From contig NZ_CP047027.1 in NCBI RefSeq assembly GCF_009797025.1, forward strand, positions 496,001 through 560,000: a DNA stretch of 64,000 nt, given 5' to 3'. This DNA comes from Cellulophaga sp. L1A9 (lineage in GTDB: Bacteria > Bacteroidota > Bacteroidia > Flavobacteriales > Flavobacteriaceae). The notes under the pieces were generated by a model, which searched no databases, was not told the origin of the DNA, and saw only the letters and a list, made by a program, of their open reading frames with translations. This document shows, one piece after another, positions 1 through 64,000 of the stretch (the first letter of the stretch is position 1; each line of letters starts with the position of its first letter). A program made the position numbers and the translations under genes.

Positions 1-2341
1 TGTTAACCTTTATTGTAGTATATACATCTAAAGGCAAAACTTGATCTCCAGTAACTCCTAAAAGCATTAAACCTAAACCGTTATTACCTTCTGGTAGGGC
101 GCCATTGTACTTAGGTTTTTTATCTTCCCTACCTTTAAATAGTGCTGCTATTTTAGCAGCAACCTCTTTTTCTAAGTTATGTTCTTTTATATATTTCTCA
201 CAATTTTGATCAATTGCCGCATTTAAGAAAAAGCCCAATAACATAGGTGCCGGACCATTAATGGTCATACTCACAGAAGTCATAGCATTAGATAAATCGA
301 AACCTGAATACAGTTTTTTAGCATCGTCTAAACAACAAACAGAAACTCCTGCATTTCCTATTTTACCATAAATATCTGGCCTAATATCTGGGTCGTTGCC
401 GTATAAGGTTACCGAATCAAAGGCCGTAGAAAGTCTTTTTGCAGGCAAGCCTAAACTTACATAATGAAAACGGCGGTTGGTACGCTCTGGCCCACCTTCA
501 CCCGCAAACATTCTAGTAGGATCTTCTCCTGTACGTTTAAACGGATACAAACCAGCGGTATATGGGAATTCTCCTGGTACGTTTTCCTGAATCATCCAAC
601 GCAGCAAATCGCCCCATGCTTTATATTTAGGGAGTGCTACTTTCGGAATTTGAGTCTGAGAAAGAGATGTTGTATGTGTGTCTAATTTCAATTCTTTGTC
701 ACGCACTTTAAACGTGTAAATAGGATCTTTATACTTCTGTACTTTTTCCTCCCAGTTAAGAATAGCCTCCCAATGATAGGGATCTAAATCTAACTTTATA
801 CGATCAAATTCTTTGATTAATAAGTTTAGAAATGTTTTATGCTCTTCTAATATGCCAACCGCTGCAATCGCATCTTCATCCAATCCATTTTTTGAAAGGT
901 ACAACTGCTCAGGTGCACTAGGCTTCACATTTAAAATGGACAAGATAGCTTGAAACACACCATAAAGTCGCTGTGCAACTTGTACTTGCCCAATTCCTTT
1001 ATCGTCATAGCTTCTATTATTCTCTGCAATTTCAGAGAGGTATCTTATGCGCGAAGGAGGAATCACAAAAGCGTGTGCTTTATCATCCGTATTAAATTTT
1101 AAAGAAGATTTTAAATTGGCCTTTGCCTTTTCTACTAATTTATCCATTAAGGTGCGGTACAATCTATTGGTACCTGGATCATTAAATTGACTCGCCATAG
1201 TTCCGAAAATTGGCAAATCGCTTTGGTCCATATCCCAAAGGTTATGGTTGCGCATGTATTGTTTTTTAACATCACGCAAAGCATCCAGAGAACCTCTTTT
1301 ATCAAATTTATTTATAGCTACAACATCAGCAAAATCAAGCATATCAATCTTCTCCAATTGTGTAGCAGCACCAAACTCTGGAGTCATTACGTACAATGAA
1401 ACATCTGAATGTTGAATAATTTCCGTGTCTGACTGACCAATTCCTGAGGTTTCTAATACTATTAAATCAAATTCAGCTGCTTTTAATACTTGAACTGCCT
1501 CCTCTACATATTTTGACAATGCCAAGTTAGACTGCCTTGTGGCTAAAGAACGCATGTAAACACGATTATTATTTATCGCATTCATACGTATACGATCCCC
1601 CAATAAAGCACCTCCTGTTTTTCTTTTAGAAGGATCTACAGAAATTAATCCGATTCTTTTTTCTGGAAAATCTGCCAAAAACCTACGCACCAACTCATCT
1701 ACTAAACTAGATTTACCAGAACCACCAGTACCTGTAATTCCTAACACAGGAATAGTATTAGGTACGGTAACAGCTCCAAAATGTTTCTGAAATTCATCAG
1801 GTCTATTTTCAGCCAAAGAAATTAGTCTGGAAATAGTATTAATATCTTTCGTCTTCAAAGCCTCAGTAACTGAAGTATTTTTAATTTTATTTAAATCCGG
1901 CACAGGAAAATCACTCCGTGCAACTAAATCATTGATCATTCCTTGCAAGCCCATTGTCCTACCATCATCTGGAGAATAAATACGAGCAATACCATACTCC
2001 ATCAAGGCTTTAATTTCATCTGGAAGGATGACTCCCCCACCACCTCCAAAGATTTTTATATGTTCTGCGCCACGCTCCTTAAGCAAATCATACATGTAAC
2101 GGAAATATTCATTGTGACCTCCTTGATAGGACGTCAATGCAATGGCGTTTACATCTTCCTGAATCGCACAATCTACCATTTCCTGAACACTACGATCATG
2201 TCCAAGATGAATTACCTCTACCCCTGTAGATTGGATAATTCTTCGCATTATATTTATGGCAGAATCATGCCCGTCAAATAGAGAAGCTGCGGTAACTATT
2301 CGTATTTTATTCTTCGGTGTATATGGGATAATTTGTTCCAT
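1..2341 (-). CDS. icmF: Fused isobutyryl-CoA mutase (IcmF), 3' part beyond window
   Basis: Adenosylcobalamin-dependent acyl-CoA mutase fused to its own G-protein chaperone; the family interconverts isobutyryl-CoA and n-butyryl-CoA (or similar branched acyl-CoAs) in the cytosol. Reading from the ATG at 2341, about 780 residues are visible. First comes a B12-binding domain (DGHDAA, then HLGHD and a GGGG stretch). Next is a MeaB-like GTPase with Walker [10 protein letters not shown] near residue 210 and an NKFD guanine-specificity motif. After a linker the mutase barrel begins ([18 protein letters not shown]). This domain order is diagnostic of IcmF and differs from two-subunit methylmalonyl-CoA mutase. 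The family is usually about 1100 residues, so roughly 300 C-terminal residues lie left of the window. It is divergent from purU. The exact substrate cannot be decided from sequence. Confidence 0.93.
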
Positions 2342-2482
2342 TGATAATAAAAGGTGTTTTTACAGGGTGCAATTTACGAAAAACGCAAAGATTAACTTGT
2401 ATAATTTACAATATTGTAAAAGTGACTATTTCATACGACCTATTCTTTTCAATATCATAATTTTACCCCTTAATTAAGTCAC

Positions 2483-3334
2483 GTGAAAACAACAATTTTA
2501 ATACATTGTCCAGATCAATCTGGCATAATATGCTCCGTTACTGGTTTCGTTCATGCACAAGGAGGAAATATCATTTACTTAGACCAACATGTTGATAAAG
2601 CTTCTGGCGAACTATTCATGCGTATTGAAAGTGAATTTTTAGATACCGAACTCAGTGTAAATCACTTCAAATCTAAATTTGATGAGCAATTAACTACTAA
2701 GTTCAAAATAAAATGGAGTATTCATACTGATGAGACCAAACCCAGAATGGGATTGTTTGTCTCTAAATACAACCACTGTCTTTATGATTTATTGAGTCGC
2801 TTCAATTCAGGTGAATTAGCTGTTGACATTCCGTTTATTATTAGCAACCATAATGATTTAGAATTTGTCGCCAAGCAGTTTGATATTCCTTTTTATCATA
2901 TTCCCGTAACAAAAACGACAAAGGCCGAAGCTGAAAATAAGCAACTAGAACTCTTAGCAAAATACCAGATAGATTTTATTGTTCTTGCGCGGTATATGCA
3001 AATTGTCACCAGTAAGATTATTGATCGCTATCCGAATAAAATAATAAACATTCATCATTCTTTTTTACCCGCTTTCGCAGGTGCCAAACCATACCATGCC
3101 GCTTTTAAAAGAGGGGTCAAAATAATAGGAGCCACAGGACACTATGTTACCGAAGAGTTAGACGCTGGACCAATTATTGCGCAAGATACCACGACAGTTT
3201 CTCACACAAATTCTATCGATGATCTTATTGCCAAAGGGCGTGATCTTGAAAAAATAGTTCTTTCAAGAGCTGTTAAACTGCACATTCAACGTAAAACAAT
3301 GGTTTATAACAATAAAACCATTGTTTTCTCATAA
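2483..3334 (+). CDS. purU: Formyltetrahydrofolate deformylase PurU
   Basis: Hydrolyses 10-formyl-THF to THF and formate, feeding formate to purine synthesis and balancing one-carbon pools. The protein has 283 residues, the usual PurU length. Residues 1-80 form an ACT domain (starts MKTTILIHCPDQSGI). The rest is a formyltransferase-like hydrolase domain with the signature NIHHSFLPAF near residue 190 and ELDAGPIIAQD near 225, which supply the catalytic His and Asp. The start is GTG; no in-frame ATG lies nearby and the ACT domain begins immediately, which supports it. It is divergent from icmF, with 141 bp between them. Confidence 0.95.
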   Translation: MKTTILIHCPDQSGIICSVTGFVHAQGGNIIYLDQHVDKASGELFMRIESEFLDTELSVNHFKSKFDEQLTTKFKIKWSIHTDETKPRMGLFVSKYNHCLYDLLSRFNSGELAVDIPFIISNHNDLEFVAKQFDIPFYHIPVTKTTKAEAENKQLELLAKYQIDFIVLARYMQIVTSKIIDRYPNKIINIHHSFLPAFAGAKPYHAAFKRGVKIIGATGHYVTEELDAGPIIAQDTTTVSHTNSIDDLIAKGRDLEKIVLSRAVKLHIQRKTMVYNNKTIVFS

Positions 3335-3375
3335 CATCAATTTTTTAAACTATAAATTTGTAAAAAACATTCCCC

Positions 3376-4080
3376 ATGAAACATAAAATTATTGCGCTAA
3401 GCGCTGTTTTTCTATTATTTAGCTGTAATGAATTACAACAAGTTGTAAATCAACTTCCACAAAGTAGTACTATCGGTAACGCCCAAATAGCAAGTGGACT
3501 GCGAGAAGCTTTAGATTTAGGTATTGAAAAACAAGTTCAAAAATTAACCCAAGAAGATGGTTTCTTTAAAAATGATCTTGTAAAAATTGTTCTCCCTGAA
3601 GATTTACAGAAAGTAGATAATACGCTTCGCAAGATGGGCTTAAGCAGTTTAGCTGATGAAGGGCTTAAAGTTTTAAATCGCGCAGCAGAAGATGCTGTAA
3701 AAGAAGCTACTCCTATTTTTGTAGACGCAGTTAAAGGAATAACATTCAGTGATGCTAAGCAAATCTTATTGGGCAGTGATGATGCTGCTACAAATTATTT
3801 AAAATCTACTACAGAAACACAATTATATACTTCTTTCAGCCCTGTGATCAAAAATTCATTTTCTAAAGTAGGTGCAGATCAAGTATGGAGTAACCTTATT
3901 ACTAAATACAACAACATTCCTTTTGTTACTCCAGTCAACCCTGATTTAACAGATTACGTAACAGGAGAAGCACTAAAAGGTGTTTATACAATGATTGCTG
4001 TTGAAGAACAGGAAATAAGAACTAAATCTGCTTCTAGAACTACGGCATTATTACAAAAAGTATTTGCATTGCAAGATTAA
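3376..4080 (+). CDS. DUF4197 domain lipoprotein
   Basis: A 234-residue protein of unknown function that looks like the DUF4197 family. The N-terminus is a lipoprotein signal (MKHKIIALSAVFLLFSC, with Cys17 as the likely lipidated residue), so it should be anchored in an envelope membrane. After it come the family-type features GLREALDLG and a helical body rich in D/E/K, with no catalytic motif I can name. It starts 41 bp after purU and has its own Bacteroidota-type -7 element (TAAATTTG, 3353-3360), so it may be transcribed separately from purU. Confidence 0.85.
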   Translation: MKHKIIALSAVFLLFSCNELQQVVNQLPQSSTIGNAQIASGLREALDLGIEKQVQKLTQEDGFFKNDLVKIVLPEDLQKVDNTLRKMGLSSLADEGLKVLNRAAEDAVKEATPIFVDAVKGITFSDAKQILLGSDDAATNYLKSTTETQLYTSFSPVIKNSFSKVGADQVWSNLITKYNNIPFVTPVNPDLTDYVTGEALKGVYTMIAVEEQEIRTKSASRTTALLQKVFALQD

Positions 4081-4171
4081 ATGTAACTATTTTAAAATAA
4101 ATGTGTTACGTCATATAATAACTCAAAAAAAACTACGTTATTTTGTTATAAGTAACATTAATAACAATTAG

Positions 4172-4192
4172 CTAAGGTTAGGTTAACCTTAG
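4172..4192. repeat. Perfect 9-bp inverted repeat
   Basis: Arms CTAAGGTTA (4172-4180) and TAACCTTAG (4184-4192) are exact reverse complements around a GGT spacer. No T-run follows, so it is not a terminator. It could be an operator or an RNA stem. Confidence 0.6.
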
Positions 4193-4260
4193 TACATAAA
4201 AATGATATTACTTTTGAAGAATAATATTTGAGTTTAGTAATTTTTTGAGTTAGTTAGTCT

Positions 4261-4287
4261 AAAACCGGTGGGAGCACCGGTTTTTTT
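4261..4287 (+). terminator. Intrinsic terminator
   Basis: Ten-base-pair stem AAAACCGGTG / CACCGGTTTT with loop GGAG, followed by a T-run. It ends rightward transcripts from the DUF4197 gene or from a short transcript between 4081 and 4260. Confidence 0.85.
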
Positions 4288-4412
4288 GTTTGTTATATTT
4301 TTTAAACTTTACCGGATTTTTATTTAAAAATATAACTTTAACATCAATTTAAGATTTAACACTAATCTTAAAACATTAGAAAAGTTAATTTTACAGCGAC
4401 TTATTTAATTTT

Positions 4413-5747
4413 ATGCTCTCAAAAGTAGTCCTCATTATTGGAAGTCTTTTCATTTTCTCTTGTACAAAGAGCAATACTTCAAATATTGAATTGACGAATA
4501 CTCAAACTATCACCACATTGAAAAAAGTTATTAAAACCTACTTCATTGTTGAAAACAAATTTAATTCTAGCTCAACTCAGGTTGAAGACTCCTTAAATCA
4601 AAAGAACTATTCCAATGTAAAAAGTGAATCTAAAGTTATTTTTAAAGAGCCCAATAGTACTACTCAAAAAAACTTTATTCATTGGTTTTTTTTGGCTAAC
4701 GCCTTACTTGGACTTTGTATTTCCGCACTAATTTTCCTAAAATTTTCTAAGTTAGATATCAACAATGTCTACTTTACGATATTCTTAACGGGTGTTTCAT
4801 TGATGCTTCTGGAACTAGCTTTGTTATGGTGGAATAACGTTCATTACAATCCAAAGGTGCCTTTTTTTAGAGCACAATTTTATTTTTGGATACCGTCTTT
4901 ATTCCTCTATATGAGGAATAAAATTGAAAATAGAAATACCATAAATTTAAGAGAGAACATCTTACAGTATCTTGTACCCACAATGATGCTGGGTTCATAC
5001 ATCTATATCCTATTTTTTGATGTGAGAATTTTATCTCAAGTATTGAGTAGTTTAACGTTTAAAGCCATTTATACATTTATTTATCTTGCCTTTTTAGTTC
5101 GCATCAGCACAAAACAAAAAAATAAAATCCCTTTAAATATCAAAAAGTGGTTAGTTTTTCTCGCATCTTTTATTATTGTCATTTTTCTATTATTATCAAC
5201 AAGGGCTTACTTCGAGAGCGATAAAAATATTAATTCATTAAGCATTTATTTTTTGGCAATCCTTTTTTCAACATTCATCACTATAATTTCGTTTATTTTA
5301 TTCTTTCAACCAGAAATATTTATAAAAAAAGAGAATATAGAGAAAGAAGAAAAAACTAAATATAAAAATTCAGGCTTAACTGATGATATGTTGAATAGTC
5401 TAAAAATAGAACTTAACGAAATACTTAGAGTAAAGAAAGTTTACTTAGACAATACACTTACACTTGAAGGTCTTGCTGAACAATTAAATACTGACAGATA
5501 TAGCTTATCACAGACTATTAACCAAGAATTTGACAAGAATTATTATGAACTAATTAACGATTATAGAATTGAAGAAGCCATTCGTAAGATTCATAATTCT
5601 GAAAGTGATTTAGTAATATGCGATTTAATATATGAAACCGGATTTAACAATAAGGTTTCCTTCTACAAAGCATTTAAAAAAAGACACCTTAAAACACCAC
5701 TGGAATATCAAAAATCTATATTTAAAGATAAAATAATAGACCCTTAA
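4413..5747 (+). CDS. Seven-TM membrane protein with C-terminal AraC-type HTH
   Basis: A 444-residue putative membrane-bound transcription regulator. It opens with a lipoprotein-like signal (LFIFSC, Cys near 17), then a polar stretch to about residue 88. About seven hydrophobic segments follow (roughly 90-112, 118-140, 150-168, 185-203, 208-228, 245-265 and 275-300). A charged linker leads to an AraC-family DNA-binding domain (about 325-440), with LTLEGLAEQLNTDRYSLSQ as the first helix-turn-helix and the second ending in KKRHLKTPLEY. It sits directly upstream of an orphan susC/susD pair on the same strand, so it probably senses an envelope signal and controls those genes. This is inferred from position. 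A lipobox combined with seven TM segments and an AraC domain is unusual. Confidence 0.85.
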   Translation: MLSKVVLIIGSLFIFSCTKSNTSNIELTNTQTITTLKKVIKTYFIVENKFNSSSTQVEDSLNQKNYSNVKSESKVIFKEPNSTTQKNFIHWFFLANALLGLCISALIFLKFSKLDINNVYFTIFLTGVSLMLLELALLWWNNVHYNPKVPFFRAQFYFWIPSLFLYMRNKIENRNTINLRENILQYLVPTMMLGSYIYILFFDVRILSQVLSSLTFKAIYTFIYLAFLVRISTKQKNKIPLNIKKWLVFLASFIIVIFLLLSTRAYFESDKNINSLSIYFLAILFSTFITIISFILFFQPEIFIKKENIEKEEKTKYKNSGLTDDMLNSLKIELNEILRVKKVYLDNTLTLEGLAEQLNTDRYSLSQTINQEFDKNYYELINDYRIEEAIRKIHNSESDLVICDLIYETGFNNKVSFYKAFKKRHLKTPLEYQKSIFKDKIIDP

Positions 5748-6058
5748 CTTTAATTTATCTTAAAAATTTAACACTTAAACTAATCCGATTAAGCACCTAA
5801 TTACCAGTTATTTAAATTATTAGTAAACGTTAATTTAAATCGGTTAGAGTTCACTTAGGTCGGAAATTAACAATATACTCATACTCTTTTCTTCTTTTGC
5901 TAGTAGGTTAAAAAGCTAGTTAAAAAAATCAAAACTCTATTCCATACAGTTTGATCTATTTTTTATTTGAATTAGTTACTCCATAAAAAATTAGACTAGC
6001 TCTTTTAACTAAATTTTATAGACTAATTATTTAATAACTAACTCAAAAATTAATTTTC
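5748..6058. promoter_or_regulatory. susC upstream region with imperfect inverted repeat
   Basis: A 311-bp AT-rich gap between the AraC-type regulator and susC. It contains related arms CTAATCCGATT (5780-5790) and AATCGGTTAG (5838-5847) in inverted orientation, differing by one inserted base. These are a candidate binding site for the upstream regulator. I see no ORF and no clear TAnnTTTG element. Confidence 0.35.
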
Positions 6059-9000
6059 ATGAGAATTAAGTATTTTTTATTTCTTAAGATTTTTCTTCTA
6101 TCCTTGATGATTCACGGACAAGAGAAAACAATTACTGGTACGGTATCGGATCAGTCAAAGCTCCCACTTCCTGGTGCAAGTGTGGTAGTGAAGGGTTCCA
6201 GTTCTGGAACACAAACAGATTTTGATGGTAATTATACCATTAATGCAAAGTCAGGTGACATATTAGTTTTTTCTTATGTAGGACAAAAAACAGTTGAAAA
6301 AACAGTAGGCACATCTAATACAATGAATGCAATACTTTTGGAAGATGCTCAGGCATTAGATGAAATTGTTGTTACAGCACTAGGCATTAAAAGAGAAAGC
6401 AAAACTTTATCTTATGCTTCTCAGGTAGTAAATGCTGAACAGCTAAACATTACGCAAGACGCCAATCTAAAAACAGCTCTCGCTGGTAAAGTTGCTGGTG
6501 TTCAAATTCAAGGCCAGGCTGGTTCAAAACTTGGTCAATCAGGAAAAATTAGAATTAGAGGAGCTATTTCTCTTACTGCAGATGAAGATCCTCTATATGT
6601 TGTAGACGGAGTTCCAGCTGATCCAAACAGTATTGATATGGATAATGTAGCATCTTTAAATGTCTTGAAAGGACCTAACGCAACAGCACTATATGGGCAA
6701 AGAGCAGACGCAGGAGTTGTTGTTATAACGACTAAAAAAGGCTCTTCAGGCGCAATAGGAATTGAGATATCTAGCTCTGTAACATTTGATAGAGTTGCAA
6801 ACCTACCTAACTATCAAAACCAATATGGTGGAGGTTACGATGGTAATAATTCGTTTTCTATATTTGGAGAAGAATTAGATATTTCTGAATACCCATCAGA
6901 ATGGAGTATTTTTGAAGGAGAGAGATATCTAGCATGGGATAATAATTATGCTGATGAGAGTTGGGGACCAGAATTTGACGGACAAGATTATATTCCATGG
7001 TATGCCTATTGGGAAGATAGTCCATATTACGGACAAACGGCAAAATATACAGCTCAACCTAACAATATTAGAGACTTTTATGATACTGGTGTAACTCTAA
7101 AAAATACAATTTCGCTAAGTGGTGGTGGAGACAATTTTAGAGGAAGATTATCTTTCACAGATCTAGATCAATCCGGTATTACTCCATATTCCAAGTTGGA
7201 TAAGCAATTTATAAGTACTAGCTTTGATTTCGATGTTAATGATAAACTTAATGTCGCTGTCGGCTTAAATTACACACAATCTAATGTTTCGGGCGATTTT
7301 GATGACGGTTATAGCAACCAAACATCAGGAAGCTTTAACTCATGGTTCAGTAGAGGAACTGAGATAGATAAATTAAGAGAATTAAAAGACTTAACCACAC
7401 CTGACGGCCACTCAGCGAGTTGGAACTGGTGGGGACCTGATTATTACGCATATTACGGTGGAAGCTATAAAAAAGCAGCCTTCTGGTTTAACCCATATAC
7501 TTATTTAGATCAATATGAGAATATTGATAAGACAGATAATTATGTTGGTAATATTAATTTTAAATATCAAATTAATGATAAGTGGGAGTTATCTGGTGGA
7601 GCTTCAAGAAATAAGGAAGAATATAAAAACGATTATAAAGTTCCCTATTTTTTAGCTTATTCATCCGCTCCTGACTTGTATAATCCTTGGTCAAATTCAT
7701 TTGGAGTTTACAGAAGAACAGAATCTGAAAACAACTATAATGCAGCCCTAACATTTACGGATAAATTCGGGGATAACTTCGACGTTAAAGCATTTGTCGG
7801 AGGAAATATTAGAATCAACAACTATGACCGTTTTAGTGCTCAAATGGAGACCGATGCTTTAACAGGTGGTCTTATATTACCTGATGTATATGCATTTTCT
7901 AACGCCGCAATTACACCAACACCTTCAACATACGTTAGTGAAAAACAAGTAAATAGTATCTATAGTAATGTTAGTTTAGGATACAAAAGTTTGCTATATT
8001 TAGATGCATCTTACAGAAGAGATTGGAGTTCTGCTCTACCTTCGAATAATAATGGCTACGGCTACCCATCCATTGGTACAAGTTTCTTATTTTCAGAATT
8101 AATAAATAATAACTCTGTTTTATCATTCGGTAAATTAAGAGCTAGTTGGGCTCAGGTTGGTAACGATCTAGATGCTTACTTACTAGATCCAGCTTATCCT
8201 TTATCTGAAAAACCATATAATGGCTTGGCCTTAGAATATACGAACAGTTATGTCTTAGACCCTAACATTAAACCTGCAATTAACACTTCATACGAATTAG
8301 GATTCGACACCAAATTTTTCAGTAATCGTATAGGTTTGAGTTTGACTTACTATAATGAAAAAAGAAAGGACGAAATAATCCCTGTCGGCATTTCTAACGG
8401 AACCGGTTACGCTAGTTACTATACTAATGCTGGAGAATCTGAAAGAAAAGGTTTAGAAATTACTTTAATGGCAACGCCATTTAAAACAGACAATTTTCAA
8501 TGGGATATAATGGCCAACTGGGCCACTAACAAAACCACTATAAATAGCTTACCCGGAACTTTAACTTCACTTGATGCATTAGGAACCAACGGTTCTGATG
8601 ATTACGGAATGGTTAGTGTTATACATGAATTAGGAAATGAATGGGGTCAATTGAGAGGTACAGGTATTGCTAGGGATGACAATGGAAATGCAATTATACA
8701 AGAAAGTGGACTTTATGCTGTTGAAACTAATCAATATTTAGGAAGTATTTTGCCTGATTTTACAGGTGGATTAGTCAACACTTTTAGATATAAAGATTTA
8801 AGTTTAACTGCATCTATAGATTACCAAAAAGGAGGTAATTTCTTTTCATTAACCGAGATGTGGGGTAATTATTCTGGATTACTGGAAGAAACAGCAGGGT
8901 TAAATGACCTTGGAAATAAACTTAGAGATGACGTTGCTAGTGGCGGGGGTGTTCATGTTACTGGTGTTTCGTCAGTAGACGGAACTACCGTAGACACATA

Positions 9001-9304
9001 TGTTGACTCTTACTCATATAGCCAACAATTTTATGCCAACTCACTTGCAGAGCCTTTTGTACATGACGCAAGCTATATAAAATTGAGAGATGTAAGCTTA
9101 AGCTATAGCATTCCAAAGAAGTTTCTTAACGATAAATTAAGTGGTCTTAGTCTTAGTTTGGTTGGTAGAAATCTATGGCTAATTGCAGTAAGCGACGACA
9201 ACACTCATAGATGGGATCCTTCTGAATTATCAGAGGCTTATGGGGAAAATGCGCAAGCTCCTGGCACCAGAAGTTATGGTATGAACATTAAATTAACTTT
9301 TTAA
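6059..9304 (+). CDS. SusC/RagA-family TonB-dependent outer-membrane transporter
   Basis: A 1081-residue TonB-dependent importer that should pair with the following SusD-like lipoprotein to take up oligosaccharides or peptides across the outer membrane. There is a signal peptide (to about residue 21, ending MIHGQ). A carboxypeptidase-regulatory-like domain follows (TVSDQSKLPLPGASVVVKG, DFDGNYTI). The plug contains ALDEIVVTALGIKRESK and VDGVPADPNSID, and a long beta-barrel ends in the aromatic-rich YGMNIKLTF expected for outer-membrane insertion. Length is normal for SusC. No glycosidase gene is attached, so the substrate cannot be named. It lies 12 bp from the susD-like gene, forming a two-gene operon. 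Confidence 0.95.
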   Translation: MRIKYFLFLKIFLLSLMIHGQEKTITGTVSDQSKLPLPGASVVVKGSSSGTQTDFDGNYTINAKSGDILVFSYVGQKTVEKTVGTSNTMNAILLEDAQALDEIVVTALGIKRESKTLSYASQVVNAEQLNITQDANLKTALAGKVAGVQIQGQAGSKLGQSGKIRIRGAISLTADEDPLYVVDGVPADPNSIDMDNVASLNVLKGPNATALYGQRADAGVVVITTKKGSSGAIGIEISSSVTFDRVANLPNYQNQYGGGYDGNNSFSIFGEELDISEYPSEWSIFEGERYLAWDNNYADESWGPEFDGQDYIPWYAYWEDSPYYGQTAKYTAQPNNIRDFYDTGVTLKNTISLSGGGDNFRGRLSFTDLDQSGITPYSKLDKQFISTSFDFDVNDKLNVAVGLNYTQSNVSGDFDDGYSNQTSGSFNSWFSRGTEIDKLRELKDLTTPDGHSASWNWWGPDYYAYYGGSYKKAAFWFNPYTYLDQYENIDKTDNYVGNINFKYQINDKWELSGGASRNKEEYKNDYKVPYFLAYSSAPDLYNPWSNSFGVYRRTESENNYNAALTFTDKFGDNFDVKAFVGGNIRINNYDRFSAQMETDALTGGLILPDVYAFSNAAITPTPSTYVSEKQVNSIYSNVSLGYKSLLYLDASYRRDWSSALPSNNNGYGYPSIGTSFLFSELINNNSVLSFGKLRASWAQVGNDLDAYLLDPAYPLSEKPYNGLALEYTNSYVLDPNIKPAINTSYELGFDTKFFSNRIGLSLTYYNEKRKDEIIPVGISNGTGYASYYTNAGESERKGLEITLMATPFKTDNFQWDIMANWATNKTTINSLPGTLTSLDALGTNGSDDYGMVSVIHELGNEWGQLRGTGIARDDNGNAIIQESGLYAVETNQYLGSILPDFTGGLVNTFRYKDLSLTASIDYQKGGNFFSLTEMWGNYSGLLEETAGLNDLGNKLRDDVASGGGVHVTGVSSVDGTTVDTYVDSYSYSQQFYANSLAEPFVHDASYIKLRDVSLSYSIPKKFLNDKLSGLSLSLVGRNLWLIAVSDDNTHRWDPSELSEAYGENAQAPGTRSYGMNIKLTF

Positions 9305-9315
9305 TTAATTGACTG

Positions 9316-10770
9316 ATGAAAAAAATAATATATATAGCATTTAGTCTGATATTTACTCTTTTCTCTTGTGAAAATGTAGATTTCGGAGATACTAATGAAA
9401 ACCCAAATGGCGCAAGTGAAGCCGATGCAGCTTCTTTACTAGCAGCAGCCATGTCACGCTACTCTACCTTAACCGGCAGAAATTACTTAACAAGACCTAC
9501 TCTTTATGTACAATATCAATCTCAAGTAACCTATACAGATGAAATGTTGTATAGTGAATCTGCTGCAGATTGGTACAGTTATTACGTACAGACATTATCT
9601 AATTTACAATTGGTAATCGATCTTAATTTAGACGAGGAAAATCACACAATTACTTTCTTAAATGAAGGAGATCCAGAAAATCAAATTGCGGTAGCCCAAA
9701 TTTTTCAAACTATAATTTTTAAGAGACTTACAGATACATACGGTGACATCCCGTATTCTGAAGCATTGGCCGATATTGACAATTTGACTCCTGCTTACGA
9801 CTCACAAAATGATATTTACGAAGGTATGATTTCAACTTTGAAAGAGTCTCGTGATATGATAGATGAAACTGGTGTTGGTCCAACTGGAGATATAATTTAT
9901 GATGGTGATGTGACAAAGTGGAAAAAATTAGCCAACTCTTTAATTCTTCAATTGTCATTGCAATTATCAAAGAAATACCCAAATGCATCAGAATATGCTG
10001 CAATTGAATTTAATGGTGCATTAAATGATGCAGCTGGGGTTATCGAAGAAATAAGTGATGAAGCTTGGTTTTATTACGATGAAAACTTTAACAACCCATG
10101 GTCTGCTCAAAGAACAACTGATTATTTTCTATCTTTAGAATTTACAAATGCTTTAAAAGGTCTAGGCACTACCTCAAATTCTTCATATGATTCTAGAATT
10201 GAAGTTTTTGCTAAGAGTCCAACTTTAGACGGAGTCGCTTATGGTTATTCTGATGGTTCAGGAGTGGGAAAAACTGGAATGTCTTCTTTAATTTGGAATT
10301 TGACTGCTCCTTTACAATTGATGACTTCATCATATACTTATCTTAACAGAGCTGATGCTGCTAATTTAGGTTGGACCTCTGAAAATTCAGCTTCACTCTT
10401 AGCATTAGGCATACAACAATCCTATGCCACTCTAGATGACCATTATGGAACCTCAATTAGTACTGAGTCAACTGCTTATAGCGCAGCAAGGGTTGTCGAT
10501 ATGTCAACTATTGGAGCAACTCAGGTGATTGCTGAAGAAAAATGGGTCTCTTTATTCCCAAGTGGTTTTGATGCTTGGTCTGAATGGAGAAGAACTGAAT
10601 ATCCTACACTAGTTCCTGCAACAGACTATCTTAATAGTGGAGTAATACCAAGAAGATATATTTACCCTACTGATGAATTTAGTTTAAATCCATCATCGTA
10701 TGCAAGTGGAGTTCAGAGCTTAGTTCCTGCAACAGACAATAACTCTTCAAAAATATGGTGGGATCAATAA
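9316..10770 (+). CDS. SusD/RagB-family nutrient-binding lipoprotein (SusD-like_2 type)
   Basis: A 484-residue surface lipoprotein that caps the SusC barrel and binds its ligand. The lipobox is near residue 18 (LIFTLFSC), followed by the D/E/N-rich export-type stretch ENVDFGDTNENPNG. The body has TPR-like helices such as QIFQTIIFKRLTDTYGDIPYSEAL and FNNPWSAQRTTDYF. The pattern fits the SusD-like_2 branch, in which LADIDNLTPAYDSQ-type segments are typical, and differs from the broken susD at 55495-56539. It is co-transcribed with susC and ends before a strong terminator. Confidence 0.92.
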   Translation: MKKIIYIAFSLIFTLFSCENVDFGDTNENPNGASEADAASLLAAAMSRYSTLTGRNYLTRPTLYVQYQSQVTYTDEMLYSESAADWYSYYVQTLSNLQLVIDLNLDEENHTITFLNEGDPENQIAVAQIFQTIIFKRLTDTYGDIPYSEALADIDNLTPAYDSQNDIYEGMISTLKESRDMIDETGVGPTGDIIYDGDVTKWKKLANSLILQLSLQLSKKYPNASEYAAIEFNGALNDAAGVIEEISDEAWFYYDENFNNPWSAQRTTDYFLSLEFTNALKGLGTTSNSSYDSRIEVFAKSPTLDGVAYGYSDGSGVGKTGMSSLIWNLTAPLQLMTSSYTYLNRADAANLGWTSENSASLLALGIQQSYATLDDHYGTSISTESTAYSAARVVDMSTIGATQVIAEEKWVSLFPSGFDAWSEWRRTEYPTLVPATDYLNSGVIPRRYIYPTDEFSLNPSSYASGVQSLVPATDNNSSKIWWDQ

Positions 10771-10814
10771 AAATTTAGTAAGGTTATAATTAGGCCCAAT
10801 AAATACCATCAATA

Positions 10815-10850
10815 AAAAAACAGCCATGATTTAATATCATGGCTGTTTTT
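10815..10850 (+). terminator. Intrinsic terminator after susD
   Basis: Long stem AAAAACAGCCATGAT / ATCATGGCTGTTTTT with loop TTAAT (10831-10835), flanked by A and T runs. The symmetry means it could also stop leftward transcription from the alpha/beta hydrolase gene. Confidence 0.9.
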
Positions 10851-10906
10851 CTTGTTTTAAATCTTATGTTTACAAAAAAAAAGCCTACTCGCTTAATAAT
10901 AGGAGA

Positions 10907-11686
10907 TTAAATCTTATTCAAATACCCAATTACGGTATCATTAAAAATTAAAGGTTGTTCTACGTTAACCACATGACCGCATTTTTCAACAACAAATAAT
11001 TCTGAGTTATCATGCGAAGCTACTATCTTTTCTATAGAAGGTAAAAACAAGTAGTCTTCTCTTCCCATTACATACAACGTAGGTATTTTAATATCTACCA
11101 TTCTAAAGAAACGTAAAAGCGGATTAATCTCTGAGGTGAGCTTAAACCAACGTATGAACTCTTTCTGGTATAATTTCTTCGCTTCTCTAACAAATAAGGA
11201 CCTAGACTCTTTATGGTTCTTATTTGGCATAATTATGAAGGCGAAAAACTTATACAGCCATAAATACGGCACAACCGATTTAAAAATAACACCTAAGCGT
11301 ATTAAAACCTGTGATCTTAGATTCAATTTCATGATTGCCCCTCCCATAATCATGCTCTCTACACGATTAGGATACTTTTCTGCTAAATTTCTAATTAAAA
11401 TAGTACCCAATGAGATACCCACAAAATGAGATTTCTCTATTTTCTCATGGTCTATAACATGTAAAATATCATCGGTAATAAAGTCAAAAGTATATTTATC
11501 ACTAAAAGCATCTTTTAAATGCACTTTTGAATTTCCGTGCCCTCTTAAATCTAAAAGTAAAACATTAAAATGTTTTCTAAATTCACGCACTTGCTTAAAC
11601 CAAATGGTTGAGCTCCCTCCTGCTCCATGAACAAAAGTCACCCATTTTGTAGAAGTTTTATGTTTGTGCTTGGTATAACTTAGCAA
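10907..11686 (-). CDS. Alpha/beta-fold hydrolase
   Basis: A 259-residue soluble hydrolase of the alpha/beta fold; substrate unknown. Visible motifs are the oxyanion-hole HGAGGSS (about residues 20-26), the nucleophile elbow GISLGT (Ser near 95), the acid in GREDYLF and the catalytic His in KCGHVVNVEQP near 240. There is no signal peptide. The start is TTG at 11686; in-frame upstream sequence has no ATG before a stop, and the next Met is far inside the fold, so TTG is the best choice. It converges with the susCD operon. Confidence 0.85.
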   Translation of the reverse strand: MLSYTKHKHKTSTKWVTFVHGAGGSSTIWFKQVREFRKHFNVLLLDLRGHGNSKVHLKDAFSDKYTFDFITDDILHVIDHEKIEKSHFVGISLGTILIRNLAEKYPNRVESMIMGGAIMKLNLRSQVLIRLGVIFKSVVPYLWLYKFFAFIIMPNKNHKESRSLFVREAKKLYQKEFIRWFKLTSEINPLLRFFRMVDIKIPTLYVMGREDYLFLPSIEKIVASHDNSELFVVEKCGHVVNVEQPLIFNDTVIGYLNKI

Positions 11687-11895
11687 TCGGTTCTTTTTTT
11701 GTAAATGTACTTAATTTTTTCAATAGAAAGAATTATCAGTATAACGGCTAAAAACTAAGTTTATTTAAAATCTTCATTAATTTAGAGAATCATTTACCGA
11801 TAAAATATAAATGACGATACAAAACACCTGATTTTTAGCTACATATAACGAATAGTAAACATCCACAACCTACTTTTCAACGTATATTTGATATA

Positions 11896-12108
11896 ATGAA
11901 AATAACGAGAGAAACTATGAATAATCAATACTGTAAAGTAGGTGCAGTTAAAGCATTAAATAAAGACGAATATTCTATTACAACATTAGAATATCTGTAT
12001 CAAAATTTTATTGAAAAAGCGAGCAATATCCAATATGCTAACACAAAATTGGGCGATTTTTTTGAGTCTAAGGCGCTAAAATTAGAAAAGCTATTAAACG
12101 AATTTTAA
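11896..12108 (+). CDS. Small hypothetical protein, 70 aa
   Basis: Not recognised. This 70-residue ORF has ordinary protein-like composition, with no signal peptide or TM segment and a mostly helical prediction (YLYQNFIEKASNIQYANTK, then KALKLEKLLNEF). Met7 is an alternative start. Its TAA stop directly abuts the stop of the convergent pyrF gene with no base between, and there is no terminator. It lies alone after about 200 bp of AT-rich sequence. It could be a small cytosolic adaptor or a chance ORF; I lean towards real. Confidence 0.5.
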   Translation: MKITRETMNNQYCKVGAVKALNKDEYSITTLEYLYQNFIEKASNIQYANTKLGDFFESKALKLEKLLNEF

Positions 12109-12930
12109 TTAGAACTTTTTTTCTAATTCAAGCTGCATTTGTTTTTGGAGCTCTTTCGCTTGCTGTTTTGCCGCTTGCGCAAAATCTTCATCCTTTGAAG
12201 CATAGATAATCCCTCTGGAAGAGTTTACCAGCAAACCAACCTCTGCCGTCATTCCATAGCTACAAACTTCAGATAGGCTACCTCCTTGTGCTCCTACCCC
12301 CGGTACTAATAAAAAACTATCAGGAACAATTTGTCGTATCTCTGTTAAAAAGCTTGCCTTAGTCGCACCAACCACATACATTAAATTTTGTGCGTTTTCG
12401 TACGTTTTAGACGTTTCTAAAACCTGTTCATAAAGTGGCTTACCATCTATTTGTTTGGTTTGAAAATCAAAAGCTCCTTCATTAGATGTTAAAGCCAACA
12501 AAATCGTGTGCTTGTCCTTAAAGGCCAAGAACGGCTCTACGGAATCTTTACCCATATAAGGGGCTACCGTGACAGAATCAAAGCCTAAATCTTCTAAGAA
12601 TGCCTTTGCATACATCGTAGAAGTATTCCCGATATCGCCTCGTTTAGCATCTGCAATGGTAAATATGTCAGGATATTTGTCGTTTAAATAACCGATTGTC
12701 TTTTCTAAAGCTTTCCAACCTTTAATGCCATACGCTTCATAAAATGCGGTATTAGGCTTATATGCAACACAAAATTCATGAGTAGCATCAATAATTGCTT
12801 TATTGAAAGCAAAAATTGGATCTTCTTCTTTTAACAAATGTGCTGGAATCTTGGCTAAATCTACGTCTAACCCAACACACAAAAATGATTGTTTTTTATG
12901 AATCTGTGCTACTAAATGTTCTGTGGTCAT
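12109..12930 (-). CDS. pyrF: Orotidine 5'-phosphate decarboxylase (type 2)
   Basis: Catalyses the last step of de novo UMP synthesis, decarboxylating OMP. The 273-residue length matches the longer type 2 subfamily. Near the N-terminus is [10 protein letters not shown], and the catalytic signature [11 protein letters not shown] lies near residue 95, supplying the Asp/Lys network. [11 protein letters not shown] and [11 protein letters not shown] form the phosphate-binding loops. It follows prfA by two bases and is clearly in one operon with it. Confidence 0.95.
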
Positions 12931-12932
12931 TT

Positions 12933-14009
12933 CTAAAAAATTTCTGAAGCTTCTTTTAGTTTTTCAGTATTTTCAACAAGACTTAATTCGTCTATAATTC
13001 TTTGAATGTCCCCATTCATAATATTTTGCAAATCATATAAAGTAAGTCCTATTCTATGATCCGTAACTCTACCTTGAGAGTAGTTGTAGGTTCTAATTTT
13101 TGCAGAACGGTCACCACTACTTACTTGAGAATTACGTTTTGCAGCATCTTCTTCTTGCTTCTTTGCCAATTCTTGGTCATATAAACGAGAACGCAATACT
13201 TTAAAAGCTTTTTCCTTATTCTTATGCTGTGATTTCTGATCTTGACACTGTGCTACCAATCCAGATGGAATATGTGTTAAACGTACTGCAGAATAGGTAG
13301 TATTCACCGATTGTCCCCCTGGTCCTGAAGAACAGAAAAAATCTATACGAACATCTTTTGGTTCAATTTGAACATCAAAATCTTCCGCTTCTGGCAAAAC
13401 CATTACTGTAGCTGCACTAGTATGCACACGTCCTTGTGTTTCTGTTTGAGGAACACGCTGTACTCGGTGTACCCCTGCTTCAAATTTTAAGGTACCATAC
13501 ACATTATCACCAGTAACCTCAAATTGAATTTCTTTGTAACCACCACTAGTACCTTCACTTAAATCTATCACGTTAGTTTTCCAACCCTTAGATTCACAGT
13601 ATTTGGTATACATTCTAAATAAATCTCCTGCAAATATACTGGCTTCATCACCACCTGTACCTGCTCTAACCTCAACTACAACGTTTTTAGAATCTTCAGG
13701 ATCCTTTGGTATTAAAAGAACTTTTATCTCTTCTTCTAATTTAGGCAAACCAACTTTAGCTTCTTCTAACTGCATTTTGGCCATTTCTACCATTTCTGCG
13801 TCACTTCCGTCAGAAATAATTTCTTGCGCTTCCTCAATATTATTGGTGAACTCTATGTATATATCGCGCTTATCTACTAAGCTCTTAAGATCTTTATATT
13901 CTTTGTTTAACTCAACATATCGTTTTTGATCAGAAATTACATCAGGTTGAATAATCAAATCTGACACCTCATCAAAACGTTGTTTTACTATATTTAACTT
14001 ATCTAACAT
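12933..14009 (-). CDS. prfA: Peptide chain release factor 1
   Basis: Recognises UAA and UAG stop codons and triggers peptide release. I start at the ATG at 14009 ([12 protein letters not shown]), giving 358 residues, the standard RF1 length. A longer frame from 14051 would add 14 residues with no family counterpart. The GGQ peptidyl-hydrolysis motif lies in [14 protein letters not shown] near residue 228. The stop-codon recognition motif is PQT in [10 protein letters not shown], which identifies RF1 rather than RF2. It is upstream of pyrF, two bases apart. Confidence 0.96.
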
Positions 14010-14151
14010 GACCGTGCTAACATTTTGTGCGAAATTACAATAAATTTGCACATTTAAACATATCTTAATTTTTCGATACCATCAATTTAAAAAATAATTA
14101 TCAAATAAATGTCCTTTTTAAAGTATCGATGAAGCAAAAAAAAAAATAAAA

Positions 14152-15423
14152 TTATCTTACAAAAGTAGTTCCAAACGTAAAAATATAAGAATTTAAGCCA
14201 TCACTCCGATCGTAATTACTAAAACGTAAATCGATGGTTTTTAGTCCAAATTTCAGCAATTTAGCATTGGTGAAAATATCTTTATACCGAATTCCTATTC
14301 CATATTGATGGGCATTAAATTCAGACAAATCATAATCTGAGGTATAGTAATCTAAATTAGATACCGCAGCCTCTTTTACATAAAAATAATCTGCAGCAGT
14401 CTGAGTATAATAGCGGTATGTTGGATATACTGTAAACAAGCTACTTATCTTAATTGGCAACTCAATACTAGCCGTATGCGATGTTACCCCCCAATCATCT
14501 GTATAAAAACGATAATAGCTTCTTAAAATCAAATAATCATTGATAAAGTAATTTAAACGCCCTCCTATTGGAATTTTAAAGCGTGTATCCGGTAATTGTT
14601 CTACATTATCTGCTAATTGAAAATCTTCAATAAAGAAATCTTCTTTATCCGCAAAATACACCCGCTGAAAAGGCGTACTCAACAAACCTTGTTGAGCTAC
14701 TAAATCTAAAAAAATGGAACCTTGCATGCGCTTACTTACTATTTGAGACAAGCCCAATGATAAAGAGTATGAGTTTCGAGTTTCTGATTCAAATGCTGTA
14801 AAACTAGGAGTATAAGTGCCATTCCCCGTTACCCGGTCATCAAAAAAACCATTACTTAATTCTATAGGGTATTGCGGGTTCCAAGCATCAAAATAAACCT
14901 TAGCACTCGCAGATATTTCTGTGTTTTTCTCATTAAAGAGTTGTGCATATCCTCCTCCAAGACCCACAGAGAAATAATCATACTCCGAAGATAAATATGC
15001 ATTTGCTGTCCAAATTTTATTTCGATCATCTGAACTGTGTTGGTAAGTAGGATTAATATGCGCTAAAACATCAGATTGTGATGCACCCGAAGAAGCTATA
15101 TAAGGACTTACACGTTCGTTTACACTACCGTCTAATGGATTAATATTACTTGAAGATGCGGATGAATATGCAGAAATACCTACATCTACGGTTAACACAT
15201 CATCATCATTTATTGGCAACCGAACAACAATTGTAGTCGTCACATCTGTCAATTCTTCAGAACCCTCTCCTCCAGAAACTGCAGCATGAGAACCATCTTG
15301 ACTGTAATAACTAAACAAAGCATCTACTTCTGTTGTTTCTAAAACACGTTTTTTATAAGAGGTCTCTTGTGCCTGAAGTGCCAAACCAAGAAAAACTAAA
15401 ATGATGGTTATTATTTTTTGCAT
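14152..15423 (-). CDS. DUF3570 outer-membrane beta-barrel protein
   Basis: A 423-residue protein with signal peptide (MQKIITIILVFLGLALQAQ) and alternating aromatic/polar beta-strands to the C-terminus (YIFTFGTTFVR), consistent with an outer-membrane barrel. The sequence fits DUF3570 (SYYSQDGSHAAVSGGEGSEEL, INDDDVLTVDVGISAYSSAS). Function is unknown. It is the last gene of a five-gene unit (Rieske, thioredoxin, ApbE, DUF4266, DUF3570), 28 bp after the DUF4266 gene. Its role is probably linked to the extracytoplasmic redox or flavin chemistry of those neighbours; this is inference from context. Confidence 0.85.
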   Translation of the reverse strand: MQKIITIILVFLGLALQAQETSYKKRVLETTEVDALFSYYSQDGSHAAVSGGEGSEELTDVTTTIVVRLPINDDDVLTVDVGISAYSSASSSNINPLDGSVNERVSPYIASSGASQSDVLAHINPTYQHSSDDRNKIWTANAYLSSEYDYFSVGLGGGYAQLFNEKNTEISASAKVYFDAWNPQYPIELSNGFFDDRVTGNGTYTPSFTAFESETRNSYSLSLGLSQIVSKRMQGSIFLDLVAQQGLLSTPFQRVYFADKEDFFIEDFQLADNVEQLPDTRFKIPIGGRLNYFINDYLILRSYYRFYTDDWGVTSHTASIELPIKISSLFTVYPTYRYYTQTAADYFYVKEAAVSNLDYYTSDYDLSEFNAHQYGIGIRYKDIFTNAKLLKFGLKTIDLRFSNYDRSDGLNSYIFTFGTTFVR

Positions 15424-15451
15424 TATACTTTTTAAAATTTAAATCCTTTAT

Positions 15452-15661
15452 TTAGTTACAACCGCAACCACCACCAGATTTACCGCCATTAGCACCCGCA
15501 GCTGCTTCACGATAAATTTGAAAATTAGTTTCAAACTGCTCTATGCTTTTTGCGGACAAAGCCATTTCTTCATCATTTAAATAAACCTTATCATATTCTT
15601 TTACCGCCACACAAGACGTTGCACTAAGTACTAGAATACATAACACTATACCCTTTCTCAT
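15452..15661 (-). CDS. DUF4266 small lipoprotein with C-terminal Cys-Gly-Cys
   Basis: A 69-residue lipoprotein matching DUF4266. The start is ATG at 15661 (MRKGIVLC); an upstream in-frame Met would add 12 residues that spoil the signal peptide. The lipobox is LSATSC, followed by VAVKEYDKVYLNDEEMAL. The tail is extremely Gly-rich and ends GGGCGCN, leaving two cysteines free after lipidation of the first. This tail could ligate a metal or cofactor or form a disulfide. It lies between the apbE and DUF3570 genes and moves with them, so it probably works with them in the periplasm or outer membrane. No enzymatic function can be assigned. Confidence 0.85.
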   Translation of the reverse strand: MRKGIVLCILVLSATSCVAVKEYDKVYLNDEEMALSAKSIEQFETNFQIYREAAAGANGGKSGGGCGCN

Positions 15662-15671
15662 AATTTTAAAA

Positions 15672-16664
15672 TTACGGATTATCAAATTTAATACCATTGC
15701 TTTTATAAATTTTATTCTGAGAATCTACTACAATTACCTCGGTATCTTTCAATTGATTAATTAGTGAAATACCCGTATCTATCCCCATTATAAAAACAGC
15801 GGTAGCTAAAGCATCACACAATTCTGCACTTTTAGAAAAAACAGAAACACTATTAATGCCTTTTGATGGATACCCCGTTCTTGGGTCTATTATATGAGAA
15901 TGTTTCTCACTATTTATTACAACATATTTTTCATAATTTCCTGAAGTTGCAATTGAAGACTCATCTAAAGGCATCCATGAAAATACCTTTTCCTTATCTA
16001 ATGGATTACTTATACCTACAATCCATTTTTCTCCTGTAGCCTGCCTTCCCCAAGTAGTTAAATCTCCTGAAGCATTTATTACACCTGCAAACACTTTTTT
16101 TGATAGCATTAATGCTTTTGCCTTATCTGCCGCATACCCTTTACCTAGTGCTCCAAAACCTATTTTCATACCTTCTTTCTTTAAAAAGACTGTTGAATTC
16201 TGTTTATCTAATAAGATGTTTTTATAGCCTACTTTAGCTATGGATGAAGTAATTTGTTTTGTTGTGGGTGCATGCCTCATTGTACCATCAAACTTCCAAA
16301 CTTTATCCATGGAAGCATATGAAATATCAAATGCTCCATCCGTAATTTCAGAAATTTTAATTGCTCGCTCTATTAAACTAAATAATTCTGAACTCACTTT
16401 AACAGGCTTTATTCCTGCATTTCTATTTATCTCTGAAGTTTCGGAATTTTCATCCCAAGAAGAAATAATTTTTTCTACCCTACTAATCTCGGCAACAGCA
16501 TCATCAATATTTTTTTGCGCTTCTGTTTCTGATTCCGCAACGATAGTAATGTCAAACCGAGAGCCCATAAGCTTCATGGTTTTTGCCAGTGTTACATATT
16601 TCTTTTCTTGACTATTCCCTAATATCGAAAAGAATATTAGAAAATATAGGGGGATGTTTTTCAA
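15672..16664 (-). CDS. apbE: FAD:protein FMN transferase (ApbE)
   Basis: Transfers FMN from FAD to Ser/Thr of exported proteins. It has 330 residues with a signal peptide (MKNIPLYFLIFFSILGNSQ). ApbE signatures are MGSRFDITI near 32, VINASGDLTTWG near 195, and HIIDPRTGYPSKGINSVSVF followed by ELCDALATAVFIMG near 260-290, which bind FAD and Mg. The start overlaps the thioredoxin gene stop by 4 bp, so the two are translationally coupled. No protein with an obvious FMN-bind domain lies in the window, so its acceptor is unknown. Confidence 0.95.
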   Translation of the reverse strand: MKNIPLYFLIFFSILGNSQEKKYVTLAKTMKLMGSRFDITIVAESETEAQKNIDDAVAEISRVEKIISSWDENSETSEINRNAGIKPVKVSSELFSLIERAIKISEITDGAFDISYASMDKVWKFDGTMRHAPTTKQITSSIAKVGYKNILLDKQNSTVFLKKEGMKIGFGALGKGYAADKAKALMLSKKVFAGVINASGDLTTWGRQATGEKWIVGISNPLDKEKVFSWMPLDESSIATSGNYEKYVVINSEKHSHIIDPRTGYPSKGINSVSVFSKSAELCDALATAVFIMGIDTGISLINQLKDTEVIVVDSQNKIYKSNGIKFDNP

Positions 16665-17095
16665 TCTAAAAATTCATTTAAGACCGAAATATACTCATTT
16701 GGACTCACTTTTTTGTACCCTGTTTCGCCTAAATTTTCACCTTTATCATTTAAAACCACAATAAGCGGAAAATATCCCTTAGCGTTGTATTTATCCGCTA
16801 ATATTTTATGCTGATTTTCTAATTCTGGTGCAAGCTTATTGGTTTTACGACGCGGAAAATCTGCTTTATACAATACATAATGCTTTTCTGCATATTTTTT
16901 AAACTCCTCTGACTGCCAGATATCACGGTCTAACTTTATACACGGAGCACACCAATCTGACCCTGCAAAAACCAACACAATAGGTTGATTATTTTTCTTT
17001 GAAAGCGCTTGTGCGTCTGCAAAAGATTTCTGCCAGTTTTGGGCATTGACCACCACTACACAAAAAAATATACTTAGAAAAAATAACTTTTTCAT
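16661..17095 (-). CDS. Periplasmic thioredoxin-fold protein
   Basis: A 144-residue exported thioredoxin-like protein. The signal peptide is MKKLFFLSIFFCVVVVNAQ. The redox motif WCAPC lies in AGSDWCAPCIKLDRDIW near residue 45-55, and YFPLIVVLNDKGENLGETGY carries the family cis-Pro region. It resembles the thioredoxin_7 (DUF255-like) group. It probably reduces disulfides of an envelope partner. Candidates are the cysteine-bearing DUF4266 lipoprotein or the Rieske protein next door. It overlaps apbE by 4 bp. Confidence 0.88.
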   Translation of the reverse strand: MKKLFFLSIFFCVVVVNAQNWQKSFADAQALSKKNNQPIVLVFAGSDWCAPCIKLDRDIWQSEEFKKYAEKHYVLYKADFPRRKTNKLAPELENQHKILADKYNAKGYFPLIVVLNDKGENLGETGYKKVSPNEYISVLNEFLD

Positions 17096-17107
17096 AATTC
17101 AAAAATA

Positions 17108-17614
17108 TTACGCCTCAAAAATACGCAACATATCATCCGCTAAAACTTCTGTTTGGTAAACCTTGAGAGGATTGCTAGTTATAGAATTTAAAGGAGTACC
17201 ATCTTGAGCAAATCTCGATCCATGGACATCGCATTCGTAAATACCATCATTGTCACTTACAAATGAGATGTTGGGATTATTCTCATGGCTACAATATTTA
17301 CTTGCTGCAACTAATTCTCCTTCTAAATTTCTAACAATGATAATATCGGTCTCTGTAAATTTCTCTTTCGATTTTACAAAAATAAATCCTCCATTACTTT
17401 GAAGATTAGACGAAGTACTCGCATTTAAATCTACCGTAATATCAACACTTGTTGGCTCCTCTTCTTCAGGGTCAACACCTATTGGCACCTCTCCCTCTTC
17501 TTCTGAAACTTGCTCCTCACTTTCACTATCAGAAGAACAACCGTGTAAACAAGAGAATGTTAGTGCAAAAGCTGCTCCAGCCCCAAGTGTTTTTAAAAAT
17601 GCTTTTCTTTCCAT
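17108..17614 (-). CDS. Rieske [2Fe-2S] domain protein, exported
   Basis: A 168-residue exported iron-sulfur protein. The N-terminus (MERKAFLKTLGAGAAFALTF, then SCLHGCSS) combines a lipoprotein-like signal with an RKxFLK start reminiscent of Tat signals. An acidic linker (residues 28-55, many E/D) follows. The Rieske ligands are CSH in KYCSHENNP and CDVH in YECDVHGSRF, giving C-x-H and C-x2-H. It should carry electrons outside the cytoplasmic membrane. It is the first gene of the unit with thioredoxin, apbE, DUF4266 and DUF3570. Confidence 0.9.
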   Translation of the reverse strand: MERKAFLKTLGAGAAFALTFSCLHGCSSDSESEEQVSEEEGEVPIGVDPEEEEPTSVDITVDLNASTSSNLQSNGGFIFVKSKEKFTETDIIIVRNLEGELVAASKYCSHENNPNISFVSDNDGIYECDVHGSRFAQDGTPLNSITSNPLKVYQTEVLADDMLRIFEA

Positions 17615-17665
17615 AATACTATTCCGTTTAATGACACAACGAAAAACTACTTCTAATCGTATGTA

Positions 17666-18844
17666 TTAGTACTCAAAAGTTCCGTTTTTACTTTTTATCG
17701 TCAATTTTTTTGTTGCACTCTCCTCTACTCTACCTACAATTCTCCCACGCACACCAAAAGAATCGGCTATCTGAATTAAATCTAGCGCAACGGCTTCATT
17801 TACATAAAACTCTAAACGATGGCCACAATTAAAAACCTGGTACATTTCTTTCCAATCGGTTTTAGATTGCTCTTGTATTAGGTTGAATAATGGTGGTACT
17901 TCAAAAAGGTTATCTTTTATAATATGAAGGTTATCAATAAAATGAAGAATCTTAGTTTGGGCTCCACCACTGCAGTGTACCATTCCGTGAATATCTTGGC
18001 TAGTATATTTCTCTAAAACTTTTTTCACTATTGGAGCATATGTACGTGTTGGTGACAATACCAACTTCCCTGCATCTAAAGGAGCATCTTTAACAGCATC
18101 TGTTAACTTCACCTTTCCAGAATACACTAAATCTTCAGGCACTTCTGCATCGTAACTTTCTGGATATTTATCTGCCAAGTATTTTGAAAACACATCATGA
18201 CGCGCGGAAGTTAATCCGTTACTTCCCATTCCTCCGTTGTATTCCGTTTCGTAATTGGCCTGACCAAAAGATTCTAAACCTACAATTACATCGCCTGCTT
18301 TTATATTTGCATTATCTATTACTTCACTTTTTTTAAGTCGCGCTGTAACTGTAGAATCCACAATAATAGTCCGCACTAAATCTCCTACATCAGCAGTTTC
18401 ACCACCTGTAGAATGTATAATTACTCCATGTTTTTTTAAATCTGAAATAAGTTCTTCTGTACCATTAATGATTGCAGACAATACTTCACCCGGAATTTTA
18501 TTCTTATTTCTCCCTATGGTAGAAGACAACATAATGTTATCCGTAGCCCCTACACAGATTAAGTCATCAATATTCATAATTAAGGCATCTTGAGCAATAC
18601 CTTTCCAAACCGATAGATCTCCAGTTTCTTTCCAGTACATATATGCTAATGAAGATTTTGTACCCGCTCCATCTGCATGCATTACCAAACAATATTCATC
18701 ATCATTCGTTAAATAATCCGGTACAATTTTACAGAATGCTTTTGGAAACAATCCTTTATCTATATTTTTTATAGCATTATGCACATCTTCCTTTGATGCT
18801 GAAACACCTCTTTTATTATACCTTTCGCTGTTTGATGAACTCAT
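17666..18844 (-). CDS. purM: Phosphoribosylformylglycinamidine cyclo-ligase (AIR synthetase)
   Basis: ATP-dependent ring closure of FGAM to aminoimidazole ribotide, the fifth step of purine synthesis. It has 392 residues, the longer Bacteroidota form. Family motifs are RYNKRGVSASKED near the N-terminus, MHADGAGTKSS near residue 55, ALIMNIDDLICVGA and GGETADVGDLVRT. The start is ATG at 18844, with a -7-like TATTTTTG (minus strand, 18868-18861) just upstream. It is separated from the Rieske gene by about 50 bp and from the GS gene by a terminator. Confidence 0.93.
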   Translation of the reverse strand: MSSSNSERYNKRGVSASKEDVHNAIKNIDKGLFPKAFCKIVPDYLTNDDEYCLVMHADGAGTKSSLAYMYWKETGDLSVWKGIAQDALIMNIDDLICVGATDNIMLSSTIGRNKNKIPGEVLSAIINGTEELISDLKKHGVIIHSTGGETADVGDLVRTIIVDSTVTARLKKSEVIDNANIKAGDVIVGLESFGQANYETEYNGGMGSNGLTSARHDVFSKYLADKYPESYDAEVPEDLVYSGKVKLTDAVKDAPLDAGKLVLSPTRTYAPIVKKVLEKYTSQDIHGMVHCSGGAQTKILHFIDNLHIIKDNLFEVPPLFNLIQEQSKTDWKEMYQVFNCGHRLEFYVNEAVALDLIQIADSFGVRGRIVGRVEESATKKLTIKSKNGTFEY

Positions 18845-18882
18845 GAATGTTGATTTTCGACAAAAATAGTGGAATCATAAAA

Positions 18883-18908
18883 AAAAGCACTCCTATTTGA
18901 GTGCTTTT
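18883..18908 (-). terminator. Intrinsic terminator after type III glutamine synthetase
   Basis: Stem AAAAGCACTC / GAGTGCTTTT with a 6-nt loop (18893-18898). On the minus strand it is followed by a run of T, so it ends the glutamine synthetase III transcript before purM. Confidence 0.85.
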
Positions 18909-18927
18909 AGTTAAAAAAAATGTGATA

Positions 18928-21114
18928 TTATTTTTGAAATAATAGTTCTCTATATTTCGTTAACGGCCAAAGTTTGTTATCCATTAAACTTTCTAGTTTA
19001 TCACAATGCAAACGAATCTTATTAAAATACGGTTTTACCGTATCACAATATGCAAAAGCTTTTTTATTAATATCCTTTAAACGGTTAGCGCTTCTACGTG
19101 CATCAGTCATTAGATCTGACTGCTTTTTAACATCCGCAATATGCTCTGCTATTTGCTCTATAAGTGATAGCTGCCCATCTGTTAATTTTTTGTGTGCTGC
19201 GCCATAAATGTCTTTTAAACCCATCACATTTTTAATCAATTCATTCTGATAGGTAACCGCTGCAGGGATGATATAACTATACACCAGTTCATTATACATT
19301 CTTCCTTCTATTTGCAGTTGAAAAATGTATGTTTCCAATTCTACTTCTTTTCGGGCAGAAATTTCTACTTCACTCATCACCTTCATGGTCCGGAATAATT
19401 CTAAACTCTCCTTAGAGGTTAAAACCTGAAGTGCAGATGGGGTATTCTTATTATTACTTAATTTTCTACGTTCTGCTTCTTTCTCCCATTCCTCACTATA
19501 CCCATCACCATCAAAACGAATCCGCTTTGAAGTCTTTATGTATTCTCTTAAAACATTAAAAACAGCCTCATCTTTTTTAAGGCTCTTTTTATCAATAAGA
19601 GCATCAACTTCTTTCTTAAAATCTATTAATTGTTTTGCTACAATAGTATTTAAAACTGTCATTGGCTTAGCACAATTGGTCTTAGCTCCTACGCCACGCA
19701 TTTCAAATTTATTCCCCGTAAATGCAAAAGGCGATGTTCTATTTCTATCCGTATTATCCAAAAGGATTTCCGGAATTTTACCCACAACATTTAATTTGAG
19801 CTCTGTTTTTTCTTCTGGAGATAATTTGCCATGGGAAACCCCTTCTAGCTCATCTAAAACATTACTCAATTGCGTACCTACAAATATAGAAAATATAGCT
19901 GGCGGCGCTTCGTTAGCACCCAACCTATGATCATTACTCGCAGAAGCTATAGACGCTCTTAATAATTCCTCATACGTGTCTACCGCTTTAATTGTATTGA
20001 TGAAAAAGGTTAAGAATTGCAGGTTTTTCATTGGCGTAGAACCAGGACTTAATAAGTTTACCCCTGTATCCGTTGCTAAAGACCAATTATTATGCTTTCC
20101 AGATCCGTTTATACCCGCAAATGGCTTTTCATGAAACAACACTTTAAAATGATGCTTATCGGCAATTTTATCCATAACATCCATAAGCAATAAGTTATGA
20201 TCTACCGCCAGATTAGCCTCTTCAAAAACCGGAGCAAGCTCAAACTGATTTGGTGCCACCTCATTATGTCTGGTTTTTACAGGAATACCTAGTTTTGTAC
20301 ATTCTTTTTCTAAATCGCTCATAAAGCTCAATACACGATCCGGAATTACCCCAAAATAATGATCGTCTAATTGTTGCCCTTTCGCTGCTTGATGTCCAAT
20401 TAAGGTTCTACCTGTCATCACGATATCTGGCCTAGAAACAGCTAATGCTTTGTCTAATAAAAAATATTCTTGTTCCCAACCGAGTGTTGCATTTACTTTA
20501 GATACATTTTTATCAAAATATTTAGCAACGGCGGTTGCCGCCTCATCTATAGCACTTAACGCTCTTAATAAAGGAGCCTTATTATCTAAAGCTTCTCCTG
20601 TATAGGATACAAATATGGTTGGAATACACAATGTGGTCCCATAAATGAATGCTGCCGATGTAGGATCCCATGCTGTATATCCTCTAGCTTCAAAAGTGTT
20701 TCTAATTCCACCGCTTGGAAAACTAGATGCATCTGGCTCCTGTTGCACCAATTGTCCGCCTCCAAATTTTTCTAAAGCACGACCATCGGGCAATAAATCA
20801 AAAAAAGCATCATGCTTTTCTGCTGTTGCTCCTGTTAAAGGCTGAAACCAATGCGTATAATGCGTAGCCCCCATTGTAATAGCCCAAGATTTCATAGATT
20901 CCGCGACTTGATCTGCTATTTTCCGGTCAATCTTCGATCCTGAAAAAATAGCACTCTGTACACTTTCTAGAGCATCTTTTGTTAAATACTGAAGCATGCG
21001 CTCTTCATTAAAAACATTTACCCCGAAAATTTCTGAACGCCTCCCCTTTTCATCTATTGGAATGCGTTCACGGTCTTGACTTTTAGAAATAGCTTCTAAT
21101 CTTATTTTAGACAT
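18928..21114 (-). CDS. glnN: Glutamine synthetase type III
   Basis: Makes glutamine from glutamate, ammonia and ATP. The 728-residue length and motifs identify the GSIII class found in Bacteroidota: FSGSKIDRKIADQVAESMKSW near 60, LGWEQEYFLLD near 210 with metal-binding Glu, KTRHNEVAPNQFELAP near 285, and GSGKHNNWSLAT near 340. A -7-like TAATTTTG lies on the minus strand at 21149-21142. It is divergent from a second, eukaryote-like glutamine synthetase, with 211 bp between them. Confidence 0.95.
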   Translation of the reverse strand: MSKIRLEAISKSQDRERIPIDEKGRRSEIFGVNVFNEERMLQYLTKDALESVQSAIFSGSKIDRKIADQVAESMKSWAITMGATHYTHWFQPLTGATAEKHDAFFDLLPDGRALEKFGGGQLVQQEPDASSFPSGGIRNTFEARGYTAWDPTSAAFIYGTTLCIPTIFVSYTGEALDNKAPLLRALSAIDEAATAVAKYFDKNVSKVNATLGWEQEYFLLDKALAVSRPDIVMTGRTLIGHQAAKGQQLDDHYFGVIPDRVLSFMSDLEKECTKLGIPVKTRHNEVAPNQFELAPVFEEANLAVDHNLLLMDVMDKIADKHHFKVLFHEKPFAGINGSGKHNNWSLATDTGVNLLSPGSTPMKNLQFLTFFINTIKAVDTYEELLRASIASASNDHRLGANEAPPAIFSIFVGTQLSNVLDELEGVSHGKLSPEEKTELKLNVVGKIPEILLDNTDRNRTSPFAFTGNKFEMRGVGAKTNCAKPMTVLNTIVAKQLIDFKKEVDALIDKKSLKKDEAVFNVLREYIKTSKRIRFDGDGYSEEWEKEAERRKLSNNKNTPSALQVLTSKESLELFRTMKVMSEVEISARKEVELETYIFQLQIEGRMYNELVYSYIIPAAVTYQNELIKNVMGLKDIYGAAHKKLTDGQLSLIEQIAEHIADVKKQSDLMTDARRSANRLKDINKKAFAYCDTVKPYFNKIRLHCDKLESLMDNKLWPLTKYRELLFQK

Positions 21115-21325
21115 AAATTATACCCCATATTATATTGCTTGCAAAATTAACGATTTAATAATTTAATCAGTAAAAAATTAAATTAAATATAAAATACCCC
21201 AAAAAAAATACACCTTCACCGAATTATAATGAATATTTCGACATTTACCCCCTAAAAAACTAGAAGTAAAGCTAAAAAAAATTATTTTTGTTGGAATCTA
21301 TAAAGAATTATAATTAGTTAATATT
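21115..21325. promoter_or_regulatory. Divergent promoter region between two glutamine synthetases
   Basis: A 211-bp AT-rich control region. On the minus strand TAATTTTG (21149-21142) fits the Bacteroidota -7 element for the type III gene. On the plus strand TTTTTGTTG (21285-21293) followed by TATAAT (21309-21314) is a plausible but weaker promoter for the other gene. I could not find a clear operator dyad. Confidence 0.45.
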
Positions 21326-22348
21326 ATGGCCAAAATTAAATTAGAATACATCTGGTTAGATGGGTACTTTCCAACACAAAACATGCGAAGCAAGACAAAA
21401 GTTGAAGAGCATGAAGACTTTCAAGGTACAATTGAAGAAATCGGTAACTGGTCTTTTGACGGATCATCTACGAGACAAGCTGTAGGCGGATCTTCTGATT
21501 GTTTATTAGTTCCAGTTGCAATTTATCCAGATCCAGACAGAATTAATGGTTACTTAGTTATGACCGAAGTTATGAATCCTGATGGGACACCACATGTTTC
21601 AAACGGAAGAGCAACTATTGACGATGAAGATTCTGATTTCTGGTTTGGTTTTGAACAAGAATATTTTATCATGGATACTAAAACGCAATTACCTTTAGGT
21701 TTCCCTATTGGTGGTTACCCTGCTCCACAAGGAATGTACTATTGTTCTGTTGGTGGTAAAAATACTCACGGTAGAGGTTTGGTTGAAGAGCATGCTGATT
21801 TATGTATTGAAGCTGGTTTAAACTTTGAAGGGATCAACCAAGAAGTTGCTTCTGGACAATGGGAATACCAATTGTTTGCTAAAGGCGCTAAAAAAGCTGG
21901 TGACGAAATATGGATCTCTAGATACCTATTAGATCGTTTGACAGAAAAATATGGTTACTATATAGATTACCACCCAAAACCATTAGGAAAAGATATGGAC
22001 TGGAATGGTTCTGGTATGCATGCTAACTTCTCTAACACTTTATTAAGAACGTGTGGAAGTAAAGAAGTTTATGCTACAATTTGTGAAGCTTTCAGACCAT
22101 TTGTAAAAGAACATATTGCTGTTTACGGTGAGTTTAACGACCAACGTTTAACTGGTTTACACGAAACTGCTTCCATCAATGATTTCTCTTGGGGTGTTTC
22201 TGATAGAGGTGCTTCTATTCGTATTCCATTAATTGCTGTGCAAAAAGGATACAAAGGATGGTTAGAAGATAGACGTCCTGCATCAAATGGTGATCCATAC
22301 AAAATTGCAGCTAGAATTATCAAAACTGTAAAAACCGCTAAGGTTTAA
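21326..22348 (+). CDS. glnA: Glutamine synthetase, type II (eukaryote-like, beta-grasp and catalytic domains)
   Basis: A 340-residue glutamine synthetase far shorter than GSI or GSIII and resembling the eukaryotic GSII class. It opens IKLEYIWLDGYFPTQNMRSKTK, then has WSFDGSSTRQA near residue 45, FGFEQEYFIMD near 110, NQEVASGQWEYQ near 170, NGSGMHANFS near 230, and the adenylate/glutamate-site segment DRGASIRIP near 300. It lacks the adenylylation loop of GSI-beta, so control is probably transcriptional or by feedback. It is divergent from the type III enzyme. Confidence 0.93.
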   Translation: MAKIKLEYIWLDGYFPTQNMRSKTKVEEHEDFQGTIEEIGNWSFDGSSTRQAVGGSSDCLLVPVAIYPDPDRINGYLVMTEVMNPDGTPHVSNGRATIDDEDSDFWFGFEQEYFIMDTKTQLPLGFPIGGYPAPQGMYYCSVGGKNTHGRGLVEEHADLCIEAGLNFEGINQEVASGQWEYQLFAKGAKKAGDEIWISRYLLDRLTEKYGYYIDYHPKPLGKDMDWNGSGMHANFSNTLLRTCGSKEVYATICEAFRPFVKEHIAVYGEFNDQRLTGLHETASINDFSWGVSDRGASIRIPLIAVQKGYKGWLEDRRPASNGDPYKIAARIIKTVKTAKV

Positions 22349-22371
22349 ATTATACTATTATTTTTATACAC

Positions 22372-22407
22372 AAAAAGAGCTGTTGATTTTTCAACAGCTC
22401 TTTTTTT
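22372..22407 (+). terminator. Intrinsic terminator after glnA
   Basis: Stem AAAAAGAGCTGTTGA / TCAACAGCTCTTTTT with loop TTTT, followed by more T. The A-rich 5' arm also makes it usable for the convergent exchanger gene. Confidence 0.9.
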
Positions 22408-22440
22408 ATTCTCTTATTTCAATTTAAAGTATGCCTATAT

Positions 22441-23376
22441 TTATAGTGTAAAGTAAACAAATGTGACATAACTAAGTAACAAAACTATTCCTTCCCATTT
22501 CCCTAAATGCATTCGCTTTGGAAAAAAGACCAGCGGCAATAACAAGAATGATATGCCTAACATCCAGAAAATATCGTTATCTAAAAGCCCTAAATCTTTA
22601 GCTTTAATTGGTGTTATTATAGCCGTTATCCCTAATACTGCTAATAGATTAAAGATATTAGATCCAATTAGGTTTCCTAAAGAAATTGCTTTCTCTTTTT
22701 TTATTATAGCTATAATAGACGCCGCTAACTCGGGAATACTCGTGCCAATAGAAACCACTGTTACCGCTATCACACGTTCGCTTACTTTGTAAAACTCTGC
22801 CAAGCCAACAGCTCCTGTAATTAATAACTCCGAACCTCCCCACAAGGCAACACCTCCTAAAACTAAAAACAGAACCGTTTTATAGTTTGGCAATAAAACA
22901 TCGTCCTCAGGCTTTTCATCTTCAACTGCTGGTTTTTGGAAACGCAATAGATAAATTAAAAAAGCAAATAGAAAAACCACCATTACAATACCTTCATAAC
23001 GCTGAATTTCATGATCAAAGTAAATAAACCCAAAAAACAACAAGGAAGCAATGATCATCACTGGCCAGTCTGTGGTGTAAAAACTCTTTTTAACATCAAT
23101 AGACCCCAGTACTATAGTTACCCCAAGAACTAGCCCTAAATTTGCAATATTAGACCCCACCACATTCCCTAAGGCCAAATCAGGGAAGCCATCTAAGGCC
23201 GCTTTTATACTTACGATAAGTTCAGGTGCTGAAGTTGCAAAAGAAACTACGGTCATCCCAATTACAATTTTAGGGATATTTAACCGAAGTGATAAGGCTA
23301 CTGCTGCCTTCAGAAGCCAACTACCTCCAAAAATTAAAAGAACCAAACCGCCAATGATAAAAAGTATATTTTGCAT
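22441..23376 (-). CDS. Calcium/sodium antiporter, CaCA family
   Basis: A 311-residue inner-membrane exchanger of the YrbG type. Two inverted halves each carry an alpha-repeat: FATSAPELIVSIKAA with GNVVGSNIANLGLVLG in the first, and IGTSIPELAASI with GNLIGSNIFNLLAVLG in the second. The conserved acidic residues bind the cation. About ten hydrophobic segments are visible, with a charged loop (VEDEKPEDD) in the middle. A perfect -7 element TATATTTG lies on the minus strand at 23398-23391, just before the start. Confidence 0.93.
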   Translation of the reverse strand: MQNILFIIGGLVLLIFGGSWLLKAAVALSLRLNIPKIVIGMTVVSFATSAPELIVSIKAALDGFPDLALGNVVGSNIANLGLVLGVTIVLGSIDVKKSFYTTDWPVMIIASLLFFGFIYFDHEIQRYEGIVMVVFLFAFLIYLLRFQKPAVEDEKPEDDVLLPNYKTVLFLVLGGVALWGGSELLITGAVGLAEFYKVSERVIAVTVVSIGTSIPELAASIIAIIKKEKAISLGNLIGSNIFNLLAVLGITAIITPIKAKDLGLLDNDIFWMLGISFLLLPLVFFPKRMHLGKWEGIVLLLSYVTFVYFTL

Positions 23377-23449
23377 TCTTATGTTTTTGGCAAATATAAA
23401 GGAAGTACTAATTTTTTAATACTGTTTAAACCATATTAATTTTAAACCA

Positions 23450-23483
23450 TAAAAGAGGCCTCCTTTACAAGAAGCCTCTTTTA
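23450..23483 (-). terminator. Intrinsic terminator after ompW-like gene
   Basis: Stem TAAAAGAGGC (23450-23459) and GCCTCTTTTA (23474-23483) around a 14-nt loop, lying 20 bp past the stop of the leftward porin gene. The T-run on the minus strand is short but present. Confidence 0.75.
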
Positions 23484-23503
23484 TTACTTAATTTTTAAGA
23501 ACA

Positions 23504-24160
23504 TTAAAATCTATACCCAAGACCAAAACCAATTGCTAAGGGGTTAATATCCACATCTGCACCAACTGTTGCGCCCAAAGCAGTAGTAGCGTCAATAGTC
23601 GCATCTGTTTTTATGACTATTTTTTTTACATCTAGGTTTATAAACCATGCATCATCTAAATAATAATCAAATCCCGCTTGGAAAGCTACACCAACACTAT
23701 TCTCATAATCTACATGGTCTACGACATCACTTTCATCTACACCATAAAAAATGGTGTAATTTACACCCGCACCAACGTAGGGCTTAAAATCACCACCTGT
23801 AAAGTGATATTGCATCGTTAATGTAGGTGGCAACAACCATACATCTCCTAAATTAATGGTCCCAACAGAGGTATCCGTTGCTTTTACATCATGATTGGAG
23901 GTACCTAATATGAGCTCTGCCGCAATATGTTTCGTAAAAAAATACGTAAAATCTAATTCAGGTATAAACGCAGTAGAAATATCTACATCACCACCAATTA
24001 CCTCTATATCCGCACTTTCTGACGGAATAATTGCTACACCTCTTAAACGCACTTGCCATGTACTATAATCCTGCTTAGAAGTCCTATTATCTTCTTGCCC
24101 TCTTACCATGACAGAAAAAAGAATCCCTATCAATACACTTAACATTAACTTTCGCATCAT
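23504..24160 (-). CDS. OmpW-family outer-membrane protein
   Basis: A 218-residue small beta-barrel. A signal peptide (ending MVRGQ near 22) is followed by WQVRLRGVAIIPSESADI, FIPELDFTYFFTKHIAAELILG and LPPTLTMQYHF, which are characteristic of OmpW. PYVGAGVNYTIFYG is the conserved strand near residue 130, and the C-terminus GFGLGYRF ends in Phe as expected for barrel assembly. It probably forms an eight-stranded pore for small hydrophobic solutes. It has a -7-like TAATTTTG at 24193-24186 on the minus strand. Confidence 0.9.
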   Translation of the reverse strand: MMRKLMLSVLIGILFSVMVRGQEDNRTSKQDYSTWQVRLRGVAIIPSESADIEVIGGDVDISTAFIPELDFTYFFTKHIAAELILGTSNHDVKATDTSVGTINLGDVWLLPPTLTMQYHFTGGDFKPYVGAGVNYTIFYGVDESDVVDHVDYENSVGVAFQAGFDYYLDDAWFINLDVKKIVIKTDATIDATTALGATVGADVDINPLAIGFGLGYRF

Positions 24161-24581
24161 CTCTAATTTTAATATTATTATGACACAAAATTATGAGATG
24201 AATATTCTTGAAATAATGATAAATATCATTTTTTTAACACCTCTATTACCACTCAAAAAAAAAGTAAAAAATGTTTCGCTCCAAATGAAACCTCATAAAA
24301 TTCATCACGAAGAAATCGAATCCGCCTTGGTTTATCAACTAACAGTAAAAACATCGCTACAATTGTTGCAAATTATAACAATTTATAAAATTATAATATC
24401 AAATTACAACAACAATACAGTAAACAGTATTACATATTAAAACAAAATACATTAAAAAAACACTAAAATCATATGCACTTTTAATAAATCGAACACGTGT
24501 ATTTGGTTAATAGTATTACTATTATATATATTCATCAAACAATCAATTATAAACTATTTATAACCTTTAAAACTTTCAACT
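24161..24581. other. AT-rich intergenic region
   Basis: This 421-bp stretch holds the ompW promoter on the left. An open frame runs through it on the plus strand but overlaps that promoter and has low-complexity composition, so I do not call it. A possible -33/-7 pair for the next tiny ORF is TTTG near 24502-24505 with TATATTC near 24526-24535. Confidence 0.4.
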
Positions 24582-24644
24582 ATGATTATTCTCGCTAAAC
24601 TATTAGTATTAATGATGCTGTCACTGATCATGACTCTTGCATAA
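24582..24644 (+). CDS. Tiny hydrophobic peptide, 20 aa (candidate)
   Basis: ATG-initiated 20-codon ORF ending in TAA. Apart from one Lys, one Ser and one Thr, all residues are hydrophobic (MIILAKLLVLMM, then LSLIMTLA), the profile of a single short membrane helix. It sits alone and is followed 28 bp later by a clean intrinsic terminator, so a short transcript encoding little else is plausible. It could be a small membrane peptide, a type I toxin-like peptide or simply part of a non-coding RNA. I know no named family for it. Confidence 0.35.
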   Translation: MIILAKLLVLMMLSLIMTLA

Positions 24645-24672
24645 GAAAAAATCATATAGGCCTATATTTACA

Positions 24673-24698
24673 AAAGACTGTCACCTTAGACAGTCTTT
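24673..24698 (+). terminator. Intrinsic terminator after tiny ORF
   Basis: Stem AAAGACTGTC / GACAGTCTTT with loop ACCTTA, then an AT-rich tail. The gene before it is only the 20-codon ORF. Confidence 0.85.
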
Positions 24699-24716
24699 AT
24701 TATTAAATTTTACAGT

Positions 24717-24724
24717 TATATTTG
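24717..24724 (+). promoter_or_regulatory. Bacteroidota -7 element, TATATTTG
   Basis: An exact TAnnTTTG match 15 bp before the 50-residue ORF. The -33 region overlaps the preceding terminator and shows only a weak TTG-like match. Confidence 0.55.
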
Positions 24725-24739
24725 CGTAAAGATTAGAAA

Positions 24740-24892
24740 ATGAAGAAATCTATATTCAAAATTTTAGCAAAAATGAATACTTTAATTCTTCCTTCATTTA
24801 CCAAAAAGAGATTGGATTTAGCCAAAGCTTCAAAATTTCAATTAGCCCTCGTTGGCTGGCGTTATTACGTTACCACGAACGCTTTGGATTAA
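24740..24892 (+). CDS. Small basic protein, 50 aa
   Basis: ATG to TAA, 50 codons. The N-terminal half is basic and amphipathic (MKKSIFKILAKMNTLILPSF, then TKKRLDLAKASK) and the second half reads FQLALVGWRYYVTTNALD. From memory it looks like small uncharacterised proteins that recur in flavobacterial genomes, with the pattern LPS..KK..DL.KASK.Q.A..GWR.YVT, but I cannot confirm that here. It has a good -7 element just upstream. There is no signal peptide or Cys; function unknown. Confidence 0.6.
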   Translation: MKKSIFKILAKMNTLILPSFTKKRLDLAKASKFQLALVGWRYYVTTNALD

Positions 24893-25384
24893 TTTGCTCT
24901 TAACGATGTTGCTTATGCTCCACTGTAATTTTCTGTTACACAAAGAATTATATTAGAAAATTTAATCCTTTAATCATTATGTGTTTGCTCTAGCAATGCC
25001 TTAGCCGTTCGCTTTAATATCATTATAATATCATAAGGTAAACTATGAACTGGATACATTTTCAAAGTTCAGATTCTAAATTACCATCTGCATACTGCTC
25101 TGAAAACATTAAAAAGTAATTCTTCTAAATTGAAAATAAGCACAATTAGTGTATTTAATCTAGTCGCCAATAGTGTTTAAAAGCTGAATATGTGGTTTTA
25201 AAAACTAATAATTTGATCTAATTCTCTACAATTTTTTAAAAAATTCTACTCAATTTCAGTATTATCCAATATTTATGAATTGCAAAATAAAGTTGTAACC
25301 CCTTTAAAAACAATGGCTTGATTTAAAAAGTTATGAATGCGGAATATATACTTTTTAAATTCCGACTTTTTTACGAGTTCTTAT
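24893..25384. other. Intergenic region upstream of tRNA-Arg
   Basis: 492 bp with stops in all frames. Apart from AT-rich sequence I see no gene, repeat or RNA structure in it. Confidence 0.5.
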
Positions 25385-25415
25385 TTTGTGGTAACGCTAA
25401 AAAGAAATATATTTG
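25385..25415 (+). promoter_or_regulatory. Promoter of tRNA-Arg
   Basis: TTTG (25385-25388) and TATATTTG (25408-25415) separated by 19 bp, a textbook Bacteroidota -33/-7 pair. The tRNA begins 24 bp after the -7 element. Confidence 0.8.
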
Positions 25416-25438
25416 CAGCCCGTTAAGGGTGAAAAAAT

Positions 25439-25515
25439 GGCCTCGTGGCGCAACTGAATAGCGCACTTGATTACGGCTCAAGAGGTTACTGGTTTGAATC
25501 CAGTCGAGGTCACCA
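25439..25515 (+). tRNA. tRNA-Arg (anticodon ACG), CCA encoded
   Basis: Full cloverleaf by eye. The acceptor stem GGCCTCG pairs with CGAGGTC (one G-T pair). The anticodon arm is CTTGA / TCAAG with loop TTACGGC, so the anticodon is ACG. The T-arm contains GGTTTGAATCC, the discriminator is A, and CCA is encoded at 25513-25515. The tRNA reads CGT codons (and CGC/CGA if A34 is deaminated). Its 3' 45 bases plus one more form the left attachment repeat of the adjacent island. Confidence 0.95.
25467..25513 (+). repeat. attL: left 47-bp attachment repeat
   Basis: Identical over 47 bp to 52191-52237. It runs from the 5' side of the anticodon stem of tRNA-Arg to the first C of CCA, so the tRNA stays intact after insertion. 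Confidence 0.95.
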
Positions 25516-25523
25516 CTAAAATC

Positions 25524-25553
25524 AAAGCTTCCAAGAGATTGGAAGCTTTTTTG
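25524..25553 (+). terminator. Terminator after tRNA-Arg, supplied by the element
   Basis: Stem AAAGCTTCCA / TGGAAGCTTT with loop AGAGAT, then T. It lies inside the element, 10 bp past the attL copy, and differs from the hairpin that follows the right-hand copy. The element therefore gives the interrupted tRNA a new terminator. Confidence 0.85.
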
Positions 25554-25563
25554 TTTTTAGCAT

Positions 25564-25585
25564 TTGCAGAAAATTTGCAGAAAAA
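25564..25585 (+). repeat. Left integrase arm-type site (tandem repeat)
   Basis: Two copies of TTGCAGAAAA spaced 11 bp apart. The same 22-bp block recurs in the same orientation at 52057-52078 beside the other end. Position and symmetry suggest arm-type integrase or excisionase binding sites. Confidence 0.65.
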
Positions 25586-25622
25586 TCTTTTTTTAAAGAA
25601 AGCCCTTATTATCTATATTGTA

Positions 25623-26633
25623 CTAAGTTAACGGATCTATTTCATCTGCTTTTTCATTCGCCCAATTAATCCATTCGATAGTCTTAGCATCAAATTGGTT
25701 ATTTACACTCTCCTTCTCCTCCACTCTCTTTATATATTTCCGCAAATTCTTTGCTTTTTTCCAATTCTTAGCATTTATAAAAAGCTCCGTCTTTTTCTCC
25801 TGTTCTAAAGCTTTTTCACGAGCAATATCTTTTTCTTTCTCTTCTAGTATTCTCCTTTTCTCTTCGTCTATAGCTTGTTGTTTTCTAATATCTCGCCAGT
25901 AGGTTAAATTTTCTTCTACGTTATCCAATATTTCGGGAATACGTTCTTCTATTATCCGTCTATTTGTGTCAAGCCAATTTTTAGGTGCATGGGATCCTAT
26001 TTGAAATTCTAATTTTTCAGACTTTACATATTCTTGGTACGGCCAACTCAGTTCGTCCAATATTTTTACTCTGTGATATTTCTGCCTTAGATTTATTTTT
26101 ATGGTTTGATTGTATAATTCTGCGTAACAACCTTGATATTCAAATACAATAGACATACCTCTTTCTTCCATATGTGATAGCAATAAATTCATAAAAGATA
26201 AAGCTCTTTTTTGAAGTTTACTGTCTGTTTGTATTGGTAGTATTTCTAAATTTTTGGGATGTTGCGCTTGAAATACAGAAGCTCTGTAGGAATTAGTATT
26301 GATTAAATATTTTTTAGTCTTTACTACTAGCGGATGTATCTGCCTTGGATTTTTAAATTTAGATTTTACATTTTGAATTTCTTTTGCCTGTTTACTAACT
26401 CTTAATTCTATCTTTATATTCTCACTAATTCCAATAGGCAATTCTACCCTCACTACAGGCTTTCCAAACTTTAGTTTAGACCAATAACCATTTTCAGGTA
26501 ATGGAATTTGGTTATCATCACACAGTTTTTTGAAATCTCTATAAGTAACACCATATTCCTCTACTATTCGACTTATTGGTTTTCTCCAGGCAATTTCATA
26601 TAAAGCTTTTCTAGTATTAATTTTATCTAACAT
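25623..26633 (-). CDS. Hypothetical protein with N-terminal HTH-like region
   Basis: A 336-residue protein from the ATG at 26633; a TTG at 26672 would add 13 residues. The first 50 residues (LYEIAWRKPISRIVEEYGVT, ending GYWSKLKFGKPV) match a pattern I associate with uncharacterised proteins of accessory regions, probably a helix-turn-helix. The middle is mixed alpha/beta (MSIVFEYQGCYAELYNQTIK). Residues 245-310 are a strongly charged coiled coil rich in E, K and R. It lies between attL and brxR, divergent from the BREX operon. It could be a regulator or a defence accessory; no function is claimed. Confidence 0.6.
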   Translation of the reverse strand: MLDKINTRKALYEIAWRKPISRIVEEYGVTYRDFKKLCDDNQIPLPENGYWSKLKFGKPVVRVELPIGISENIKIELRVSKQAKEIQNVKSKFKNPRQIHPLVVKTKKYLINTNSYRASVFQAQHPKNLEILPIQTDSKLQKRALSFMNLLLSHMEERGMSIVFEYQGCYAELYNQTIKINLRQKYHRVKILDELSWPYQEYVKSEKLEFQIGSHAPKNWLDTNRRIIEERIPEILDNVEENLTYWRDIRKQQAIDEEKRRILEEKEKDIAREKALEQEKKTELFINAKNWKKAKNLRKYIKRVEEKESVNNQFDAKTIEWINWANEKADEIDPLT

Positions 26634-26690
26634 TATTAACTTTTCAAAGTTTACAGAGTGATATTTTTTCAACTAAATTATCCATATTTT

Positions 26691-26715
26691 AATTCTCTAA
26701 AAAAATAAGAGAATT
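26691..26715. promoter_or_regulatory. Candidate operator upstream of brxR
   Basis: Perfect 8-bp inverted repeat AATTCTCT (26691-26698) and AGAGAATT (26708-26715), spaced 9 bp, in the 176-bp gap between the two divergent genes. A WYL-type regulator dimer could bind it. This is inference from symmetry and position. Confidence 0.4.
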
Positions 26716-26809
26716 TTACAAAATAAAACAAGCATACATTTATTCATTTGCTTATTTTTAAAATCCCCTAGAAAAGCTTAATCATCCATATTTTTTTGAA
26801 ACTATATTA

Positions 26810-27811
26810 ATGGCTACCAACAGACATGCTCAAATTCGATATACTATTTTAGATCGGTGTTTTAGTAACTTTCTTCGACTGTATACTTATGACGATTTAC
26901 TCTCCGAAATTAATAAAATATTAATGGAATTAGGCACTGAAGGTATCCAACTTCGCCAGTTACAATATGATATAGATCATATGAAGTCTGATCTAGGCTG
27001 GGCTATTGAATTAAATGAAGAGCTTAAGATAGGTCGCAAGAAAGTATTCCGCTATTTAGATAAAACATTTTCTATAGCAAACCACCCACTTAATATAAAT
27101 GACGTTGAACAATTGGAAACAACCATAGCTATTCTATCAAGGTATAAACACCGTGCAGAATTTAATTGGTTAGAAGAATTAATACCCAGAATGGAACAGT
27201 CATTTAAACTTGTAGAAAGCGGTGATAATGGTATTATTAGTTATCAAGAGAATCTAGATTTAAAAGGACGAGAGCATATCGGAACACTGTTTAATCTAAT
27301 ATTAAAACGTAAGCAGATACAAATTAATTACGAACCCTACGGAAAACCGCAGTTTAATGTAAAAATTTCTCCGTATCATGTCAAACAATATAATAACCGT
27401 TGGTTTTTGTTTTGTTTTAATGAAGAATATAAAACAATTTCTAATTACCCTTTAGATAGAATAAATAGTATTGAAGAACTAAATAATAGTTTTGCGCCTA
27501 GTACTATTAATTGGCTGGATTATTTCGATGATATCATTGGTGTGACAAAACCAGAAGAAGGGAAGTTAGAAAAAATTCATTTAAAATTTTCTGAAAAGCG
27601 CATAAACTATGTGTTGACGAAACCTTTGCATGGATCTCAGAAGGTGGACAAAACAGATTTAGATGGGCGTACAATTAGTATAGAAGTGATACCTAATAAT
27701 GAATTGTATCAATTACTATTATCTTTCGGGGAAGATTTAGTTGTTTTATCGCCATTAAATATCAGAGAACAAATGGTATGTAGAATAAAAAAAATAAATA
27801 ATAATTATTAA
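26810..27811 (+). CDS. brxR: WYL-domain regulator of BREX (BrxR-like)
   Basis: A 333-residue transcription factor. The N-terminal third is a winged-helix region (RYTILDRCFSNFLRLYTYDD, then LRQLQYDIDHMKSDLGW). A WYL domain follows around residues 165-240, with YHVKQYNNRWFLFCF where the eponymous WYL is WFL, and a WCX-like C-terminal part ends at about 330. Such proteins precede many BREX operons and repress or tune them in response to a ligand. It reads into brxA with a 98-bp gap containing a second dyad. Confidence 0.85.
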   Translation: MATNRHAQIRYTILDRCFSNFLRLYTYDDLLSEINKILMELGTEGIQLRQLQYDIDHMKSDLGWAIELNEELKIGRKKVFRYLDKTFSIANHPLNINDVEQLETTIAILSRYKHRAEFNWLEELIPRMEQSFKLVESGDNGIISYQENLDLKGREHIGTLFNLILKRKQIQINYEPYGKPQFNVKISPYHVKQYNNRWFLFCFNEEYKTISNYPLDRINSIEELNNSFAPSTINWLDYFDDIIGVTKPEEGKLEKIHLKFSEKRINYVLTKPLHGSQKVDKTDLDGRTISIEVIPNNELYQLLLSFGEDLVVLSPLNIREQMVCRIKKINNNY

Positions 27812-27840
27812 TATGCAGATGTGTTGCATGATTAAATTTG

Positions 27841-27856
27841 ATCTTTGTTTAAAGAT
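27841..27856. promoter_or_regulatory. brxA upstream dyad and -7-like element
   Basis: ATCTTT (27841-27846) and AAAGAT (27851-27856) flank GTTT, immediately after TAAATTTG (27833-27840), which fits a -7 element. The dyad overlaps the expected transcription start, a good place for a repressor such as BrxR. Confidence 0.35.
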
Positions 27857-27909
27857 TGAAATAATTTAGTAATAAAGTCATTAAATAAAATCTATTACAA
27901 AAAAAATAA

Positions 27910-28497
27910 ATGCCAAATAAGCAAAAATACGACGCAAACTTTACGGCAGGTGGAATATTCTTTAATGAGTTTTCTAACCTCAAGCCCTATTTGCTTGAAG
28001 AAGATTTTGAAGAAATAGTTAAGAATGATATTGAAGAGAACAAGATTCTTGCAATAACAACTTTATCAGCAAGAAAAAGAATTGTTTCAGAAATTATAAG
28101 ACGGCATAAAGTGATGTCTTCTGGTTTTTGGAGCTTTTTTCAAGACTTAAATGAGTCAGAATCAAAATTAGCATTGTTATTTGTTTGTCTAAAAACCTAT
28201 CCCATTGTATTTGATTTGCATTTTCAAGTAACTGTTCAAAAGCAAAAACTAGGATTGTTATTAACAGAATACGATGTGCAAATGCGATTAGATGAATTGT
28301 CTTCATCATCAGTAGATGTAGAGAGTTGGTCTGAAACAACCATTAGAAAGATTAACACACAATATCGAACAGCTATAAAAGATGCGGGTTTATACAATAA
28401 TGAAAAATTGCATAAACCTATAAATATTAATCAAACCTTTTGGGCCTATTTTAAAGAGAACGATGAAGTTTGGTTTTTGGATGCCTGTTTTATATAA
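27910..28497 (+). CDS. brxA: BREX protein BrxA (DUF1819)
   Basis: A 195-residue protein of the DUF1819/BrxA family, a small all-helical DNA-binding component of type I BREX. Typical features are an N-terminal YDANFTAGGIFFNEF, LSARKRIVSEIIRRHKVMS near residue 55, and a C-terminal ETTIRKINTQYRTAIKDAGL. It is first in the packed brxABC-pglXZ-brxL operon, 10 bp before brxB. Precise biochemical role remains unclear in the family. Confidence 0.92.
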   Translation: MPNKQKYDANFTAGGIFFNEFSNLKPYLLEEDFEEIVKNDIEENKILAITTLSARKRIVSEIIRRHKVMSSGFWSFFQDLNESESKLALLFVCLKTYPIVFDLHFQVTVQKQKLGLLLTEYDVQMRLDELSSSSVDVESWSETTIRKINTQYRTAIKDAGLYNNEKLHKPININQTFWAYFKENDEVWFLDACFI

Positions 28498-28507
28498 AAA
28501 GTAATAG

Positions 28508-29098
28508 ATGACAATAGCAGAATTATATACACATTTAGCAAATGATGATTTTAAGGATTACGAAACAGGAAATTTATTTTTCCCTGCATATATGTATATG
28601 TATAATGCAGAAAATGAATATCAAATAGATGCGGAAATATTAGATATTAAAAATCGATTACATCGTCCCACAAATTATTTAGATGTTATTGTTTTAGATA
28701 TTTACGAAGAATTTATCATGTATTTAAAACAAGAAAAATTTGCCAAATCTAATAAGTTCGATTTTTATAATGCACACGAAAACAAAAAGCCAGAAGCTGT
28801 AAATAAATCTTTATTTAAAGATGCGTATGATACTCGGTTTTTAGAGTTTTTAAATAATAAAATACAAGCACATTTAAAAATTGACGATTCTTTTCAAAGA
28901 TCTTATGTGTTTATAAAAGGTTTTGGAAATGCGTTTCCATACATAAGAGCAAGTCGCTTTTTTAACAATTTTGAAAAGTATGTAAAAGGATATAAACTCA
29001 TAATGTTTTATCCTGGAGAAGCCAAAGAGTATTATTCCCTTTTTGGATTATTAAAAGATGAAAATTTATATAGAGCTATTAAACTAATAAACGAATAA
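28508..29098 (+). CDS. brxB: BREX protein BrxB (DUF1788)
   Basis: A 196-residue DUF1788/BrxB protein. It has the family-like FFPAYMYMYNAENEYQIDAEI near residue 25, RPTNYLDVIVLDIYEEF near 58 and FIKGFGNAFPYIRASRFFNNFE near 140, ending in KLIMFYPGEAKEYYSLFGLL. It is needed for BREX methylation and defence in characterised systems, with no known enzymatic activity. Gaps are 10 bp to brxA and 6 bp to brxC. Confidence 0.92.
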   Translation: MTIAELYTHLANDDFKDYETGNLFFPAYMYMYNAENEYQIDAEILDIKNRLHRPTNYLDVIVLDIYEEFIMYLKQEKFAKSNKFDFYNAHENKKPEAVNKSLFKDAYDTRFLEFLNNKIQAHLKIDDSFQRSYVFIKGFGNAFPYIRASRFFNNFEKYVKGYKLIMFYPGEAKEYYSLFGLLKDENLYRAIKLINE

Positions 29099-29104
29099 GA
29101 ACCA

Positions 29105-32100
29105 ATGCTATTAAAAGACATTTACGCTAGAGATATTAGTAGAGATATTAATCCTGCAGTTGTAGTAAGCAATAAGGATAAAGAGACTATTAAAGCAGAA
29201 ATAAAGGAGTATGTTTTTACCAAAGAATTAATCGAAAAATTATATCTCATTGTAGATACCGTTTTAAATAAAAAATCGGGTAAATCTGGTATTTGGATTA
29301 ATGGTTATTATGGTTCGGGTAAATCGCATTTTATTAAGTATGTCCATTATTTATTAGATGTAGATACAACAGAAGTTGCTTTTGAGGCTTTTGAAAAGGC
29401 TGTAGAAAATGAGTATGACGCCATGGATGCTGGCAATAACCAAGATATTACCGTTAGTAATCTAAGATTGTTAAAGAAAAAAGCACAAGGTTCGAATTCA
29501 GACAACATTATGTTTAATGTGGAGGATGAAACCGATGATGGAAGCCAAGAACGTCTTACTCGTATCTTCTTGCATATGTTCAATAAATTTAGAGGGTATA
29601 ATTCAAATGATATTCCTCTTGCCGTTTTATTAGAAAAACAATTAGATAAAAAAGGTGTTTTTGAAGATTTCAAAATAAAAGTAGAAGAAGAAACTGGCTT
29701 CAATTGGGCAACGGATGCAGCCGATGCTGCTGCTTTTCAATTAGACGATATATTAGAAATTGCGAAACAGTTTATTCCAGAATTAGATAAAGTATCATTA
29801 CATGCTAAATTGTCTAATCCAGAAAATTTTAAAGTTGGTATAAGTGCTACATTGATCCCTGAACTACAAGAATTTTTAAAAGGAAAAGATGCAAACTACC
29901 GTTTGTTGTTTTTAGTAGATGAGGTGTCTCAGTATGTAGGAACTAACAAAGAAATTCTATTAAATTTTCAAAATATTATAGAGCGTGTTAGTAACGATTG
30001 TAACAACCAAGTTTGGATTGCTTGTACAGCACAACAAACCTTGGATGAAGTTTCTATAGGCGCAGATGGCGTAACAGATGTACAAGACGAATTTGGTAAA
30101 ATCTTAGGGCGTTTTGATACGCGTATTTCATTACAAAGTAACGATGCCTCTTACATTACGCAACGTAGAGTATTAGATAAAAACAGTAAGGGTACAGAAT
30201 ATTTAACCAATTTGTACCATGACAATAAAGATTATATAGATAATCAGTTTAAAATAAATCATGATTTATATAAAGGCTATAAATCTGAGGATGAATTTAT
30301 CATTGGGTATCCTTTTGTACCCTATCAATTTAAATTGATTGCGCACGTTTTCGAAGCTTTTCAGCAATTACAATTTGTAATTAAGCAAGTAAAAGATAAC
30401 GAACGCTCAATATTAGGAATTACACATTATACAGCCAAAGAACATGCTGATGATGCAGTAGGTGGGTTTATGCCTTTTGATGCGTTTTATAACAAATCAT
30501 TAGAAACCAATTTAACACAGAGAGGTTATAAAGCTATTCAGAATGCATTAGAATTATCTTATGTTAAAAACGATGCCTTTGCCCAACGTGTAGTAAAAGT
30601 GTTGTTTATGATTTCTAATTTGTTAGAAAACCAACGCCAAACCTTCCCTTCCAATATTGAAAATTTAGGGGTATTGTTAATGGATGCTTTAGATCAAAAC
30701 AAAAAGGAACTTCAAAAAGAAATTACTAAAGTCCTAACGCGTTTATCTGAAGAAAGTATTATTCGAGAAGAAAAAGGAAGTTACTTTTTCTTTAATGAAG
30801 ATGAAATGGATGTGCAAAAACTAATAAGTAGTCGCGTTATTGGCATGGACATACGTTATACTACTTTTGACACTCTATTAAGACCTTTAATAAATGTAGC
30901 ACCAAAAGTTTCTTTTGGTCAGAACGATTTTAGGGTAGGGTATTCTATAGAAGGAAAAGAAATTTTTAGAAACGGAGATTTTGATATTACCGTTTTACTT
31001 AGAGATAATACACCGCTAGAACAGAAAGCTTTAGATATTAATAAAAAAGAAATTGTTGTTGCCGTTAACGAGTGGTTTACTAAAGATGAAACACTTAAAA
31101 AGGAATTTGAATGGTATTGTAAAACCAATGATTATTTTCTAAATAGCCCTTCTGGAGGATCAGGTAGTAGAGCTAGCACGAACGACAACTTTAGAACACG
31201 AAATAATCAGCTTGGTAAGAAAATTATAGAAAGTTTAAAATCTAATTTAGCTGAAACTCGCTTTGTGTCTCAAAACACTATTATAGAAAGCAGCGAAATA
31301 AACGGAAGTACACCTGCAGATCGTTTTTCTAATGTAATAGAAGCACACTTAAAAGGTATTTATAAATATCACGAGTTATCTAACGGCTATGCACGTAACC
31401 AACAAGAATTAAAGAAATCTGTAGCAGACAATCAAATATTAATGGAAACATTAGAGCCTGCAGAGCAAATGGTTAACGATTTTATTTCGTTGAACAACGA
31501 TCAAATTACGGTTTATGATTTAATTAAACACTTTGAAAAAGAACCTTTCGGATGGCGCTTTGAAGCTTTATTAGATGTTTTGGTACGTTTAGAAAAGAAA
31601 AAGAAACGAGAGTTCAAGTATAAGGGTAAAGAACGCTATAACCGAGTTGACTTTATAAACAAAGCAGTGTCTACAGCAGAAAGAACCTCTTGCGAAGTCG
31701 TTTCTAGTGAGGAAATAGATCAGGAAACACTAGACAATGTACTATTAGCTTATAAGAATATATTTAATGAAACCTTAACTGGCGATCAGATAAAAACAGA
31801 TCAGAATAAATTATTCGATACGCTTCAACATATCCTAACTAAAAGAGAGCAAAACTTTTCTAGTTTAGAATCTAATTATAGTAAATATGCTTTTGGAGCT
31901 TGCTTTACGAAAGTAAAAAAGGAATTGAATCAGTTCATTCACATTGCAGATCTTAAAAAACTATTTCGCAGCATTACTGAAGATCAAGAGCAGTTAAAAG
32001 AACTTGTTGATAAAGCGAAAGCCATAGAAGATTTCGCAGCTAACAGATTAACCAAATACACAGAAATTAAATCTTTTGTAAGTGTTAATAATGATAATTT

Positions 32101-32617
32101 TAAACTCTTAGCCGAAGTGGATTTAGAAAAAGTAAAGAAGATAAACGACTTTTTCACCTTAGAAGATCCAAGAACAGCCTTCAGGCATATAGTAAAAGCA
32201 CATGAGGAATTAGAAAATGCCATCACTTCTAAAATTAAAGAGCTAAAGGATAAAACGGTAAAGGCTTATGAAGCAGTTTTTAAAGAATTAGAAGACGAAG
32301 CAGGTAAACGCAAAGTGGCTAAAAATGTGTATAGCGATAAAGAATACACTTTAGGAGGAATTAAAAACTTAACCTCATTGTCTGGCTTAAAAAACAAGTT
32401 TTTAGAAGTAACTAATTTTAAGGCTAGCGAGCTAGAAAAAATCATAAAAGCGACACCCGTTGCTAAAGGAGATAAAGCAGCAGAATCTGCAACCTATTAT
32501 GTAACAAAAGGCATTTCTACCATTACTACAGAAAAAGAACTGGATGCTTACCTATTAAAATTACGTAGAGAAATGCTACAATTATTAAACGACAAGAAAA
32601 ACATCATCATAAAATAA
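29105..32617 (+). CDS. brxC: BREX ATPase BrxC
   Basis: A 1170-residue P-loop protein, the usual BrxC size. Walker A is GYYGSGKSH (residues 67-75) and LLFLVDEVSQYVG near 270 is the Walker B region. A sensor-like segment follows (WIACTAQQTLDEV near 305). The long C-terminal part is helical and charged, with coiled-coil stretches around 930-1080. It probably uses ATP to drive assembly or movement of the BREX complex on DNA. It is 3 bp from pglX. Confidence 0.93.
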   Translation: MLLKDIYARDISRDINPAVVVSNKDKETIKAEIKEYVFTKELIEKLYLIVDTVLNKKSGKSGIWINGYYGSGKSHFIKYVHYLLDVDTTEVAFEAFEKAVENEYDAMDAGNNQDITVSNLRLLKKKAQGSNSDNIMFNVEDETDDGSQERLTRIFLHMFNKFRGYNSNDIPLAVLLEKQLDKKGVFEDFKIKVEEETGFNWATDAADAAAFQLDDILEIAKQFIPELDKVSLHAKLSNPENFKVGISATLIPELQEFLKGKDANYRLLFLVDEVSQYVGTNKEILLNFQNIIERVSNDCNNQVWIACTAQQTLDEVSIGADGVTDVQDEFGKILGRFDTRISLQSNDASYITQRRVLDKNSKGTEYLTNLYHDNKDYIDNQFKINHDLYKGYKSEDEFIIGYPFVPYQFKLIAHVFEAFQQLQFVIKQVKDNERSILGITHYTAKEHADDAVGGFMPFDAFYNKSLETNLTQRGYKAIQNALELSYVKNDAFAQRVVKVLFMISNLLENQRQTFPSNIENLGVLLMDALDQNKKELQKEITKVLTRLSEESIIREEKGSYFFFNEDEMDVQKLISSRVIGMDIRYTTFDTLLRPLINVAPKVSFGQNDFRVGYSIEGKEIFRNGDFDITVLLRDNTPLEQKALDINKKEIVVAVNEWFTKDETLKKEFEWYCKTNDYFLNSPSGGSGSRASTNDNFRTRNNQLGKKIIESLKSNLAETRFVSQNTIIESSEINGSTPADRFSNVIEAHLKGIYKYHELSNGYARNQQELKKSVADNQILMETLEPAEQMVNDFISLNNDQITVYDLIKHFEKEPFGWRFEALLDVLVRLEKKKKREFKYKGKERYNRVDFINKAVSTAERTSCEVVSSEEIDQETLDNVLLAYKNIFNETLTGDQIKTDQNKLFDTLQHILTKREQNFSSLESNYSKYAFGACFTKVKKELNQFIHIADLKKLFRSITEDQEQLKELVDKAKAIEDFAANRLTKYTEIKSFVSVNNDNFKLLAEVDLEKVKKINDFFTLEDPRTAFRHIVKAHEELENAITSKIKELKDKTVKAYEAVFKELEDEAGKRKVAKNVYSDKEYTLGGIKNLTSLSGLKNKFLEVTNFKASELEKIIKATPVAKGDKAAESATYYVTKGISTITTEKELDAYLLKLRREMLQLLNDKKNIIIK

Positions 32618-32620
32618 GGT

Positions 32621-35600
32621 ATGAATACAAAAACGTTTGCACAAGAAGCTCGTAAAATACTCATGCAAGGTGTTGCTAAAAAACTATTGTATTGGGGATT
32701 TAATGATAAAGGAGAAGTTTTAGAACAACCAGAAAAAGTATCTGGAGGTTACAGTTTTAGAGGCGATGTTTTTGATGATCCTTCGGTGCCTAATTTATGG
32801 AAATCATTAGAAAATGCTATTAAAAACAAAGGTATTGACGTCGTTGTAGAAGAAGCAGCTTATACCTGGTTTAACCGTATTATGGCATTGCGTATTTTAG
32901 TGAAAAATGGCTATGAAGAACCACAATTAGAAGATGCACAAGGTTTAGAACACACGCCAATCATTTTACAAAAAGCACGACAAGGTAAAAGTGAATTTTT
33001 AACTGCGGAAGAAAAAAACAGGCTACAAAAAATACTAACAGATTACAGCAAAGACCAAGAGGCTTTTGCCATATTATTAAAAGGCTATTGCCATAGTCAT
33101 AAAACCTTGCAACGTGTTTTTGGTAAAATAGACGATTATACCGAGTTATTGCTACCAGACAACATGCTGCAAACCGATGGTTTTTTGCATTTATTAAATA
33201 CCACAGATGCTATAAGTGATGACGACTACCAAAAAGTAGAACTCATTGGTTGGTTGTATCAGTTTTATATTTCTGAAAAGAAAGATGATGTGTTTGCATC
33301 CTTTAAAAAAGGGAAGAAGGCAGAAGCCAAAGACATACCAGCAGCCACCCAAATTTTTACACCTAATTGGATTGTAAAATACATGGTAGAAAATACCGCA
33401 GGAAAAATTTGGCTAGACAAACACCCAAATTCTGCATTAAAAACCCAAATGAAATATTTGGTAGAAAACGAGTCTGATGCTACAGCCGTCAGTTCGAGTG
33501 CGCAGCGTATCGAGAACAAGGCGATAATTAATACTGTAGAAGACCTAACCTTAATAGACCCAGCAGCAGGCTCAGGACACATTTTAGTAGAAGGTTTCGA
33601 CCTTATCTACAAAATGTATATAGAAGAATACTATACAGCGGAAGAAGCAGTGCAATCTATTCTAAAAAACAATTTATTTGGTTTAGACATAGACGATAGA
33701 GCTGCGCAGCTAGCCACTTTTGCTATTCTATTAAAAGCTGCACAAGTATATCCTGCTATTTGGAGCAAAGATTGGTTGCCTAATGTGTATGCCATGCCAG
33801 AAGCAGCAGATTTTAGTGTACAAGAAATCAAAGATTTTTTAGGCGAAGATGGTGCAGATTATATAGAAGAATTAGATGCTGCATTGCGCTTGATGAAACA
33901 AGCGAAGAATTTAGGTTCTGTAATGAAACTAGATATTAGCGAAGAAGCAAGAAATTATATTGAAGAACGTTTTACCAAAATCAAAAATACCGAGTTTAGA
34001 GATTTTAATATTGAAGTCATTTACCCAAAGCTTAAAACCTACATTCCTGTTTTATTACTATTAACTAAAAAATATACTTCTGTAGTAGCAAACCCACCTT
34101 ATATGGGACAGAAGAACATGAATGCAGATTTAAAGAATTATGTGAATGCAAATTACCCTTTATCAAAGTCTGATTTATTTGCAGTTTTTATGGAGTCTAC
34201 TGTAGCGATGAATCTACCTAATGGTTTAATGGGAATGATAAACCAACATTCATGGATGTTTTTATCCTCTTATCAAAAATTAAGAGAACATATTTTAAAA
34301 AATTTCGGTATTGTAAATATGTTACATCTAGGATCAAGAACTTTTGAAGAACTAAGCGGAGAAGTAGTGCAATCAACAGCTTTTGTTCTTAATAAAGTAG
34401 CAATTCCTTCTCATAATGTTTTGGATTATTCAGGAACATACTTTCGTTTGGTAGATTATAAGAATGTTAATGAAAAAGAAGAGAATTTTCTTGAAAGAAA
34501 TAATCAAATCTCTAATATTTCTCAAACTAATTTTCCTAGAATTCCAGATAGTCCGATTTCTTATTGGTTATCTAAAAATGCATTAGAAATGTTTAATTGG
34601 AGTAAGCTAGGGGATTATGCATTGCCTCAAACTGGTTTGCAGACAAGTGATAATAAAAGATTTGTTAGGTTATGGAGTGAAATAGATTACAATACTATAT
34701 TTTTTGATTGTAAAAATATTCTTGAAACTAAAACTTCTAAGTTAAAATGGTATCCATATAATAAAGGTGGATCTCATAAATGGGCAGGAAATCATGAGTT
34801 TTTAGTTAATTGGCAACATGATGGAAAAGAATTAAGAGAGTTTAATAATTTCTTAAATTCAACAAGAACTTCGAGTATTGGAATTGGTAGTACTGAGTAT
34901 TTTTTTCAAGAAGGAGTCACAATAAAAAAAGTAGGATCAACTGGATTTAGTGCTAGATTTTTAAATTCAGGATATATTTTTGACGCAGGTGGATCTGTTT
35001 TTTTCTCTGAATGTCCAGAAATTTTAGTTGCTTTCTTAAATTCAAAGATTGCGACTTATGTATTAAAAGTACTTAATCCGACAGTAAACTTTCAAGTTGG
35101 AGATATTAAAAGAATTCCTTTTCATCATAGTTTAGAAACGAGGAAAGATTTAGTCGATTTAGAAAAAGAAATATATGGTTATTCAATAAAAGATTGGAAT
35201 TCAAGGGAGGAATCTTGGGATTTTGATAAATCACCGTTAATAAACAACACCAATTCTTTAGAAGAAGCATATTCAACATGGCAAAATGAGGTTACTAAAG
35301 ATTTCTTTCAACTGCACAGCAACGAAGAAGCACTCAATCGCATTTTTATAGCTATTTATGGTTTACAAGACGAGCTAACACCAGAAGTGGCTTTAAAAGA
35401 TATTACCATTTTACAAGAAGAACTCAAGAAAAATGATGTAGAAAAATTAGAAGAAGCGTTTAGAGAACAAGGTGCAGAAGCTATAGAGTTACCAATTAAT
35501 AAAGCAGAAGTAATCAGTCAATTTATTAGTTATGCTATTGGTTTATTTATGGGACGTTATCGTTTAGATAAAAAAGAGTTAAATATTGCGCATCCAAATC

Positions 35601-36202
35601 CAACTAAAGAAGAGTTAGAAAGTTACAATTATAACTATGGCAACATTATTATAGATGAAGATGCTATTCTACCATTGATGGGAACAGCTTGTAATTTTCC
35701 AGATGATGCTTTACAACAATTATATAGCTTGCTAGATGTTATTTGGGGTACAGAAACACGTACAGATAACATCAACTTTATACAAGACTGTTTAAACAAA
35801 GATTTAGAGAAATTCTTGGTTACAGATTTTCACAAATACCATTGTAGCATGTATAAGAAAAAACCAATTTACTGGTTGTTTGCGTCTAAAAAAGGCGCAT
35901 TTCAAGTCTTAGTCTATATGCACAGAATGAATGCCTTTACAGTAGAAAAAATACGTGATAATTATTTATTAGAGCATATAAAAAATATAGAGGCCGAGAT
36001 AACCTTATTATCAAGTAACGAAGCCAATTTAAACACCCAAGAAGCTAAGAAGTTAGAACAATTACGCAAAGACTTACAAGAATGTTACGAGTATGAAGCA
36101 GAGTTAAAAACGGTGGCAGACAATCAAATCACTTTCGATTTAGACGATGGTGTTACCGTAAATTACAAAAAGTTTGAAACCGTAGTGGCAAAGATTAAAT
36201 AA
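32621..36202 (+). CDS. pglX: BREX DNA methyltransferase PglX (BrxX)
   Basis: A 1193-residue N6-adenine methyltransferase that marks host DNA and whose target recognition sets BREX specificity. The SAM motif DPAAGSGH lies near residue 312 and catalytic motif IV NPPYMG near 490. Before them is a long helical N-terminus (WFNRIMALRILVKNGYEEP) typical of PglX. Residues about 590-860 form the variable target-recognition region, where composition shifts from the flanks. The C-terminus is a helical domain ending with a charged region (residues 1120-1193). Confidence 0.94.
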   Translation: MNTKTFAQEARKILMQGVAKKLLYWGFNDKGEVLEQPEKVSGGYSFRGDVFDDPSVPNLWKSLENAIKNKGIDVVVEEAAYTWFNRIMALRILVKNGYEEPQLEDAQGLEHTPIILQKARQGKSEFLTAEEKNRLQKILTDYSKDQEAFAILLKGYCHSHKTLQRVFGKIDDYTELLLPDNMLQTDGFLHLLNTTDAISDDDYQKVELIGWLYQFYISEKKDDVFASFKKGKKAEAKDIPAATQIFTPNWIVKYMVENTAGKIWLDKHPNSALKTQMKYLVENESDATAVSSSAQRIENKAIINTVEDLTLIDPAAGSGHILVEGFDLIYKMYIEEYYTAEEAVQSILKNNLFGLDIDDRAAQLATFAILLKAAQVYPAIWSKDWLPNVYAMPEAADFSVQEIKDFLGEDGADYIEELDAALRLMKQAKNLGSVMKLDISEEARNYIEERFTKIKNTEFRDFNIEVIYPKLKTYIPVLLLLTKKYTSVVANPPYMGQKNMNADLKNYVNANYPLSKSDLFAVFMESTVAMNLPNGLMGMINQHSWMFLSSYQKLREHILKNFGIVNMLHLGSRTFEELSGEVVQSTAFVLNKVAIPSHNVLDYSGTYFRLVDYKNVNEKEENFLERNNQISNISQTNFPRIPDSPISYWLSKNALEMFNWSKLGDYALPQTGLQTSDNKRFVRLWSEIDYNTIFFDCKNILETKTSKLKWYPYNKGGSHKWAGNHEFLVNWQHDGKELREFNNFLNSTRTSSIGIGSTEYFFQEGVTIKKVGSTGFSARFLNSGYIFDAGGSVFFSECPEILVAFLNSKIATYVLKVLNPTVNFQVGDIKRIPFHHSLETRKDLVDLEKEIYGYSIKDWNSREESWDFDKSPLINNTNSLEEAYSTWQNEVTKDFFQLHSNEEALNRIFIAIYGLQDELTPEVALKDITILQEELKKNDVEKLEEAFREQGAEAIELPINKAEVISQFISYAIGLFMGRYRLDKKELNIAHPNPTKEELESYNYNYGNIIIDEDAILPLMGTACNFPDDALQQLYSLLDVIWGTETRTDNINFIQDCLNKDLEKFLVTDFHKYHCSMYKKKPIYWLFASKKGAFQVLVYMHRMNAFTVEKIRDNYLLEHIKNIEAEITLLSSNEANLNTQEAKKLEQLRKDLQECYEYEAELKTVADNQITFDLDDGVTVNYKKFETVVAKIK

Positions 36203-36204
36203 GT

Positions 36205-38733
36205 ATGATAGAAACTAAAGCCAAGCAATACTTTACCGATTCACCTGCACTAAAAATCTTGTTTCTATTTGATGAAGCACAAGAGTTTTTAGAAGAGGTG
36301 CAACGTATAGATACTTCAGATTTTAAAGTGGTGTATTGGGAGAATAATCCGTTTATATTAAAATACCAATTAACGCATGAGTTAAAAGACGAAAAAGTAT
36401 TGTTGTACTTAAACTTACCACAACCTAATTCTCAAGAGGCATACCACCAATTCCCATTAATGGGTTTATTATTAGCAAATAAAGAATTACAGCTAGACAA
36501 TGTTGGTGCTTTTATGGAGGAGTTTGGTTTGCAACGTCACCAAAAAAGCATGGTATCTAAATACATGGCAGAATTAAAATATGCAAGTGTAAAGGACGTT
36601 GTGAAACCCATTTTAGTATCGGGTAATTTTCAGGAAAAAGAATTACAGCAAGGGTTATTATCCGCATTTTTAAAATTTAAAAATGTAGAAAATTGGGTGG
36701 TTTTAATCACCAAGTTGTGCATATTGGCACAAGAAAAAAATGAAGTATCTTTTAAACGTGTGCAACAAAAAATAAAAGGCACACATTTAGCCGATATTAT
36801 TATTGCAAAAGTAGGACATCATATGGGCTACAATTTAAAAGCAATTTCTGCCATAGAGTTTTTACAAGCAGCAAAAAGTGTATTGTACAATTACACCATG
36901 CAAAATAGTCGTTTAGCAAAAAACGATCCCTATGCCACATTAAAAATTAATGATACCAGTCATCTAACATCTATCAATCAGTTTTGGCAAGTGGTAGAAA
37001 GTAATCCTTTAGTTTCTAACGGTTTTCAAGAACTGTTAGTAAACATTCAAAACGATATTAAAGGAGAGCAATTGGTTAAGGCCTATGGCATAGAAGAAAA
37101 TTATGCTTTTTATCCAAATAACTTAACCTGGGCAATTTTAGAACAATTGCAAACAAAGATCATTACAAATGATGCTGTTGGCTTACAAGTATTAGAGAAT
37201 TTAGGATTACAACAAGAAGTACAAGGAGCAGCTAAAGAAACGGTTCGTTTTTTACGACAAGTATTAAAAACATCATTAGCAATAAATAATATTACAACAT
37301 ACACTTTAAATACACCAGAAGAGTACATTGCCTATTACACCAACGAAGTATATAAAATTGACACCAATTTTAGGAGAGCTATATTGTATTTTAATGAAAT
37401 TGATAGTGTAGAAGTACCTGCAACTATAGATTTAGAAGCATTAAAAAATCATTTAAATGAGACTTACAATAAGCATATAGATCAATTAAACAGACAATGG
37501 TTACAATGTTTATCTAGAATAGATTTTGACTACAAAACCATTCAAACACCAAAACAATATGACTTCTATAAGACAGAAGTTGCTGAGGTGGATCAGAAAA
37601 TGGTAGTCATTATTTCTGATGCATTGCGTTATGAGGTAGGAGAAGAACTGTTATCTAAAATGCATGGAGATACTAAAAACACCGCAGAAATAAGACACAT
37701 GTTAGCATCTGTTCCATCTAGAACGAGTGTTGGTATGGCGCAATTATTACCTGGAGAAAAAGTATTTAATTCAGGAAAGATTTTAAGCGATGGACTTTCA
37801 ACAGAAAGCACCTATAGAAGTAATTTACTTCAAAAGTATAAATCAAATGCAGAAGGCGTGCAATTTGAGGCTGTAAAAAATGCGAAGCAAGCAGAAAACA
37901 GAGCGTTGTTTAAGAATGATTTAGTATACATTTATCATGATGTAATTGATGCAAGAGGAGATAAAAGAGTTTCAGAAAGAAAAACATTTGAAGCAGTAAG
38001 GGAAGCAATTGCAGAGTTAGAACGGTTTATTAAGTTACTGCACAGTTCTTACAATGTGACCAATGTATTAGTGACCGCAGATCATGGGTTTTTATACAAC
38101 GACAAAAAAATTGTAGATAAAGAATTAGAAACCTTACCAAGCGATACATTTATTTCTCATAATAGATTCTTTATTACAAAAGAAAAGAAAGAACAAGAAT
38201 TGGGATATACTTTTCCACTTAAACAAACCACAACTTTTAAGGAAGACTTTTATGTAAATATTCCGTTTTCAGTAAATAGGTATCGTAAATCTGGTGTAGG
38301 ACATCAGTTTGTACATTGTGGAGCTAGTTTACAAGAATTAATAACACCATTAATTGTAAGTTCTAGAAAACGAATAGAAGTTGCTAAAAAGGTGAATCCA
38401 ACATTGTTAAACAAAGGCAAACTTCGCGTAGTATCCAATGTGTTGAAATTTAATATTCTGCAGGAAAACGAAGTGTCACGTTTAGAAAAAGAAAGAACAA
38501 TTAATATCGCATTATATAAAGAAACAACTTTGATAAGTAATAGTGTTGATATTGTTTTAAATAGTACATCAGAAGCACCAAGCGATCGATTAACAAATGT
38601 AGAGTTAATTGTAAACGCTGAGTTTTCTAACGAAAATGTTTTTAAATTAAAAGTATTTGATATAGACGATATGCTAAATCCTTTAATTGAAGAGTTAGTA
38701 ATTAATAACACCTTATTGGCGCAAGATTTTTAG
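36205..38733 (+). CDS. pglZ: BREX phosphatase-like protein PglZ (BrxZ)
   Basis: An 842-residue protein with the PglZ alkaline-phosphatase-like core. VVIISDALRYEVGEELL near residue 467 holds the first metal Asp. VPSRTSVGMAQLLPG near 510 and VTADHGFLYND near 625 hold the DHG metal ligands. It is required in every BREX type; a nuclease or phosphatase activity has been proposed for the family. The N-terminal 450 residues are helical. It is two bases after pglX and two before brxL. Confidence 0.94.
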   Translation: MIETKAKQYFTDSPALKILFLFDEAQEFLEEVQRIDTSDFKVVYWENNPFILKYQLTHELKDEKVLLYLNLPQPNSQEAYHQFPLMGLLLANKELQLDNVGAFMEEFGLQRHQKSMVSKYMAELKYASVKDVVKPILVSGNFQEKELQQGLLSAFLKFKNVENWVVLITKLCILAQEKNEVSFKRVQQKIKGTHLADIIIAKVGHHMGYNLKAISAIEFLQAAKSVLYNYTMQNSRLAKNDPYATLKINDTSHLTSINQFWQVVESNPLVSNGFQELLVNIQNDIKGEQLVKAYGIEENYAFYPNNLTWAILEQLQTKIITNDAVGLQVLENLGLQQEVQGAAKETVRFLRQVLKTSLAINNITTYTLNTPEEYIAYYTNEVYKIDTNFRRAILYFNEIDSVEVPATIDLEALKNHLNETYNKHIDQLNRQWLQCLSRIDFDYKTIQTPKQYDFYKTEVAEVDQKMVVIISDALRYEVGEELLSKMHGDTKNTAEIRHMLASVPSRTSVGMAQLLPGEKVFNSGKILSDGLSTESTYRSNLLQKYKSNAEGVQFEAVKNAKQAENRALFKNDLVYIYHDVIDARGDKRVSERKTFEAVREAIAELERFIKLLHSSYNVTNVLVTADHGFLYNDKKIVDKELETLPSDTFISHNRFFITKEKKEQELGYTFPLKQTTTFKEDFYVNIPFSVNRYRKSGVGHQFVHCGASLQELITPLIVSSRKRIEVAKKVNPTLLNKGKLRVVSNVLKFNILQENEVSRLEKERTINIALYKETTLISNSVDIVLNSTSEAPSDRLTNVELIVNAEFSNENVFKLKVFDIDDMLNPLIEELVINNTLLAQDF

Positions 38734-38735
38734 TT

Positions 38736-40742
38736 ATGAGTTTAAAAGAAAAAATAATACAACATTTCGAAGGTAAAGTAGTTCGTAAAGATTTAACAGC
38801 AATAGTTAAAGGGAGTAATCCTGTTCCTGTTTATGTTTTAGAATATTTATTAGGACAATACTGTGCTATTGATGATGAAGAAATTATTGCAGCAGGTATT
38901 GAAAAGGTTAAAAATGTAATTAGAGATAATTATGTACACCGTTCGGATGCAGAAGTTGTAAAAGCTAAAATTAGAGATAGCGGAAGCTATAAAATTATTG
39001 ATAAAATTAATGTATCGCTTAATGACAAGGCGAATATATACGAAGCAGAATTTGCTAGTTTAGGTTTAAAAGGAGTTCCTATTGCTGACAAAATGGTAAT
39101 GGATAACCAAAAACTATTAAGTGGTGGTGGCGTTTGGTGTATTTTAAATATTGGATATTCTCATGCAGATGATATTACAATGCGCTGGATTATTGTAGAT
39201 TTGAAACCTATTCAAGTTTCTAATGTTAATTTGAAAGAATATGTCGATTTAAGAAAAGAGTTCACAACGGAAGAATGGTTGGATCTATTAATGCACAGCA
39301 TTGGGTTAAATCCAGAATATTTTAATACGCGTGATAAGTTTATACAGTTGTCACGTTTAATTCCACATACAGAAAACAACTATAATTTTATTGAATTAGG
39401 ACCTAAAGGAACTGGTAAGTCTCATATATTTTCAGAGTTATCACCGCATGGTGTTTTAGTGTCTGGAGGCGATGTGTCTAAAGCGAGACTATTTGTAAAT
39501 AACACAGGAAATAAAATTGGATTAGTTGGCTATTGGGATGTTGTAGCACTCGATGAATTTGAGCAAGAAAAAGGAGGAAAGCGTACCGATGGTGATTTGG
39601 TAAAGATCATGCAAAATTACATGGCAAACCAGAGTTTCAATAGAGGTAAAGAAACCTATCAAGCCACAGCGTCTATGGCTTTTGTGGGCAACACGAAGCA
39701 TAACGTGCCTTATATGCTAAAGAACTCACATTTATTTGAGTCTATTCCTGAAGGCTATTTAAAAGGTGCTTTTTTAGATAGAATGCATATGTACATTCCT
39801 GGTTGGGAAGTTCGTATTCTTAAAACAGCAGTCTTTTCATCGGAGTATGGTTTTATAGTAGATTACCTAGCAGAATTGCTGAGAGAAATGCGTAAGTATG
39901 ATTTCTCATCTATTATGGATAAATACGTAAAGCTTGACGGATCGTTAACAACAAGAGATAAAACAGCCATTAGAAAAACATTTTCTGGGTTAGTGAAATT
40001 AATATATCCGCATCAAGAGGTTTCTGAAAAAGAAGCTTTAGAGCTTTTAAATTTTAGTATTGAAGGACGAAAGCGTGTGAAAGATCAATTATATATTATT
40101 GATGAAACATTTAAATCAGAACCAGTTGATTTTAAATATACTATACTGTCCAACGGTGTTGAGGTATATCCTGAAACACTAGAAAATTTAAATTACAAGG
40201 CGGCAGTTGAGATACAGGAAGAAACCGAAGCAGAAGATTCTGGAGAAGTCGTTGTGAAGCCTAAATTAGAACTAAAACCACATCAAACGATCTTAAAAGA
40301 TAATCAAACAGGTATATCCTATAAAAAACTCTTTGCTAACTATTTAAAAGGCGCTAAGAATATTACCATTCAAGATCCTTATATCAGGATGTATTACCAG
40401 TTTAAAAACTTATTAGAATTCTGTATCATGCTAGGGAATATTAAAGATCCTGAAGACCAAATCAATTTAGAAGTGGTGACTTGGAATCATGATGAATATT
40501 TGGAAGAATCAAGATCGTCATTAGAAGAATTAGCTCAAAATGTAGAAAGTATAGGGATAAACTTAACATTTCGTTTTGAACAACATCACGATCGTTTTAT
40601 TGCTGCAGATAATGGTTGGAAAATTACACTAGGTAGAGGCCTTGATATTTTCGAGAAGATTGAAGAACGTTTTAGCGTAGCTGATATGGATCAGACCAAA
40701 AGGAAGTGTAAGTCTTGTGAGTTGACGTATTTAAGAATTTAA
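38736..40742 (+). CDS. brxL: BREX Lon-like protein BrxL
   Basis: A 668-residue AAA+ protein of the Lon-like BrxL family, which marks this as type I BREX. Walker A is GPKGTGKSH near residue 222, after ENNYNFIELG, and Walker B VALDEFEQEK near 270. NTKHNVPYMLKNSHLFESIP is the sensor region. BrxL forms DNA-binding barrels in studied cases and is needed for defence. It is the last gene of the BREX operon; the next gene starts 82 bp later. Confidence 0.93.
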   Translation: MSLKEKIIQHFEGKVVRKDLTAIVKGSNPVPVYVLEYLLGQYCAIDDEEIIAAGIEKVKNVIRDNYVHRSDAEVVKAKIRDSGSYKIIDKINVSLNDKANIYEAEFASLGLKGVPIADKMVMDNQKLLSGGGVWCILNIGYSHADDITMRWIIVDLKPIQVSNVNLKEYVDLRKEFTTEEWLDLLMHSIGLNPEYFNTRDKFIQLSRLIPHTENNYNFIELGPKGTGKSHIFSELSPHGVLVSGGDVSKARLFVNNTGNKIGLVGYWDVVALDEFEQEKGGKRTDGDLVKIMQNYMANQSFNRGKETYQATASMAFVGNTKHNVPYMLKNSHLFESIPEGYLKGAFLDRMHMYIPGWEVRILKTAVFSSEYGFIVDYLAELLREMRKYDFSSIMDKYVKLDGSLTTRDKTAIRKTFSGLVKLIYPHQEVSEKEALELLNFSIEGRKRVKDQLYIIDETFKSEPVDFKYTILSNGVEVYPETLENLNYKAAVEIQEETEAEDSGEVVVKPKLELKPHQTILKDNQTGISYKKLFANYLKGAKNITIQDPYIRMYYQFKNLLEFCIMLGNIKDPEDQINLEVVTWNHDEYLEESRSSLEELAQNVESIGINLTFRFEQHHDRFIAADNGWKITLGRGLDIFEKIEERFSVADMDQTKRKCKSCELTYLRI

Positions 40743-40767
40743 TTAAGTTTGAATGTATGCTAAGTGA

Positions 40768-40782
40768 TTTACATTTTGTAAA
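40768..40782. promoter_or_regulatory. Palindromic dyad upstream of the alkB operon
   Basis: TTTACA (40768-40773) and TGTAAA (40777-40782) around TTT, in the 82-bp gap after brxL. It is a candidate operator, suggesting that the following four genes have their own promoter. No exact TAnnTTTG is present. Confidence 0.35.
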
Positions 40783-40824
40783 TTAAAATTTGTTAAACCT
40801 TCTTAAAAGAATATAGATTAGTAA

Positions 40825-41445
40825 ATGGATTTATTTAACCAAACACCAAAAAAACGCGAGTTTAAGAAAATAAAATTAAAGGATGGGGAGGTTTGGTATA
40901 TGGAAAGTTTTATACCTCTTGATAAAGCCAATAACTACTTTAAGACTTTTTTAGAAACAATTAACTGGCGACAAGAAGAGATAAAAATGTATGGAAAAAC
41001 CTATCCAGTACCGCGTAAAACTGCTTGGTACGGTTATGAAGGCTTTAATTATAAGTATTCAGGTATTTTATGTAATCCAGAACCTTGGACAAAAGAACTT
41101 CTAGGTATAAAAAGGGTAATAGAAAGTTTTTTACCAGAATCAGATTTTAATAGTGTTCTCCTTAATCTTTATCGAAACGGCAGTGATAAAGTAAGCTGGC
41201 ACGCAGATGATGAAAAGGGACTGGGAACGAATCCTTTAATTGCATCTGTAAGTTTGGGAGCAACAAGGCGATTTGATTTAAAGCATAAAATAGATCCAGA
41301 TGAAAAACTCCAGTTAGAATTAGCTCCTGGATCATTAGTTATTATGAAAAGTGCTTTGCAGCATAATTGGTTGCACCAAATTCCTATACAAAAAAGAATT
41401 TTTGATTCAAGAATAAATCTAACATTTAGAACTATTGTGAGCTAA
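40825..41445 (+). CDS. AlkB-like 2-oxoglutarate/Fe(II) dioxygenase
   Basis: A 206-residue dioxygenase resembling the ALKBH2/3 branch of AlkB, which oxidatively removes methyl groups from DNA or RNA bases. The iron ligands are H126 and D128 in SWHADDE and H184 in NWLHQIP. R196 and R202 in RINLTFR bind 2-oxoglutarate. NLYRNGSDKVSWH and ASVSLGATRRFDLKHK are typical. It overlaps the next gene by one base (TAATG), so it is translationally coupled to the methyltransferase-like/Hsp70 fusion. That makes a role in the same pathway likely, rather than a stray repair gene. Confidence 0.9.
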   Translation: MDLFNQTPKKREFKKIKLKDGEVWYMESFIPLDKANNYFKTFLETINWRQEEIKMYGKTYPVPRKTAWYGYEGFNYKYSGILCNPEPWTKELLGIKRVIESFLPESDFNSVLLNLYRNGSDKVSWHADDEKGLGTNPLIASVSLGATRRFDLKHKIDPDEKLQLELAPGSLVIMKSALQHNWLHQIPIQKRIFDSRINLTFRTIVS

Positions 41446-43940
41446 TGAGTGTTTACAATAAAATTGTGGAAGCCATAGATGAATTAAATGATGCACCACT
41501 AGAAATTAAAGAGTATTTACAATCTCTAAAACCAGATGTCAAGCACTTAAGAGTTTCTTATAGAAAACCACCGCCCGTTTACGTGGATTATGCATTACAA
41601 AACATTCAAAGTGCATATCTCATTACTTATCTACCACATTACTACCAACTTATATACAAAATATTATTAGAGCAGAATTTACAGGTTATGAAGTCTAAAA
41701 CAGCTTTCTCTGCTGTTTTTATAGGTGGAGGACCTGGATCTGAAGCTTATGGAACTGTAAAATACATCCTTGATTACTGTCCTGATATAAAAAACATCTC
41801 TATTGATATTTTAGATATTAACGCGAACACTTGGGACTATAGTCATTCAGTTTTATCTGGGTTTTTGCTTCCTGAACTGAATGGTTATAATGAAGTATCC
41901 ATAAAATGGAATAGCCATCAATTTAACCTAGTAAATAAAAATGACATAAAATTAAATACTTCTCTTATTGATAATGCAGATATAGTTGTTATTCAAAACT
42001 GTATTAACGAAATTGCTAAAACAGACTATCAAATATTAGAAGAGAATGTTTTGGAGATTTTTAAATTATTACCTGATTATTCTTCTTTATTGATGGTAGA
42101 TTTAACTACTAGTGTAAGATCAAAAATTGCTAAACTAGAGCAAGTTGTTGAAAGTTTTTTTCCAGAGTTAATTAAAACAACTACATCAGGAAATAAAGGA
42201 GCTTCTGCCTTAACTTCTATTAATTATAGGCCATCTCAAATTATTAGAGAAAACTTATTGGACTTTTCAGATGGATTAATGCCTCGGAAAAACTTAAAGT
42301 ATGATTTTTCACTATTGAATAAGAGTTCCTATTCAATAGTGGAAGATAAAAAGCGAATTGGGATTAACGCTATTTACCGTCCTTTGAGTAATATTAATGA
42401 ATCTATACAAGATTTAACAAACTGTTCATTTATTGGGATAGACTTTGGTACTTCAAGCTCTGTTTGTTCTATTGCGTATATTCAGAATGATTCTCTTAAA
42501 GTAGAACTATTAGAGATCGAGCAAAAAGACCATTTGGGTTCAATATCTAGTAGTACGATAGTTCCAACTATAATGGGTATTGTTGGTAAACAGTTTTTAT
42601 TAGGTAAATACGCTCAGGATAGAAGACATGAATTCACTTTTGGAGAAGATGGTTGGTATGGCTTTAAAGAGAATATATTAAATCTGGAAGATCAAATATT
42701 TCCTGAATCTAGATTATTGAATCATCCATCTCTACAAATTAACAACGGAGCAGATGCTCTTGTTGTTTTCTTTAAAAGATTAAAAAGCGAAATAGAAAAA
42801 AATGTAATCGAAAAAGGATTGTCGTTAGAGAAACGTTTTTCCTTCAGTACTCCTGCAAATTATGGGCTAAAAGAAAAAGAACTACTCGAAAAATATATTG
42901 TTCAAGCTGGATTTGAACAAGGAACTTTTTCCTTTGTAGAAGAACCAATTTCATCCCTTCTTGGGACTATTCATCAGGAAAATTTAGCCTTGGACCTAGA
43001 AAAAGACCTAAACATTTTAGTTATTGATGTAGGCGCAGGAACAGTTGATTGCTGTGCAATTAAATTGCTAAAAGACACGGATAATGTGATGGCAGAAACT
43101 CTAGCTATATATAGAAATGAAAACATAGGAGGCAATCTTATCAATAGACTAATTGCTAATAAACTTTTTGAAAAAGATAATAGTATAACAATAGATGAAG
43201 ATTTTGTTTTGAAAATTTGTGAAGAATCAAAGCTTCAATTTTGTAAATCGTTTATGGTTGATGCTCAAGTCGACTATTCTTTACCAGAATTAGCTAATTC
43301 CAATCAAAATAAAAATTGCCAAATTGGATCTTATGGAATAGATACCAAGCTTCAGTTGAGTTTTTCTGAGTTTAATGAATTAATGGAGGTTTACTTTAGT
43401 GGAGGTGAGGGTTTCAATGGTTTTTCAGACACTATAGATAAAACGCTTTCTAGCGCAACTTTAGAACATAGTGAACTTGATCATATAATAATATCAGGCG
43501 GTGGTGCTAAAAATCCCTATTTGCGATCATTATGTGCGACTTATTTTGATGTCTCAAAAATAATCATGCCAAATAATAGTCAAGAACAGGTTGCTTTAGG
43601 CAATGCTATACAATCATTTGTCACGAATGCTTTTGGTAAACAGGTTATAGAATCTGTGCTAAATAGAAATATTAATATCATAGAAAGTGGAAAGCAAAAG
43701 CCTATTTTTAAAAAAGGAGAAGTACTTCCTACTTTAGAATACGAGATTAACATTGAAAAGAGTAATAATTCTTTAGAGTTTTATTCAGAAATAACCAATG
43801 AAAGCATCCACTTTAAATGGGATCAATCCATGGGAGCAATAAAAGCAATTATAATAATAAATCAAGAATCAAGAGTTATTTGTGATTTAGTTACTAACTC
43901 ATCAATTATTAGAGTTAAACCAATTATAAAAAAAAGATAA
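41445..43940 (+). CDS. Methyltransferase-like domain fused to Hsp70/DnaK-type ATPase
   Basis: An 831-residue two-part protein. Residues about 1-300 look like a class I SAM-binding Rossmann domain: VFIGGGPGSEAYG (92-103) as motif I, DILDINANTWDY (121-132) as the acidic end of strand 2, and IVVIQNCINEI near 180-190. Residues about 328-730 are an Hsp70-type actin-fold ATPase: phosphate-1 GIDFGTSSS (331-339), VEEPISSLLG (498-507), phosphate-2 IDVGAGTVD (527-535), IGGNLINRL (561-569) and adenosine motif IIISGGGAKNPYL (681-693). A small C-terminal region (740-831) replaces the normal substrate-binding domain. It sits between alkB and a helicase in a tight operon. I do not recognise this fusion from any named defence system. 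Whether the first domain actually methylates is unknown. Confidence 0.8.
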   Translation: MSVYNKIVEAIDELNDAPLEIKEYLQSLKPDVKHLRVSYRKPPPVYVDYALQNIQSAYLITYLPHYYQLIYKILLEQNLQVMKSKTAFSAVFIGGGPGSEAYGTVKYILDYCPDIKNISIDILDINANTWDYSHSVLSGFLLPELNGYNEVSIKWNSHQFNLVNKNDIKLNTSLIDNADIVVIQNCINEIAKTDYQILEENVLEIFKLLPDYSSLLMVDLTTSVRSKIAKLEQVVESFFPELIKTTTSGNKGASALTSINYRPSQIIRENLLDFSDGLMPRKNLKYDFSLLNKSSYSIVEDKKRIGINAIYRPLSNINESIQDLTNCSFIGIDFGTSSSVCSIAYIQNDSLKVELLEIEQKDHLGSISSSTIVPTIMGIVGKQFLLGKYAQDRRHEFTFGEDGWYGFKENILNLEDQIFPESRLLNHPSLQINNGADALVVFFKRLKSEIEKNVIEKGLSLEKRFSFSTPANYGLKEKELLEKYIVQAGFEQGTFSFVEEPISSLLGTIHQENLALDLEKDLNILVIDVGAGTVDCCAIKLLKDTDNVMAETLAIYRNENIGGNLINRLIANKLFEKDNSITIDEDFVLKICEESKLQFCKSFMVDAQVDYSLPELANSNQNKNCQIGSYGIDTKLQLSFSEFNELMEVYFSGGEGFNGFSDTIDKTLSSATLEHSELDHIIISGGGAKNPYLRSLCATYFDVSKIIMPNNSQEQVALGNAIQSFVTNAFGKQVIESVLNRNINIIESGKQKPIFKKGEVLPTLEYEINIEKSNNSLEFYSEITNESIHFKWDQSMGAIKAIIIINQESRVICDLVTNSSIIRVKPIIKKR

Positions 43941-43943
43941 TAT

Positions 43944-45119
43944 ATGCAGTGGATGATAGAAGAAGCTAGGCTTGGTCCTGAGCAAAGAGATATTATTGAA
44001 GAAATGAATGATTTGAATGGCAAACCTGTTTGGATACAAGGTCATGCAGGTTCTGGGAAATCTATAGTATTACTACATGCGCTAACAGACTATATAATAC
44101 GTAATCCAAATGCAAAAATCGTAGTTGTTGTTTTTACACATGCATTGATAGATTTGTTATCTTCAGGTTTAAGGCAAATTCCAGCATTAAACGGTAGGAC
44201 TATTCCAGTAATAACTATTTATGACATTAATGGCCGCCTTTATAGAAAAGAAAGGTTTGATGCTATCTTCTGTGATGAGATACAGGATATCCCAACAGTT
44301 CTTTTGGAAAGAATAAAAAAGGGTTGTAATCAATTAATCATTGCAGGAGATGCAGCACAATCGATTTACTCTTCTGTCCCTAATTTTAACGAAAGACCAG
44401 CAACTAAAGAAGAAATAATACAACAACTAAATCCTGAGGTTAAAAACACAACAACTATTTATCGGCTAACTAGAACTCTCATTAGCGTACTGAAGAATGT
44501 ATATACAGATCTTTTCGCTGATATGGTACATATTGGAAGAGAAGATTCTGAAATTAGACTGTTTAAAACTGACTCTTATCATAAAGAGATAGAATTTTCA
44601 TGGAAAGAATCTAAACAGATCAATATTGATAGACCAGGCGAGGTAAATGCTGTGTTATTCTATAAAAGAATTGATATTATAAAATATGTAGATACTGTTT
44701 TAGCTTTAGAAGGAAAAAAGAAATGGTCAACTGGTACTTATCCTGATTATGACGATGAGAGTAGAAATTATACAGAAATGAATAATCACTTAAATAGTCA
44801 AAATGTACCTTTGATGTATGTCGGAAGTAAAATTGGATCACTTGAGAAAGCAGATAGTACAAACAAAATTGTAATTATGACATACCACTCTTCTAAAGGA
44901 TTAGACTTTGATGCGGTTTCATTACCAAATATTCAAACAGATTTGAGTACATCTGACAATGAAAATGCATTAATTCTTGTAGCTTTGTCTAGAGCTAAAA
45001 GAGATTTATTTATAACGTTTACAAATACAATGTATTCTGGCTATAGCAGGTTTCTTTTAAATACGCCCGTTAAGTTAATAAACGATTCAAAAAATGATAA
45101 CGACGACGTCGTTTTTTAA
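43944..45119 (+). CDS. Compact superfamily 1 helicase
   Basis: A 391-residue SF1 helicase. The Q-motif is LGPEQRDII (Q14), Walker A is GHAGSGKS (33-40), Walker B is FDAIFCDEIQD near residue 110, motif III is IAGDAAQSIYS near 135, motif V is MTYHSSKGLDFDAV near 315 and motif VI is LVALSRAKRDLF near 350. The usual 1B/2B insertions of UvrD are small, so this is a minimal core. It starts 3 bp after the Hsp70 fusion. It probably unwinds or translocates on nucleic acid in the same pathway. Confidence 0.85.
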   Translation: MQWMIEEARLGPEQRDIIEEMNDLNGKPVWIQGHAGSGKSIVLLHALTDYIIRNPNAKIVVVVFTHALIDLLSSGLRQIPALNGRTIPVITIYDINGRLYRKERFDAIFCDEIQDIPTVLLERIKKGCNQLIIAGDAAQSIYSSVPNFNERPATKEEIIQQLNPEVKNTTTIYRLTRTLISVLKNVYTDLFADMVHIGREDSEIRLFKTDSYHKEIEFSWKESKQINIDRPGEVNAVLFYKRIDIIKYVDTVLALEGKKKWSTGTYPDYDDESRNYTEMNNHLNSQNVPLMYVGSKIGSLEKADSTNKIVIMTYHSSKGLDFDAVSLPNIQTDLSTSDNENALILVALSRAKRDLFITFTNTMYSGYSRFLLNTPVKLINDSKNDNDDVVF

Positions 45120-45129
45120 AAAAACAAAG

Positions 45130-46731
45130 ATGAAAAATATAATTGTCATCCTACAACGCGCAGAACTAAACTATCTAATTAAATATGATAGTATAAGAAT
45201 AGCATCAGATAGAATAATAAATCTTACATATGAGGAGTTTAAGCAACTGTCTGACAAACAGAAGATCGCTATTTTGCAAAACTCGTTACCAATTTATGAG
45301 CAAGAACACGAAGTGTTTTTAATAGAATACCACGCGAATTCAATAGGCTATGATAATGGGCCAATATTAGAATTCAAAGGGATTTATTCACTAATTCCTT
45401 TGTCTGAAATAGGGGCAAGATTACTATCTTCCAAACTGAATACAGACTTCAATGTTTTAAAGCCATTAGAATCGAAACTTTATAAATCTTTTATTAATAA
45501 TAGAAGCCATCTTTTAAGATATAAAGCTGGACAACAACTTTGTTCATTATACCAGGTTCCAAATCCTAAGGAAGAATTTATAACAGATTTCAAAACAGCT
45601 ACATTATTTCAATTAAATGAAGCTACTCCTAACGGTAATGATTCTACTCTAGCACATCTTATTGATTTTAATATTACACCAAGTTTCATTCCAGAAGGAA
45701 ATATAGAAGCTGTAATAAAAGCTGCCTGCGTAGGTATGAAAAAGTTAAATAAGGAAGTCGATCAAATTACGAGAAGTACTTTTTATAGCTTTGTGATTAA
45801 AGAAAAATCAGCAATAAATAGCAAAACATTATATAAGGCCATACAATATATTGAAGAAAAAACAGATCTTGATAATGAAGAAAAAACACGTTTTAATAAA
45901 CTTAAAAATACTTTATCGGAGAATGGTAAATATGCAAATGCATTCCTGCTTTTTAGCTACTTTTATTTTTTAAAGAAACAAATAGAAAAGAATGACTATA
46001 ATATTTCGATAGCTAAGGATGATATCCTAGAATTGAAACATTATGACTCAGAAGTAGCCTCAAAAGTACTCTTTATGTTAGGATATACTTTCTCAATACA
46101 AACCATATCAAAGTCTATTCAATCATTTTCAAAAAGCAGATTACTAAAAACTCAAAAGAATTTAGATTTAGATTGGAGTCCTAAAGAAGTTGTTGAACTT
46201 AAATCAGAAAATAAAAAATCTAGTCAGGAAGAAAAACCAGTTGTAGTTGATCTCCTTATTAAAGAAAAACAAAACTTAAAACCTTTATCTGACCTTCAGA
46301 ATAGCAATGATAAAACAAAACTTAAAACTAATGAAGAGAGTACAAAGGATAAAAACGAATTTGATGTAGACACATCAACAAGTAAACAATTAGAAGAAGA
46401 AAAAACTCCAATCGAAAATAAAATTAATGAAGAGGCTCCTCCCTCTATTGTTACGTTTAGTAATATAAAAAAACCTGACTCTGATTTATTTTCAAAGAAT
46501 ATAAAAACAAAAAACAAATCTCTTTTTACTTTTCAAGAGTTTGAAAATATTCTTAAAAAAAGGAAATCATTTTTATCTAAAATAGTAAATGCACTAAAAG
46601 CAATAGGTATACAAGAAAGTGAAATTACAGAAGAAATATTAATTAAGTGTTTAGAAGACCTTGATGAATATAAAAAACAAAATGGAGGTCTTAAAGTAAA
46701 TGCGAAAGAGTCCTTAAAAATTTTTGAATAA
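45130..46731 (+). CDS. Unknown protein, last gene of the alkB/Hsp70/helicase operon
   Basis: A 533-residue protein I do not recognise. I start at ATG 45130 (MKNIIVILQRAELNYLIKY), 10 bp after the helicase stop. An in-frame ATG at 45094 would overlap the helicase and add 12 low-quality residues. Residues 1-130 are mixed alpha/beta and 130-360 largely helical. Residues about 365-480 form a lysine/glutamate/serine-rich disordered linker, and the C-terminus 485-533 is helical (FENILKKRKSFLSKIVNALK). The linker suggests a flexible tether between a core and a C-terminal binding module. It has no TM segment and no visible catalytic motif. Confidence 0.7.
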   Translation: MKNIIVILQRAELNYLIKYDSIRIASDRIINLTYEEFKQLSDKQKIAILQNSLPIYEQEHEVFLIEYHANSIGYDNGPILEFKGIYSLIPLSEIGARLLSSKLNTDFNVLKPLESKLYKSFINNRSHLLRYKAGQQLCSLYQVPNPKEEFITDFKTATLFQLNEATPNGNDSTLAHLIDFNITPSFIPEGNIEAVIKAACVGMKKLNKEVDQITRSTFYSFVIKEKSAINSKTLYKAIQYIEEKTDLDNEEKTRFNKLKNTLSENGKYANAFLLFSYFYFLKKQIEKNDYNISIAKDDILELKHYDSEVASKVLFMLGYTFSIQTISKSIQSFSKSRLLKTQKNLDLDWSPKEVVELKSENKKSSQEEKPVVVDLLIKEKQNLKPLSDLQNSNDKTKLKTNEESTKDKNEFDVDTSTSKQLEEEKTPIENKINEEAPPSIVTFSNIKKPDSDLFSKNIKTKNKSLFTFQEFENILKKRKSFLSKIVNALKAIGIQESEITEEILIKCLEDLDEYKKQNGGLKVNAKESLKIFE

Positions 46732-47294
46732 AAAGAACTTTACTAATACAGAAAGTATATCAACCCAAAAAGTGGTTTTTTCTTAAACTAGATAAACTCA
46801 AGCAAGGAAAAATTGGTTACAATTATAAGGATATTGAAGTATTCTAATTTCAGAGCTTAAAGTTAAAAAGCTCTAATAACTAATTTGGGTAATCAAATGA
46901 ACCTCATGATCTTCTTTTTTCAGAGCATTAAATGGGATTAGTTTGTTTAGTGATGGCATTTGTTGTAATTAGAATTTGGGGCTGAATATCAATATACTCT
47001 GGATATGGTTTCAATTTATCTTTATTTTATCATTATGAAAATAAAAAAAACCAAAACTAGTCTCTAAGTATTCTCAATAATTGAACTATAGCAATTGATA
47101 CTAGAAATTATTTACAATTGTTGAATTGTTGCTATAGCCATTGAAAGCAAATGTTAATGGGAGGTCTTAAATAAACATCATGGAAACATCATGTCAACAA
47201 CAACCGAAAATAAATGTTGCCTATAAGTTGATTTTTAGTTTTCATTACAAGTGCCAGCTAGCATGGCATTAAAGTAACTCAGCAACAAATCAAC
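46732..47294. other. Intergenic region with weak hairpins
   Basis: 563 bp between convergent operons, without a convincing ORF. One hairpin (AGAGCTT 46852-46858 and AAGCTCT 46868-46874, loop of 9) lies 121 bp past the rightward operon but lacks a T-run. A second inverted repeat pairs CTATAGCAA (47086-47094) with TTGCTATAG (47129-47137). Their role is unknown. Confidence 0.4.
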
Positions 47295-48485
47295 CTAATT
47301 CTTGAACTGTTCCTGTTTAAAGGTATAATGACGACCTTTATGATTGGTTTCTTCTACAATTGGTTTATTCAAAGTAGAGTTAGAAATATGATATTTAATA
47401 TACGTGCTGTTTTTAGTTTCTAAATTATACTTGTTTTTTAGAAGATCAGAAATTTTAAAGGAGGAAACTCTAATATTGTTTTTAAGTAATTTATCCACTA
47501 AATCTCCTGCGGAATATTTTAGTTCCTCTTTTTCAAACATGTAAAATTCATCACTAATAATTTGCTCCAACTCTTTATGTAGATAGGTCTTGTTCCCATC
47601 CTTTAAAACTCTCAAAGCATCTGTGTAAATTTGATCTTTAGTAAACCACATCCTAGTTTTTTTAGGAGAAATAATTGATCTATTATTTATGAAATCTAAA
47701 AAGCAAGGTATTTCGGTATTTAAGTCATCCAATAAATTCGGGTTATCCTCTTCCAAATTAAATGGAATAATTTTTCTGACCCAGTACCTCGTTTCTTCAG
47801 CATCTATATATACAAAGTTCTCTTCATTATTAGAACATAATACAAACTTCCCGAAAAAACTGCCTTCTACTTTGTCTTTTCCTTTTGCTTCACTTTTATA
47901 AGTTTTAGCAGTTGCTAGATTCTTCAGGCGTTCACTATCTTCTCTTTTATCGAGTAAGACTTCATCCACAGCAATTATTAATTTGGAAGCCCAATCAGAG
48001 TTAAACCTAGATCTAAAATCTTCATTATTATTAATAGTCATGTTATTTTGAAAAATAAGTTTTAACCAATTGATGAATGTTGTTTTACCAGTGTTTCGTT
48101 CATTACTAACAAGACATAAGATTGGTAGTACCTGTGAAGGGTATTTCCAAAGTACACTTAGATAATCAAGAGCTAAATTATATTGCTCTGCAAAAATATG
48201 TTTTAGAAATTTTTCCGTCTCTAAGAAATCTCCACCATGCGTTTCGTGATTTAATTCTTCATATTTATTATAAAACCCATCAATTTCAGATTTATAATTA
48301 GTGTGAGATGGAATTAAGCAAAAGCCATCATATTTGGCGATATCCTTTATATATTCTTTACCGTGATCTGTACTTATTTCATTTTTAGACCAAGCAACTA
48401 AAGTTTTAATATGGTCTCCACTGTGTAATGGTATTGTTACATCCTTATAATAAGTTGTTCCTATTCTTAAATATTTTTGTTCCAT
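47295..48485 (-). CDS. Primase-helicase family protein (SF3-like, DUF5906)
   Basis: A 396-residue ATPase resembling phage/plasmid primase-helicases. Walker A is SNERNTGKTTF (127-137) and Walker B is LIIAVDEVLLDKRED near 170. VLCSNNEENFVYIDAEETRYWVRK near 210-235 matches the sensor region of SF3-like helicases, and the C-terminal part carries a winged-helix-like stretch. No primase active site is evident, so this is probably only the helicase half. It likely replicates the excised element. It is 2 bp after the upstream 104-residue gene. Confidence 0.8.
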   Translation of the reverse strand: MEQKYLRIGTTYYKDVTIPLHSGDHIKTLVAWSKNEISTDHGKEYIKDIAKYDGFCLIPSHTNYKSEIDGFYNKYEELNHETHGGDFLETEKFLKHIFAEQYNLALDYLSVLWKYPSQVLPILCLVSNERNTGKTTFINWLKLIFQNNMTINNNEDFRSRFNSDWASKLIIAVDEVLLDKREDSERLKNLATAKTYKSEAKGKDKVEGSFFGKFVLCSNNEENFVYIDAEETRYWVRKIIPFNLEEDNPNLLDDLNTEIPCFLDFINNRSIISPKKTRMWFTKDQIYTDALRVLKDGNKTYLHKELEQIISDEFYMFEKEELKYSAGDLVDKLLKNNIRVSSFKISDLLKNKYNLETKNSTYIKYHISNSTLNKPIVEETNHKGRHYTFKQEQFKN

Positions 48486-48487
48486 AA

Positions 48488-48802
48488 TTAAACGTTTATT
48501 TTAAGGTGCCCCATTTTACTGTAATCAATAATTGGATTTTTATTTTCAAATAATAAGGAAATATTAATGCCTTGCATAGAGTGGTCTTCCTTGCACATTC
48601 TTATTATTTCTTGCTCCATATCATAAAGTGGTAGACGGGGTAAATATTCAACTATTTCTATCATGATATTAACTTTTGTAATTAATGCATTTATCATATT
48701 CCTATTTATTTGTTGATATGTAGTAATGCTAATTAGATCCCGATATAACTCTCTCAGGTGCGTTTCAATTTTATATTTAATAAGTTTTTTATTATTTGAC
48801 AT
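48488..48802 (-). CDS. Hypothetical protein, 104 aa
   Basis: Not recognised. A 104-residue helical protein, basic at the N-terminus (MSNNKKLIKYKIETHLRELY), with no Cys cluster or membrane segment. Its start overlaps the zinc-finger gene by 11 bp and its stop is 2 bp from the primase-helicase start, so it belongs to the same replication/excision operon. Confidence 0.6.
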   Translation of the reverse strand: MSNNKKLIKYKIETHLRELYRDLISITTYQQINRNMINALITKVNIMIEIVEYLPRLPLYDMEQEIIRMCKEDHSMQGINISLLFENKNPIIDYSKMGHLKINV

Positions 48803-49211
48803 GTGTATTTTTTTTATAAATTATTATTTGGTTGGTGATATCAAAATATGCCCTAGCCCCATCAGTTCTTGGTGGTATATTTTTAATGAGGATCATTTTA
48901 CTGAAACCAATATTTAATATTTTTTGAATATCTCCTTTAGTAGCAGGTTTGTTTTCTTCCTTAGTTAGTAGATTAGTAGCAAAATTGGTTGCTAAAGTTC
49001 CAACTGCAGCATTCCCAATGCCAGACCAACTCATTTTTTCCTTTACGGATACTTCTTTTGGTTTTTTAAAGTCTGGCAAATTTTCCTTTGCTTTTTTTCT
49101 TTTTGTAAAAGAGTTTACACGGCAACTACTGGAACAGTACTTTTGCTTAAATCTTCTTTTTGGAGTGTATGCTTTTCCACAATACTCACAATTGTATGTA
49201 TATCTATCCAT
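48792..49211 (-). CDS. Small zinc-finger protein
   Basis: A 139-residue protein with an N-terminal treble-clef-like finger: CEYCGKAY and CSSSC (C-x2-C near residues 9-12 and C-x3-C near 26-30), followed by a very basic patch (FTKRKKAKENLP). The remainder contains GIGNAAVGTLATNFATNLLT, a weakly hydrophobic segment. It is a probable nucleic-acid binder of the element. It lies between the excisionase-like gene and the 104-residue gene. Confidence 0.65.
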   Translation of the reverse strand: MDRYTYNCEYCGKAYTPKRRFKQKYCSSSCRVNSFTKRKKAKENLPDFKKPKEVSVKEKMSWSGIGNAAVGTLATNFATNLLTKEENKPATKGDIQKILNIGFSKMILIKNIPPRTDGARAYFDITNQIIIYKKNTHVK

Positions 49212-49288
49212 TTCTCGTTATTTTAACGTTAGACTAACGCTTATTGAAATGGTTTTTTCGCCAATCCTGATATCTATTTTATCCATAA

Positions 49289-49621
49289 TTAAAAAGATTT
49301 ACTTTTTTTCTGAAATAAAATATCAGTATCCGCTTCAATTTCATTTATGGTTTTCTGTTTCCCTTCTTTTATCCAATCTATAATTTCAGATTTGAAAAAA
49401 AATAAACGACCATTTTTTTTGTGATGAGGAATTGTGTTTTTTTGACAGAATCCATAAATAGTAGGTTTACTATAACCTGATAGGCGTTCTACCCCGTCAA
49501 TAAACAATGGATCGTCTGTTTGGATTTGCGCCTCTACCTTTTGATATAATAAGGCCTTTAATTCTTTGATTTCTGTTTTAATCTCTACAACGTCTTGTTG
49601 TGTTTGTTCAAATGCTATCAT
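49289..49621 (-). CDS. Excisionase-like HTH protein
   Basis: A 110-residue protein. The first 40 residues form a heptad-like helix (QTQQDVVEIKTEIKELKALL). Then comes a MerR/HTH_17 winged-helix domain (ERLSGYSKPTIYGFCQKNTI, then FFKSEIIDWIKEG). Such proteins near integrases commonly act as recombination directionality factors or as regulators. The start lies just downstream of a cluster of GAATTTTCAC repeats. Confidence 0.75.
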   Translation of the reverse strand: MIAFEQTQQDVVEIKTEIKELKALLYQKVEAQIQTDDPLFIDGVERLSGYSKPTIYGFCQKNTIPHHKKNGRLFFFKSEIIDWIKEGKQKTINEIEADTDILFQKKSKSF

Positions 49622-49673
49622 ATTTGCAGTTTAATAATTAATTATACCGCAATTTGAGTCTAAACCAAGGTTG

Positions 49674-49758
49674 GAATTTTCACGAATTTTCACAAGACAA
49701 TTAAGTAACTGCCTTTCAGCACTTTAAAAGTATATTTTTTTTTACTTCGAATTTTCAC
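49674..49758. repeat. Three GAATTTTCAC direct repeats
   Basis: Exact 10-mers at 49674-49683, 49684-49693 (adjacent) and 49749-49758, in the 147-bp gap upstream of the excisionase-like gene. They could be operator sites for that protein or replication iterons of the element. Confidence 0.6.
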
Positions 49759-49768
49759 GAAATTTAAA

Positions 49769-50779
49769 TCATATCTTATATAACCTTTTAAACTCTTTAA
49801 TAATTTCTGGATTTCCGGAACTAAAAGCTTTATATTTCTCTTTTGTGTTTTCATTATTCTTAATGTTAAAAGCCTTGCAAAAAGCACTTCCAACAATTTT
49901 GTAATCAATTATTTCAGGTATAGCATAATTCTTTAACGCAATAGACAAACTACTCAGCAAACTTTTACCAGAACCGTAAAGGTTACCTCTTTTAGAAATA
50001 ATACGGTAATCTTCATCCCAAATATGGTTATTTACCCCGATGTCAATAAAATCATGAATAGAAATTTTTGCTGTTGCCAACCATATTTTTTTTAGCTCTT
50101 TTAAATGTTCTTCTTCATAGTTATCATTTATACTATCATTTATGTAACCAGTAGTTATACTTTTTTCTTTCTCGATTGAGTATTTATCTTCAAAGTATTT
50201 CTTTTTTTGATTATAAAATTTCCTAGGTGTATCTAATAATTTCACAATAGATTGATCTTCATTTCTGAGAATATTTGTGTAGTGATCTACAACATTTGAC
50301 AGCTCATTTAGGATTTCAAAATTTTTCAAACTGTCTAATCCCAAATTAAATAATTGTTCATTGTAAAATAGCCTATATGTAATCAGAAACTCCTGTATTA
50401 CAATAAATTTAAGCTTTCCAATTTCTCCATTATTTTCAAAGTCTATAATATCCAGAACCCTCATAACTAACATTTTTTTTTCATCTATGTTAAGTATTTC
50501 GTCAAATAATAAGAGGTCTAATGAAATAACAATCAATACATATTCTAATTCTGTATATTTCTCGTCATTAATTATAATGAGCGTTATTGACAGATACTTT
50601 TCAATTCTATCCTTGTAAATTTCATCATCATTAATATACTTTTTAAATAATTGAAGATGAATTTTGCTTTCTGTAAAAGCTGAATGGTAAAGAAGCTCTT
50701 CTACTTTTTCAACTATATTAAATGGTGTCATTGCCGTTAAACTAAAAAGCAACTCATTACATGTATATTTGTTTATCAT
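49769..50779 (-). CDS. Hypothetical protein, 336 aa
   Basis: Not recognised. A largely helical, acidic protein of 336 residues with long hydrophobic helices but no clear TM segment. The C-terminal third (HDFIDIGVNNHIWDEDYRII, ending FSSGNPEIIKEFKRLYKI) recalls helical hypothetical proteins often encoded next to flavobacterial integrases. It directly follows the integrase gene by 2 bp and so shares its transcript. It may assist excision or replication. Confidence 0.6.
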   Translation of the reverse strand: MINKYTCNELLFSLTAMTPFNIVEKVEELLYHSAFTESKIHLQLFKKYINDDEIYKDRIEKYLSITLIIINDEKYTELEYVLIVISLDLLLFDEILNIDEKKMLVMRVLDIIDFENNGEIGKLKFIVIQEFLITYRLFYNEQLFNLGLDSLKNFEILNELSNVVDHYTNILRNEDQSIVKLLDTPRKFYNQKKKYFEDKYSIEKEKSITTGYINDSINDNYEEEHLKELKKIWLATAKISIHDFIDIGVNNHIWDEDYRIISKRGNLYGSGKSLLSSLSIALKNYAIPEIIDYKIVGSAFCKAFNIKNNENTKEKYKAFSSGNPEIIKEFKRLYKI

Positions 50780-50781
50780 AA

Positions 50782-52026
50782 TTAAAAATCCATAATTGAG
50801 TTAGCGAATTCCTTTTTGGCTTCATCCTCAAAACCAGCAAAATAATTTTTAGTCACACTAAGGTCGCTATGATTTAAAGCTTCACTTATAAATTCCATAC
50901 TAGCCCCCTTACGAAGTGAATTAGTTGCGAAACTATGTCTTGCATAGTAAAATGAAATATCCTTTGGTAAGTCATTTGCTTTTGCAATTCTCTTAATGTG
51001 GTCATTCACATAGCGCGTAAAGTTTTTTATTTTTTTATGTTGTTCTAAAGTATCGTCTTCAGAACTTATGATATCAAATACAAAACCATTCTTACATTTA
51101 ATTCCATATTGTTGGATAATACTTTTCGTAAAGTCAGTCAAATAAATAATAATCTTAGTTTTTTCTGCAGTTTTATCAAAAGTTTTAGCCCTATAGTAAG
51201 TGAATTTATCATCTTTGATATCCGAATATTTTAATAGCGCAATGTCCTTTGGATTTATTCCGTTGCAGGCAAAGCTAAAAAACCAAAAATCTTTAGCTTT
51301 TGCTTCGTTGCTATTTGCTGTTTTAGATTCGAATAAAACTTTAAGCTCATTTGAATTTAGAGCCTTCTTTACTTTTTTGGTTCTTGGTATTTTGTATTTA
51401 TTCTTTCCGAATGGGTAGTAATCAGCATTAAGGTCATTGACCTCAATTGCATTATTGAAGATAACTCTTAGCGTTCTAGTGTATATTGAAACTGTAGTGT
51501 AACTTTTGCCCATAGCCAGCATATGTTTTTCATAATCTTTCAACCACTCTATAGTTATATCTTGAAATCTTAGCTTTTCTATAGCGCACCTCTTTATTTC
51601 TTTACTAAAATTACTTAAAGAATTTAAAGTGTATTTGAAGCTTTCAGAAGTATTTATTTTGTCATTTTTAATGTTTTTTTCAATAGCTAAATGAAAATGA
51701 TAATATAAATTGTTTTTGTCAGAAGTTTTTCTAAATAGCTTAAATTCAAACTTAGAAAAATTAAATACATCCATTAACTTCGCTTCGTCATTTGCTCTAT
51801 TTTCAATAGATTGAAGCCTTAAACGTAAATCTTTATTTGAGCCTCTAAGATTACGATTTTTAGGATTTAACCAAATATCTTCAAACTCTTTTTCCGTTAA
51901 GTCAATGTCTAAACTATACCATTTTTCTTTTTTACTTGTTTTACCATAAACACGGAGTTTTACAGGATACATTCCAGTTCCTTTTTTTCTGCGCTTATCT
52001 AATCGTATAGAAATATTGTAACTCAT
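50782..52026 (-). CDS. int: Tyrosine recombinase (site-specific integrase)
   Basis: A 414-residue integrase from ATG 52026 (MSYNISIRLDKRRKKGTG); an upstream in-frame Met adds 9 residues unlike the family. It has an N-terminal arm-binding region (1-95), a SAM-like core-binding domain (about 105-205) and a catalytic domain. Visible catalytic residues are H/R in YYARHSFAT near 360, His in ALNHSDLSVTKNY and the nucleophile Tyr in that segment (VTKNYFAG). At the usual Arg I position the sequence reads ACNGINPKDIALLK, with no Arg. It is beside the right end of the element, so it is its integrase. Confidence 0.9.
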   Translation of the reverse strand: MSYNISIRLDKRRKKGTGMYPVKLRVYGKTSKKEKWYSLDIDLTEKEFEDIWLNPKNRNLRGSNKDLRLRLQSIENRANDEAKLMDVFNFSKFEFKLFRKTSDKNNLYYHFHLAIEKNIKNDKINTSESFKYTLNSLSNFSKEIKRCAIEKLRFQDITIEWLKDYEKHMLAMGKSYTTVSIYTRTLRVIFNNAIEVNDLNADYYPFGKNKYKIPRTKKVKKALNSNELKVLFESKTANSNEAKAKDFWFFSFACNGINPKDIALLKYSDIKDDKFTYYRAKTFDKTAEKTKIIIYLTDFTKSIIQQYGIKCKNGFVFDIISSEDDTLEQHKKIKNFTRYVNDHIKRIAKANDLPKDISFYYARHSFATNSLRKGASMEFISEALNHSDLSVTKNYFAGFEDEAKKEFANSIMDF

Positions 52027-52037
52027 TACTAAATTAT

Positions 52038-52078
52038 TTCTGCAAATATACATGTCTTGCAGAAAATTTGCAGAAAAA
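52038..52078. repeat. Right integrase arm-type sites
   Basis: Two tandem TTGCAGAAAA copies (52057-52078), identical to the left-end block and in the same orientation, plus one inverted copy TTCTGCAAAT (52038-52047) just upstream of the integrase start. The inverted copy could also let integrase regulate its own gene. Confidence 0.65.
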
Positions 52079-52190
52079 AGGACATAATAATAAGATATCC
52101 ATCATTAACGATAATCAAACAATCCCATTAAAAACAATGACTAACAGTAGTATTAAGCTATAAATCTGCAACCATCATCAACTATATTTA

Positions 52191-52237
52191 TTGATTACGG
52201 CTCAAGAGGTTACTGGTTTGAATCCAGTCGAGGTCAC
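52191..52237 (+). repeat. attR: right 47-bp attachment repeat
   Basis: Exact copy of 25467-25513, the 3' part of tRNA-Arg from the anticodon stem. It lacks the 5' half of the tRNA, so it is not a working tRNA gene. Confidence 0.95.
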
Positions 52238-52248
52238 TAAACAATATC

Positions 52249-52287
52249 AAACTCCTACTAATCTTATGATTTGTAGGAGTTTTTTTT
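52249..52287 (+). terminator. Original tRNA-Arg terminator, displaced to the right junction
   Basis: Two-step hairpin: outer arms AAACTCCTAC / GTAGGAGTTT, inner AATC / GATT with loop TTAT, then a T-run. It sits 11 bp past attR, where the tRNA terminator would have been before insertion. Confidence 0.85.
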
Positions 52288-52601
52288 ATTAGTATTGAAA
52301 CTTTTGGCACTTTAGAATTGTTACTATTCTTGCTCCGTTATTTTATTAGGCATTAGCATTTTGATTAGCCTTTAACTTCCCCTTTAAATAACAAATAAGA
52401 CCATAGCAAGAGGCTCAAGTTCTTCTCTTAATACCATCAAAAACATTAGATTCAAATTAAAATATCAATCCAATCAAAAAAAAATTCTATAAAGCTAATT
52501 CGTCATAGAACTAGAACGTAACTTTCCGCTTGGAAGTTATATTTCTGTAAAACTTCATAAACTGGATTATATCAATTATTTTTATCAAATAAATTACAAG
52601 C
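52288..52601. other. Intergenic region upstream of metallopeptidase
   Basis: 314 bp with no gene, repeat or clear promoter that I can support. Confidence 0.4.
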
Positions 52602-53507
52602 ATGAAATGGCAAGGCAGACGTCAAAGTTCAAATGTAGACGACCAAAGAGGTAGATCTAGTTCAAAAAGAGGTACCGGTGGTTTCAATCCCATGTTACTT
52701 GGACCATTATTTAAACTTCTATTTTCAAAAGTCGGTTTAGTCATCGTCGGTGTCCTACTTATAGTCTCATTTATTACTGGTAATAATCCATTAAATTTTA
52801 TTGGTAATTTATTTCTTGGTGGCAATAGTAACAATCAAGCAATTTCGAGTACACCCTATCAAGGCACTGAGAAAGAAAATGAACAAGCAGCATTCAGTGC
52901 TACTATACTTGCCAGTACCGAAGATGTATGGAATGATATTTTGGATAATTATAGAGAGCCAACATTAGTTATTTTCACGGGTCAGGTTACATCTGCCTGT
53001 GGTTCTGCTTCTAGTGCTACTGGGCCTTTTTATTGTCCTGGTGACGAGAAATTATATCTTGACCTTAGCTTCTTTCAAGATATGGAAAACAAAATGAATG
53101 CCCCTGGAGATTTTGCACAAGCATACGTAATTGCACATGAAGTTGGCCACCATATTCAAAACCTCATGGGAACAACCGATAAGTTAGATAAACTCAGAGG
53201 GCAAGTAAGCAAAACAGAATTCAATAAATATTCCGTTCGATTAGAGTTACAGGCAGACTTTTTAGCTGGTGTTTGGGCAAACCACTCACAAAGTATGACT
53301 CAAATGATGGAAAATGGTGATCTTGAAGAGGCACTCAATGCTGCCAATGCTATTGGAGATGACCGTTTACAGCGACAGTCTACAGGAAGGGTGGTTCCAG
53401 ATTCTTTTACACATGGAACATCTGAACAACGGATGAGATGGTTTAAGAAAGGGTTTGAAACCGGAGATATTTCTCAGGGAGATACTTTTAGTGCAACCTC
53501 TCTTTAG
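52602..53507 (+). CDS. YpfJ-family neutral zinc metallopeptidase
   Basis: A 301-residue membrane-anchored peptidase-like protein. It starts MKWQGRRQSSNVDDQRG as in the YpfJ/KPN family, then a Gly/Ser/Arg-rich stretch and one TM helix (LLFSKVGLVIVGVLLIVSFI, about 38-58). The catalytic part has HEVGHHIQNLMG near residue 178 (HExxH zinc site), LELQADFLAGVWA near 222 (third ligand Glu) and RMRWFKKGFETG at the end. The active site should face outward. Function in the family is poorly known. Confidence 0.9.
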   Translation: MKWQGRRQSSNVDDQRGRSSSKRGTGGFNPMLLGPLFKLLFSKVGLVIVGVLLIVSFITGNNPLNFIGNLFLGGNSNNQAISSTPYQGTEKENEQAAFSATILASTEDVWNDILDNYREPTLVIFTGQVTSACGSASSATGPFYCPGDEKLYLDLSFFQDMENKMNAPGDFAQAYVIAHEVGHHIQNLMGTTDKLDKLRGQVSKTEFNKYSVRLELQADFLAGVWANHSQSMTQMMENGDLEEALNAANAIGDDRLQRQSTGRVVPDSFTHGTSEQRMRWFKKGFETGDISQGDTFSATSL

Positions 53508-53788
53508 TCCACACAAAGTAAGTCTCTATTTCACACTAGGATACTCTAAAAATTTAAGCTTAATATAGAGAGGATAGCTCTTATAAAGAATATTAAGTCC
53601 AGATGGTATTACAAGTCATTAATTTCTTTTACTTTGATTTTAGCTGAGATAAAATACTAGTTTAAGTTTTTATTACATCCATTTTTATCAAACCACAGCA
53701 TTAGATACAAGCATAGAAATAAAATAAACGAATCATCATAGTTTAGTATACCCAATTGTATTTTTTTTTAAACATCGCTATACTTTAT

Positions 53789-54904
53789 ATGAAAAGAACA
53801 TTAGTTAAATTTAGAAATAGCGCTTTTAGAAGATATTTAAGGAAATATCAAAAATATGCTCCTCTTGTATTCTTTATTGGCGGATTTATATTTGATTCTT
53901 TAACTCTTGGACGTATTGACAGGTTGTATGATTTAATAGTTTTATGCTTACATATGACATCATTGACCGTAGCCCTTTATCTCTATAATCTAGCGGACGA
54001 TGGTAAATGGAAAAACACACTACTCGAGCGCTATCAGGAATATCTACCATTAGCTATTCAATTCTTTTTCGGTGCACTTTCCAGTGCATATGTCATTTAT
54101 TTTTCTCGCAGTGTTTCTCTATCCAAGACAATTTCATTCTTTATTATTCTGGTTTCATTATTGGTTGCTAATGAATTTTTAAAAAAACAGATTTCCAATA
54201 AGTACCTACAATTTAGTCTTTACTTCTTTGTAAACTTTACCTTTTTCACTTTTATGATACCCGTATTCATAAAAGTAATGAATACAAACATTTTTATAAT
54301 ATCGGGTTTACTCAGCTTGCTGTTTACCATACTATTCATATTCGTCATTTATCGTGTTAGCCCGAGTACTCGTAAAGAAATACATATTGGAAGAATTCTG
54401 GGTATTGTATTCTTCATGTACGCTTCCATTAATATATTTTATTACTTTAGACTCATTCCTCCCGTACCTCTTGCGCTAGCAAATGGTATTGTAGCACACA
54501 ATGTTGAAGTGAAAAATCATAATTATGTAGTTACCTACGAAACCGATGAATCTTACGTATTCTGGAGGGAACATAGACTGAAATTCATTCATAATCCAGG
54601 TGAAAATGTATATATTTTCACCTCAATATTTGCTCCAACGGATATTGAAAAGTTAATATCACACCGTTGGAATTGGTATGATAATACGATTAACGAATGG
54701 CAAGTTATTGAAGATATTGGCTATGATATTACAGGAGGCAGAGATGCTGGTTATCGCGGCTATACCTTTAAAAATAATTTGAAACAAGGATTATGGAAGG
54801 TTGAAGTCATTACAAAAGAAGAGCTTATTTTAGGCGTGGTTGACTTTGAAATCATTATTAACCCTACCCTGCACCCAAAGGGCTTAGTAGTAAAAAAATT
54901 CTAA
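53789..54904 (+). CDS. DUF2914 membrane protein
   Basis: A 371-residue membrane protein. I start at ATG 53789 (MKRTLVKFRNSAFRRYLRKY); an in-frame TTG at 53756 is less likely. About seven hydrophobic segments fill residues 25-235. The C-terminal soluble part (about 250-371) matches DUF2914: HRWNWYDNTINEWQVIEDIG, GGRDAGYRGYTFKNNL and GLWKVEVITKEELILGVVDF. Function unknown. The preceding 281 bp after the metallopeptidase gene hold nothing I can identify. Confidence 0.8.
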   Translation: MKRTLVKFRNSAFRRYLRKYQKYAPLVFFIGGFIFDSLTLGRIDRLYDLIVLCLHMTSLTVALYLYNLADDGKWKNTLLERYQEYLPLAIQFFFGALSSAYVIYFSRSVSLSKTISFFIILVSLLVANEFLKKQISNKYLQFSLYFFVNFTFFTFMIPVFIKVMNTNIFIISGLLSLLFTILFIFVIYRVSPSTRKEIHIGRILGIVFFMYASINIFYYFRLIPPVPLALANGIVAHNVEVKNHNYVVTYETDESYVFWREHRLKFIHNPGENVYIFTSIFAPTDIEKLISHRWNWYDNTINEWQVIEDIGYDITGGRDAGYRGYTFKNNLKQGLWKVEVITKEELILGVVDFEIIINPTLHPKGLVVKKF

Positions 54905-55282
54905 TTACCCATGGGGCTTCAAAACCTGACATCAGAAAAATTAATAGCAAAGGAACATTGTTTAACATTTAAGTCTCTTAACTATTTTAATTAAAATAAA
55001 GCCCGGTTCTACCAATACCATAGTGTTCAATTGCTACAATTACAAATTACTCATAGCGTATTGAATAAATAACCAATGAACTACACTCAAAGCATGTACG
55101 TACCTTAATTACCAATACTATAATTCATTAGATAGACAACTGAATACGCTAAAGGAATTAGACTACAAAGCTGCTTTAAAAATAAAATATATTTCCTGAA
55201 ATCATGAAACATAATTAGAAAATTATATAACAATTCTAGCACAAGTAAAATACATCTTTGCCTAACACCAAAAACTTCAACC
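54905..55282. other. Intergenic region
   Basis: 378 bp with frequent stops in all frames and no feature I can support. Confidence 0.4.
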
Positions 55283-55423
55283 ATGAAAAATAAACACTAC
55301 GTAACTATAGCTAATTCAACCGAAAAAATTATTCTTACTACAGACGAAATATTCTTGCACGAAAGTCTTGTCCGTGCACAATTTTCAAAAGAATATGATG
55401 GATTATGTTCTGAAATTGCCTAG
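55283..55423 (+). CDS. Short orphan ORF, 46 aa
   Basis: ATG to TAG, 46 codons (begins MKNKHYVTIANSTEKI, ends KEYDGLCSEIA). Polar, no signal peptide. It may be a small gene or the broken start of a longer one; it lies among pseudogenes. I do not recognise it. Confidence 0.3.
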   Translation: MKNKHYVTIANSTEKIILTTDEIFLHESLVRAQFSKEYDGLCSEIA

Positions 55424-55494
55424 TATATATTAGAACAAAGTCTCCTATAGACTTGGAATAACTGGGTAATCTCTCACGGCTAAATTAGCTTAAA

Positions 55495-56539
55495 ATGGAG
55501 TACTTATTATACGATTCAAGTAAAGCTCCAAGCAGACCACTTTATGATCATGCTGAAGGAAGTGCTGCAGATGCTGCAAAAGCGATTATCAATATTGTAG
55601 GCGCCAGAGATTTAATTAAGGTAAGATTTTACTGATTATCAAAATTTATTTATAACACCCAATCAAAACCTACCTTTTGCAAGACCATTTGGTGCTGCCT
55701 ATTATAATTTTGGAATAGATGTAGTATCGTTTCCTGACCAAACACGATTACCAAGTGGTTATGGTGGATGGGGATTATCTTCGCCTTCACATAATTTTGC
55801 TTTAGAATTCTATATGGCTGATGGTTCAGGTACTACTGATGCAGGAACTACATACGATGCTACAAACCCAAATGCGAATCGAGAAATGAGGTATTATGCA
55901 TATTTAAATTTTCAAGGAGCACAATTCAGAGGACGTGCAGTAAATTACGCCTTAGCTGGTACGCCTAGTGAAACAATTCCAGACAGTCCAGATTCTTCAA
56001 ACGGTGTTGTTGAAGAAATAGGAATAAACCAACAATATTCCTCTAAAACAGGATATAGTATCAGAAAATTTCAAGACGAAAGTTTAATTGCTTTGACGGA
56101 TGTATCACCGCAAGGCTCCTATATTTTATATCGTTTAGCAGAAGTATTTTTAAACTATGCGGAAGCACAGGCAGAATTAAGGAATGATGATAGTGCTAGA
56201 ACCTTTGTTAATAAAATATCTCGTAGAGCGCTACAACCAGATATTATTGCTAGCGGAGAGGAATTAAAAGAAGCGATTAAAAGAGAAAGAAGAATTGAAC
56301 TTGCATTTGAAGGCCACAACTTTTTTGATGAAAGTCGTTGGATGAATGAAGCACATTTAGGCTTCCCTATCAAAGGGTTAACATGGACTAAAGCTACGGA
56401 TGACACCTTATCTTTTACGTAATATACCGATATAACTAGGCCATGGTTCGCAAAACAATATTATTTACCAATACCAGCAACTGAAGTTGAAAAGCACCTT
56501 CACTCTTACAGAATTCTGGGTAATAAAAATCTAGTTTAA
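55495..56539 (+). pseudogene. Truncated, frameshifted susD-like gene
   Basis: Three in-order pieces of one SusD-family protein lie in different frames. 55495-55635 gives EYLLYDSSKAPSRPLYDHAE, then AADAAKAIINIVG. From about 55640 it continues DYQNLFITPNQNLPFARPFG through to 56422, including YILYRLAEVFLNYAEAQAEL and ELAFEGHNFFDESRW. After a shift, 56438-56539 gives RPWFAKQYYLPIPATEVEKH and a normal end. At least two frameshifts are present and the N-terminal 200 or so residues, with signal peptide, are missing. It is the classical SusD branch, not that of the intact 9316-10770 gene. No partner susC remains. Confidence 0.85.
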
Positions 56540-56574
56540 AGTTGAGTTGAGACTATAGTTGAGTTAGTTTATAT

Positions 56575-56608
56575 AGAAAAAGGCCCCTCTAAAGAGGATC
56601 CTTTTTCT
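56575..56608 (+). terminator. Terminator-like hairpin after the susD remnant
   Basis: Imperfect stem AGAAAAAGG...CCTCT / AGAGG..CCTTTTTCT, loop AA, with internal mismatches. It follows the broken susD by 36 bp, as an original operon terminator would. Confidence 0.65.
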
Positions 56609-56761
56609 AAATGAACATAAACCATTCCCCTATTATTCTGAATGATAAAAGGTATAGAGGCTTACTATTAGCAGCACACAGGTTAAAAACCAAGGATCTA
56701 GAATTATAAAGAAACCTTATACTTGCTGGTATTTCAAAATTTAAAACCAGACAAAGTCATA

Positions 56762-56808
56762 AAACAATATCAAACTCCTACGAATCTTATGATTTGTAGG
56801 AGTTTTTT
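56762..56808 (+). repeat. Second copy of the tRNA-Arg terminator block
   Basis: 46 of 47 bases match 52239-52285, including the whole two-step hairpin. The flanking AGTCATA also resembles the tRNA end GGTCACTA. The rest of 56609-56952 contains no gene I can support. The duplication implies an earlier insertion or duplication at the tRNA. Confidence 0.85.
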
Positions 56809-56952
56809 ATAATTAATAATGTTGTCAAATTAATTTAGACCAAATAAGAAATATAATAAGCATTATTTGATGTATTTTAAAATGTATTTACATATGCTCT
56901 TCTCAAAGTGTTGGCAAAGGTTTCTGTTAATAGATTATCAAAGTTTGATGTT

Positions 56953-57135
56953 TTAAAATTTCGTAAAATCCAATATATTTGAAACAACCAATAAACCGGC
57001 ACCAGTACCCCTTGCTGAGATGAGGTAAGATTGAATATTATTCCCTGTTCCGAATAAGTTCCCACCTATACTAATATTCATCGGTATGTTGTGATTAACA
57101 TTGGTTGAACGCAGAACATCTGCCATTCTACCGGG
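56953..57135 (-). pseudogene. Gene remnant, possibly DUF1501 family
   Basis: About 60 codons on the minus strand read PGRMADVLRSTNVNHNIPMN, then ISIGGNLFGTGNNIQSYLIS, ending SNILDFTKF and a stop; a TGA precedes it in frame. The pattern, with NI.MNIS..G.N..QTGN-type spacing, recalls DUF1501 proteins, but the match is from memory. Both ends are missing. Confidence 0.4.
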
Positions 57136-57235
57136 TCACCCTGTCACTGCATATCTATTATTTTGAGTGATTTGTTGAGTTCGCTTAACTGAATGAATAC
57201 ACAATAACATATTCAATAATGTAAGCATAGAAAGA

Positions 57236-57382
57236 GTAAAAGAAAAATTATCTACAACCAATTTGTCCGTTTCAGAAACCGCTTACAAATTAGATATTGA
57301 ACATTCGCAATCGTTCAGTAAACTTTTTAAGACAAAGACAGGTATTTCGCCTTTGAAATATAGAGAATCTTTTAACGGATAA
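57236..57382 (+). pseudogene. 3' fragment of an AraC-family regulator
   Basis: The reading frame ending at 57382 gives VKEKLSTTNLSVSETAYKLD, then HSQSFSKLFKTKTGISPLKYRE. This is the second half of an AraC-type DNA-binding domain. There is no start codon or upstream domain, so only the tail survives. Confidence 0.75.
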
Positions 57383-57510
57383 TTAAAAAAGTCCCGAACC
57401 CAACAAAAATATCCGTTACACCAAATAATTATTTATAAAATAATAACATCGCTATTTAGTGGGAGTTATATGCAAAAAAATGAATTGCAGATGCACTGTG
57501 TACTTCCATA

Positions 57511-60192
57511 TTACTCTTTTAAAATTTTTATTCGAGCTATGCCTTCAAGACTATACACCTTCAATAAATATGTTCCTCTTGGATAATTACTCAAATTTAT
57601 CGTTTCGCTCTCTGTCACAATTTTTTCCGTGGTCATTAAACGTTTGCCAGAAATATCATAAACATGTACTACGGAATTCATTACTCCGTTTAGGGTAAGT
57701 TCTGCATTGGTAGGATTAGGATATGCTAGTACAACTTCAGATTCTTCTTCAGATATCGTTTCACCATTATTTAAGATGGTTACCACAGTTGCATCGATAA
57801 ATGCTCCATCTTCTGTAGTCGCAATAATCATAACTGTCCCTTCCTGTAGCGCCATCACTGCACCAGTATTACTAACCGTAGCTACTGTAGGATCATTACT
57901 AGTCCATAACATTGTTTGATTACTTGCACCGGAAGGATAAATGGCATTCGGTAAAGCGAATGTTTCTCCTACTTGTATGAATGTGCTTTCCAGTATTAAA
58001 TCTATTCCAGAAACAGAAATGTAGGTGTCCCCAAAATTGACTTTGATTTCTACGTCACGAATTCCACTAAAGGCATTTTCATCTGTAACTTCTAATTCAA
58101 AATTATATCTATACTCAACTGTTTCCGTAGGTATCCCACTTAAAATCCAATGTCCAGAATTCTCAGGGTCCTCATTAATAATTAACCAGGATGGAGCATC
58201 AGTCATCGCTACTAAAGCACTAATGTCATCTCCTTCAGGATCCCAAAAATCTACACCTTCTATTAAAGTATGAGAATAAGCCTCACCTACAGTGGCGTCA
58301 GGCAAAACGGTATAAGCTCTTGCCCAGTTAGGCGCATTTGGATTTAAATGCAGACATAGATAATCATCTATCGCCTTCATCTGTATAAAAGCCCATTCTC
58401 TCCATTCCACATTCTCCGTAAAAATATTAGAAAAAGATCCAGACCAAACAATAGAACCTCCGTTAGACAAAGCTTCATAAGTCCATTGAATCAAATCCTC
58501 TGTTTCCCAACCTGGATAAGGACCATCTCCCCACGCACTGGTAGCTAGTTTAGAATGAAAATTCCCTACAATTTTATCGTCCCAAGTAGCAACATCTCCT
58601 GTATGAACGTAGCCATCTGTGTCCATAATACGAGTAATATGAGTGTAGTTTCTATCGTAAAGACCACTCTCTACATCTCCATGGTTGTTATTACCACCAT
58701 AAGGATGACCGAATTTATAATCTTCTGACCAAAGAGAACCTGCGAAAGGAAATGCATTCTGTTTCACAGTACCTCTCCCATTATTAAAAGACACTGCAAG
58801 GTTAGGGTTTCCTGCTCTGGCTGCATTAGCAAAGGCTTGATAAATACGTTCATTTTCGATAAGTCCAGTTCCTATTTTATCTTCACCAAGGTCCATTATT
58901 GTAGATGCAGCATCAAACTGATAAGAACTAAAATGTTTGTTATATCTTAAAGAATAATCTTTTATAATATATTCTGCATAACAAAACAAATATTTCCTAT
59001 CTGGATAAGTCTCAGAAGCATCTTCATATTCTTCTGTAGTAGTATTCCAAATACCTGTATGATAAGGTTGACTATTTATAAACGTCTAAACTTCAGTGTT
59101 TGTATCACAATAATTTTTCCATCTCTCAACAATCACATCATAATCTTCCCCTACAACACCTAACAAATTTTTGCTATTGGTATACCCCAATACTTTATAT
59201 CCTCTACTTTTGATTTCTAATATTTCATCCATATAAAAATCATCGTCAGGTGTATCATTATTCAAATCTCCCCAAGGTGGTACTATCAAATTAATGGAGT
59301 CTCCGTTTTCATCAGCATCTCCTCCCCATAGCTGTTCTAATAATTTATGTTGAACATAATGCAATGGAGACTGTGTCGCTCCAGAATTATAGCCCCTTGG
59401 TCCCGTAAGAGTAACTGTTTTTAATTGATACTCTGGATCTTTTACAAAAGTAGAATTGTTAGACCAAGTCCCTCTTTTATGCACCGCTCGTTCACCAGGT
59501 GCATATTGTTTTTCTAATTTAATAGATTGAATTAATTTACCACCTCCATTATAATCCTGTCCATATACAGCAATGTGGTAGTTCTTGGTCAAATCGAAGC
59601 CTTCTGAAAAGATTCCCGATTCCTCATATTCATCGTTAATGTACAGTGACCAAAAGCCACCTATTCCAATTTCCATGAATATTTTAGTTTTTTCGCCTTC
59701 TAAAAACTGCTGTCTTTTACCTGAAGTATGAAGTGTAATTTTTTCTGAACCATTCGTAAAGTTCACGCCTCTTACATTTTCACCTTCATTGGCTGTCAAA
59801 TTAACTCCGATACTATACACAGTTTGGTCCGAACCAAAAGGATTATATCCTGAATAGGAAGATAATTCTGTATCATCACTTATCAATCCAAATGAAAAAT
59901 TATGTTCAGCGATATTCTCTATAGATCCAATGGCATATTCAATGGTTAACTTAAAACCCGTTTCTGACTGAAAGGTTTCCGTAGAATATAATAACGCTCT
60001 TTGTGCTTCCAAGGTTCCGTTATTGTTATAGCTAATCGTACTAGTCTCATCATCAGAAAACCAAGTAGCTCCTCCTTCTATGGATTGCACTGCATGTTCG
60101 GACGTCTCCTCAAAAAGTACTTGAGAGGAAGCTATTTCAAATTGTAAAATAAAAAAGAGAAAGTAAATTGTAGGTTTTAAAATTTGGGTCAT
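57511..60192 (-). pseudogene. T9SS-exported putative carbohydrate-active protein split by one amber codon
   Basis: A single 893-codon frame from ATG 60192 to 57511 is interrupted only by TAG at 59086-59088. Sequence continues in the same frame on both sides (NTEV, stop, TFINSQPYHTGIWN). In order it has a signal peptide (to about 24); an N-terminal beta-rich domain (25-230, lectin-like); a central region with LKTVTLTGPRGYNSG, SRGYKVLGYTNSK and SYQFDAASTIMDLGEDK, suggesting a sugar-active barrel; a putative Ig domain (PDATVGEAYSHTL, ILSGIPTETVEYRYNFEL); a BIG2 domain (TMLWTSNDPTVATVSNTGAV); and a type IX sorting tail (AYPNPTNAELTLNG, ending IARIKILKE). The substrate is unknown. It may be a recent pseudogene or a sequencing error. 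Confidence 0.8.
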
Positions 60193-60842
60193 ACTAGATA
60201 AAGATTTTATCCCATTTAAAGATTCATTTGAAATTGAAACTAATTTGTAGCTAATTCTCGTTTATCATTAAACCTGTTAGCTCAAAGTAACTTATTAAAT
60301 ATCGAAAAAAATATTGGGAGTATTGTTTCGTTACATTTATATACGCTTAAAATGTTGGTTTAGGATTAAATTAAGACATTTCACCATTAGAAGTTAACCA
60401 AAAAATTATCAAACTACCTCTATTAAACGGTACTCTCGACTAGTTCAATCCGAAACTTTTAACTTAATTTCCGTTCAATACTATCGCATAAATTTAAAAT
60501 ATAGAACGTTTAAAGTATAATTTTAACAAACAAACAGCAGATATATCCAAAAAAAATCCCTACACACCCACCCTTAAAAACTATTCCATAAGCAAGATTA
60601 ATTTTGAAAATCAGCAAAAAAATAAATTTAGAAATTGTTCCACTAGAAAGAAGTCGGACTTCGTCTAACTAAAATGGCGAAAAAATTGAAGAAGGTCTAT
60701 CAGATTTCTAATTTTTAGAGCGTAAAATCATTTTTTGAGACCTAATAATCTATACAAATATATACTTACCTCAGTAAATTATATCCAGTAAGCAGTTCTA
60801 TATGAGCTTGTTTTACACCAGTTCTAAATACGTTACGAGATC
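60193..60842. other. Intergenic, no gene seen
   Basis: 650 bp of AT-rich sequence with stops in all frames. It must hold the promoter of the leftward T9SS gene, but I see no clear element. Confidence 0.4.
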
Positions 60843-61030
60843 TTATAGAAGAAAATTCAGTTTTAGTTTTGAAAGAATTAAATTAACACCTTCAATTCCA
60901 AGACCTTCATAATAATTATTATCCAGGATATTGAGTCTTTTAAGATATTTTAATCCCTCCCAATCATTCAAGAATTTAAATAGTTCAAGTAAATTTCCAT
61001 AACCAACCGTTAAAGATTCAAGAAATCTAA
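60843..61030 (-). pseudogene. Leucine-rich-repeat-like gene remnant
   Basis: Minus-strand frame reading RFLESLTVGYGNLLELFKFL, then WEGLKYLKRLNILDDNNYYEG, ending LKLNFLL and a stop. The periodic leucines resemble LRR units. No start or full repeat array remains. The gap 61031-61218 holds nothing recognisable. Confidence 0.35.
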
Positions 61031-61218
61031 AAAAAAGGTAATTGTAATGTTTTATCTAATTTTTCTATTATATGTATATAAGTAATTAATGCGAATCAAG
61101 GGTCAAAATATTAAGTTTATAAATGCTGCTGCAATTTTTTTTAAACTCGTTGTAAAAGTTTAACACCATTTTGGTTTTGTTAGCTTAAAAATCCCAGTTT
61201 TATTCCAACTACTCCCCA

Positions 61219-62411
<1,193 letters not shown>

Positions 62412-62492
62412 TCTCTAATAAAATTCATTTATATAATATCCTAATTCACTTTTTAAATAAATTTACTCTGTTAATCAATCTACATTATTGTA

Positions 62493-64000
62493 CTAGAACT
62501 TAATCTTTATTTGGCTTGTGATTTTATGATCTTTCCAAATTATAGATTCTCCTTTTTTTAATGCAATGACTTCACTTAATAGTCCATCTGAATAAATTCT
62601 AAAATTTCCGTCTGTAGTAGCATATACTTTTGCCGCTATCAATTCTTCTTTTTCCCAAGAAAGGTCCACTTCAAAACCACCACGTGCTCTTAGTCCTTTT
62701 ATTTTCCCATTATCCCAAGCAGAAGGTAATGCTGGCAATAAGTGTAATATATAGGGTGCATTAACAAGCTTTTGATCGGGAACAACAGGCGTAAAATGAT
62801 TTGCATCTTCAAATCTCTTTTCATAGGCAACAAATGCGGCATTTTCAATAGTTTGGGCATTGTTATTTATACTCCTAAGGTGACTTTGCAACAACATTTC
62901 GCAGACTCCAGCAGTTCCTCCAAAATTTCCATCTATTTGGAATGGCGGATGAAAATCGAACAAATTTGGATAAGCCCGTTCCGAAGTTAAAAACTGATAA
63001 AACTGATGCGCCTTGTAGCCGTTATGCAGTCGCGCCCAAAAATTAGTTTTCCATGCAGTACTCCATCCTGTTGAGATATCTCCACGATGTTTCATTGTCA
63101 CTAATGCCGCTGCAGTAATTTCTTTGGTGGTAAGCGGTGAAAAATCACGACCAGGATGTAAGGCTATTAAATGTGAAATATGGCGGTGTTGATCTGTTGG
63201 GCTATCCCAATCTTCTGGCCATTCCTGTACTTGGCCATATTGCCCTATTTTTTGAGGACTAAGTTTTGGTATTATTTCTTGAAGTTTTTTTTTAAATTCT
63301 TCATCACGACCTAAAACTGTAGCCGCTTCAATACAATCTGTAAATAAATTCAGCACTAACTGCTGATCCCACGAAGCACCATACGCTTGTTTATTTAATT
63401 TACCTTGTTCTTCTGTTAAGTAACTATTTTCAGGTGACCAAGTTGGATATACTAAAAGTGTTCCATCTTTCCAAGGCGCTAAAAACTCCACATAAAATTC
63501 GGCAGCTCCTTTTAAAATAGGATAAACAGCTTCTAAATAAGATTTATCTTGATTAAATGCATAATGTTCAAACAGGTTCTGACACAACCAAGCTCCTGAT
63601 TGTTGCATACGTCTCCCATGTTCATTGGGAGCTGTGAATCCAAAAATATTTCCATTAAGACCTACACTCCAACCTTTATCGATTCCGTAAGTTTCTTTTG
63701 CCACATACTTTCCAGACTCCGATAAGATTTTCATCCATTCTACATAAGGAGAAAAAGAATTGGGAAGATTTGCCGTTTCCACCATCCAATAATTCATGGC
63801 TACATTAATATCGTTATGATAATCACTATGCCAAGCGGGTTTTAAATGCCCGTTCCAAAGTCCTTGTAAATTTGATGGTACTGGAGCTCTACGCGAACTG
63901 CTTATTTGCAGATAACGGGAGTAATTAAAATAAAGATTTTCTAATTCTATACTTGATCCCCTTTTTACTAATTTATCTGTTGTTAGTTCAGAAGGTTTAT
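62493..64000 (-). CDS. GH95 alpha-L-fucosidase, 5' end beyond window
   Basis: Hydrolyses terminal fucose (or galactose) from glycans such as algal polysaccharides. About 502 residues are visible; the frame stays open to the window edge, so the start lies right of 64000 (the family is usually 750-850 residues). Motifs in order are LQISSSRRAPVPSNLQGLWN, HSDYHNDINVAMNYW with the Asn pair near the active site, PTWSPENSYL with the likely acid/base Glu, HRHISHLIALHPG, STGWSTAWKTNFWARLHNG and FQIDGNFGGTAG with the conserved Asp. The C-terminal beta domain ends HKITSQIKIKF. No lesion is seen, unlike the neighbouring GH97 gene. Confidence 0.93.
   Translation of the reverse strand, partial: KPSELTTDKLVKRGSSIELENLYFNYSRYLQISSSRRAPVPSNLQGLWNGHLKPAWHSDYHNDINVAMNYWMVETANLPNSFSPYVEWMKILSESGKYVAKETYGIDKGWSVGLNGNIFGFTAPNEHGRRMQQSGAWLCQNLFEHYAFNQDKSYLEAVYPILKGAAEFYVEFLAPWKDGTLLVYPTWSPENSYLTEEQGKLNKQAYGASWDQQLVLNLFTDCIEAATVLGRDEEFKKKLQEIIPKLSPQKIGQYGQVQEWPEDWDSPTDQHRHISHLIALHPGRDFSPLTTKEITAAALVTMKHRGDISTGWSTAWKTNFWARLHNGYKAHQFYQFLTSERAYPNLFDFHPPFQIDGNFGGTAGVCEMLLQSHLRSINNNAQTIENAAFVAYEKRFEDANHFTPVVPDQKLVNAPYILHLLPALPSAWDNGKIKGLRARGGFEVDLSWEKEELIAAKVYATTDGNFRIYSDGLLSEVIALKKGESIIWKDHKITSQIKIKF

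Follow-up and report, generated by a model that had tools for sequence, protein, structure and literature searches.

Several described defence systems share components with the locus considered here. Type II and III CoCoNuTs combine an Hsp70-like protein with an SF1 helicase, as the present cassette does, often carry a HEPN effector and are predicted to act on RNA (PMC11090510, passages covered). The same passages place McrB/McrC-type proteins at the centre of these systems and describe a UPF1-like helicase with a large helical insertion and no AlkB or SAM-binding partner, whereas the cassette genes match neither McrB nor McrC among the Pfam and PADLOC hits listed. For BREX, the part covered of a 2026 survey (PMC12839542) reports back-up effectors recruited beside the system, HEPN among them, and the main text of the survey makes no mention of Hsp70, AlkB, 2OG, dioxygenase or chaperone. 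The arrangement in the sections covered of PMC7159879 is another one, Hsp70 occurring there alongside GTPases and tubulins, and in the part covered of a paper on HEPN proteins bacterial Swt1-like domains are called active, one being fused to a DUF499 ATPase in restriction operons.

The present locus resembles BREX and BREX-Related (BR) loci in its setting. Its four genes follow a BREX operon, and a related AlkB-methyltransferase gene pair on a Picosynechococcus 7117 plasmid lies directly after DUF1156 and HmaC/DUF499 genes, the HmaC/DUF499 gene (6.7e-123) immediately preceding the pair and recalling Hma. The cassette differs from BREX/BR auxiliary effectors in being found away from BREX as well, and from Hma in that the window proteins match no Hma model among the PADLOC matches listed. 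Individual components also have described counterparts. Fold, metal motifs and 2OG motifs of the AlkB-like protein are those of the ALKBH2/3 family, whose members erase N1-A/N3-C type marks; the cassette-type gene differs in adjoining a class I methyltransferase-like (MTase-like) protein in 12 of 12 loci examined, and its host carries three AlkB-like genes in all. The PADLOC model CARF_2OG (PDLC01964), which we take to stand for CRISPR-associated CARF-AlkB fusions, matches this protein at 1.6e-49, but the cassette is without a CARF domain. Weak profile likeness (about 1e-16) links the helicase to Gabija GajB/UvrD-type defence helicases, from which it differs by its shorter length, by partial matches only and by the absence of a GajA partner.

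The view, put forward in a preliminary description, that no named defence system fits the four genes is borne out by PADLOC-DB 2.0.0 (2023), NCBIfam and PHROGs, none of which gives a full match. In PADLOC, the fusion protein matches only PDC-M61B (1.1e-5 over ~120 residues), the orphan protein matches nothing, and the helicase has partial matches only, to 39 models; no Brx/Pgl model matches AlkB, the fusion or the orphan, nor the helicase among the 25 listed of those 39. The four-gene set is described nowhere in the literature searched, which misses most subscription papers and preprints, nor in the parts covered of PMC11090510, PMC8610418, PMC8066212, PMC3710099, PMC8195603, PMC7824862, PMC7159879 and PMC12839542. 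It may be called a defence-island auxiliary module, nameless in the references searched. The favoured reading, tentative at a probability of roughly 0.38, is a mobile back-up defence module assembled from two units.

Operon, island and distribution

The window, that is, the whole 64-kb stretch of Cellulophaga sp. L1A9 DNA analysed, carries four packed genes on the forward strand at 40825–46731, and the spacing claimed for them (a 1-bp overlap, then gaps of 3 and 10 bp) was recovered on recomputation. The first gene (40825–41445) encodes a 206-residue AlkB-like Fe(II)/2OG dioxygenase of the ALKBH2/3 type, with a Pfam match to PF13532 at 5.6e-31 (108.7 bits, cut-off 31.2). Next comes the fusion gene (41445–43940), in which the predicted MTase-like N-terminal domain (~residues 1–320; 41445–42410) precedes an Hsp70-like ATPase domain with a short beta substrate-binding-like C-terminus (42411–43940); Pfam gives HSP70 at 6.4e-10. 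The third gene (43944–45119) encodes a minimal SF1 helicase of 391 residues with conserved Walker A/B and later helicase motifs (Viral_helicase1 at 5.1e-11, UvrD-helicase at 5.8e-10). The fourth (45130–46731) encodes a 533-residue orphan protein with no Pfam match at E 0.1; its start is set by homologues, which align from the ATG at 45130, the listed ORF beginning at 45094.

The operon lies directly downstream of a complete BREX operon (brxA, brxB, brxC, pglX/brxX, pglZ and brxL; 27910–40742, forward strand), as had been claimed: PADLOC models cover most of each of the six proteins, the BrxL match spanning 2–502 of 668, and alkB starts at 40825, 82 bp after the end of brxL at 40742. A gene for a WYL/WCX-domain regulator (26810–27811, +) directly precedes brxA. 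Both operons belong to a 26.8-kb island (25467–52237), recognised in the preliminary description as tRNA-integrated and here placed at tRNA-Arg; its ends carry a 47-bp perfect direct repeat of the tRNA-Arg 3′ end (25467–25513 and 52191–52237), and an integrase is encoded inside it (50782–52053). Of the genus members, G1019 has the flanks most like these, and there the sequences from either side of the island lie 2.2 kb apart. A DUF5906 gene with a primase-type PHROG match (47295–48485, −) and the integrase nearby raise the possibility that the island is a satellite-type element. Separately, positions 56763–56821 form a 92% copy of 52240–52297, which suggests a second, neighbouring insertion by the right end of the island.

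The dyad ATTTACATTTTGTAAAT noted at the start of the operon is indeed present upstream of alkB (40767–40783), but its sequence is absent upstream of the six other alkB genes compared (L021–L026; loci are referred to by L numbers), and it was rejected as a conserved operator. A promoter-like pattern TTG-N19-TAAGTTTG, matched against what we take to be the Bacteroidota consensus, occurs at 40722–40751 (+) in the 3′ end of brxL; with spacers of 18–22 the pattern has 14 matches on both strands of the window, so that the match is weak evidence.

The MTase-like domain was detected in 1 of 18 genomes of the genus, the host itself, and in 2 of 395 genomes of the class, host included; the helicase at E 1e-20 was likewise found in 2 of 395 genomes of the phylum, again including the host. 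The cassette therefore looks rare, in class and phylum searches that assess just a handful of preliminary candidates in each genome and may miss copies. Phage origin was considered and rejected: the MTase and helicase alignments found no relatives in viral_contigs, a pattern-limited search, and the fusion had none in phage records at E 1e-8.

Domains of the four proteins

The domain reading of the preliminary description fits the model of the fusion, in which a Rossmann-type N-terminus is followed by an Hsp70 ATPase domain. Membership of the Hsp70 family rests on the Pfam match and on a nucleotide-binding domain fold with conserved nucleotide motifs. DnaK aligns mainly over residues 326–732, and the model ends in a beta region (736–831) with no helical lid. 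Strand/helix order and SAM-site motifs of the N-terminal domain, as seen in model and alignment, fit a class I MTase, and its GxGxxxE, D, W and QNCxNE elements are invariant in 12/12 copies, standalone ones included. The PDB structure listing for the fusion is filled by Hsp70; Foldseek against the viral library, run with the whole fusion model, gave methyltransferases at E 1.9e-6 to ~1e-5, for hits whose aligned part was not displayed.

A non-catalytic role for this domain was considered. No confident Pfam or PDB sequence match exists for it, so that it is assigned to no family, catalytic nucleic-acid MTases included, and by eye QNCxNE occupies the place of the DPPY-type motif of amino-MTases. 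The domain might accordingly sense SAM or its loss, for instance on phage attack, and switch the Hsp70-helicase, with AlkB as the effector. The invariance of the SAM-site motifs and QNCxNE runs against this, as do the other AlkB-like genes already held by the cell, and such a SAM sensor is very doubtful. The back-up defence module instead assumes a catalytic domain.

Relatives of the Hsp70 domain point to what else can stand in this position. Among the best 120 of 390 relatives of the Hsp70 of L034, an Antarctobacter plasmid locus, both ~1000-residue HEPN_Swt1-Hsp70 proteins and ~800-residue forms without HEPN were found. From these 120, 76 were picked and two without the Hsp70 start motif dropped; 67 of the remaining 74 N-termini carry RN/RD-x3-4-H, mostly as RNRxAH in the rows printed. 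On these sequences, the slot ahead of the Hsp70 domain is filled by HEPN, by the MTase-like domain or by nothing, which shows exchange at the N-terminus. In a tree of 44 Hsp70 domains, the MTase-bearing proteins form one clade (100/98), drawn beside the forms with HEPN or with neither domain; P0073 and L060 were dropped from it for want of the start motif and the split L035 gene was not entered. Five changes of the HEPN label are counted on this tree, and well-supported branches force at least three of them. The tree carries warnings of long branches (DnaK with the MTase rows) and odd composition, and L013, with a branch of 4.08, may not be a DnaK.

The AlkB-like protein belongs to its family by the PF13532 match above cut-off and by the HxD...H and R..R motifs, and it matches ALKBH3 (2.5e-33) and ALKBH2 (3.4e-31). 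HxD, the second His and RxNLTFR are kept in all 12 MTase-linked copies. Two other AlkB-like genes of the host are 46% and 38% identical to it, and AlkB-like matches occur in 18/18 genomes of the genus (fragments only in G1030); because of this background, the cassette AlkB is probably a dedicated copy.

The model of the orphan (mean pLDDT 77) is folded over residues 1–350, followed by a disordered linker (354–463) and a small helical C-terminus. Homologues have the first 350 residues in common and differ at their C-terminal ends, as if the C-terminal domain were exchanged among them. Foldseek against PDB and the viral library returned nothing at E 0.001. In a further structure listing, rows 1–4 and 6–8 cover the N-terminus and hold DarT twice, CC0527 (presumably DUF952) three times, Tpt1 and a 5′-p-ADPR-DNA complex (9lda), and row 17 is the Rhs1 toxin TreTu, all of which we take to share the ADP-ribosyltransferase fold. 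The N-terminus is thus at best weakly ADP-ribosyltransferase-like, a lead from modelling to which profile comparison lends no support (DarT and DUF952 0.1%; controls and reversed sequence 0.1 to 1.0%).

Recurrence of the cassette and its two units

In protein searches the fusion had 126 relatives and the orphan 40. Six related loci (L021–L026), retrieved by a fusion alignment alone, were compared with the window. In 6/6 of them AlkB, fusion, helicase and orphan stand in this order, and since the order is identical the operon is not due to chance. The preliminary description asked whether the genes co-occur in unrelated genomes and near other defence genes; they do, in different Bacteroidota genera and beside different defence genes. 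Its interpretation held as to co-occurrence and the lack of a name, but it missed the composite build of the operon, in which an AlkB+MTase pair is joined to an Hsp70-helicase unit and either of the two also occurs by itself. Identity to the window over the aligned part is 69–91% for AlkB, 38–77% for the fusion, 47–92% for the helicase and 29–85% for the orphan; in 5/6 loci conservation is highest for AlkB and lowest for the orphan, and in L021 these places are taken by the helicase and the fusion, respectively.

AlkB is the next gene upstream of the MTase-like domain in all 12 loci examined (gaps of −4 to 81 bp), and by tblastn it is missing from the four stretches whose Hsp70 lacks that domain (L030, L034, L035 and L060). 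For loci that came from directed searches and are not a random sample, this contrast of 12/12 with 0/4 gives a Fisher p of 5.5e-4, rising to 1.4e-3 when related loci are merged into nine. The strongest clue to function is that AlkB tracks the MTase-like domain in the loci examined, and not the helicase, the Hsp70 or methyltransferase neighbours. Besides the Picosynechococcus pair, pairs without Hsp70 lie in L029, from a genome of the host's class, on a Planktothrix plasmid, on the Synechocystis 6803 plasmid pSYSA (~5 kb from cas1/cas2) and on a Synechocystis 6714 plasmid (~3 kb from cas2). Eight plasmid records match the standalone MTase; AlkB is upstream in 4/4 of those examined, and the other four are from Synechocystis. 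On pSYSA, the second gene downstream of the pair (L058:7739–9088, +) matches PADLOC C3a124 at 5e-78.

The seven cassette AlkBs form one clade (99/98) in a tree from which two of 20 fetched chromosomal AlkBs (L090, L096) were dropped, no ORF passing the filter. Joint descent of all 12 MTase-linked AlkBs was considered and found unsupported, a single clade appearing in 1% of bootstraps; descent in common across phyla is accordingly not backed by the tree, and the pairing may have arisen more than once.

Hsp70-helicase units without the MTase-like domain comprise L030, L034, L035 and L060, the last on a Persicobacter plasmid and with a helicase only distantly related to that of the cassette (about 20% identity). 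Each of the four has a third gene next in line, which is similar to the orphan in L030 (E 0.004 alone) and in L035 (6e-46 with a profile that includes L030; 2.7e-8 to L023 alone); in L034 and L060 it has no detectable orphan similarity and matches by position only. L035 adjoins SNF2, IIG and PDC-M04A genes, and its Hsp70 gene is split into two ORFs (7288–7794 and 7870–9729, +).

The neighbours of the MTase loci are largely defence genes: 9/12 have PADLOC- or record-annotated ones in the stretch, counting L025 by its likeness to L023, for neighbours picked by hand in a comparison that includes no random-locus control. L021 lies beside MADS-like mad2, mad5, mad7 and mad8; L023 is flanked by a DrmD-like SNF2 helicase, an IIG-type methyltransferase and a DruE-like giant helicase, with genes of the same kind, read by eye, in L025; L024 adjoins an IIG part and L026 a PDC-S15 gene. 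No defence gene was found among the four neighbours scanned in L022, and no clear one in L033 (two genes scanned, weak E1-E2 matches only) or in L029, whose genes, read outside PADLOC, look ordinary. Just before alkB in L023, a gene for a second helicase-like protein (8243–9367, +), 25% identical to the cassette helicase and by eye without Walker A, looks like a paralogue that has degenerated within this gene train. A UG19-type reverse transcriptase with a partner gene (L040:1149–3520, +) lies upstream of the defence genes of L023, the reverse transcriptase being on the opposite strand.

Such clustering could also arise if the cassette were a general alkylation or nucleic-acid repair module for the upkeep of mobile elements, with no immune role and with defence genes as fellow cargo. 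Island and plasmid locations suit this, as do the MobB/TraG-like genes seen by eye near L026. The L029 pair, which sits beside a methylpurine-DNA glycosylase among ordinary genes, also favours repair over the proposed defence module. The reading is nevertheless quite unlikely, given the same-strand placement within defence gene trains (alkB begins 1–3 bp after the preceding gene in L023–L025, and 82 bp after brxL in the window) and the HEPN-type domain that fills the same slot of homologous Hsp70s.

Collateral repair was also weighed. Here the cassette would be a companion and not an effector: AlkB, targeted by the fusion and helped by the helicase, would remove off-target N1-A/N3-C methylation left on host DNA by neighbouring DNA methyltransferases such as BREX PglX, the MADS MTase, IIG enzymes or the DUF1156 gene. 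The ALKBH2/3 type of the AlkB agrees with this, and ALKBH3 works with the ASCC3 helicase. A DNA methyltransferase-type gene shares the gene train in the window, L021, L023–L025 and L059, called by eye in L025 and by record annotation and a DUF1156 passage in L059, and the glycosylase beside the L029 pair would suit this role too. That 3meC arises from SAM and DNA methyltransferase activity is stated, citing Rosic et al. 2018, in a passage of a paper covered in part, which offers a precedent. Against it, the tested or annotated neighbours in L022, L026, L029, L033, L058 and L061 include no recognised DNA methyltransferase, two further AlkB-like genes are present in the host, and AlkB is absent beside the IIG/SNF2 genes of L035, where the Hsp70 lacks the MTase domain. 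Collateral repair leaves the 12/12 tracking of AlkB with the MTase-like domain unexplained, fits strict pairing less well than a writer/eraser scheme and seems, on the whole, rather unlikely.

Proposed function

The preferred reading, a back-up defence module, would work as follows. A widespread Hsp70-like ATPase and a minimal SF1 helicase, together with a third protein, would form one unit, acting as an ATP-driven sensor or motor on nucleic acid or nucleoprotein. The slot ahead of the Hsp70 would hold the effector, a HEPN-type RNase in many relatives and the class I MTase-like domain here. This domain and AlkB would make up the other unit: once the sensor fires, the former would methylate DNA or RNA bases, and AlkB would take the methyl mark off, so that self is spared or rescued. 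The simplest reading of an MTase-like domain that occupies the slot of an RNase effector and brings a demethylase of its own is an effector that methylates, paired with an eraser. The module would travel with methylation-based and other defence systems and serve as a second line when those are bypassed.

A narrower proposal is writer/eraser immunity, in which the MTase, gated by Hsp70 and helicase, would place a methyl group that blocks base pairing during infection, with AlkB as the antidote; in this specific form it is unlikely. DarT/DarG-type pairs are toxins built of a writer and an eraser, and if the proposal is true the present pair would be their methyl counterpart, and the AlkB+MTase pairs on cyanobacterial plasmids a minimal form of the writer/eraser system.

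Bacterial AlkB is commonly regarded as a housekeeping repair enzyme; these comparisons place it in a defence island with a partner dedicated to it. They also point to a chassis of Hsp70 and SF1 helicase that carries either HEPN or a methyltransferase-like domain at its N-terminus. The methyl-based writer/eraser pair that is predicted would be directly testable, because the pair sits on pSYSA of Synechocystis PCC 6803, a laboratory model.
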